From NCBI GenBank assembly GCA_029268285.1, contig JAJUGG010000004.1, forward strand, positions 1 to 32,980: a stretch of DNA of 32,980 bases, read 5' to 3'. The stretch is from Ectothiorhodospiraceae bacterium. GTDB taxonomy: Bacteria > Pseudomonadota > Gammaproteobacteria > Nitrococcales > AK92. The stretch's first letter is position 1. Each line of letters starts with the position of its first letter. Below are positions 1 to 32,980 of the stretch, in pieces. The position numbers were made by a program, and so were the translations under genes. The notes under the pieces were generated by a model that saw only the letters and a program-made list of their open reading frames with translations, had not been told where the DNA came from and ran no database searches.

Positions 1-993
1 CAGATTGGACACCACGCTCTCGACGGCTGCGCTGGGTGCTGCAATCCGAGGTCGGGCGTGGCAGTGCCAGACCAGCTTCACGCCCGCGTCATTGACGGCC
101 GATTCTTGTTGCAGTAGCACTTCTTCCACACTGCCGGCGACCGCGATAGGTTCGTAAGCAGTGCTGCTCGCCGTCTCACGCACCATCAGCAGCAAGGTAC
201 TGACCGTTTCGTTCATGCGTTGCGCGGCGGCGTTGATACGGTGCGCGGCCCGTCGACTGCGCACTGAGCTTTCCAGGTCGTCCTCGATGATCTCGGCGGC
301 ATTCTGAATGATGGCGAGCGGATTGCGCAGCTCATGACTGGCGTTGGCGGAAAACTCGCGCTCGCGGCGCAGCGCCTCGCTCATGCGCTGGCGGTAACGG
401 TCTATGGCGCTGGCCAGAACGCCGACCTCATCGGCGGCATAATCCTGTGCAAAAGGCTGTGGTGGGTGTTGCTCATTATCGGCCGCAACGCGTTCTGCAA
501 GGCTGGTCAAAGACGCGAGCAAGCGTCGCGACAAGTAATAACCGAGCCATAAGGCGACATAAATGGACAGCAAAGTGCCGACACCGGCGACCACAAGCCC
601 CAGGAATTCGCGTTTCTCAAGCAGGGTAATGTCCTCGACAACGGCATAGCGGCGCCCGTCCGAGACCGTAGCGATGCCGATCATCCAGGAACCCTGCTCG
701 ACTTCGTACTCGTGTACCCCGTCGGCGAGGGCGAACATTTCGACCGGCAGGTTTGTGAGTCCAGTGCGGCTGAGTACCCGAAGCTCCCTCAGCGTGGGTT
801 CCTGATCGAGGTCGAAGCGCTCCGGATTAGCCACGACTTCCTGCAGCTGTGTTTTGACGTTGGCGCGGATCATGCGCTCTTCCATTTCGTAGGCGAAGAA
901 GAAGAGCGTTAGCGCCATGAGCGGCCCAAGCACGGCGCCAAGCACCACGAAGGCCGCAACGACGCGAGCTCGCAGACTGAGTCGTCGCAGCAT
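1..993 (-). CDS. Sensor histidine kinase, C-terminus cut by window edge
   Basis: This is a membrane sensor kinase that should phosphorylate the regulator encoded directly upstream. I translated it by hand from the ATG at 993, and the frame stays open to position 1 (331 residues visible). Membrane segments lie at about residues 12-35 and 130-153 and flank a periplasmic region of roughly 95 residues. A HAMP-like linker follows, then the HisKA motif EFSANASHELRNPL with the phospho-accepting His at residue 220. The window ends in SVVSNL, which looks like the start of the N box, so the ATPase domain is mostly outside. The H box has N where T is usual (SHELRTPL). The start codon lies 1 nt after the regulator stop, so the two genes are co-transcribed. 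The family is certain; the stimulus is unknown. Confidence 0.9.
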   Translation of the reverse strand, partial: MLRRLSLRARVVAAFVVLGAVLGPLMALTLFFFAYEMEERMIRANVKTQLQEVVANPERFDLDQEPTLRELRVLSRTGLTNLPVEMFALADGVHEYEVEQGSWMIGIATVSDGRRYAVVEDITLLEKREFLGLVVAGVGTLLSIYVALWLGYYLSRRLLASLTSLAERVAADNEQHPPQPFAQDYAADEVGVLASAIDRYRQRMSEALRREREFSANASHELRNPLAIIQNAAEIIEDDLESSVRSRRAAHRINAAAQRMNETVSTLLLMVRETASSTAYEPIAVAGSVEEVLLQQESAVNDAGVKLVWHCHARPRIAAPSAAVESVVSNL

Positions 994-994
994 G

Positions 995-1669
995 TCAGCG
1001 CCCAGGCGCGAGTCTGTAGCCGACGCCGTGGACGGTTTGCAGTAGCGGCTGATCGAAAGGATGATCTATCGCGCGCCGCAAGCGGTGAATATGCGTGCGC
1101 AAACTGTCGGATTCCGGCGGGGAATCGCCCCAGACGGCCGCTTCCAGACGCGCCCGACTGACGACACCGGGCGATGCGCGCATCAGCTCGCGCAGCAACT
1201 CGTAGTCGAGGCGGGTCAGGCTGATCGGCTCGCCGGCGCGAGTGACGAACATCGTCTGCTCGTCGAGCACCAAATCCGCCACCTGCAGCCGCCGGCCCTC
1301 GAGCTCGCCGCGGGCGCGCCGTACCTGTGCGCGCAGGCGCGCTTCCAGTTCTCGCAAGGACACCGGCTTGACCAAGTAATCGTCAGCGCCGACTTCAAGC
1401 CCGGCTACACGGTCTTCGATTTCACCCCTTGCCGTGAGCATAACGATAGGGGCTGAGTTACCCGACGCTCGCAGTCGGCGACACAATTCAACGCCGTCGA
1501 CATCGGGCAGTCCCAAGTCCAGGACGATAACGTCCGGTTCTGCCGATGTTGCCAGATGTAGGCCTGTAAGCCCGTCCGCGGCGAACTCCATGTCGTGGCC
1601 GCGCCCTTCGAGGTAGTCCACGAGGTTCGCCGCTAAGTCCCGATTGTCTTCGATTACGAGAATGCGCAT
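995..1669 (-). CDS. OmpR/PhoB-family response regulator
   Basis: This is a DNA-binding response regulator of 224 residues, the usual length for the OmpR class. The receiver domain (about 1-115) has the acidic pair E7/D8, the phospho-acceptor D51 in VLDLGLP, T79, and K101 in the KP motif. The winged-helix output domain (about 125-222) ends in the typical TVHGVGYRL strand. It is first in an operon with the histidine kinase downstream. A TATAAT and a 10-bp inverted repeat sit immediately upstream of the ATG, which suggests tight control and possibly autoregulation. Its targets cannot be read from the window. Whether it acts on the neighbouring replication module is open. Confidence 0.95.
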   Translation of the reverse strand: MRILVIEDNRDLAANLVDYLEGRGHDMEFAADGLTGLHLATSAEPDVIVLDLGLPDVDGVELCRRLRASGNSAPIVMLTARGEIEDRVAGLEVGADDYLVKPVSLRELEARLRAQVRRARGELEGRRLQVADLVLDEQTMFVTRAGEPISLTRLDYELLRELMRASPGVVSRARLEAAVWGDSPPESDSLRTHIHRLRRAIDHPFDQPLLQTVHGVGYRLAPGR

Positions 1670-1675
1670 AGGTAA

Positions 1676-1705
1676 ATTATAAGAGCAGTACCTGTGTACT
1701 GCTCT
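1676..1705 (-). promoter_or_regulatory. TATAAT box and perfect inverted repeat before the response regulator
   Basis: Reading the minus strand, a perfect TATAAT occupies 1681-1676, only 6 nt before the regulator ATG at 1669. Directly upstream is a perfect inverted repeat with 10-bp arms (AGAGCAGTAC and its complement) at 1682-1691 and 1696-1705, spaced by 4 bp. The repeat would fill the -10/-35 spacer, where an operator could block or activate transcription. With this -10 the transcript would start at or next to the ATG, making a leaderless message. I see no TTGACA-like -35 box at 17 bp, which would fit an activator-dependent promoter. This is inference from sequence only. Confidence 0.5.
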
Positions 1706-1818
1706 AAGTATTTGTATTTAACATCTTGTTCACGAATTATCGCCTGTTCGCGCCGGTGTCGCCGGTGCCGCTCTCGCCGACGATCAAAAGACGCTCCACT
1801 GTGTTCGTCTCTTGACGA

Positions 1819-1929
1819 GGTACCTCTAATTACGCTTCCACCTCTCTCTAGCGGCCGCGCGACCGCGGCCGTACCCCTAATTACGCTATGGATACCTTGA
1901 TCATGTCATGGCGGTACCCGTAGTTACGC
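1819..1929 (+). repeat. Iteron block A, three forward copies
   Basis: Three 17-bp copies lie in forward orientation. 1819-1835 matches GGTACCTCTAATTACGC exactly, 1870-1886 differs at two positions, and 1913-1929 differs at three. Start-to-start distances are 51 and 43 bp, looser than in block B. The most conserved ends are GGTAC and TACGC/GACGC. Confidence 0.8.
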
Positions 1930-1948
1930 TATTTCGGTTGTTTTGGTG

Positions 1949-2127
1949 GCGTAAACCGAGGTACCGAGGGGCGGTCGCAGGTGTTTTTTAGGCTTCTAGC
2001 GTCATATCGGGTACCGGATGGCGTCATATCAGGTACGGCAAGGCGTTACGTGAGGTACCGCCGGGCGTAAAGACAGGTGCCGGAATGGCGTTACCACAGG
2101 TACCGGAATAGCGTAGCAAGAGGTACC
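1949..2127 (-). repeat. Iteron block B, seven reverse copies at about 22-bp phasing
   Basis: Seven copies in reverse orientation start at 1949, 1999, 2021, 2043, 2065, 2088 and 2111. The last six are spaced 22, 22, 22, 23 and 23 bp apart, about two helical turns, so bound initiator molecules would line up on one face of the DNA. The inner bases vary more than the GCG and GGTACC ends. This regular spacing is the strongest internal sign of a functional initiator-binding array. Confidence 0.85.
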
Positions 2128-2184
2128 GGCTTCTACCTTGAATCTATGTTGGATCAACTTCTTAAATGAAAATCGGCGGCTCCC

Positions 2185-2210
2185 TAACCCCTCTTAACCC
2201 TTATCTAACC
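2185..2210 (+). repeat. Three TAACC short direct repeats at 10-11 bp phasing
   Basis: TAACC occurs at 2185, 2195 and 2206, one helical turn apart, in the locally A/T-richer gap between iteron blocks B and C (about 2150-2215). Short phased repeats in an A/T-rich stretch beside iterons resemble the DNA-unwinding element of plasmid origins. The local base composition is only modestly A/T-rich, so the assignment is tentative. Confidence 0.4.
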
Positions 2211-2272
2211 TGAAAAGGGCCTGCGGTCGGGGCGTCAGAGCCTGCGGCAGAGGGCGACGTGCGCGGTTAGTA

Positions 2273-2357
2273 GCGTCATTAGGGGTACCGCGGCCCCCGC
2301 TAGCGTCATTTGAAGTACCGGCCTGTCTAGTTGCGCGCTAGCGTAAATTGAGGTACC
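2273..2357 (-). repeat. Iteron block C, three reverse copies
   Basis: Reverse-orientation copies lie at 2273-2289, 2303-2319 and 2341-2357, with start-to-start distances of 30 and 38 bp. The copy at 2341 differs from the reverse consensus at two positions. Spacing is irregular compared with block B. Confidence 0.8.
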
Positions 2358-2387
2358 CCTTCGCCGGCCCCGACGCAAGATGTCGTA

Positions 2388-2467
2388 AGTTACTGTAACT
2401 CGCTGATTCCACAGGAAGTATAAGCTGCAAGCAAGTGGCAAGCCCGAGTTTCGACAATACGTTGTCG
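2388..2467. promoter_or_regulatory. Two short palindromes in the gap before iteron block D
   Basis: A 13-bp palindrome, AGTTACTGTAACT, lies at 2388-2400. A second inverted repeat, CGACAA-TACG-TTGTCG, lies at 2452-2467. Both sit in the iteron-free gap upstream of the forward block that leads into the initiator gene. They could be operators for a repressor or host factor. No protein can be assigned. Confidence 0.35.
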
Positions 2468-2487
2468 GCTACGCCTGCACCTGCCGG

Positions 2488-2685
2488 GGTACTTCAAGTT
2501 ACGCTAGTCGTCGCTGGCGACTCGTCAGGTACTCCTAAATACGCTAAGGCTCCTCCAGAAAATCAGTGAGTTAGCGCAAAGAAAGCCTCAAGGGTACCTC
2601 TAATTACGCGCTTTTCCATTCGTGAGGTACCTCAAAATACGCCCCTGGGGTACCTCAAATGACGCTAGGGTACTTCTAATGACGC
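2488..2685 (+). repeat. Iteron block D, six forward copies running into the initiator start codon
   Basis: Forward copies start at 2488, 2528, 2593, 2626, 2649 and 2669; the one at 2593 matches the consensus exactly. The last copy ends at 2685, one base before the ATG of the initiator at 2687. The block therefore occupies the space where the promoter and ribosome binding site should be, so initiator binding would be expected to repress its own gene. Each full consensus copy contains TCTAAT, a 5/6 match to a -10 box. Confidence 0.8.
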
Positions 2686-2686
2686 T

Positions 2687-3634
2687 ATGACAAGCAGCCC
2701 AAAAATCCTTACAAAGGGCGTCACCAACATTACAAGCAAACTCTCCGGGCACATGTCGATCAAAAAGAAGATTGAGCAGCTAGAGGAAAAGTACGGTTTC
2801 AGTACTCCCGAAACTGCATCCGAGGCCAACGATCCGGATCAGGCTCAGTTGCCGCTCTGGACCGACCCTTATCGTGCCGCGCCTAATGAAATTCTACGTA
2901 GTGCCTTGTTTTCTGTAAGGAATCCTCGCAGCAAGCGGGAGCATTACGAAGACCATCCGTTGGCCTTGATCGGCAACGGCTCCATCACTTATACCGGTCT
3001 GGAGTTGCGTCAGGACGATCAGGATACCTGGCTCGCATTGCTCCACTTGGCGCGCGAACAACCGCTCGGCGAATGCATCGAGTTCACGCCTTATCAGATC
3101 AAGAAGCTGTTGGGCTGGTCCCGTTCCAGCATCTACACCGAGCGCCTGCGTAAGACCTTGCAGCGCCTGCAGGCGACGACGCTGACCGTGCGTATCGACC
3201 GCATTGCGAAGGCGGGTAAGCCCAAGGGCGCTACCATATCGCTAGTTCGTAAATTTGATTGGCAGGATGACAACGGCGAACGCCTCGACCGCTGGCGCGT
3301 TTGGCTGGAGCCCGAGATCCGCGTACTGTTTGGCGACATCCATTACACCTTGCTGGAGTGGAAAACCCGCCGCCGGCTGCAAGGTTCCTTGTCGCGCTGG
3401 CTGCACGGTTTTTACGCCAGCCATAAGCACCCCTACCCGGTAAAGGTCGAGACTTTGCGTACGGCCAGCGGTGCGCGCACCCGGGAACTCAAGAAATTCC
3501 GGCAGTTACTGCGGGAAGCGTTGAACGAGCTAGTCAAGCGCGAATTCCTCGAGTCCTACGAAATCGACGCCTCCGATTGCGTCCACGTGCAGCGTCGGTT
3601 CCGACCGCTGACCGCGGCCGGCGACTCCCGCTAG
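2687..3634 (+). CDS. TrfA-like plasmid replication initiator protein
   Basis: This protein should bind the flanking iterons and open the origin. It has 315 residues from the ATG at 2687, within the range of RK2 TrfA forms. The segment PNEILRSALFS (about residues 66-76) is the hallmark start of the TrfA-family domain. It is followed by an ITYTGLEL strand region, a helix-turn-helix-like stretch (FTPYQIKKLLGWSRSSIYTERLRKTLQRL), and a second winged-helix-like half containing RRRLQGSLSRWLHGFYASH. There is no Shine-Dalgarno before 2687 because an iteron ends there. An internal ATG at 2753 (Met23) is an alternative start, and RK2 TrfA also has two start sites. No par, mob or toxin genes are seen beside it. 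The family assignment is from motif memory. Confidence 0.85.
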   Translation: MTSSPKILTKGVTNITSKLSGHMSIKKKIEQLEEKYGFSTPETASEANDPDQAQLPLWTDPYRAAPNEILRSALFSVRNPRSKREHYEDHPLALIGNGSITYTGLELRQDDQDTWLALLHLAREQPLGECIEFTPYQIKKLLGWSRSSIYTERLRKTLQRLQATTLTVRIDRIAKAGKPKGATISLVRKFDWQDDNGERLDRWRVWLEPEIRVLFGDIHYTLLEWKTRRRLQGSLSRWLHGFYASHKHPYPVKVETLRTASGARTRELKKFRQLLREALNELVKREFLESYEIDASDCVHVQRRFRPLTAAGDSR

Positions 3635-3660
3635 CTATCCGCGAGCGCCCGGGGGTACTA

Positions 3661-3677
3661 GCGTAATTAGACGTACC
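3661..3677 (-). repeat. Single iteron copy downstream of the initiator gene
   Basis: A reverse-orientation 17-bp copy, one mismatch from consensus, lies 27 bp after the initiator stop codon. It shows that the repeat field extends past the gene. The rest of the 3635-3830 spacer between the convergent initiator and tupA holds only a weak hairpin at 3771-3786. Confidence 0.75.
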
Positions 3678-3830
3678 GGGCGGACGTCTTCTAAGCGCTC
3701 AGGGCTACGGCGCCGCATGTCGCAGTAGCATTGTGCCTGAGCCTCGTTTATAGGCCGCCCCGGCGAGCAGGTCGCGGGGCAGCGACGTAACTTTGTTCAT
3801 GTCCGGCTTTAGTTAGCGCCTTGCGGTGGC

Positions 3831-4655
3831 TCAAGGATTGGGGTGGAACAGCGGCTCGCCGTTGAGCCGATAGCTCCCGATCAAGGTCTGGCCGCGCTCC
3901 GACAGTAGCCAGTCGCCGAAGACGCTAACCAATTCATGCTTAACGCCGGGGCAGTGCAGCGGATTGACCGGCACCAGGCCGTATTGGTTGAACAGCGCCG
4001 GGTCGCCTGCAAGCAGTTCCGTGAGTGGGCCGCGGTTGGTGAAGCTGAGCCAGGTGCCACGATCGGCAAGGGTATAAGCAGCCATGGCAGAGGCGGTATT
4101 GAGTGTTGCGCCCATGCCGGAGCCGGCTTCGCGATACCAAGTGCCGCTCTCATGGCCGGGATCGATGCCGGCCGCACGCCACAGCGCCTGCTCTTTCTTG
4201 TGCGTGCCGCTGTCGTCGCCGCGGGAGAGGAACGCCGCCTTGTGCTCGGCAATGGCACCGAGCGCAGCCGTCGCCGAGCCGATCCTGCCAACCCCGGCGG
4301 GATCGGTGCGCGGGCCGACGATCAGGAAATCGTTGTACATTACGTCCCGCCGCCAACTGCCGTAGCCTTCGGCAACGAACTGTTCTTCGGCTGCTTTGGC
4401 ATGCACCAGCAGCACATCGACATCGCAGCGTCGGCCGAGCTCGAGTGCAGCGCCCGTGCCCACCGCGACCACTCGGACATCGATACCGTGATCGGTGCTG
4501 AACGCGGGCAACAGGTGTTCGAACAGCCCCGAGTTTTCGGTGGAAGTGGTGGAAGCCAGCGTGATGTATGGCCTTTGCTCGGCGCCTGCGGATGGCGCCA
4601 GCGACAGTGCCAGGATCATGTAGCCTGCCAGGCGGATGAGCTTATTGTTCTTCAT
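3831..4655 (-). CDS. tupA: Tungstate ABC transporter, substrate-binding protein
   Basis: This is the periplasmic binding protein of a Tup-type oxyanion importer. It has 274 residues with a signal peptide of about 25 residues (hydrophobic core, then APSAGA/EQ). The mature start carries TTSTENSGLF (36-45), the TupA oxyanion-binding signature, and a later SRGDDSGTHKKE motif that is also typical of TupA. These motifs separate it from ModA (molybdate) and PstS (phosphate). It is last in the order tupB-tupC-tupA, 25 nt after tupC, at the end of the cofactor operon. TupA proteins usually prefer tungstate, though a molybdate preference cannot be excluded from sequence. Confidence 0.92.
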   Translation of the reverse strand: MKNNKLIRLAGYMILALSLAPSAGAEQRPYITLASTTSTENSGLFEHLLPAFSTDHGIDVRVVAVGTGAALELGRRCDVDVLLVHAKAAEEQFVAEGYGSWRRDVMYNDFLIVGPRTDPAGVGRIGSATAALGAIAEHKAAFLSRGDDSGTHKKEQALWRAAGIDPGHESGTWYREAGSGMGATLNTASAMAAYTLADRGTWLSFTNRGPLTELLAGDPALFNQYGLVPVNPLHCPGVKHELVSVFGDWLLSERGQTLIGSYRLNGEPLFHPNP

Positions 4656-4680
4656 GTTCGTGCTCTCGGTTTCTTCAGGT

Positions 4681-5466
4681 TCAAAGAAGCAGGTCGCCTC
4701 GAACGAAAGCCTCGATGGCGGAATGCTCAGGCGCGTTAAAGAACCGCTCGACGGGCATGTGGCGCAGCAAGCGGCCCTGATTGAGGAACAGCACGTCGTC
4801 AGCCAAGCGTCGAGCTTGCCCGAGGTCGTGCGTGGTCATCAGGATTTTGACGCCGCTGGCGCGGAGCGAGCGCACAAGTTCCTCCACCGTATGAGTAGCC
4901 TGCGGATCCAGATTGGACGTCGGCTCATCCAACAGCAGAACCTCGGGCTCCATAGCCCAGGCACGGGCAAGCGCTAGGCGCTGGCGTTCGCCGCCGGATA
5001 GCGCGCGTGCGGGGCGAGCGGCCAGGGCAGCCAGCCCGGTGCGTTCGAGGGCCGTGAGAGCGCGGCTTCGCCGTTGGGCGCGCGGCACCCCGCGCAGTCG
5101 CAACGGATAAGTTACATTGCCGAGGACCGAGCGGCGCAGCACAACAGGGTTCTGAAATACCATGGCGATGCGAGCCGCTGCCTCGCCGGGACTGCTACGA
5201 CCCCAGGTAATCTTCCCCGTGCTGGGCGAGAGCAATCCGTGACAGAGTCGCAGCAACAAGGTTTTGCCGGCCCCATTCGGCCCCAGCACCACGGTGGTGG
5301 CATGGGTGTCGAGTTCGAAGCTGATGCCTTCGAGCAGAGCTTGGCCGCGTACCTGAAATCCCAGTTCGACGACCTTGAGCGGCAATAGCGCCGCTGCGCC
5401 CCCCTCGTCCAACTGCGGAGGTGCCAGCGTAACGCTTGGCTTAACCGTAACGCCGTTGAGCGACAT
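4681..5466 (-). CDS. tupC: Tungstate ABC transporter, ATP-binding protein
   Basis: This is the cytoplasmic ATPase of the importer, 261 residues from the chosen ATG. It has Walker A GPNGAGKT (residues 62-69), a Q-loop region (MVFQNPVVL), the ABC signature LSGGERQRLALARA, Walker B VLLLDEPTS and a switch His in MTTHD. I chose the ATG at 5466 because GGAG lies 7 nt upstream. A TTG at 5487 would extend it by 7 residues. The gene overlaps the end of tupB by 26 nt, suggesting translational coupling. The 30-residue extension before the ABC core is longer than usual and has no visible motif. Confidence 0.93.
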   Translation of the reverse strand: MSLNGVTVKPSVTLAPPQLDEGGAAALLPLKVVELGFQVRGQALLEGISFELDTHATTVVLGPNGAGKTLLLRLCHGLLSPSTGKITWGRSSPGEAAARIAMVFQNPVVLRRSVLGNVTYPLRLRGVPRAQRRSRALTALERTGLAALAARPARALSGGERQRLALARAWAMEPEVLLLDEPTSNLDPQATHTVEELVRSLRASGVKILMTTHDLGQARRLADDVLFLNQGRLLRHMPVERFFNAPEHSAIEAFVRGDLLL

Positions 5467-6145
5467 CGCGCACTCCGATGACGGCAAGATTCGCGAGCAG
5501 CGACAGGCAGATGAGGATCAGCCCGAGTGCAAGCGCAAGCGAGAGATTGCCCTTGCTGGTTTCCAGCGTAATGGAGGTAGTCATGACTCGGGTAACGTGG
5601 TTAATGTTGCCGCCGACAATAATCACCGCACCCACTTCTGCGATGGCGCGCCCGAAGCCGGCCAAAACCGCGGTCAACAGACTGAAGCGCCCGTCCCAAA
5701 GTAGCGTGACCACCCGTTGCAGCGGTTTTGCGCCCAGCGACCGCAGGTACTCAGCATACTCTTCATTGAGATCCTCCACGGTCTGGCGAGTCAATGCGGC
5801 AATGATTGGTGTTACCAGTACGCACTGGGCAATTACCATAGCCGCCGGGCTGAACAGGAGTTGTAACTCGCCGAGCGGGCCCGAGTTCGAAACTAATAGG
5901 TAAACCAGCAGACCGACGACCACCGGCGGCAATCCCATTAGTGCGTTCATGGCGGCGATAACCAGGCGGCGGCCACGGAAATGCAGCAAACCAACTGCAG
6001 CGCCCACCGGCAGGCCGATCAGCGCGGCGATGAACACAGCGGTGAGGCTGACCTGCAGCGACAACGTGACGATCTCGCGAAGGTCAGAATCCCAGTCGAA
6101 GATAAGCGCAACGGCTGTCGACAGTGCGACCGACAAGTCCTGCAT
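5441..6145 (-). CDS. tupB: Tungstate ABC transporter, permease protein
   Basis: This inner-membrane channel subunit has 234 residues and about five to six hydrophobic segments (for example 22-52, 60-85, 95-118 and 200-224). The EYAEYLRSLGAKPLQRVVTLLW segment (about 130-152) is the coupling-helix motif (EAA loop) that contacts TupC. The stretch GFGRAIAEVGAVIIVGGNI is characteristic of TupB/ModB-type permeases. It lies between moeA and tupC in the same direction, so metal uptake and metal insertion are co-expressed. The 84-nt gap to moeA shows no clear signal. Confidence 0.92.
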   Translation of the reverse strand: MQDLSVALSTAVALIFDWDSDLREIVTLSLQVSLTAVFIAALIGLPVGAAVGLLHFRGRRLVIAAMNALMGLPPVVVGLLVYLLVSNSGPLGELQLLFSPAAMVIAQCVLVTPIIAALTRQTVEDLNEEYAEYLRSLGAKPLQRVVTLLWDGRFSLLTAVLAGFGRAIAEVGAVIIVGGNINHVTRVMTTSITLETSKGNLSLALALGLILICLSLLANLAVIGVRDVAQRRYG

Positions 6146-6229
6146 GAGCGCGTCCGTATCGGCGTAATTTTTGCAGCGTTACCAGAAGTTTGGCAGAAAA
6201 CTGTCGTTTATCCAGGCGGCTCGAAATCG

Positions 6230-7495
6230 CTAGAACAAGCCCGCAAAAGGCTCCACGGTTACCCAGCTGCCGGCCGCCACGTCGCCGCTTTCTTCGGGCA
6301 GTACGACAAAGCAGTTGGCCGTGCTCATCGAGCGGAGAATACCGGAGCCTTGGCTGCCGGTGAGGCGCACTTCTGGTACACCGTCGATACCGGACGTCAG
6401 TACGCCGCGCTGGAATTCGCGCCGACCGCTTTTTTTGCGTATGTCACTCAACGCGCGTGCGCGTAGTTGCAACCGAGGCTGTGGCTCACTGCCTTGAAGG
6501 CGCTGCAGAGCGGGAAGGACCAGCTGATAAAAGGTCACCATCACCGATACCGGGTTGCCCGGCAGGCCGAAGAAAACGGCCTTGCCGAGGTGGCCGAAGG
6601 CGAGCGGACGACCGGGCTTGATGTTAACGGTCCAAAAGCCGATGCGGCCGCGTTCCCGCAACAGCTCAGTGATAAAGTCGGCTTCGCCGACGGACACGCC
6701 GCCCGAGGTAATGACGACATCGGCATTGGCTGCCGCAACATCCAGCGCCTGCGCCAGTGCCTCGCGTTCGTCGCGCACTACGCCCATGTCGAGGAGATCG
6801 ACGTCCCGATGGCGCAGCATGCCGTAGAGGGTGTAGCGGTTGCTGTCGTAGATCTCGCCTTCGGCGAGCGGCTCGCCCACCGAGCGCAGTTCGTCGCCGG
6901 TGGAGAAAAACGCCACCCTGAGCCGGCGGTAGACGGGTAGCTCAGCCAGACCTAGCGATGCGAGTAGACCAAGATCGGCCGGTGTGATGCGCCGACCTGC
7001 GTCCAGCACCGCGTCGCCGGCGGCAAGATCCTCGCCGCGTCGGCGGACGTGCTCGCCGCGCCGCGCCGCAACGTCCAGCCAGACCCGATCGCCCTCGCGG
7101 CGCGCGCGCTCCTGCATGACGACGGTGTCGGCGCCGGCCGGAATTACGCCTCCGGTCATGATGCGCACTGCTTCACCGGCTTGCAGCGTGCCGGCAAACG
7201 GATGGCCCGCGAAGGCCTCGCCGACCACCTTGAACGGCGCTTCCGGTACCTGTTCGAGGTCAGCGGCACGCACGGCGTAACCGTCCATGGCGGAATTATC
7301 GTGTGCGGGTACATCGAGTGGCGACAATATGGGTTCGGCCAGGACGCGGTCCAGGGCGTCGCGCAACGGGACGCGCTGCACCAAGGTGGGGGGGCGCAGC
7401 ACAGCGTCGATGCGCGCGCGTGCTTCGTCCACTGACATGGCCGCGGCGTCATGTCCGCAGCCCCCCAGCATGATCTCCGTTGGTATGCTGCTCAT
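6230..7495 (-). CDS. moeA: Molybdopterin molybdenumtransferase MoeA
   Basis: MoeA inserts molybdate (or tungstate) into adenylylated molybdopterin. It has 421 residues, the normal length. Features are the N-terminal PLDVPAHDNSAMDGYAVRA region, VRIMTGGVIPAGADTVVMQE, then the MogA-like domain with ITSGGVSVGEADF and FFGLPGNPVSVMVTF, and a C-terminal domain. An AGGAGG Shine-Dalgarno lies about 5 nt before the ATG at 7495. Its position directly before tupBCA, in a cluster serving a formate dehydrogenase, fits a role in loading tungsten or molybdenum into FdhA's cofactor. Metal choice cannot be read from the protein. Confidence 0.96.
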   Translation of the reverse strand: MSSIPTEIMLGGCGHDAAAMSVDEARARIDAVLRPPTLVQRVPLRDALDRVLAEPILSPLDVPAHDNSAMDGYAVRAADLEQVPEAPFKVVGEAFAGHPFAGTLQAGEAVRIMTGGVIPAGADTVVMQERARREGDRVWLDVAARRGEHVRRRGEDLAAGDAVLDAGRRITPADLGLLASLGLAELPVYRRLRVAFFSTGDELRSVGEPLAEGEIYDSNRYTLYGMLRHRDVDLLDMGVVRDEREALAQALDVAAANADVVITSGGVSVGEADFITELLRERGRIGFWTVNIKPGRPLAFGHLGKAVFFGLPGNPVSVMVTFYQLVLPALQRLQGSEPQPRLQLRARALSDIRKKSGRREFQRGVLTSGIDGVPEVRLTGSQGSGILRSMSTANCFVVLPEESGDVAAGSWVTVEPFAGLF

Positions 7496-7547
7496 CGCGT
7501 CCTCCTGCGCACTCGGCTGCTGGTGTACGATCTGCCCGACAGGCGTG

Positions 7548-8165
7548 TCAGCCCGCCATGCCCTCCGTCATCCGCACCGCGAGGGCGTCACGCTCGGCCA
7601 GGGTATTGACGTTGAGAAAGGCCTCGGGGCAATCGGCAAAGTCCACCTGAGCCAGCGTGTGGCGGCGGTACCAGGCAGCGATCCTGCGTTCGCCGGCTGC
7701 CAGGAATTCGAGTAGATCGGGAAGCAGTGCGGTACGCAGCAATGCATGCGCCGGCTGCAGTCGCGTGCCGTCGTGCGCCACGGCTACGTCGGCTTCGAGT
7801 TTGGCGGCCGCTCGGTACAGGCGGGCGGCGAAATTCCTCGGCAGCAACGGTGCATCGCAGGGCAGAATCAGCGTCCACGGCGTCTCGACACGGGCCAGGG
7901 TCGCGGCGATACCGGCCAAGGGGCCCTGAAAGTCCGCCAGCTCGTCGCTGACCACCGGATACCCGAATTGTCCGTAGGCGTCGCGGTTGCGGTTAGCATT
8001 GATGAGCACTGTCCCCACTTGAGGCCTCAGCCGCTCGAGCACGTGTGCGACCATAGGCCGTCCGGCCAAGGGCACCAAGCCTTTATCGGTGCCGCCCATG
8101 CGTGAGGCGCGCCCGCCGGCGAGCACGGCGCCGGTGATCTCTTGTCCGAAGCCTTCCTTGTTCAT
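7548..8165 (-). CDS. mobA: Molybdenum cofactor guanylyltransferase MobA
   Basis: MobA attaches GMP to molybdopterin to make the bis-MGD cofactor used by formate dehydrogenases and other DMSO-reductase family enzymes. It has 205 residues. The nucleotide-binding signature VLAGGRASRMGGTDKGL is at about 14-30, the ISDE-like VVSDELADFQGPLAGI at 71-86, and the metal-binding Asp in LPCDAPLLP is D104. The start overlaps the moeB stop by 4 nt (ATGA), so the two are translationally coupled. FdhA in this window needs bis-MGD, giving a direct functional link. Confidence 0.95.
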   Translation of the reverse strand: MNKEGFGQEITGAVLAGGRASRMGGTDKGLVPLAGRPMVAHVLERLRPQVGTVLINANRNRDAYGQFGYPVVSDELADFQGPLAGIAATLARVETPWTLILPCDAPLLPRNFAARLYRAAAKLEADVAVAHDGTRLQPAHALLRTALLPDLLEFLAAGERRIAAWYRRHTLAQVDFADCPEAFLNVNTLAERDALAVRMTEGMAG

Positions 8166-9310
8166 AGCGCGGCGTCTCCTTGTAGGGCCTCAATCGGCTC
8201 GACGGACCGGGTGCGACACGAACAGCCCATACGAGCCGCGATGCGCAGCCTGCGCATTTCGCTGCTGAGCGCGTTGTAGATGACCATCCGTCCCAGCAGC
8301 GGTTCGCCGATATCGAGCAGCAGCTTCAGGGCTTCGGTGGCTTGCAGCAGGCCGATCGTGCCGGGAAGCACCCCGAGCACACCGGCTTCATCACAGGACG
8401 GCGCCAGCTCGGGTGGGGGCGGTTCGGGGAACAGGCAGCGGTAGCAGGGGCCTTCTCGCTGCGGCCAAAAGGCGGCCACTTGACCCTCGAAGCGGTAGAT
8501 CGAGCCATGCACCAGGGGCAGGCCGTGGCGTAGGCAGGCGTCGTTGAGCACGTAGCGGGTGCGGAAGTTATCGGAGCCGTCCAGCACCAGGTCGTAATCG
8601 TGTACCAAGGCGTCGGCGTTGGTGGCATCCACACGCAGCTCGTGGGTGCAAACCTCGACGCTCGGGTTGAGAGCTTTGAGCGCGACTTCGGCCGAGTTCG
8701 CCTTGCTCATGCCGACGCGACTGTCGGCGTGCAGAATCTGGCGCTGCAGGTTGCTGCGGTCGACGCGGTCGTGGTCGACGATACCGAGCGTGCCGACCCC
8801 GGCCGCGGCCAGGTACAGCGCCGCTGGCGAACCAAGGCCGCCGGCGCCGACAATGAGCACGCGGCTGTCCTGCAGGCGCTGCTGACCTTGCTCGCCTACC
8901 TCTGGCAGATTCAACTGACGCGCATAGCGCTGCCGCGCTTCGGCGTTGAGTGAGCGTGGCACGGCGCAGGGCAGGCCTTCTGCTTTCCAGCGCTGAAAGC
9001 CGCCGCTAACGTTGTAGACCTGTCGGTAGCCGAGTTGCTGCAGAGAAGCCGCTGCGAACAGCGAGCGTGCGCCGGACTCACACAGCAGGATGATCGGCTG
9101 ATCCAGGTCGGGTGCCAAGCGCTCGATGCGCAGCTCCAGGAAGCCTCGGCTGAGGGGCTGCGCGCCTAGCGGCGTGCCCTGCGCGATTTCATCCGGCTCG
9201 CGAACGTCGAGGAGCAGCGCGCCTTGATCGAGGCGTTCGCGCGCTGCGACGGGGTCCAGCTGAGGGACCGTGCGCCTTAAGTCCTGCATACGTCGTTCGC
9301 GCATCGACAT
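8162..9310 (-). CDS. moeB: Rhodanese-MoeB fusion: MPT-synthase adenylyltransferase
   Basis: MoeB adenylates the C-terminal Gly-Gly of a MoaD-type carrier so that it can receive sulfur. This version has 382 residues. An N-terminal rhodanese domain (about 15-115) has catalytic Cys77 in CESGARS. The ThiF/E1-like domain follows (about 120-370), with GAGGLGS (155-161), a DHDRVDRSNLQRQ segment, and the Cys pairs CYRC and CSC, which may bind zinc. Rhodanese precedes the E1 domain, the reverse of eukaryotic MOCS3; I recall similar MoeB proteins in other gammaproteobacteria. It starts 3 nt after the moaD-like stop, so enzyme and carrier are made together. The start could also be Met3 or Met8. Confidence 0.94.
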   Translation of the reverse strand: MSMRERRMQDLRRTVPQLDPVAARERLDQGALLLDVREPDEIAQGTPLGAQPLSRGFLELRIERLAPDLDQPIILLCESGARSLFAAASLQQLGYRQVYNVSGGFQRWKAEGLPCAVPRSLNAEARQRYARQLNLPEVGEQGQQRLQDSRVLIVGAGGLGSPAALYLAAAGVGTLGIVDHDRVDRSNLQRQILHADSRVGMSKANSAEVALKALNPSVEVCTHELRVDATNADALVHDYDLVLDGSDNFRTRYVLNDACLRHGLPLVHGSIYRFEGQVAAFWPQREGPCYRCLFPEPPPPELAPSCDEAGVLGVLPGTIGLLQATEALKLLLDIGEPLLGRMVIYNALSSEMRRLRIAARMGCSCRTRSVEPIEALQGDAAL

Positions 9311-9313
9311 GAG

Positions 9314-9592
9314 TTAGCCGCCTGCGACAGAGGGCACGATGGTGATGGTCCGCTCTCCACGCAGCGGCGTGTCCAGGCCGTTTAGCAGGCGGACGTCGTC
9401 ATCGTCCAGGAACAGATTAACGAAGGGGCGCAGTTCGCCCCCGCGCGAGAGGATCTTTTGGGCCAGCAGCGTGTGCTCGGTTTGCAGTGCGGATAGCGCC
9501 TCGCGAACGGAGGCGGCCTGAACCTGGCACTCGCTGGCGCCACCGGCGAAGGCCCGCAAGGCGCTGGGTATGCGTATCGTGATGGACTGCAT
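9314..9592 (-). CDS. moaD: MoaD/ThiS-family ubiquitin-like sulfur carrier
   Basis: This is a beta-grasp sulfur carrier of 92 residues ending in Gly-Gly, the residue pair adenylated by MoeB. The middle segment LRPFVNLFLDDDDVRLLNG and the end TITIVPSVAGG are typical of the longer, archaeal-type MoaD subfamily rather than the 81-residue E. coli MoaD. No moaE is present in the window, so it may feed a MoaE encoded elsewhere or donate sulfur in another pathway. It lies directly before moeB in the operon. An AGGA motif lies 7 nt before the ATG. The fold is near certain; the exact pathway is less so. Confidence 0.88.
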   Translation of the reverse strand: MQSITIRIPSALRAFAGGASECQVQAASVREALSALQTEHTLLAQKILSRGGELRPFVNLFLDDDDVRLLNGLDTPLRGERTITIVPSVAGG

Positions 9593-9686
9593 CGTTGTTC
9601 CTGCTCTCCGACCAAAGAGTTGGGTCCGAGGAGTTCATCTTGATAAAAAAGCTTAGTCCAGCCCGGCCCAACTTGCTCGAAGCCGC

Positions 9687-10439
9687 TTAATGAACGATCT
9701 CGACCACCGGATCGGTGCGTTGCATGCTGGCGAGCACGACGCGGTCGAAGCCGCCGCCGAGCGCAAGCGCGCGTCGCGCCGCCTCACGCGCAAGCTCCAG
9801 GCGTTCGTCGTCGTCCACTTGGTTGATGATCGGGATCAAACGCGCGCGGCCGACGCCCCGGCCCGCGCCGTCCGGTGAGGTCAGTAAGCGTGCTACGTGT
9901 ACTGGGCTTAGCGGCTCGCCGCGACGGGCGCCGGTGACGGCTTCCAGCTGTTCCACCCGATGCGCGACCGTCTCGTCCAGCGGTGCCCCGAGCACGTTGG
10001 CGGAAACCAGGTACAGCACCGTGTCGACGCCGGCGGCGAGGTTGGGTTCGTCGGCGGCCGGCGCCTTGATGCCGCGCATGCGTGCACCGTCGCTTTTTAC
10101 CAGCGTCAGGTCGAAGCCCGCTGCGTCGTGCAAGGGGCGAATCAGATCGATCGGCAGCCCACCCATGCGCGCCTTTTTCTCGGACGGGCAGGCGAAGGCC
10201 ACTTTGTGATGTTCGCGTGCCGCGGTCGGCACGGCTTCGTGCAGTTCGTCAGCGGGGCGGATGACTTGAACGGCATCGAGCGTGCGCGGAAAGGGCGCCA
10301 TGAACACCGTGGTACTGATCCCGACCCGCCCCGCGTGCGCCTCGGCAACGCGATAGAGCGTGGTTTTCTTGCCGCCCGCCCCGATGGCACAAATCACGCC
10401 GCGATGCGCCTCCAGGGCGTCGAGCAGGTGCTTCGTCAT
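9687..10439 (-). CDS. YqeC-like protein (selenium-dependent hydroxylase accessory family)
   Basis: This 250-residue protein resembles YqeC, a family usually linked to selenium-dependent molybdenum hydroxylases. The N-terminal VICAIGAGGKKTTLYRVAEA (about 13-32) is a P-loop-like nucleotide site. LVKSDGARMRGIKAP in the middle and the C-terminal NQVDDDERL segment (about 202-210) are also family-like. The start at 10439 is set by the ATGA overlap with the upstream BNR gene; a longer open frame to 10652 runs into that gene and is not used. No selenium genes or selenocysteine are seen here, so a role in cofactor handling for the formate dehydrogenase is more likely. Biochemical function is unknown. 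Confidence 0.82.
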   Translation of the reverse strand: MTKHLLDALEAHRGVICAIGAGGKKTTLYRVAEAHAGRVGISTTVFMAPFPRTLDAVQVIRPADELHEAVPTAAREHHKVAFACPSEKKARMGGLPIDLIRPLHDAAGFDLTLVKSDGARMRGIKAPAADEPNLAAGVDTVLYLVSANVLGAPLDETVAHRVEQLEAVTGARRGEPLSPVHVARLLTSPDGAGRGVGRARLIPIINQVDDDERLELAREAARRALALGGGFDRVVLASMQRTDPVVEIVH

Positions 10440-11560
10440 GCTTCGGTCTCCTGCGCCGCCATGGCCTTGACTGTCAGGATGCCTGGCAGGAAGCCGGCGA
10501 TCAGATCCCAGCTGGCACCGCCGTCGCGGCTGCCGAACAGGTGTCCGCTGGAGGTGCCGAAATACAGCCCGCAGGGATCGTTCCCGTCGCAGTCGAGGCC
10601 GTCGCGAAGTATGGTGACGAACACATCGCGTTGCGGCAGTCCTTCCGTGCACGCAGCCCAGCTCCGGCCGCCGTCGCGCGTCGCGTAGACGCGCAGGCGG
10701 CCGCCGACGGTGGCTCGAAACTGGCTGCTTTCCTCGGGGATCACGAACAAGCTGTCGGGGTCGCGCGGATCGGTGGCAAGCGCGTAGCCGAAATCACTGG
10801 GCAGGCCGGCCGTGATCTCCTGCCAATGCTCGCCGCCGTCGTCGCTGCGATAGGTGCCGTGATGGCTCTGCTGGTAGAGCCGCTCGGGGCGGGCCGGGTG
10901 CATCAGCAGCCGGTGCACGCACTGTCCCGCGACCGCATTTGCCTCCGGCAGGTATGGCGCCCGCAGGCCGTGATTGACGGGCTCGAAGCTGACGCCGCCG
11001 TCTAATGAGCGGTATACGCCCCCGGCCGAGAGGGCGAGGTAGATTCGCTTAGCGTCGCGGCGATCGACCTGAATCGAATGCACCGCCAGTCCGCCTTTGG
11101 CCGGATGCCAGCGGTCGCGGGTGGCGTGCGCATTGAAGGCCTCCAGCGGCTGCCAGCTTTCGCCGCGGTCGCGGCTGACGAAGAGCCCCGGCGGCTCGAT
11201 ACCCGCATAGAGGGTGTCGGGCTCGCTGTCCGCCCCGGGCGCGAGCGACCAGATCATGCGCAGGCTGTGCGGGTCGTCGTCGTCTTTCCCATGGCGCGGC
11301 ACCTCCGGCAAGGGTTCCCAGTTACAGCCGCCGTCGGTGGTGCGGTAGATGTGCTTGCCCCAGACCGGATGATCCGCCGCCGCATATCCCCACTTGGGAT
11401 TGCGCGGGTCGAGAAACGCCGCCTGCACTTCATAGCCGGCGATGTGCGGGCCCTCCACGTCCCAGCCCATGCCGGCGGTGTCGGAACGCGCGACGAACAG
11501 GCCCTTACGGGTGCCGACCAGAAGGGTAACCGGGGCCACGTAATTGTTTCTGTTCTGCAT
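10436..11560 (-). CDS. BNR-repeat beta-propeller protein (sialidase/VPS10-like fold), function unknown
   Basis: This is a protein of about 374 residues made of repeated propeller blades. Asp-box motifs recur: TTDGGCNWEPL, SRDRGESWQPL, SLDGGVSFEPV, SDDGGEHWQEI, TRDGGRSWAAC and SRDGGASWDLI. The N-terminus (VTLLVGTRKGLFVARSD) forms the first strand set. There is no signal peptide, so it is probably cytoplasmic. I chose the ATG at 11560 because GGGGGAG precedes it; the open frame to 11728 has non-protein-like composition. It is the first gene of the cofactor operon and overlaps yqeC by 4 nt. Sialidase activity is not supported by the context. A role with the MoaD/MoeB system or as a scaffold is a guess. 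Confidence 0.85.
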   Translation of the reverse strand: MQNRNNYVAPVTLLVGTRKGLFVARSDTAGMGWDVEGPHIAGYEVQAAFLDPRNPKWGYAAADHPVWGKHIYRTTDGGCNWEPLPEVPRHGKDDDDPHSLRMIWSLAPGADSEPDTLYAGIEPPGLFVSRDRGESWQPLEAFNAHATRDRWHPAKGGLAVHSIQVDRRDAKRIYLALSAGGVYRSLDGGVSFEPVNHGLRAPYLPEANAVAGQCVHRLLMHPARPERLYQQSHHGTYRSDDGGEHWQEITAGLPSDFGYALATDPRDPDSLFVIPEESSQFRATVGGRLRVYATRDGGRSWAACTEGLPQRDVFVTILRDGLDCDGNDPCGLYFGTSSGHLFGSRDGGASWDLIAGFLPGILTVKAMAAQETEA

Positions 11561-11792
11561 GCGACTCCCCCTTTTGCGGCGCAAAGGCGCCTTAGTACCG
11601 TGACCGCCGGTGCGTACCACGCTCCGTTCCGGCGGAGCATGCCAATGATGGTGCGTGATACGCACCCTACTGAAAGCCCTCCCTGCGCACTCTCGTCCGC
11701 TGCATCCGAGCAAGCTGCGTAATCCCATCTATATTAGAAACATACACCGAATCCGGAATTCGGCTCCGGTTCGCTAAACGAACGAGGTGGAA
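11561..11792. promoter_or_regulatory. Divergent promoter region between cofactor and formate dehydrogenase operons
   Basis: This 232-bp spacer must carry promoters for both nine-gene and ten-gene operons. It holds a perfect inverted repeat CCGAAT-CCGGA-ATTCGG at 11747-11763, a second hairpin GCTCCG-TTCCGG-CGGAGC near 11621-11638, and the REP-like palindrome at 11650-11666. A TATATT at 11730-11735 is a candidate plus-strand -10 box, though no clear -35 is seen. A shared regulator binding here could co-regulate metal uptake, cofactor synthesis and the enzyme. No known ModE or FNR site was recognised. Confidence 0.45.
11650..11666. repeat. REP-like 17-bp palindrome
   Basis: GGTGCGTGATACGCACC is a perfect 7-bp hairpin with a 3-nt loop, followed by CTAC. 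Similar GGTGCGT...ACGCACC palindromes are dispersed in many bacterial genomes as REP-type elements. A related imperfect copy lies at 23297-23313. It could also simply be a hairpin operator. Confidence 0.4.
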
Positions 11793-12284
11793 ATGCGTTT
11801 ACTGCGCACCATCAGGTTGGATGAAAGCGACCTCGAGGTCTACGGCGCCGCGGCGGAGCCGGGCGAATGGGCGGTGCCCGGAAGTTTCGTCTTCACGTTT
11901 TCTCAGGAGGGTCCTGAGGCGCTTAGCGGCAAGATGCGTCAAGCCTTCCAGCACGGCTTCCTCGGCCTCGGGAGCTTCGGGTGGGCGACGCTGGTAATGG
12001 TCGAGGACATTACCATGACCGAATACCGACAGGCTGTGGAGCGATTGGCCCACCACTTTGTCGAGCACTACGGTGCTCCGAGCATGGAAGCCGCGTTGGA
12101 GGAAGCGCGCAAGGAGGTCGGGTTCGCCAGCTCGCTTTGCGAGCATCCGCCACAAACCTTGCTCTCGGTGCAGCGCCGCATTGACGGGCGCGGCGTGGTG
12201 GAGCAATTCAGTAAGCACGAGCCGCGTGTCGCCTGGGAAGCTCAGCAGCCTATTGCCCTCGTTCCCGGCGAGCCGGAACCTTAG
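11793..12284 (+). CDS. Small protein of formate dehydrogenase cluster, DUF6505-like
   Basis: I do not know its function. It has 163 residues and is soluble, with an LLRTIRLDESD N-terminus and an AAEPGEWAVPGSFVFTF segment that recall, from memory, the family annotated DUF6505, seen in formate dehydrogenase accessory clusters. The ATG at 11793 has GAGG 5 nt upstream; a GTG at 11787 would add two residues. There is no signal peptide or membrane segment. Two cysteine-poor halves are joined by an alpha-helical stretch at about 65-105. It opens the plus-strand operon, with a short gap to the DUF3305 gene. A role in FDH assembly is inferred from position only. Confidence 0.75.
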   Translation: MRLLRTIRLDESDLEVYGAAAEPGEWAVPGSFVFTFSQEGPEALSGKMRQAFQHGFLGLGSFGWATLVMVEDITMTEYRQAVERLAHHFVEHYGAPSMEAALEEARKEVGFASSLCEHPPQTLLSVQRRIDGRGVVEQFSKHEPRVAWEAQQPIALVPGEPEP

Positions 12285-12298
12285 TCGGAGTGCATTTC

Positions 12299-12796
12299 GT
12301 GGAAACGATGGAGGCACCGGACGCTACCGTTTTCAAAGTTGCACTACTGCTGCGCCGCAAGATGAGCAGTCATCGAGGATGGTCGTATCCGAAGTGGTCC
12401 CTGCTGCATCTTGTGCCCGACGAGAGCGGCAGCATCGCTCCCGCTCGTCAGCGCACGGTACGGCATGACGACGGTACCGAGGATCACTTCTGGTGTGGCT
12501 TTCCGGTCAGCCTTACCCGCGCCAACGCCGAGACGTACTGGTTCAATCTCTGTAGCGTCCGACCCTCGTTGTTCGTGGTGTGTCGGCAGGATCTGGACGG
12601 GGAGCTGGTACCCGTCAGCGTGACGCTGGATCAGGACGCCTCCAGCCGCCAAGCCGAGGCCGAGGGCGAAGTCTTTGCCGTGCCGTTGCCGGAGCCGATG
12701 GTCGAGTGGCTGGAGCGTTTCGTGGTAACGCATTTTCGCCCCGAGCCACGACGCCGGCGCCGCAAGCCGTTGGACAAGGAGGACAAGCGCACGTGA
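12299..12796 (+). CDS. DUF3305-family protein
   Basis: This soluble protein of about 165 residues has the features of the DUF3305 family, found with DUF3306 and ferredoxin genes next to formate dehydrogenases. The core YPKWSLLHLVPDE, DHFWCGFPVSLTRANAETYWFNLCSVRPSLFVVCR is well formed. The C-terminus is very basic (RPEPRRRRRKPLDKED), perhaps for interaction with an acidic partner. I prefer the GTG at 12299, with GGAG 8 nt upstream. GTG at 12290 or ATG at 12308 are alternatives. It overlaps the next gene by 4 nt (GTGA). Biochemical role unknown. Confidence 0.82.
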   Translation: METMEAPDATVFKVALLLRRKMSSHRGWSYPKWSLLHLVPDESGSIAPARQRTVRHDDGTEDHFWCGFPVSLTRANAETYWFNLCSVRPSLFVVCRQDLDGELVPVSVTLDQDASSRQAEAEGEVFAVPLPEPMVEWLERFVVTHFRPEPRRRRRKPLDKEDKRT

Positions 12797-13362
12797 AGGA
12801 GCAGGATCTTAGACGCAAGAACGATCTAGCGCGGGACGAAGCCTTCCTCGAGCGCTGGAGCCGCCGCAAGGCCGAAGCGCGAGCCGAATTCCGGCCCGGA
12901 GAGCAGGCGCAACCCCTGCCTGCCGCGGCCGACGCCGAGGCCGCGCGCGAGACCGTGCTGACGGATGCCGATATGCCCGATATCGCCAGCATCGACGAGC
13001 ACACCGACATCAGTCCGTTTTTTTCGCCCGGCGTGAGCGAGGCGCTGCGCCGACGCGCTTTGCGGTATTTGTTCCGACTGCCGCGCTTCGGAGTCCGTGA
13101 CGGACTGGATGACTACGATGGCGACTACCGCAGTTTTACCCCCCTTGGAGCGATAGAGACGGCGGACATGAAGTTCGACCGGGAGCGCCTGGCGCGACTT
13201 GCGCAGCAGCAACTGGCTGGCGAGTCCGAACAGGTCGAGGCCGCCGAAGGCGAGATGCCGCCGGCTGCATCCGCGGCGGAAACGGAGAACGTGCAGGAAA
13301 TCGCCGCGCGGGACGGAGCCCCGGCCGCGCAGGATACGTCGACAGAGGGAGACAGCGTATGA
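12793..13362 (+). CDS. DUF3306-family protein
   Basis: This protein of 189 residues starts at a GTG that overlaps the previous stop codon. It matches the DUF3306 pattern: an N-terminal FLERWSRRKAEAR, then DADMPDIASIDEHTDISPFFSPGVSEALRRRALRYLFRLPRFGVRDGLDDYDGDY. The C-terminal 50 residues are low-complexity, Ala/Glu-rich and probably disordered. The protein is acidic, in contrast with the basic tail of its DUF3305 neighbour, so the two may bind each other. A longer open frame begins at 12580 inside the previous gene and is not the real start. It ends in an ATGA overlap with the ferredoxin gene. Confidence 0.85.
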   Translation: MKEQDLRRKNDLARDEAFLERWSRRKAEARAEFRPGEQAQPLPAAADAEAARETVLTDADMPDIASIDEHTDISPFFSPGVSEALRRRALRYLFRLPRFGVRDGLDDYDGDYRSFTPLGAIETADMKFDRERLARLAQQQLAGESEQVEAAEGEMPPAASAAETENVQEIAARDGAPAAQDTSTEGDSV

Positions 13363-15005
13363 GTTTCGTCGATGCCGCCATCATGCCGCGCGACGCCGCG
13401 CTAGAGGCCTTGAAGCGTTACCGCCCGAAAGCGACATCGGTTATCGATTTCGCCTCCCAGGGGCGACTGCTCATTATCGGGCCCGCGGCGGAGGCCTTCG
13501 CCGCTGCCAAGCGTCTCACGGCTGATCTGACCTGCGCGGTGTTCGTCGACGGCGAGGCCGGCCATGAGGCGGTGCCGGGTGTAGAGCTCATCGAGCACGG
13601 ACACTTGGAGGCGCTGCAGGGCTATCTCGGCGCCTTCGATGTCGTGTTTCAGCCTGTCGCTTTCGGGGCTGAAGCCAAGATGCGGCGTTTCGACCTTGTC
13701 CTCGACCTGAGCTCGCAGCCTTATCTGCATGCCGAGGTGCCGCCGCTGGGTTACTTCGCGCCCGTTGACGAGGCAAGCCTGGAGGCGGCGCTAGAAGCCC
13801 TGCCGGAACTGGTAGGTGAATTCGAAAAGCCGCGTTTCTTCAATTACGAAGAGGCGCTGTGCGCGCACGCCAGCCGCGGGATTAGCGGCTGCAACAATTG
13901 TATTGAAGCCTGCGCGGCGCAGGCTATACGCCGTGTCGGTGAGCGTGTGGAGGTGGACCCCCACCTCTGCCAGGGCTGCGGGAGCTGCGCGACCAGCTGC
14001 CCGAGCGGCGCCATGAGCTACGTCTATCCGAGCCGGGAGGATTTCTTGACCGGCGCGCGTCATGCGCTGAAAGCTTTTCGCGAAGCGGGCGGTACCGCTC
14101 CTCGGGTGCTGTTGTACGACGACCAGCACGGCGCAGCCGTCCTGGAACCCTGGCTGGAGCGCCTGCCGGCATCCGTGGTGCCGCTCTTGATCGAGGAAAT
14201 CGGTGCCATTGGCGCGGAGAGCTGGCTTACTTTGCTGGCCTATGGCGCCGCAGAGGTGGTGCTATACGCCGCATCCGGTACACCCGAGCACACGATTCAC
14301 GCCCTGCGCGACCAGCTCGCGTGGCTGGATCCGGTGCTGCAAGGCCTGGGACTGGAAGCGCACCGGGTTCGCCTACTCGATAGCGTGGCGCCGGAGCAGG
14401 TGCTGGACGATTCGGCCTGGGGAGACGCTTTGCCGGAGTCGGCGACCGCCGCCTTTGCCGCCATGGGCGGCAAGCGCACGGTGCTGCGCATGGCCATGGA
14501 GCATCTGTATCAGCAAGCTCTGGCGAGGCCCCCCGAGCAGGTAAGGCTTCCCGCTACGGCGCCATTTGGTGCGGTGGAAGTAGACGCGGAAGCCTGCACG
14601 CTGTGCATGAGCTGCGTATCCGTGTGCCCGGTGTTCGCCCTGCAAGGCGGTGGCGATCAGCCACAGCTGTGGTTCCACGAGGACAAGTGCCTGCAGTGCG
14701 GTATCTGCGTCGAAGCCTGCCCGGAAGACGCTATTACACTGAGCCCGCGCTACCATTTCCAGGCGCAGCTGCAGCCCGAGCGGCGCTTGATGAACGAAGA
14801 GCGCATGTTCGGCTGCGTGCGTTGCGGTAAGCCGTTCGTGACCGAAAAGCTCATGTTGCGCATGGAGCAAAAGCTATCGGCGCACTGGATGTACCAAAGC
14901 GAGGATGCGCGCGAGCGCCTGCGCATGTGCGAGGACTGTCGGGTAAGAAGCTTGCTGGCGCAGGAAGGCGGGGTGGAGTTGCACGAACCGCCGGGCGCCG
15001 GTTGA
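13359..15005 (+). CDS. Multi-cluster 4Fe-4S ferredoxin-type protein
   Basis: This 548-residue cytoplasmic electron carrier is found with DUF3305/3306 in formate dehydrogenase loci. Two [4Fe-4S] motifs lie around residues 178-215 (GCNNCIEACAAQAI and CQGCGSCATSCP). Two more are at 413-424 (CTLCMSCVSVCP) and 444-455 (CLQCGICVEACP). A C-terminal CVRCGKPF...CEDCR module could bind zinc or a further cluster. The N-terminal 150 residues look like a nucleotide- or FAD-free Rossmann-like region, and residues 240-400 form an MvhD/HdrA-like spacer. There is no signal peptide. It could supply electrons for sulfur or cofactor reduction during FDH maturation. That role is inferred. Confidence 0.9.
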   Translation: MSFVDAAIMPRDAALEALKRYRPKATSVIDFASQGRLLIIGPAAEAFAAAKRLTADLTCAVFVDGEAGHEAVPGVELIEHGHLEALQGYLGAFDVVFQPVAFGAEAKMRRFDLVLDLSSQPYLHAEVPPLGYFAPVDEASLEAALEALPELVGEFEKPRFFNYEEALCAHASRGISGCNNCIEACAAQAIRRVGERVEVDPHLCQGCGSCATSCPSGAMSYVYPSREDFLTGARHALKAFREAGGTAPRVLLYDDQHGAAVLEPWLERLPASVVPLLIEEIGAIGAESWLTLLAYGAAEVVLYAASGTPEHTIHALRDQLAWLDPVLQGLGLEAHRVRLLDSVAPEQVLDDSAWGDALPESATAAFAAMGGKRTVLRMAMEHLYQQALARPPEQVRLPATAPFGAVEVDAEACTLCMSCVSVCPVFALQGGGDQPQLWFHEDKCLQCGICVEACPEDAITLSPRYHFQAQLQPERRLMNEERMFGCVRCGKPFVTEKLMLRMEQKLSAHWMYQSEDARERLRMCEDCRVRSLLAQEGGVELHEPPGAG

Positions 15006-15169
15006 GGCGCGGTATACAAGCGTACCCTAGGATAATTCTGGGAATGTAAATCAGGGGCTTGCTTGACGAACCGCCAGCCCTGAACTTTAGTAAGTAGATC
15101 ATCAACAACAAGCCGATGTGCTCCGGATGAGGTAGGCGGTGCCGGAGCGGCTCCGAACGGAGTGTAGCA

Positions 15170-15817
15170 ATGCCTACGCCGACGACGACCGAACGGGATC
15201 AGCCGGCCGCGCCTTTCCTTGAGGACGGCTTCAGCGCATCCCCCGAAGACGTCCTTCGCTGTCGAACCTATCGGCTGCTTGCCGCGCTGTTGGCGCGCGC
15301 CCCCGACACGGAACTACTCACCCTCCTGGCGTCCTCGAAGCCGCGCGAGCTCGGCGGCGACGGCCTGGAAGCCGCCTGGGCCGCGCTTGCGGCAGCCGCG
15401 GAACAGGGGCTGACGCGCGACCTCGAACGCGAATACCACGACCTCTTCATCGGCCTTGGCCGCGGCGAACTCTTGCCCTACGGCTCCTGGTATCTCAGCG
15501 AAACCTTGATGGGACGGCCTCTGGCCGAGCTGCGCCAAGATCTGGTCAAGCTTGGCTTCGAGCGCCGCCCGGACGTGCACGAGCCGGAGGACCATATCGC
15601 TGCCGTGCTGGAAGTCATGGCTGCCCTAGGCGAAACGCCGGCTGGCCTGGAAGCGCAGCCATCATTCTTTGAGCGCCACCTGAAAGCCTGGGGGCGGCGC
15701 TTCTTTGAGGAGCTCGCAACGGCCGAGGCAGCGGCGTTCTACCGCGCCGTGGGCCTGCTCGGCCAGGAGTTCCTGCAGCTGGAAGAGCTTTATCTCGATT
15801 CGTCCGCTTGTACATGA
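15170..15817 (+). CDS. TorD/DmsD-family Tat chaperone
   Basis: This is a cytoplasmic chaperone that binds the Tat signal of a molybdoenzyme until its cofactor is loaded. It has 215 residues, all-helical in prediction, with the family core LEREYHDLFIGLGRGELLPYGSWYLSETLMGRPLAELRQDL (about 84-124) and PEDHIAAVLEVMAAL. CGGAG lies 8 nt before the ATG. The 164-nt spacer before it is the longest gap inside the operon and may hold an extra promoter; a TTGACG occurs near 15063. The likely clients are FdhA and the small Tat protein downstream. Assignment to TorD rather than another subfamily is not resolved. Confidence 0.92.
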   Translation: MPTPTTTERDQPAAPFLEDGFSASPEDVLRCRTYRLLAALLARAPDTELLTLLASSKPRELGGDGLEAAWAALAAAAEQGLTRDLEREYHDLFIGLGRGELLPYGSWYLSETLMGRPLAELRQDLVKLGFERRPDVHEPEDHIAAVLEVMAALGETPAGLEAQPSFFERHLKAWGRRFFEELATAEAAAFYRAVGLLGQEFLQLEELYLDSSACT

Positions 15818-15872
15818 CGATCGGTATGTGGCTATCGCCGCGCCGGGTAGAACAAGAAATAAGGAGGAGTCC

Positions 15873-16097
15873 ATGAAAGACGCTTGCGAAGTTGAGAAGC
15901 CGTCGCGCCGGCGTTTCCTGCAAACCTTGCTCAGTGCGGGCGGCGCCACCGTAGCGGGCATTGCCGTCGCCCGTGCCGGTTGGCTGCCGGAGCAGAGAGT
16001 CGTCGCGCCGAGCAAGAAGGCGGATGCTACGCCGCCTGCCACCGGCTACCACGAGACCGACCACATCCGCCGTTACTACGAGACCGCGCGGATGTAG
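15873..16097 (+). CDS. Small formate dehydrogenase-region Tat-target protein
   Basis: This is a 74-residue protein that is nearly all Tat signal: PSRRRFLQTLLSAGGATVAGIAVARA, with the twin-arginine motif at residues 11-16. The tail TGYHETDHIRRYYETARM is conserved in the family I know as formate dehydrogenase region TAT target. The ATG at 15873 has a perfect AAGGAGGAG. It is missed by simple longest-ORF calling because the frame opens earlier at 15705. It sits between the chaperone and FdhA and is probably exported. It may be a small subunit or an assembly factor of the enzyme. Confidence 0.88.
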   Translation: MKDACEVEKPSRRRFLQTLLSAGGATVAGIAVARAGWLPEQRVVAPSKKADATPPATGYHETDHIRRYYETARM

Positions 16098-16182
16098 CAC
16101 GTCTGGGGATCCCGACGACGGCCGGAGCTGTTTGGAGGCTGTCCCGATCCTGGTTTCTTCCCGGAAGATGGAGAAGAGGGAC

Positions 16183-19100
16183 ATGAAGCTTACCCGTAAA
16201 ACCCCTAAGACCGGCGTGACGACCGGCCGCGATGGCGCCGCCAGCGAGCGATTCGGCCTGCTCGGCGCTGCCATAGATCGACGTACCTTCCTCAAACGCT
16301 CCGGCCTTGGCGCCGGCGCCGCGGCGCTTGCCGGCTCTCTGCCGTTGACGATGATGCGCCGCGCCGAGGCGCAGGATGCAGCCGTGCCGGAAGGCAATGA
16401 CGCACCGGTGGAGGTCAAGCGTACCGTTTGTTCGCACTGCTCGGTCGGTTGCGGTTCCATTGCCTACGTCAAGAACGGCGTCTGGGTCGGACAGGAACCG
16501 GACTTCGAATCACCCATCAACCTCGGCGCCCATTGCGCCAAGGGCGCCGCTCTGCGCGAGCACGGCATCGGCGAGCGGCGCGTCAAGTACCCGATGAAGC
16601 TGGAGAACGGCAGCTGGAAGCGCATCAGCTGGGAGCAGGCCGTCAACGAAATCGGCGATAAGATGCTAAAGATCCGCGAGGAGCACGGCCCCGACGCAGT
16701 GTTCTTCTGCGGCTCGTCCAAAGCCAGCAACGAAGGCTCCTACCTGCAGCGTAAGTTTGCCGCCTTCTGGGGGACTAACAACGTCGATCATCAGGCGCGT
16801 ATCTGTCATTCGACCACCGTGGCCGGTGTAGCCAACACCTGGGGCTACGGCGCCATGACCAACTCCTACAACGACATGCACAACAGCAAGGCCATGCTGT
16901 TCATCGGCAGCAATGCGGCCGAGGCGCATCCCGTGTCCATGCAGCACATCCTGCGCGGCAAGGAGCGCGGCGCGAAGATGATTGTTGCCGATCCGCGCTT
17001 TACCCGCACGGCCGCGCACGCGGATATGCATCTGCCGATCCGACCCGGTACCGACGTCGCTTTCATCTGGGGCCTGCTCTATCACATCTTCGAGAACGGC
17101 TGGGAGGACAAGGAGTACATCCGTAGCCGCGTCTACGGCATGGACAAGGTGCGCGAGGAGGTCAAGCAGTGGACGCCGGAGCGGGTGCAGGATGTCGTCG
17201 GCATCGACGAAGCTACCATGCATGCCGCCGCGAAGATTTTGGCCGAGAATCGCCCGGGCACCCTCGTCTGGTGCATGGGCGGCACTCAGCATCATATCGG
17301 CAACAACAACACGCGCGCCTACTGCGTGCTACAGCTCGCACTGGGCAACGTCGGCGTGCCCGGCGGCGGCGCCAACATCTTCCGCGGCCACGACAACGTG
17401 CAGGGCGCGACCGACGTCGGCCCGAACTCGCACACATTACCGGGCTATTACGGCTTGGCCGAAGGGGCCTGGAAGCACTGGGCGCGGGTCTGGGATGTCG
17501 ATTACGAGTGGTTGCGCAGTCGTTTCGATACCGAGCGCCAGTACGACGCCGGCGGCGGCAAGATGGCGTACACGATGAATATCGAGGGCATACCGGTCTC
17601 ACGCTGGATCGACGGTGTGTTGGAAGACCCGAAAAACCTCTCCCAGCGCAGCAACATTCACGCAGTGTTCTTCCAAGGCCACGCCGTGAACAGCCAGAGC
17701 CGCGGTGTGGAGATGCAGAAGGCCATCGATGCGCTCGATCTCGTCGTGATTTCCGACCCGTACCCAACGGTGCTGGCGGTAATGGGCAACCGCAAGGACA
17801 ACACCTACTTGCTGCCGACCTGCACGCAGTTCGAAACCCACGGCTCGGTGACGGCTTCCAACCGCTCAATACAGTGGCGCGAGCAGGTGATCGAGCCGCT
17901 GTTCGAATCCAAGCCGGACCACGAGATCCTGTACCTGTTCGCCAAGAAGTTCGGCTTTGCCGACGAGATGTTCAAAAACATCAGCATCGAGAACGGCCAG
18001 CCCAGCATCGAAGACACGCTACGGGAGATCAACCGTGGGACCTGGACCATCGGCTATACCGGACAGTCGCCGGAGCGGCTAAAACTGCACGCTAAGCACC
18101 GCGGCACCTTCAACACGACTACCTTGCGTGCCGAAGGCGGCCCATGCGACGGCGACTACTACGGCCTGCCCTGGCCGTGCTGGGGTACGCCGGAGATGAA
18201 GCACCCGGGCACCCCTATCCTCTACGACACCAGTAAGCCGGTAGCGGAGGGCGGCCTTAACTTCCGCGCTCGCTTCGGTGTCGAGCACGAGGGCGAGACG
18301 CTGCTCGCCGAAGGCTCCTGGAGCAAGGGCGCTGAGATTGAGGACGGCTATCCCGAGTTCACCTTCGGCATGCTGCGCCAGCTCGGCTGGGCCAAGGATC
18401 TCACCCGTGAGGAACTACAAGCCGTGGGCTACACGGCAGGCGTGGTCAAATCCAAGGATTCGGTGGCCGAGGGCGACGAGGCCGCCTTGCGTCAGGCGTA
18501 CGAAAAGGGTCAGCTGGATGCGGTGAACTGGAAGACCGACCTCTCCGGCGGCATCCAGCGTGTGGCGATCGCCCATGGCTGCGCGCCCTTTGGCAACGCC
18601 AAGGCGCGAGCCGAAGTCTGGGAGTTCCCGGATCCGATCCCGGTACACCGCGAGCCGCTGTATACACCGCGTCACGATTTGGTGGCGGCCTATCCCACCT
18701 ACGAAGATCGCAAAGCAATCTACCGGCTGCCTACGCGCTACGCCTCGTTGCAGAAGACCGACTACTCGAAGAACTATCCCTTGGTGTTCACCAGTGGCCG
18801 CCTTACCGAATACGAAGGCGGCGGTGAGGAGACGCGCTCCAATCGCTGGTTGGCCGAACTGCAGCCGGACATGTTCGTCGAAATTCATCCCGCCGACGCC
18901 AACGACCGTGGTATTCGCGACGGCCAGGAAGTCTGGCTGGAGGGACCGCCGCCGAACAACGGCCGCATTCTGGTCAAGGCCATGGTAACGCCGCGCGTGA
19001 TGCGCGGAGTGGTATGGACGCCGTTCCACTTCGGCGGCTGGTTCCAGGGCGAGGACCTGGAGGCGAAGTATCCGGAAGGTACAGCGCCGCTGGCCCGCGG

Positions 19101-19194
19101 TGAGGCCTGCAACACCGCGACCACCTACGGCTACGATCCGGTGACTCAGATGCAGGAGACGAAATCCACGCTGTGTCAGATCACGGCGGCCTGA
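16183..19194 (+). CDS. fdhA: Formate dehydrogenase catalytic subunit (Mo/W bis-MGD), Cys type
   Basis: This enzyme oxidises formate to CO2 in the periplasm. It has 1003 residues. A Tat signal (DRRTFLKRSG at 32-41) is followed by a [4Fe-4S] site with Cys83, Cys86, Cys90 and Cys118. The metal ligand is Cys208 in QARICHSTTVAG, followed by His209; the codon is TGT, not TGA, so no selenocysteine is needed. The bis-MGD domains follow, with NNNTRAYCVLQLALGNVG and, near the end, the molybdopterin dinucleotide-binding domain (YPLVFTSGRLTEYEGGG). Start at 16183 fits AGAGGG upstream; the open frame to 15961 overlaps the previous gene. Tungsten is suggested by the Tup transporter but not proven. Confidence 0.97.
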   Translation: MKLTRKTPKTGVTTGRDGAASERFGLLGAAIDRRTFLKRSGLGAGAAALAGSLPLTMMRRAEAQDAAVPEGNDAPVEVKRTVCSHCSVGCGSIAYVKNGVWVGQEPDFESPINLGAHCAKGAALREHGIGERRVKYPMKLENGSWKRISWEQAVNEIGDKMLKIREEHGPDAVFFCGSSKASNEGSYLQRKFAAFWGTNNVDHQARICHSTTVAGVANTWGYGAMTNSYNDMHNSKAMLFIGSNAAEAHPVSMQHILRGKERGAKMIVADPRFTRTAAHADMHLPIRPGTDVAFIWGLLYHIFENGWEDKEYIRSRVYGMDKVREEVKQWTPERVQDVVGIDEATMHAAAKILAENRPGTLVWCMGGTQHHIGNNNTRAYCVLQLALGNVGVPGGGANIFRGHDNVQGATDVGPNSHTLPGYYGLAEGAWKHWARVWDVDYEWLRSRFDTERQYDAGGGKMAYTMNIEGIPVSRWIDGVLEDPKNLSQRSNIHAVFFQGHAVNSQSRGVEMQKAIDALDLVVISDPYPTVLAVMGNRKDNTYLLPTCTQFETHGSVTASNRSIQWREQVIEPLFESKPDHEILYLFAKKFGFADEMFKNISIENGQPSIEDTLREINRGTWTIGYTGQSPERLKLHAKHRGTFNTTTLRAEGGPCDGDYYGLPWPCWGTPEMKHPGTPILYDTSKPVAEGGLNFRARFGVEHEGETLLAEGSWSKGAEIEDGYPEFTFGMLRQLGWAKDLTREELQAVGYTAGVVKSKDSVAEGDEAALRQAYEKGQLDAVNWKTDLSGGIQRVAIAHGCAPFGNAKARAEVWEFPDPIPVHREPLYTPRHDLVAAYPTYEDRKAIYRLPTRYASLQKTDYSKNYPLVFTSGRLTEYEGGGEETRSNRWLAELQPDMFVEIHPADANDRGIRDGQEVWLEGPPPNNGRILVKAMVTPRVMRGVVWTPFHFGGWFQGEDLEAKYPEGTAPLARGEACNTATTYGYDPVTQMQETKSTLCQITAA

Positions 19195-19252
19195 GATCCG
19201 CGCGAGGCGCCAACGCCTTGCGCGTCCGTGACGAATAACGAGAGGAAGAACA

Positions 19253-19843
19253 ATGGCGAGGATGAAGTTTCTATGTGATGCCGAGCGCTGCATTGAGTGC
19301 AACTCCTGCGTCACCGCCTGCAAGAACGCCAACGAGGTGCCCTGGGGCGTGAACCGCCGCCGCGTCGTCACCCTCAACGACGGCATGCCGGGGGAGAAGT
19401 CCATCTCCGTGGCCTGCATGCACTGCAGCGACGCGCCCTGTGCCGCGGTATGCCCGGTGGACTGCTTTTACACCACCGACGATGGCATCGTCCTGCACGA
19501 CAAGGATCTCTGCATCGGCTGCGGCTACTGCTCTTACGCCTGTCCCTTCGGCGCACCGCAGTACCCGCAGCAGGAAGCTTTCGGCGTGCGCGGCAAGATG
19601 GATAAATGCACCTTCTGCGCCGGCGGGCCCGAAGCCGACAACAGCCCAGCGGAATTCGAGAAGTACGGCGCTAACCGTATCGCCCAAGGCAAGCTGCCGG
19701 CCTGTGCCGAGATGTGCTCGACCAAAGCCTTGCTCGCCGGTGACGGCGATATGATCTCGGCCGTCTATCGCGAGCGCGTGCTCAACCGCAGCGGTCGGCC
19801 GCAGACCTGGGGTTGGGACCGGGCTTACGGTTCGTCCATTTAA
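19253..19843 (+). CDS. fdhB: Formate dehydrogenase iron-sulfur subunit
   Basis: This is the four-cluster electron-transfer subunit, 196 residues. Cys motifs are CIECNSCVTAC (13-23), CMHCSDAPCAAVCPVDC, CIGCGYCSYACPFGAP, and the split pair CTFC with CAEMC further on, the usual FdhB/DmsB-like arrangement. No C-terminal membrane helix is seen, unlike E. coli FdnH, so anchoring must come from FdhC. There is no signal peptide, so export is probably with FdhA by Tat in a hitch-hiker mode. GAGGAAG precedes the ATG. It lies between fdhA and a small lipoprotein gene. Confidence 0.96.
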   Translation: MARMKFLCDAERCIECNSCVTACKNANEVPWGVNRRRVVTLNDGMPGEKSISVACMHCSDAPCAAVCPVDCFYTTDDGIVLHDKDLCIGCGYCSYACPFGAPQYPQQEAFGVRGKMDKCTFCAGGPEADNSPAEFEKYGANRIAQGKLPACAEMCSTKALLAGDGDMISAVYRERVLNRSGRPQTWGWDRAYGSSI

Positions 19844-19856
19844 GGAGATGCGTTCC

Positions 19857-20054
19857 ATGGCGCGCTGTCACGCAATGCTGATGATCGCGGCACTGGGGCT
19901 CTTGCTGGCGGGCTGTACCGAATCGGACGCTGTTGTGCTGAGCGAGCCCGGTGTCTACAAGGGCGCCGAGGATCCCCTGCTCAAGGCCACAGCCGAGGGC
20001 GAGTTGCACGCTGACCTGGAGCAACGCTTCAACGCGATACAGACCGACCGATGA
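19857..20054 (+). CDS. Small lipoprotein of the formate dehydrogenase operon
   Basis: This protein of about 65 residues has a lipoprotein signal: a short basic start, a hydrophobic core (MLMIAALGLLLAG) and lipobox LAGC. The mature part is only about 46 residues and includes PGVYKGAEDPLLKATAEGELHADLEQRFNAIQTDR. I take the ATG at 19857, with TAAGGAG 9 nt upstream; an ATG at 19848 is too close to that site. It begins 13 nt after fdhB. Its role is unknown; tethering or assembly of the FDH complex is plausible from its position. Similar small genes occur between fdhB and fdhC in related operons, from memory. Confidence 0.8.
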   Translation: MARCHAMLMIAALGLLLAGCTESDAVVLSEPGVYKGAEDPLLKATAEGELHADLEQRFNAIQTDR

Positions 20055-20133
20055 GCGTGCGTGAGGCTCCGAAAGGAGCAAGCCACGGCGCCTGGAGACG
20101 AGCCGATCGATCGCCGAAGGCGGAGGAGTCGAC

Positions 20134-21174
20134 ATGGCTGAAACGAGAAGTCGTATGACGGGCCGCAGAAGGCGGTCGATGCTTTGGAGCTTCGCAGCCA
20201 TCCTGGCGCTGGCGGTATTGGCGCCGTTCGGGGGCTACGTCTACGTCGGCCTGCAGGAGGCGCAGGCGCAAGAGGAGCAGACTGTCAATCCGCGCTCCGA
20301 GTACTGGCGCGAGGTGCGGCGTGGCGCCGAAGGCTATACCAGCGTTGCCAATCCGGAGGGTGGCGTCCTCATCAACGGCGAGGGCAATAACTGGCGGCAG
20401 CTGCGCAATGGCGTCGTCGCGACCTATACGCCTTGGCTGCTGGCGGTGGCGCTCGGCGGTATTGCGTTGATGTGGTTGTTCAAGGGCGCGCACAAGCCGG
20501 AAGAGCCGGACTCGGGGCGCATGGTGCAGCGCTGGTCCCTCTGGAGTCGCGTATTGCATTGGGTGGTGGCAACGCTGTTCATTGTCATGGCCTTTACCGG
20601 CACCAGCCTGTTATTCGGACGCGCCGTGCTGATTCCCTGGCTCGGCCATGAAGGCTTTGCAGCCTATGCCGCCTATGCCATCTCCATGCATAACTACATC
20701 GGGCCATTCTTCAGCGTCGGCATCCTGCTCATGATTCTGACCTGGATCAGAGACAACCTGCCGCGCGCGGCCGATCTGCAGTGGCTAAAGCGAGGCGGCG
20801 GCCTGCTCGGCGGCAAGCAGCCGCCTTCGGGTAAGTTCAACGCCGGCGAGAAACTCTGGTTCTGGTTCATCGCTATATTCGGCACCATCGCCTGCGTGAC
20901 CGGGCTGGTGCTGGACTTCCCGAATCTGGTGCAGAGTCGGGAAACCATGCAAATGGCGAATCTCGTGCACGGCATTACAACCATGCTCTGGATCAGCTTC
21001 TTCTTAGGGCACGTGTACATGGGCACCGTCGGTACCGAGGGCGCCTTGTCAGGCATGATCAGCGGCAACGTCAGCGAGAACTGGGCCAGGCATCACCATG
21101 CGCTGTGGTATGAAGAGGTCAAAGACCAGGAAGCCCCGGTGCGCAAAGTGCCGACTTCGCCGCAGCGAACTTGA
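20134..21174 (+). CDS. fdhC: Formate dehydrogenase cytochrome b subunit (gamma)
   Basis: This is the membrane subunit that takes electrons from FdhB and reduces quinone. It has 346 residues. It starts with a hydrophobic segment (about 16-38) followed by a periplasmic loop of about 60 residues. A further helix at about 95-112 precedes the four-helix cytochrome b core (about 134-160, 178-210, 244-265 and 280-305). Candidate heme ligands are His in RVLHW, SMHNY, NLVHG and FLGHVYMG. The end motif GMISGNVSENWARHHHALWYEE is typical of this family. GGAGGAG precedes the ATG. It closes the operon. Confidence 0.94.
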   Translation: MAETRSRMTGRRRRSMLWSFAAILALAVLAPFGGYVYVGLQEAQAQEEQTVNPRSEYWREVRRGAEGYTSVANPEGGVLINGEGNNWRQLRNGVVATYTPWLLAVALGGIALMWLFKGAHKPEEPDSGRMVQRWSLWSRVLHWVVATLFIVMAFTGTSLLFGRAVLIPWLGHEGFAAYAAYAISMHNYIGPFFSVGILLMILTWIRDNLPRAADLQWLKRGGGLLGGKQPPSGKFNAGEKLWFWFIAIFGTIACVTGLVLDFPNLVQSRETMQMANLVHGITTMLWISFFLGHVYMGTVGTEGALSGMISGNVSENWARHHHALWYEEVKDQEAPVRKVPTSPQRT

Positions 21175-21265
21175 AAGGCTTGGCATGAGGTGCGGATGAT
21201 CGCGGAGGGATATCAGCGGTTTTCCGTGGCTGAGCGTCGCCGGTCGCCTTGACCACAAAGAGTGA

Positions 21266-21327
21266 CGCCTCGCGGCGAGGCGCGCCGTCCCTGCGGGACG
21301 TGGTGTCTTCGGCACTTTTCGGTGCCG
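21266..21327. terminator. Three tandem perfect hairpins between convergent fdhC and moaA
   Basis: Three stems follow each other: CGCCTCG-CGG-CGAGGCG (21266-21282), CGTCCC-TGC-GGGACG (21286-21300), and CGGCAC-TTTTCG-GTGCCG (21310-21327). They fill the spacer between two converging operons. There is no long U-tract on either strand, so a strong intrinsic terminator is not certain; a bidirectional stop or mRNA-protecting 3' structure is likely. Confidence 0.5.
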
Positions 21328-21341
21328 TACGCGAGGCGGAA

Positions 21342-22412
21342 TCAGCCGCCAAGGGTATGCATGCCGGCCGCGCGCTGTACGTAGCCCGCCGACTCGACAA
21401 AGCCCTTGCCCTTGCGCCAGATCGCTTCTCGAATGATTTGCTCGAGCTCACCGTCGCTTGCGCCTTCACGCAAAGGCTCGCGCAGCGCCATGCTGACGGG
21501 GGAGAAAAGGCAGGGATAGATATCGCCGGTGGCGGTGATGCGCACCCGGTCGCAGCTGCTGCAAAATGGCTTAGAGATCGTCGAGATGACGCCGAGGCGG
21601 TAGCGGCCATCGAGGAGGTAATAGGTCGCCGGCTCACGCGTGCGCGGCAGCGCCTCGATGGCGAAGCGTCGTCGCAGGCGCTCGATGATTTCGGCTTCCG
21701 GCACCACGCGTTGTGGGTTCCAGCCGCCGTTGCCGTCTAGCGGCATGAACTCGATGAAGCGCAGGGAAACGTTCTGCTGGTAAGCCCATTCCGCCAGCGG
21801 CACGATTTCCTGCTCGTTCTGGTCGCGGATGACCACCGCATTGAGCTTGACGGGCAGTTCGGCGTCGCGAGCGGCGAGAATGCCGTCCAGCACCGGCTCC
21901 AGGGCGCCGTGCGTCATGTGCTCGAACAGCTCGGCGTCGAGCGCATCGATGCTGACGTTGATGTCGTCGAGGCCGGCGGCTTTCAGCGCCGCGGCGTGGC
22001 GAGCCAACAGCGTGCCGTTGCTGGTCATGGAGATTCGTTCCAGCCCCTGCGCCCGCAGCGGCTGCAAAGACGCCACGAAATGCTCGATGTTCTTGCGCAA
22101 CAGCGGCTCGCCGCCGGTAATCCGGATACGGCGCAGGCCCAGCTCGGTCACGAACAGCCGACACAGGCGGAGCAGCTCCTCGAAGCTGAGGATCTCTTCC
22201 CGCGGCAGCCACTGCGGGTCTTCCGGCATGCAGTAGTGGCAGCGGAAGTTGCAGCGATCCGTGACCGAGATGCGCAGCTTGTGCTTGCTGCGACCGAAAC
22301 GGTCCTCCAGCGGGCCCTGCGGGGCAGGGCCTTCGCGCTTGTTGCCGCGGTCCGACAAAGGCGCTCCCGGCAGCGGGCTGCTCATTGCGGCTTCCTTCTC
22401 GGGCTTGGTCAT
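21342..22412 (-). CDS. moaA: GTP 3',8-cyclase MoaA (radical SAM)
   Basis: MoaA starts molybdopterin synthesis by converting GTP to 3',8-cyclo-GTP. It has 356 residues. The radical SAM [4Fe-4S] site is C54-x3-C58-x2-C61 (CNFRCHYC). ITGGEPLLRKNI binds SAM, and the second cluster site is CSSC plus a later Cys (KPFCSSCDRVRITATGDIYPC). The protein ends in the expected Gly-Gly. The ATG at 22412 overlaps the moaB stop (ATGA); Met10 at 22385 has a better Shine-Dalgarno (AAGGA), so either may be used. The first 35 residues are a proline-rich extension not seen in E. coli MoaA. MoaC is not in the window. Confidence 0.96.
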   Translation of the reverse strand: MTKPEKEAAMSSPLPGAPLSDRGNKREGPAPQGPLEDRFGRSKHKLRISVTDRCNFRCHYCMPEDPQWLPREEILSFEELLRLCRLFVTELGLRRIRITGGEPLLRKNIEHFVASLQPLRAQGLERISMTSNGTLLARHAAALKAAGLDDINVSIDALDAELFEHMTHGALEPVLDGILAARDAELPVKLNAVVIRDQNEQEIVPLAEWAYQQNVSLRFIEFMPLDGNGGWNPQRVVPEAEIIERLRRRFAIEALPRTREPATYYLLDGRYRLGVISTISKPFCSSCDRVRITATGDIYPCLFSPVSMALREPLREGASDGELEQIIREAIWRKGKGFVESAGYVQRAAGMHTLGG

Positions 22413-22939
22413 CCGGCCTCGTGCACGGTCGTAGGTGAAAATACGATCTCTGCCAAGTTACAGGGCCGGTGCCGAATATCCAACTGTTCCTTGAGTATCT
22501 TGTCCCAGGCCGTGCGGCAGGCTCCGGTGGAGCCGGGCAGGCAGATGATGACGGTCTTGTTGGCGAGCCCTGCCAGGGCGCGCGACTGTATGGTCGATGT
22601 GCCGATTTCCTGGTAAGACAGGCTGCGGAAGAGTTCTCCGAAACCGTCGATGCGCTTGTCGAGCAATGGCAGCACGGCTTCCGGCGTTTGGTCGCGCGGT
22701 GCAAAGCCGGTGCCGCCGGTGATCAGCACGCCCTGTACTTCCGGGGCGGCGATCCAAGCCGACACCACTGCGCGAATGGCGTAAATATCGTCGCGCACCA
22801 AGTCGCGCGCTATCAGTCGATGGCCGGCGCCTTGTAGCCGCTCCACCAAGGTATCGCCGGACCTGTCTTCCGCCGGCGAGCGGCTGTCCGATACCGTTAG
22901 TACCGCAAGCCCCAGGGCTTGAAATTCTCGAGTCGTCAT
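22409..22939 (-). CDS. moaB: Molybdopterin adenylyltransferase-like MoaB
   Basis: MoaB belongs to the MogA/MoaB fold that adenylates molybdopterin before metal insertion by MoeA. It has 176 residues, with AVLTVSDSRS at the start, VLITGGTGFAPRDQTPEAV, and the end region NKTVIICLPGSTGACRTAWDKIL. The ATG at 22939 is preceded by AGGAAG; an open frame to 23071 lacks protein-like sequence. It is the first gene of the moaB-moaA pair. The same fold occurs in MoeA's central domain encoded at 6230-7495. Confidence 0.95.
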   Translation of the reverse strand: MTTREFQALGLAVLTVSDSRSPAEDRSGDTLVERLQGAGHRLIARDLVRDDIYAIRAVVSAWIAAPEVQGVLITGGTGFAPRDQTPEAVLPLLDKRIDGFGELFRSLSYQEIGTSTIQSRALAGLANKTVIICLPGSTGACRTAWDKILKEQLDIRHRPCNLAEIVFSPTTVHEAG

Positions 22940-23609
22940 GGCGTTTCTTCCTGTCTCCTTCGCTCCGCTTTCCGAAGCATGCCGACGCCGGAGCGTATCG
23001 GCGACGCTAACAAGAAGTCTAGCTGCTTTGAGCGCGCGGTGAGCGCGGTTAGTCCGCGTTTGACCCGGCAACCCTGCTAAGTGGCCGGGGGGAATCAGCG
23101 AAACAATCTAATGGCCGCTTTTCTCGCTTAATGGGGACTTGGGTATTCCCTGGATCATCCGCATCTTCAGATACAGTGGTTGACGCGGAGACAACGCGTC
23201 GCCCGGTTTCGTAATAACGACCAATATTGCTTCACGCGACAATCAAGAAGTTAGTGGCGCCAGTACCGTGTCTGCATTTTCCCGGCGCTTTTTCATGGTG
23301 TGCGTCGCGCACCTTCCAGGGCAACTAAGCTGCCCCACAGGCGGCGTGCCGGCTCGGTTACGGTCATGGATTCCAATGTTTCATTCGGTGTAATGCGCGA
23401 TAGACCGGAATTCGCGTAGATCCTGAAGAGTAACGCGGTAGTGACAGGAAAAGGCAGCGTGCCGAGGAGAGTTACGCCTTAGCGCGAGGGTTCGGACGGC
23501 CTTCGCCGAGTATTCTCGGTAGTCCCCTCGGCTGCGAGCGAGACGCTAACCGGCATGTTTTGCCAGACAGTGGGTCAGCCTAGGCCGCATAGGGCTTCAA
23601 GGAGGGAAT
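22940..23609. other. 670-bp noncoding leader between moaB and the polysaccharide cluster
   Basis: No credible gene is seen on either strand. It must hold promoters for moaB (leftward) and the co-polymerase gene (rightward). Structured spots are a stem CCCGGC/GCCGGG with a 14-nt loop (23064-23089), an imperfect palindrome at 23297-23313, and CCGAG-TATT-CTCGG at 23506-23519. AAGGAGG precedes the ATG at 23610. A TTGACG at 23180 has no well-spaced -10. A long 5' leader before polysaccharide genes would suit riboswitch or antitermination control, but I recognise no known RNA family. Confidence 0.5.
23297..23313. repeat. Imperfect REP-like palindrome
   Basis: GGTGTGCGTCGCGCACC has eight paired positions on each side with one T-G wobble. 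It resembles the perfect palindrome at 11650-11666 in its GGTG...GCACC ends. Two copies with the same ends in noncoding spacers hint at a dispersed repeat family, but two is too few to be sure. Confidence 0.3.
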
Positions 23610-25898
23610 ATGGCTGGCATCGATAGCCAGATAAGAGGCGCGTATGAAGCTGCAGTTAAGAACCATACACTCGATTTGCGCCATTACTGGAGGGTAGCGG
23701 CTAGGCATAAATGGCGCGTTCTCTTCATGATGGGTGTAGGCGCAGTGATCGGGCTCGTCCTGGCGCTTGCGCTGCCGAGGTACTATGAAGCGAGCACCAC
23801 GCTGGTGATCGAGAGGCCGAGGTTGGAGGCCTCGCCCGTCGAGGCGGCCTATCGCTTCGATGTACAAACCAACGAATACTTCCTGACCCAGTTCGAGATT
23901 CTCAAATCCGACGATCTGGCCTTCGCCGTTTACCAGGATCTGGGCGTGGCCCAGCACCCTTCCTTTCAGGAAGACTTGGCGAGCCCCACGCGGGCAATGA
24001 AGTCCTTCGTGCGCGGGCTGATTCCCTGGGGGCAGAGCGGCGATGAGGTCGGCGCGCGGCAGCATTTCGAGCACTTCAAGGAAGCGTTGTCCATCACGCC
24101 CCTGACCAATACCCAAGCGGTCAGAATTAGTTTCCGGAGCCGGGATCCAGAGTTCTCCGCAGCGGTCGCAAACGGCCTGGCGCAACAGTACCTGCGGACG
24201 GGTTCCGAGGTGCTGGCCAAGATGGCCGGCGAGGAAGGCGTTGCGCTGCAGTCGGAAGCCCAGGCGGCGCGCGAGCGTCTGCAACAGAGCGAGCAGGCGC
24301 TGCAAGCGTTTCGTGAGCGCGAGGGCCTGGTCGACGTCGCCAGCGGCGAGGGGCTAGCCGAGCGTGAGTTGGGGCGGGCGTTGGAGCAGTTGCAGGTCGC
24401 CGAGCAGCGCTATGCGGAAATCAAGGCAGTCTATGAGCAAGTAGAGCACCTCGTCGGAGGTGCGAGTGCGGCGGCTTATCTCGACTCGCCACTGCTGGCG
24501 GGCGATGCGCAGTTGCAGGCTGCGCAGACAAACTACGAAACGGCGCGACGGGAGTATGAGTCGCTCGCCTCGATGTTCGTCGAGGGGCATCCCGATATCG
24601 CTGCCGCGCAGGTGCGCCTCGGTATCGCCCGGGACGCACTGGTCGAGCAGGCCAGGACGCGCGTGCTCGCTATCCGTGATCAATACCAGCAGGCCGAGCG
24701 AGTAGTGGCCGACGCACGCGCGCGGCTGGATGCGGTCAAGGCCGATTTGCAGAACCTGAACCGCAATCAGTTCCAATTGGTCGAGCTGGAGCGGCAGGTC
24801 GAGGCCAACCGCGCTCAGTACGAGGCCTTGATGGCGCAGGCCAGCGCACTCGGGGCGATGCAGAATCTGGCGCCGAGCTCGGCCCGTGTCGTCGATACGG
24901 CGTGGCCGCCGCTCGTGCCCACGGGGCCGGGCACGATCGCCATGATGTTGCTGATGTCGTTGCTGAGCGGCCTACTCACTTTGTTATGGATTCTCGGCCG
25001 AGATGCGTTCGACGACACGCTCAAGACCCCGACCGACGTCCGGCAGCGCCTCGGCCTGCCACTGTTGGGCTATGTGCCGAAGACCTTGGGCAACGAAGAA
25101 GCGCCGTTCCCGCAGTCGGTAATCGCCGAGCCCTACAGCTTCGGCGCCGACGCAGTCTACCGGCTCTCGGCAGCGGTGCAGCAGGCGGCGGGCAAGGCCT
25201 CCGACAGCGTGCTGGTCGTCACATCCCCGCTGCCTGGCGAGGGTACCACGACAGTGGCTTTGAACCTGGCGCTGGCGCAGGCCGAAGTCTGCCGTACGCT
25301 GCTTATAGAAGGCGGCTTCCTGCAGCCCCAGTTGAGCCGCCTGCTTGCCGGCGCATCGATCGACTGCGGACTGGTCGAAGTCCTCGAAGACGGTATGCCC
25401 CTGGAGCGCGCTCTGTTCGCAGTGCCCGATTCCAGCCTGGATCTGTTGCCGCTCTCGCATCGCCCGGACAACCCGCAGAAGCTGATGGCTCTGCCTCAGC
25501 TCCAACAACTGATGGAGGAACTCCGGCGACGTTACGATCGCATCATCATCGACTGTGGACCGGTGCATGCGGTATCGGACGCCATTCTTTGGGGCAGCAA
25601 GGCGGATGGCGTGATCGTGGTGACCGAGGCAGGCGGCACGGACGCTTCGCTCGTCGAAAGCGCTATCGATAAGCTGGCTGCTTGTGGAAAACCGGTGATG
25701 GGTGTGGTGCTCAATCAGGCGGGCCCGGAGCACAGCCCCGATTTCGCGGATTACTTCAGCAACTACTACAGCAAGGCGGAAGAGGAGGCGGCCGCCGGCC
25801 GCAAGCTGCTGCCGGTGGACGCAACCGACGCCGAACAGGAGCGGAAGCCTCCTGTGCTTGCGCCGGTACGCGCGCTGAGACCGGCATCGGATGATTGA
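23610..25898 (+). CDS. Wzc-like polysaccharide co-polymerase with degenerate tyrosine-kinase domain
   Basis: This inner-membrane protein controls chain length and export of a polysaccharide. It has 762 residues. A Wzz domain comes first, with membrane segment 1 at about 37-58. A coiled-coil periplasmic region follows (about 190-400), then the proline-rich end (WPPLVPTGPG) and membrane segment 2 at about 436-458. The C-terminal part has the BY-kinase fold, but key residues are changed. Walker A reads GEGTTT, with Thr546 in place of the catalytic Lys. Walker A' reads LLIEGG (E567, G569) instead of LLIDAD. Walker B IIID (D648) is kept. The tyrosine cluster is short (DYFSNYYS). It is therefore probably a pseudokinase. 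AAGGAGG precedes the ATG. Confidence 0.9.
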   Translation: MAGIDSQIRGAYEAAVKNHTLDLRHYWRVAARHKWRVLFMMGVGAVIGLVLALALPRYYEASTTLVIERPRLEASPVEAAYRFDVQTNEYFLTQFEILKSDDLAFAVYQDLGVAQHPSFQEDLASPTRAMKSFVRGLIPWGQSGDEVGARQHFEHFKEALSITPLTNTQAVRISFRSRDPEFSAAVANGLAQQYLRTGSEVLAKMAGEEGVALQSEAQAARERLQQSEQALQAFREREGLVDVASGEGLAERELGRALEQLQVAEQRYAEIKAVYEQVEHLVGGASAAAYLDSPLLAGDAQLQAAQTNYETARREYESLASMFVEGHPDIAAAQVRLGIARDALVEQARTRVLAIRDQYQQAERVVADARARLDAVKADLQNLNRNQFQLVELERQVEANRAQYEALMAQASALGAMQNLAPSSARVVDTAWPPLVPTGPGTIAMMLLMSLLSGLLTLLWILGRDAFDDTLKTPTDVRQRLGLPLLGYVPKTLGNEEAPFPQSVIAEPYSFGADAVYRLSAAVQQAAGKASDSVLVVTSPLPGEGTTTVALNLALAQAEVCRTLLIEGGFLQPQLSRLLAGASIDCGLVEVLEDGMPLERALFAVPDSSLDLLPLSHRPDNPQKLMALPQLQQLMEELRRRYDRIIIDCGPVHAVSDAILWGSKADGVIVVTEAGGTDASLVESAIDKLAACGKPVMGVVLNQAGPEHSPDFADYFSNYYSKAEEEAAAGRKLLPVDATDAEQERKPPVLAPVRALRPASDD

Positions 25899-25923
25899 TG
25901 GCGGGCCTGGATAGTCGTTGTTC

Positions 25924-27096
25924 ATGAGTCAGTCGATCCGGATCGCGGTGCTGATCAACTCCCTGGGCGGCGGCGGTGCCGAGCGTGTCGCCTCGCTGCT
26001 GGCGCCGGAACTCGCCCGGCGCCAGCAGCCCAAGGGGTGGCTCGTCAGCTTCGTGACGCTCGACAGTTGCGAGGAATGTTATCGCCTGCCCGACGGATTC
26101 GAGGTTGTGCGCCTCAAGGCCGACGGTTCTTATTGGGATTCCTTGCGCAGATTGCGCTCGCACTTGCGCACCGGGCGCTACGATGCGGTTCTGAGCTTTC
26201 TGCCGCGTGCCAACTGCTTGAATGTGCTCCTCAAGGGGATGAGCGGCCACGCCGCCGTGATCAGCGAGCGCGGCGACCCCAATCGCCTGCTGGGTAGCGG
26301 CGTCGGCGGCTGGATGAAGCGTTTGCTGGTGCGGTTGCTGTATCCACGCGCCGATAGCGTTGTGGTCGTGGCGCAGGCGCTGGGAAGGCGCCTGCAGTCG
26401 GAATATGGGGTACCTGTCGAGCGCTTGTCGACGATCTACAACCCCGTTTATACCGAGCAGCGGTCCGTACCCGCCGCCGGGACCGCGCGCCCGGACCTGC
26501 GCGGCAGGCCGTTCGTGGTTGCAGTCGGTCGCTTGGTTCCGGAAAAGGGCTTCGATCTGTTGATCGAGGCGTTTAGCCGCAGTCGCTATGGCGGCAGCTT
26601 GGTCATCCTCGGGGAGGGGCCCGAGCGCGCGGCGCTCGAGGCAATGGCCGCTCGCTTTGATATCGCCGAGCGGGTGCGGCTGCCTGGCTTCGTGGCCGAT
26701 CCGGCTGTTTACCTCGAGCAGGCCGATGCCTTCGTGCTCTCGTCGCGCGCCGAAGGCTTTCCCAATGCCCTGGTCGAAGCGATGTCGGTTGGCTGCCCGG
26801 TGCTGGCGGCTAATTGCGAGTTCGGGCCCGCCGAGATTCTGCAGGGCGTAGAGCGATTGGAGCTGAGCGGCCTCTATGAGGCCAGCGGCGGGCTACTGGT
26901 GCCGCCGGAAGACGTTGACCAGCTTGCCGCCGGGATCGACGCCGTCACCCGCTCGGAGCGACGGGAGTTCTGGTCGGAGCGCGCTAGGCGCCGGGCAGCC
27001 GGCTTTACGCTGGCTGCGGCGGCGGCGCAGTACGCCGAGGTGCTCGAAAAAAGCATCGCCGAGGGGCTAGCGCAGCCTGGAGGGCGCTGCGCATGA
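25924..27096 (+). CDS. Glycosyltransferase family 4
   Basis: This is a cytoplasmic sugar transferase of 390 residues with a GT-B fold. The N-terminal half has the glycine-rich start NSLGGGGAERVASLL. The C-terminal half has VAVGRLVPEKGFDLLIEAF and the nucleotide-sugar motif SSRAEGFPNALVEAM, with the E-x7-E pair. I chose ATG 25924 over a TTG at 25918; neither has a strong Shine-Dalgarno. It starts 25 nt after the co-polymerase gene and overlaps the flippase gene by 4 nt. Sugar donor and acceptor are unknown. Confidence 0.92.
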   Translation: MSQSIRIAVLINSLGGGGAERVASLLAPELARRQQPKGWLVSFVTLDSCEECYRLPDGFEVVRLKADGSYWDSLRRLRSHLRTGRYDAVLSFLPRANCLNVLLKGMSGHAAVISERGDPNRLLGSGVGGWMKRLLVRLLYPRADSVVVVAQALGRRLQSEYGVPVERLSTIYNPVYTEQRSVPAAGTARPDLRGRPFVVAVGRLVPEKGFDLLIEAFSRSRYGGSLVILGEGPERAALEAMAARFDIAERVRLPGFVADPAVYLEQADAFVLSSRAEGFPNALVEAMSVGCPVLAANCEFGPAEILQGVERLELSGLYEASGGLLVPPEDVDQLAAGIDAVTRSERREFWSERARRRAAGFTLAAAAAQYAEVLEKSIAEGLAQPGGRCA

Positions 27097-28427
27097 GTGC
27101 CAAGAGCGCCGACTTGGAATCGGCTCCTCGCTCAATGCTGCGCGATTCGCTGGCGGCCGTCGGCACCAAGGTGTTCGTGCTTGCGCTGACGGTCGTCAGT
27201 GTGGTCATACAGGCCCGCGCCCTGGGTCCCGAAGGACGGGGGCATCTGGCGGCCTTGATCGTGCTGGCCGAGATTCTGGTGCCGTTCGCAGGCTGCGGTG
27301 CGAACCATTCCATGGCGTACTACGTTGGTCGGGCCAAGTTCGAGGTTGGCCGCCTATACGGCTCACTGCTCTTCGTACTCGTGCAGAGCAGCCTGATCGC
27401 CGCCGCCGTTGTCGCCTGGATGCATTACCAATCGCCGCTGCCGTTCACGACGATCATGATCGTCGTGACGGCCATCAGCGTTCCCATCAGCGTGTTCGTC
27501 AACGCGCTGAAGGGCGTGGCCTTGGGGCGGCATCGAATCGCCGAGTTCAATCGTATTTTCTGGCTCGAGAAGCTGGTCATGGTCGGGGGGCTGCTGAGCC
27601 TATGGGCAGCCGGGGCGCTGACGATTACCACGGCGCTGCTGGTCATGGTCGCTGCCAGCTGCGTGGTGCTGGTGACCGGCATGCAGGTGGTAAGGCCGTT
27701 CCGTTGGCCGTGGCGGGTAGATCGCCGGGTGGCGGGGCAGTTGCTCAGCAAAGGCATGGTGCTTGCCGTCACCATGTTTCTCGTCGAGCTGCTGCTGAAA
27801 ATCGATATTTACCTTTTGAGCTGGCTCAGCAGCGGGGATGTCACCGGACACTACGCCGTTGCCGTGCAAGCGGGCGGCATGCTCTGGCAGATTCCGCTCG
27901 GGCTCGGGGTGGTGGTGCTGGCGCGCAGCGCCAATCGCAGCGGGAGCAGGGATGGCTGGGAGCTCGCGCTCGCGCGCGCAGTACGAGTCTCCCTGTGGGG
28001 CGTCGTCGCCGCCGGAGGCGTGGCCGCGCTCGCCGCACCCCTCGTGTTGCCGTTGCTGCTCGGCGCGGAGTTCGCACCATCCGTGCTGCTCTTCCAACTG
28101 CTCGTACCCGGCATTGTCTTACTGACGGTATTCCAGCTGCTCTACATGAACCTGGCCGGCGAGGGGCGGGTGTGGGTGCCCTTGTTGATTCTGCTTCCCT
28201 GCGTAACCGCGAAAACCGCCTTGGCGCTGTGGGTGATTCCGCGCTTCGGTGCAGAGGGGGCCGCCGTCGTCTCCTCGCTCGCATACGCTGCCGCGGCCTT
28301 GGGCATGGCGGCGTACTTCAGTCGCCGTAGCGGGCTCGAGGTGGCCGATCTGGTCTTGTTGAAGCGGCTCGACTTCGAACTCCTGTGGAGTCTGGCTCGC
28401 AACTTCAATCGAGGAGAGACGCGATGA
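27093..28427 (+). CDS. Oligosaccharide flippase (Wzx-like)
   Basis: This polytopic membrane protein of 444 residues has about 11-12 hydrophobic segments and no soluble domain, fitting the MOP/Wzx family that moves lipid-linked repeat units across the inner membrane. The early RALGPEGRGHLAALIVLAEI and SMAYYVGR motifs are typical. GGAGG precedes the ATG, which overlaps the previous stop. It is followed by an overlapping Wzy-like gene, so this is a Wzx/Wzy-type pathway. Substrate unknown. Confidence 0.9.
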   Translation: MSAKSADLESAPRSMLRDSLAAVGTKVFVLALTVVSVVIQARALGPEGRGHLAALIVLAEILVPFAGCGANHSMAYYVGRAKFEVGRLYGSLLFVLVQSSLIAAAVVAWMHYQSPLPFTTIMIVVTAISVPISVFVNALKGVALGRHRIAEFNRIFWLEKLVMVGGLLSLWAAGALTITTALLVMVAASCVVLVTGMQVVRPFRWPWRVDRRVAGQLLSKGMVLAVTMFLVELLLKIDIYLLSWLSSGDVTGHYAVAVQAGGMLWQIPLGLGVVVLARSANRSGSRDGWELALARAVRVSLWGVVAAGGVAALAAPLVLPLLLGAEFAPSVLLFQLLVPGIVLLTVFQLLYMNLAGEGRVWVPLLILLPCVTAKTALALWVIPRFGAEGAAVVSSLAYAAAALGMAAYFSRRSGLEVADLVLLKRLDFELLWSLARNFNRGETR

Positions 28428-29767
28428 GCACTTCGGCCTGGACCGTGGTCATTCTCGTCAGCGCCGTCCCGAGCCTGATGGTTCTGCTCAAGGAGCTCCG
28501 GCACCGCGGTGCGTCCACGGTGCTTTGGTTCGTGGCACTCGCTTTCTATCTGCGCTTTCTGGCCGCCGCGCTGCACGAATACACCTACGCGCCGCTGCTC
28601 GGCCCGCTCAGCCTCAATGCCATGCTCAGCGTCGCCATGCTGGCGGTGGGCATCATCGTCATCGATCGTCGCCTGCTACTCCTTAAGACGCTCTGGCCCG
28701 TCTACCTGATCCTGAGTCTTGCCCTCGGCAGCGCCTTGCTCAATGGCGCCTTGGCGGTCGGCACGGAAACGATCACCAAGTGGCTGTTGTTGCTGGTGCT
28801 GATGGTTGCTTTGGTCCAAGCGCTGCTGGAGCGGCCGCTAGCCGAGGTGCTCGAGGTGCTCATGAGGGCGTTCGCCCTACCCGTCATTCTGCTGCTCGCG
28901 TCGCTGGCCTTCGGGTATGCGAAGGCCAACGAGATCGACGGCTCGATCAGCTACATCGGCGGTTACAGCCATGAGGCGGCGTTCTCCATCATTCTGGCCA
29001 CCCTGCTGGGGCTCACGCTGTTGCGCTACTGGCAGGAGAGAGAGTACGTCGACGGTGCCTGCAAGACGCTGCCGCTGCTGTTGTTCGTCTTGCTGTTACT
29101 GGTCAATTACCGAACCACGGTACTGGCCATGCTGCTACCGGTCGGGCTCTACCTGTTCGACCGGTTCGTGGTGCGCGCCTCGCTGCCTAAACAGTTGGCG
29201 CTGTGCCTGGTGGCGGGGCTTGCCGTGGTGATCTTGCCGCTGGACCTGGCCGCGCAACTGGCGCGTTTTCAGGATCTCCCGGCCGTGTTCGCTGGTTATG
29301 AGGAATTGGTTCAGCGCCCCGAGTACTACACGGACTGGCAGCGGCAATACCTATCGTCGCGCGCGTATCTGTGGAGCCAGTACATCACCGCCTGGAGCGA
29401 TGCTTCTGCCGTGCACCAACTGGCGGGCCTGGGGCCGGATACCTGGAAAGGGCGGTTTGTGACCTACGCGCACAATACCTTCGTCTCTTTTCTCTACGAG
29501 ATGGGCGTGCTCGGCGTGATCGGGCTGGCGGTGTTCTTCGCGGCGCTGTTGCTCGCGGCCCGGCGCACGTTGATGTTGCTGTTCCTGGCGTGGGGGTTCG
29601 TCATCCTGAATCTGGGAACGCTGCCGTTGTGGCAGGTAGAGGGCATTTTCTTTGCCAGCGTGATTGCGGCGGTGGCGTACAGCGGGCGCCTGCTGGCTGC
29701 GTCGACTCGCCCCAGTGCGGCGGACGAGCTGCGGCCGTCCGACCTGGGCCTGATCAGGAGTTCCTAG
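28424..29767 (+). CDS. O-antigen polymerase/ligase-like membrane protein (Wzy-like)
   Basis: This protein of 447 residues has about 11-12 membrane segments and a large loop at about 285-345. The loop ends in VTYAHNTFVSFLYEMGVLGVIGL, the HN-x-F...E-x-G motif shared by O-antigen ligases and Wzy polymerases. The true start is the ATG at 28424, with GAGGAGA upstream; it overlaps the flippase stop by 4 nt. With Wzx and the co-polymerase it most likely polymerises the repeat unit. Ligase activity is the main alternative. Confidence 0.88.
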   Translation: MSTSAWTVVILVSAVPSLMVLLKELRHRGASTVLWFVALAFYLRFLAAALHEYTYAPLLGPLSLNAMLSVAMLAVGIIVIDRRLLLLKTLWPVYLILSLALGSALLNGALAVGTETITKWLLLLVLMVALVQALLERPLAEVLEVLMRAFALPVILLLASLAFGYAKANEIDGSISYIGGYSHEAAFSIILATLLGLTLLRYWQEREYVDGACKTLPLLLFVLLLLVNYRTTVLAMLLPVGLYLFDRFVVRASLPKQLALCLVAGLAVVILPLDLAAQLARFQDLPAVFAGYEELVQRPEYYTDWQRQYLSSRAYLWSQYITAWSDASAVHQLAGLGPDTWKGRFVTYAHNTFVSFLYEMGVLGVIGLAVFFAALLLAARRTLMLLFLAWGFVILNLGTLPLWQVEGIFFASVIAAVAYSGRLLAASTRPSAADELRPSDLGLIRSS

Positions 29768-29816
29768 AAGCAAGGGCGTGCGGTACAGGAATAAAACTGC
29801 ACAAGGAGGGTGACTT

Positions 29817-30980
29817 GTGGAAGAAGTGGTCTCTCCAAAGCTGCGCGTGCTGATGTTGGGTTTACGCGGGGTGCCGGGGGTGCAGGGCGGCATCGAAAAG
29901 CACGTCGAGCAACTCTGCCCGCTGTTGGTGGAGCGCGGCTGCGAGGTGGAAGTGGTGGCGCGGGCACCTTACCAGCCTGCGGCGCATGGCAGTAATTGGC
30001 GCGGCGTGCGCTTGCTGCCTCTGTGGGCGCCGCGCTCGAAAAATCTGGAAACCATCGTGCACACCGCTTTGGGCGTTTTATACGCGGGAGTCCGGCGCCC
30101 GGACGTGCTTCACATCCATGCCGTGGGGCCGGCCTTAATGGTGCCCTTGGCGCGAGCCCTGGGGCTGAAAGTGGTCGTGACGCATCATGGGCCGGATTAT
30201 GAACGGCCTAAGTTCGGTCGTCTGGCGCGCTGGGCGTTGCGCTGTGGCGAGTCCTGGGGAATGCGCTGGGCAAGCGCGCGCATTGCGGTTTCGCGCACCA
30301 TTCAGGAGCGGGTCCGGGAGCGGTACGGCTGCGAGGTTCACCGCATCCCGAACGGTGTTCGCGTGCCGCCGGTATCGCAGCAAACCGATGCGCTGGAACC
30401 GTTCGGCCTCCAACCGGGCCGCTATGTGCTGATGGTGGGGCGGCTCGACTCCGGCAAACGGCAGCTGGATCTGATCCGGGCGTTCAACCAAGCCAGGCTC
30501 AAAGGCTGGAAGCTGGCACTGGTGGGCGGTGCCGAGTACAGCGACAGCTATACCGAGGCCATCGAGGCGGCGGCCCACGCTCCCGGCATTGTCATGACCG
30601 GCTTTCAGGGCGGGCAGACGCTGGAGCAGCTCTTCCGCCACGCCGGCATGTTCGTCTTTCCGTCGTCGCATGAAGGGCTGCCCATTGCCCTTCTGGAGGC
30701 GCTGAGCTACGGCCTGCGCGTTATCGCCAGCGACATTCCTGCGAATCTCGAGATCGGTCTTCCGGCACAACACTACTTCCCGCTCGGCAACGTAGAAGTG
30801 CTGGCCGAACGCATGCGTGAGTTCGCCGAGCGGCCGCTCACGGAGGGCGAGCGCGAGGAGTATCGCCAGTGGGTTGCGTCGCGCTACGACTGGAATGACA
30901 TCGCACTGGAAACCTGTGCGGTGTACGAGGGACTCACTAAGAAGAGCCTGACGGCCGGCAAGCGGATCGCGACGAGTTAA
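29817..30980 (+). CDS. Glycosyltransferase family 4 (second copy)
   Basis: This is a GT-B glycosyltransferase of 387 residues starting at GTG, preceded by AAGGAGG. It has LMLGLRGVPGVQGGIEKHVEQL (about 12-33), VLMVGRLDSGKRQLDLIRAF and SSHEGLPIALLEAL with the E-x7-E pair. The N-terminal glycine-rich loop differs from that of the GT at 25924, so they probably use different sugars. The cluster thus has two transferases in view, and more may lie beyond the window. Exact linkage unknown. Confidence 0.92.
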   Translation: MEEVVSPKLRVLMLGLRGVPGVQGGIEKHVEQLCPLLVERGCEVEVVARAPYQPAAHGSNWRGVRLLPLWAPRSKNLETIVHTALGVLYAGVRRPDVLHIHAVGPALMVPLARALGLKVVVTHHGPDYERPKFGRLARWALRCGESWGMRWASARIAVSRTIQERVRERYGCEVHRIPNGVRVPPVSQQTDALEPFGLQPGRYVLMVGRLDSGKRQLDLIRAFNQARLKGWKLALVGGAEYSDSYTEAIEAAAHAPGIVMTGFQGGQTLEQLFRHAGMFVFPSSHEGLPIALLEALSYGLRVIASDIPANLEIGLPAQHYFPLGNVEVLAERMREFAERPLTEGEREEYRQWVASRYDWNDIALETCAVYEGLTKKSLTAGKRIATS

Positions 30981-31075
30981 TCACGGCCTTGGGCTCGGAA
31001 GAGACAGGATATCGGCGACTGGATAGGAGCCGGTCGCGGCCGGCTTTAAGGAAGTGGCGAGGAGCAGCGAGACCG

Positions 31076-32827
31076 ATGCCTGAGTTGAATGCCGCACTTG
31101 TGGTCGAGAGCGAGATGTTGCCGTTCTGGCAGTATCGTGCCTTGGAGCGCTTACTCGAGGACGGGCACGTTCGGGTGCGGTTGGTTCTGCTGCTAACGCG
31201 CGATCAACGACTGCGTCGAAGCTGGAGGGCGCGGGGCTGGGAGTTCTGCGCCCGACTCGTGGGAGGGCGCGTCGCTGAGCGGTCGATGTTGGAGTTGCTA
31301 CGCGGTGTGCCGGTTATGCAGCCGAACGATTTGCAGCATGCCGCTCTGGATGAGCTCGATTTCGTGCTCAAGCTCACGCCGCACACGCAAGCGCTTCCCG
31401 AGGCACTGGCGCAGGCTAGGTTCGGCGTCTGGAGCCTGAGCTTCAGCGGCGAAGGCGTGCCCGGGGTGCCGCCCGGCGCGCTGGAGACCTATCATGCTTG
31501 TGAGACCTCGATGGTCGCCCTGGTCAGCAGCCAAGCGCCCGCCGGCGGGCGAGATGTGCTGCGCTGGGCGCGACAGAGAACCCGGCCGGGCTGCTTCAGG
31601 AACTCGCGCGAGCTGTTGCTGCGCGCAAGCGAGTTGCCCCGTCTGGCGGTGCTCGATCTGGTCCACGGCACCACGGCGAGCCGGTGCCCGGAAGAGCCAG
31701 CAAGGCTCGAGCCGCCCCGGCGCTTTCCACTTAGCCGTATCCTCGCCCGCTCGGCATTCAGATTTCTGCGCCGAGGCATAGAGCTCACGCTATTCGATGA
31801 GCATTGGTCGATTCTGATATTCCGTAATCAGGGCTTTCCTTCCAAGGACTTCTTCCGGCGCGACAATGCCGTAGCCGAGCTGAGATTCCCCTCCTGGGTC
31901 GGCTATGGTGCCGATCCCTTCATCGTGGAAGCCGGCAACAGGCTCTACCTGCTGTTCGAGTACTACGACGCGGGGACCGGGCGTATCGATGCCGCCGTGC
32001 TCGATGAGAGCCTGCGGCTCGTCGATTATGCGGAAGATCTGGCGCCGAGCCGGGCACATCAGTCCTACCCGTTCGTGATGAAGACGTCCCAGGGCTGGCT
32101 CCTGATGCCCGAGGCGGGCGCCTCCGGTGCGGTGCCTTACTACCTGCTCGAGGATCTAGTCGGACCCGTCCGGCAGAGCGGCACGCTGATCGAGGATTTC
32201 GCGGGCGTGGACAACACCATTTGCTTCCATGCCGGCAAGTACTGGATGTTCAACAGCCGTGCTGTGCAGGGCCTGGACCACGAGACCGAGCTGATGCTGT
32301 GGTGGGCGGATGATCCTCGGGGGCCTTGGACGGCTCACCCTGCCAATCCCATTCAGATCGATATTGCCGGCTCGCGTCCCGCCGGGCCGTTATTCACGGA
32401 TGCGCAGGGCGTGCTGTACAGGCCGGCGCAGAACGGCTCGGCCGGTTACGGTGGCGGGCTGGTGTTAAAGCGCGTGGCGGCCTTGGACGAACGTCGCTTC
32501 GAGGAGCAGACGGTGCTCCAGGTGGCGCCGCGGGACGTCGCGCCGGAGGCTATCGGCGTCCATCACTTCTGCGCGTCCGAGCGCTATGTGGCTGTCGACT
32601 ACCGGCTGCGTCGGCTCAAGTCGCGCCTGCTTGCTCGGCTGGTAGGAAAAGCAAAGGGTGAAGATGCCCGCACCCTGGTCGAGGTTCGCAACACGCGCTC
32701 CGGCGGGCCGGGGGAGCCCTTGCGCCCGGCCACGACCGCTCCTGTATTGGCCGCTGCGCGCCATTCGGAGGTCGAGCGCGTGCTCGCGCTCGGGGGGACG
32801 CGATTGCGCCTGCCCAACGCTCAGTAA
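31076..32827 (+). CDS. Formyltransferase-like domain fused to GH43/GINT1-like beta-propeller
   Basis: This protein of about 583 residues has two parts. The first 180 residues resemble a formyltransferase-like fold: VLKLTPHTQALPEALAQARFGVWSLSFSGEGVPGVPPGALETYH matches the pattern of such domains, but no catalytic Asn-His-Asp set is obvious. The second half (about 270-520) is a five-bladed-propeller-like region with YGADPFIVEAGNRLYLLFEYYD, the motif of the domain at the N-terminus of GINT1-type glycosyltransferases. I take the ATG at 31076, with GAGGAG 11 nt upstream; a TTG at 30989 would extend it with unlikely sequence. Glycan modification in the polysaccharide pathway is likely; the reaction is unknown. 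Confidence 0.8.
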   Translation: MPELNAALVVESEMLPFWQYRALERLLEDGHVRVRLVLLLTRDQRLRRSWRARGWEFCARLVGGRVAERSMLELLRGVPVMQPNDLQHAALDELDFVLKLTPHTQALPEALAQARFGVWSLSFSGEGVPGVPPGALETYHACETSMVALVSSQAPAGGRDVLRWARQRTRPGCFRNSRELLLRASELPRLAVLDLVHGTTASRCPEEPARLEPPRRFPLSRILARSAFRFLRRGIELTLFDEHWSILIFRNQGFPSKDFFRRDNAVAELRFPSWVGYGADPFIVEAGNRLYLLFEYYDAGTGRIDAAVLDESLRLVDYAEDLAPSRAHQSYPFVMKTSQGWLLMPEAGASGAVPYYLLEDLVGPVRQSGTLIEDFAGVDNTICFHAGKYWMFNSRAVQGLDHETELMLWWADDPRGPWTAHPANPIQIDIAGSRPAGPLFTDAQGVLYRPAQNGSAGYGGGLVLKRVAALDERRFEEQTVLQVAPRDVAPEAIGVHHFCASERYVAVDYRLRRLKSRLLARLVGKAKGEDARTLVEVRNTRSGGPGEPLRPATTAPVLAAARHSEVERVLALGGTRLRLPNAQ

Positions 32828-32911
32828 CGCAGGCGTGCCTGGCCGTCGCATTCCGGTCTGCCGCGTGCGCCTTGAGACGCTGCCGGTAAACAGGATCAGG
32901 AGAGTTTGCCC

Positions 32912-32980
32912 ATGGAGATGGTTCAGGAAATCGGTCAGGGGAGCCGCGCAGGGTCATTGCGCAGCATGGCCTGGAGGTTA
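32912..32980 (+). CDS. Start of another gene, truncated by window edge
   Basis: An ATG at 32912 with AGGAGA 8 nt upstream opens a frame of 23 codons to the window end (MEMVQEIGQG...). It follows the polysaccharide genes in the same direction after an 84-nt gap. Too little is visible to name it. Confidence 0.5.
   Translation, partial: MEMVQEIGQGSRAGSLRSMAWRL

Follow-up and report, generated by a model that had tools for sequence, protein, structure and literature searches.

In the accepted model of PCP-2 polysaccharide co-polymerases, tyrosines are phosphorylated and dephosphorylated in a cycle that dismantles and rebuilds the octamer. The window (the whole stretch of DNA that was analysed, 32,980 nucleotides in length) carries the gene of a co-polymerase whose BY-kinase domain has an altered active site. 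This locus raises the question of what the cytoplasmic domain of such a protein does once its own catalysis is lost. A natural PCP-2 architecture working without phosphorylation would reveal which parts of the cycle model are dispensable.

A fused co-polymerase and its Wzx/Wzy cluster

The open reading frame, which has the start and stop given in the first-pass annotation, is intact, with neither an internal stop nor a frameshift, and its product of 762 amino acids combines a Wzz domain, a GNVR domain and a cytoplasmic P-loop domain on a single chain (Table 1), as in PCP-2a proteins of the Wzc/VpsO type. The Pfam match of the P-loop domain to AAA_31 is weak and lies under its cut-off, and the nearest NCBIfam family, exopolysaccharide transport TIGR01005 (E=4.5e-60), is likewise matched under the family cut-off. 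The nearest solved sequence to the kinase domain is that of VpsO (6u1q, E=7e-28). The genomic location is also that of a PCP-2a protein, with Wzx, Wzy and two GT4 genes downstream: the gene heads a nearly gapless run on the same strand, in the order GT4, Wzx, Wzy, GT4 and a GINT1-like gene, the last complete one ahead of the contig end at 32980. No outer-membrane exporter was found between the co-polymerase gene and this contig end.

Table 1. Features of the co-polymerase gene and of the genes downstream of it
Feature	Position	Strand	Evidence
PCP-2a-type polysaccharide co-polymerase with fused degenerate BY-kinase domain, 762 aa	23610..25898	+	ORF; Wzz, GNVR, weak AAA_31
Wzz chain-length determinant domain, aa 20-111	23667..23942	+	Pfam PF02706, E=1e-9
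GNVR domain, aa 387-465	24768..25004	+	Pfam PF13807, E=2.7e-6
ExxRxxR oligomerisation motif site, here D514-A-V-Y517-R-L-S520 (E514D, R517Y, R520S)	25149..25169	+	alignments
BY-kinase-fold (P-loop) domain, aa 531-708	25200..25733	+	VpsO 6u1q match; AF2; structure alignment
Walker A Lys to Thr546 (codon ACC)	25245..25247	+	Lys in every relative compared
Walker A′ site E567-G-G569-F-L571: second Asp to Gly, Arg to Leu	25308..25322	+	alignments
Conserved Gly to Ser616	25455..25457	+	Gly in 42/45 + 73/79 relatives
Walker B region I645-I-I-D648-C-G-P651	25542..25562	+	Asp648 kept
Reduced tyrosine tail Y715-FSN-Y719-Y720, then Tyr-free 42-residue extension	25752..25769	+	sequence, alignments
GT4 glycosyltransferase	25918..27096	+	PF00534, E=2.6e-32
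Wzx-type flippase	27093..28427	+	PF01943, E=1.8e-7
Wzy-type polymerase / O-antigen ligase family	28385..29767	+	PF04932, E=3.5e-8
GT4 glycosyltransferase	29817..30980	+	PF13439, E=1.6e-25
GINT1_N (glucosamine inositolphosphorylceramide transferase 1, N-terminal) region protein	30989..32827	+	PF24793, E=3e-21

The GINT1_N-type protein is here a member of a bacterial polysaccharide cluster. Its nearest matches in the class sample are only 27-35% identical, so that the search through this neighbour gave no matching cluster for comparison. The PCP neighbourhoods of the relatives have almost no genes in common with this cluster. Upstream of the co-polymerase gene, the JUMPstart/ops core (GGCGGTAG) was not found nearby, its matches being at chance level, and no match to a sigma-70-like promoter was obtained.

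The cluster is preceded by an unrelated block ending in moaA and moaB on the opposite strand. This block (3831-23071, directly upstream) carries formate dehydrogenase genes (FDH3-type beta subunit, gamma subunit), the molybdenum-cofactor genes moeA, mobA-like, ThiF-type, moaA and moaB, and components of ABC transporters. A TrfA-like replication initiator (2687-3634; PF07042, E=3.5e-44) is encoded further upstream, close to a response-regulator gene. Initiators of this family are typical of plasmids, and the contig possibly represents a plasmid or a chromid, or carries an integrated element.

Invariant catalytic residues are missing from the kinase domain

The kinase domain was compared with two sets of full-length relatives, about 122 in total: 45 from genome samples, an unbiased set, and 79 from named public genomes, a set partly biased towards Lys since one of its two search patterns includes this residue. 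The P-loop reads VTSPLPGEGTTTVALNLA. Thr546 at the place of the Walker A Lys had already been pointed out in the first-pass annotation, and the alignments bear it out: Lys is present in all 45 relatives of the unbiased set and in 79/79 of the partly Lys-biased one. The same annotation had set LLIEGG against the LLIDAD expected at Walker A′, and here only one part of the claim stood. The motif reads LLIEGGFLQP, and its first residue, Glu, is ordinary, being found in 7/45 and 12/79 relatives. The telling change is, to judge from the alignments, that of the second Asp to Gly at position 569, where Asp occupies every row (45/45 and 79/79, that is 124/124). The Arg at position 571, lost as well, is present in 44/45 and 78/79 relatives (122/124 rows). 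In the Walker B region, Asp648 is kept, in agreement with the annotation, and position 650 is Gly here versus Pro or Ala in the relatives.

A further loss, absent from the first-pass annotation, concerns the ExxRxxR motif, of which E514 is found in 75/79 and 43/45 relatives, R517 in 70/79 and 30/45, and R520 in 72/79 and 40/45. The tyrosine tail is indeed short, as had been stated, with three tyrosines (715, 719 and 720) against a median of 6-7 in the relatives, but this says little, as six Lys-bearing full-length relatives of the 79-row set likewise have three. Taken together, the protein lacks the Lys of GxGK[ST], the DxD with its Arg, and ExxRxxR of an active BY-kinase, and retains the Walker B Asp648.

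The genome is a draft of 3.1 Mb in 320 contigs (about 92% complete), and the substitutions could in principle stem from an error of sequencing or assembly, for which the first-pass annotation had singled out positions 25245-25247. Such an error is scarcely credible: the change from Lys to Thr (ACC) by itself needs two base changes, Asp569, Arg571, Gly616 and ExxRxxR are altered too, and overall at least six conserved sites are changed across about 300 bases, in frame and with no stop or frameshift.

The AlphaFold2 model, made from a 39-row alignment, has a mean pLDDT of 79.9, with values of about 90 across most of the kinase domain. Full-length Wzc came out on top when the model was ranked with Foldseek, and structure alignment (VIA) gave a Z of 34.1 to CapAB (238 residues, rmsd 2.1), of about 33 to full-length Wzc K540M and of 25.4 to VpsO (203 residues, 32% identity). 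The model thus indicates that the BY-kinase fold is kept, as the annotation had claimed, and that this fold, devoid of its catalytic motifs, is joined to a co-polymerase part, as in a fused PCP-2/BY pseudokinase.

Of the active site, the GEG, the Thr residues that follow Thr546 and the Walker B Asp648 are retained, and the sequence GEGTTT might still bind MgATP in an active ATPase or kinase of a non-canonical kind. We consider this highly improbable, as the Lys and, in Walker A′, the second Asp and the Arg are missing simultaneously, and homologues in which the Lys is mutated to Ala or Met show no activity (PMC7485978, PMC8285477). Because the invariant catalytic residues are gone and the homologues need the Lys for autophosphorylation, we strongly infer that catalysis by the kinase domain has been lost.

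Divergence of the protein and the possibility of decay

Searches of the order, class and phylum samples yielded no close orthologue, the best matches reaching about 30-32% identity. A scan of the genome contigs with the single protein gave no relative, and the alignment-based scan gave 80, at 24-32% identity. The protein forms the longest branch of the family tree (2.41), and its divergence runs along the whole length, beyond the kinase part. The degenerate state is known from this one genome, no orthologue above about 32% identity having been found.

These features invite the explanation that relaxed selection cost the protein its kinase function and that its cytoplasmic domain, or even the entire gene, is in decay, or the cluster disappearing. 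In a variant of this explanation, the co-polymerase works by its membrane and periplasmic part alone, like the kinase-less PCP-2 proteins. The long branch would be compatible with relaxed selection, ExxRxxR and other conserved residues have been lost too, identity to the clade is lowest in the linker (466-530; 23%, versus 39% between clade members), and the protein is known from one genome only. However, the codon-position GC is coding-like over the full gene, including the kinase part, and the reading frame is free of stops and frameshifts. The kinase domain is still 32% identical to the clade and its fold is confidently modelled. Moreover, it keeps 18 of the 24 columns in which at least 85% of 121 relatives agree; the Walker A Lys and, from Walker A′, the second Asp and the Arg are among the six that it has lost.

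That the Lys disappeared through divergence alone was ruled out by a control relative (L027), which has lost 10 of these 24 columns, versus six here, and still has the Lys. Because of this control, of the conserved columns that remain and of the coding-like codon-position GC, the loss of the Lys is specific and the gene, as judged by its sequence, no obvious pseudogene. We regard decay, including its variant, as unlikely, and the co-polymerase gene as presumably functional.

Other BY-kinase-like proteins of the genome

Two further PCP systems are present in the genome, on contigs C21 (locus L062) and C70 (locus L063). On C21, a stand-alone kinase (L062:9425-10222) with a GEGKT P-loop, the Walker A′ sequence DANLRRP and only one Tyr close to the C-terminus adjoins its own PCP. 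On C70, a stand-alone kinase-like protein (L063:8756-9631) is encoded in an XrtA/PEP-CTERM cluster; GGGS replaces the Lys-bearing P-loop, the Walker A′ reads DCN and the tyrosine tail is missing. The orthologues of the C70 protein that have a readable P-loop (38-59% identity) are all Lys-less, with Asn for the second Walker A′ Asp (14/14), and none has a Tyr-rich tail (0/14). In each of the 14 loci that were checked, the gene is directly preceded by a PCP homologue and followed by an outer-membrane-type homologue. The C70-type family extends to several sampled families of the class (L081-L085, L209-L218). Because the Lys is absent from 14/14 orthologues, its loss in the C70 protein is no accident, and the alignments show a conserved family of stand-alone BY pseudokinases, which perhaps deserves study more than the fused protein does.

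The first-pass annotation had proposed that the fused protein is either regulated by another kinase or acts as a structural partner. The former would require that its three tail tyrosines be phosphorylated in trans, for example by the stand-alone C21 kinase, the cycle thus persisting. Tyr715, Tyr719 and Tyr720 are still there, the C21 kinase has its GEGKT P-loop, and a search for a cluster-linked Wzb phosphatase returned two LMW-PTPs in the genome. We found no positive support for such a regulation, which is decidedly unlikely. As far as the cluster extends in the window, it contains no kinase gene, the C70 protein is itself Lys-less, and the C21 kinase, besides adjoining its own PCP, has a Walker A′ of the DxN form and no Tyr-rich tail. 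Both LMW-PTPs are encoded outside EPS clusters, one beside kdsB/lpxK-type genes (C65) and the other among transport genes (C122). In addition, inactive VpsO is not phosphorylated by VpsO in trans (PMC7485978).

Among the stronger matches to the kinase family profile in this genome, at about 92% completeness, no canonical tyrosine-tailed BY-kinase was found. It can tentatively be proposed that its three PCP-2-type systems (the fused pseudokinase, which would be a VpsO-clade member without catalysis and ExxRxxR, C70 and C21) all operate without a canonical autophosphorylating BY-kinase. If this is true, polymer length would be controlled entirely without tyrosine phosphorylation. The occurrence of the C70-type family in XrtA-type clusters across the class suggests that phosphorylation-free co-polymerases are possibly common in Gammaproteobacteria.

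A proposed scaffold role for the cytoplasmic domain

We conclude that the 762-residue protein is probably a PCP-2a co-polymerase for a surface polysaccharide made by a Wzx/Wzy-dependent pathway, and that its fused BY-kinase has probably turned into a pseudokinase scaffold. The idea of a pseudokinase fused to a co-polymerase, put forward in the first-pass annotation, is supported by the lost invariant residues, the predicted fold and the data on Lys mutants of homologues, and the structural-partner role is favoured over the other mode of action proposed there. Presumably, the part in the membrane and periplasm assembles round Wzy and couples polymerisation with export. The cytoplasmic domain would keep its P-loop fold without productive binding or hydrolysis of ATP and without phosphorylation of the tail, and would take on a structural or docking role. 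A scaffold role of this kind has been proposed for the BY pseudokinases EcpK and HfsB (PMC12004946).

The consequences for assembly can be envisaged from mutants of homologues. Autophosphorylation of VpsO breaks up its oligomers and inhibits synthesis; the K551A variant does not autophosphorylate, and VPS production rises in V. cholerae that carries it (PMC7485978). The K540M variant of Wzc lacks phosphorylation and is an octamer (PMC8285477). If the present protein resembles VpsO K551A, the machine would favour the unphosphorylated 'on' state, free of the phosphorylation brake, and its assembly and disassembly, if still cycling, would be controlled without tyrosine autophosphorylation. The cytoplasmic ExxRxxR motif is needed for the oligomerisation of VpsO (PMC7485978). 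Because this motif is lost here, a ring, if formed, would have to be held together by the membrane and periplasmic part or by new contacts, and the cytoplasmic domain would not necessarily maintain a 'locked ring'. A dead active site together with a lost assembly motif, in an otherwise Lys-bearing VpsO-like clade, would offer a natural test of the non-catalytic role of the cytoplasmic domain.

Comparison with known systems

VpsO of Vibrio cholerae, a PCP-2a BY-kinase, has in common with the present protein the architecture, the Wzx/Wzy context and the kinase fold. It autophosphorylates and has K551, the Walker A′ Asp and Arg, and ExxRxxR, whereas the 762-residue protein keeps none of these residues. 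The match to Wzc of E. coli K30 extends over the full-length fold, including the membrane and periplasmic parts. The K540M mutation of Wzc resembles the natural Lys loss described here, but wild-type Wzc cycles through autophosphorylation of its tyrosine tail, unlike the predicted pseudokinase.

Inactive BY-kinase domains have been discussed in several other systems. In Staphylococcus aureus, the inactive BY-kinase of CapA1B1 has been considered a pseudokinase (PMC3795738), although this Gram-positive PCP-2b system consists of two proteins and not of a fused chain. EcpK/EpsV of Myxococcus and HfsB/HfsA of Caulobacter belong to Wzx/Wzy pathways with a BY pseudokinase for which a scaffold role has been proposed; there, the pseudokinase is a separate protein, and in EcpK the motifs are wholly absent. 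Another case is PssP2 of Rhizobium leguminosarum, a fused Wzc-like PCP which has neither Walker motifs nor a tyrosine cluster in its cytoplasmic domain, is not detectably phosphorylated and affects EPS chain length (PMC4182512). By its description it is like the protein studied here, but it has 586 amino acids and a much shorter periplasmic domain. Fused PCP-2/BY-pseudokinase variants were also described by Cuthbertson et al., as cited in PMC12004946: SMc01795, BCETI_6000729, Mlr8439 and VV1_2305, from Sinorhizobium, Brucella, Mesorhizobium and Vibrio vulnificus. As far as that account describes them, they combine a transmembrane and periplasmic part with a motif-less kinase-like domain in one polypeptide, as here; compared on the same terms, the 762-residue protein differs in keeping most of the P-loop except the Lys. 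BY pseudokinases, both stand-alone and fused, are thus already described, and the present protein, likened to them by description, is a new and very diverged case from one genome.
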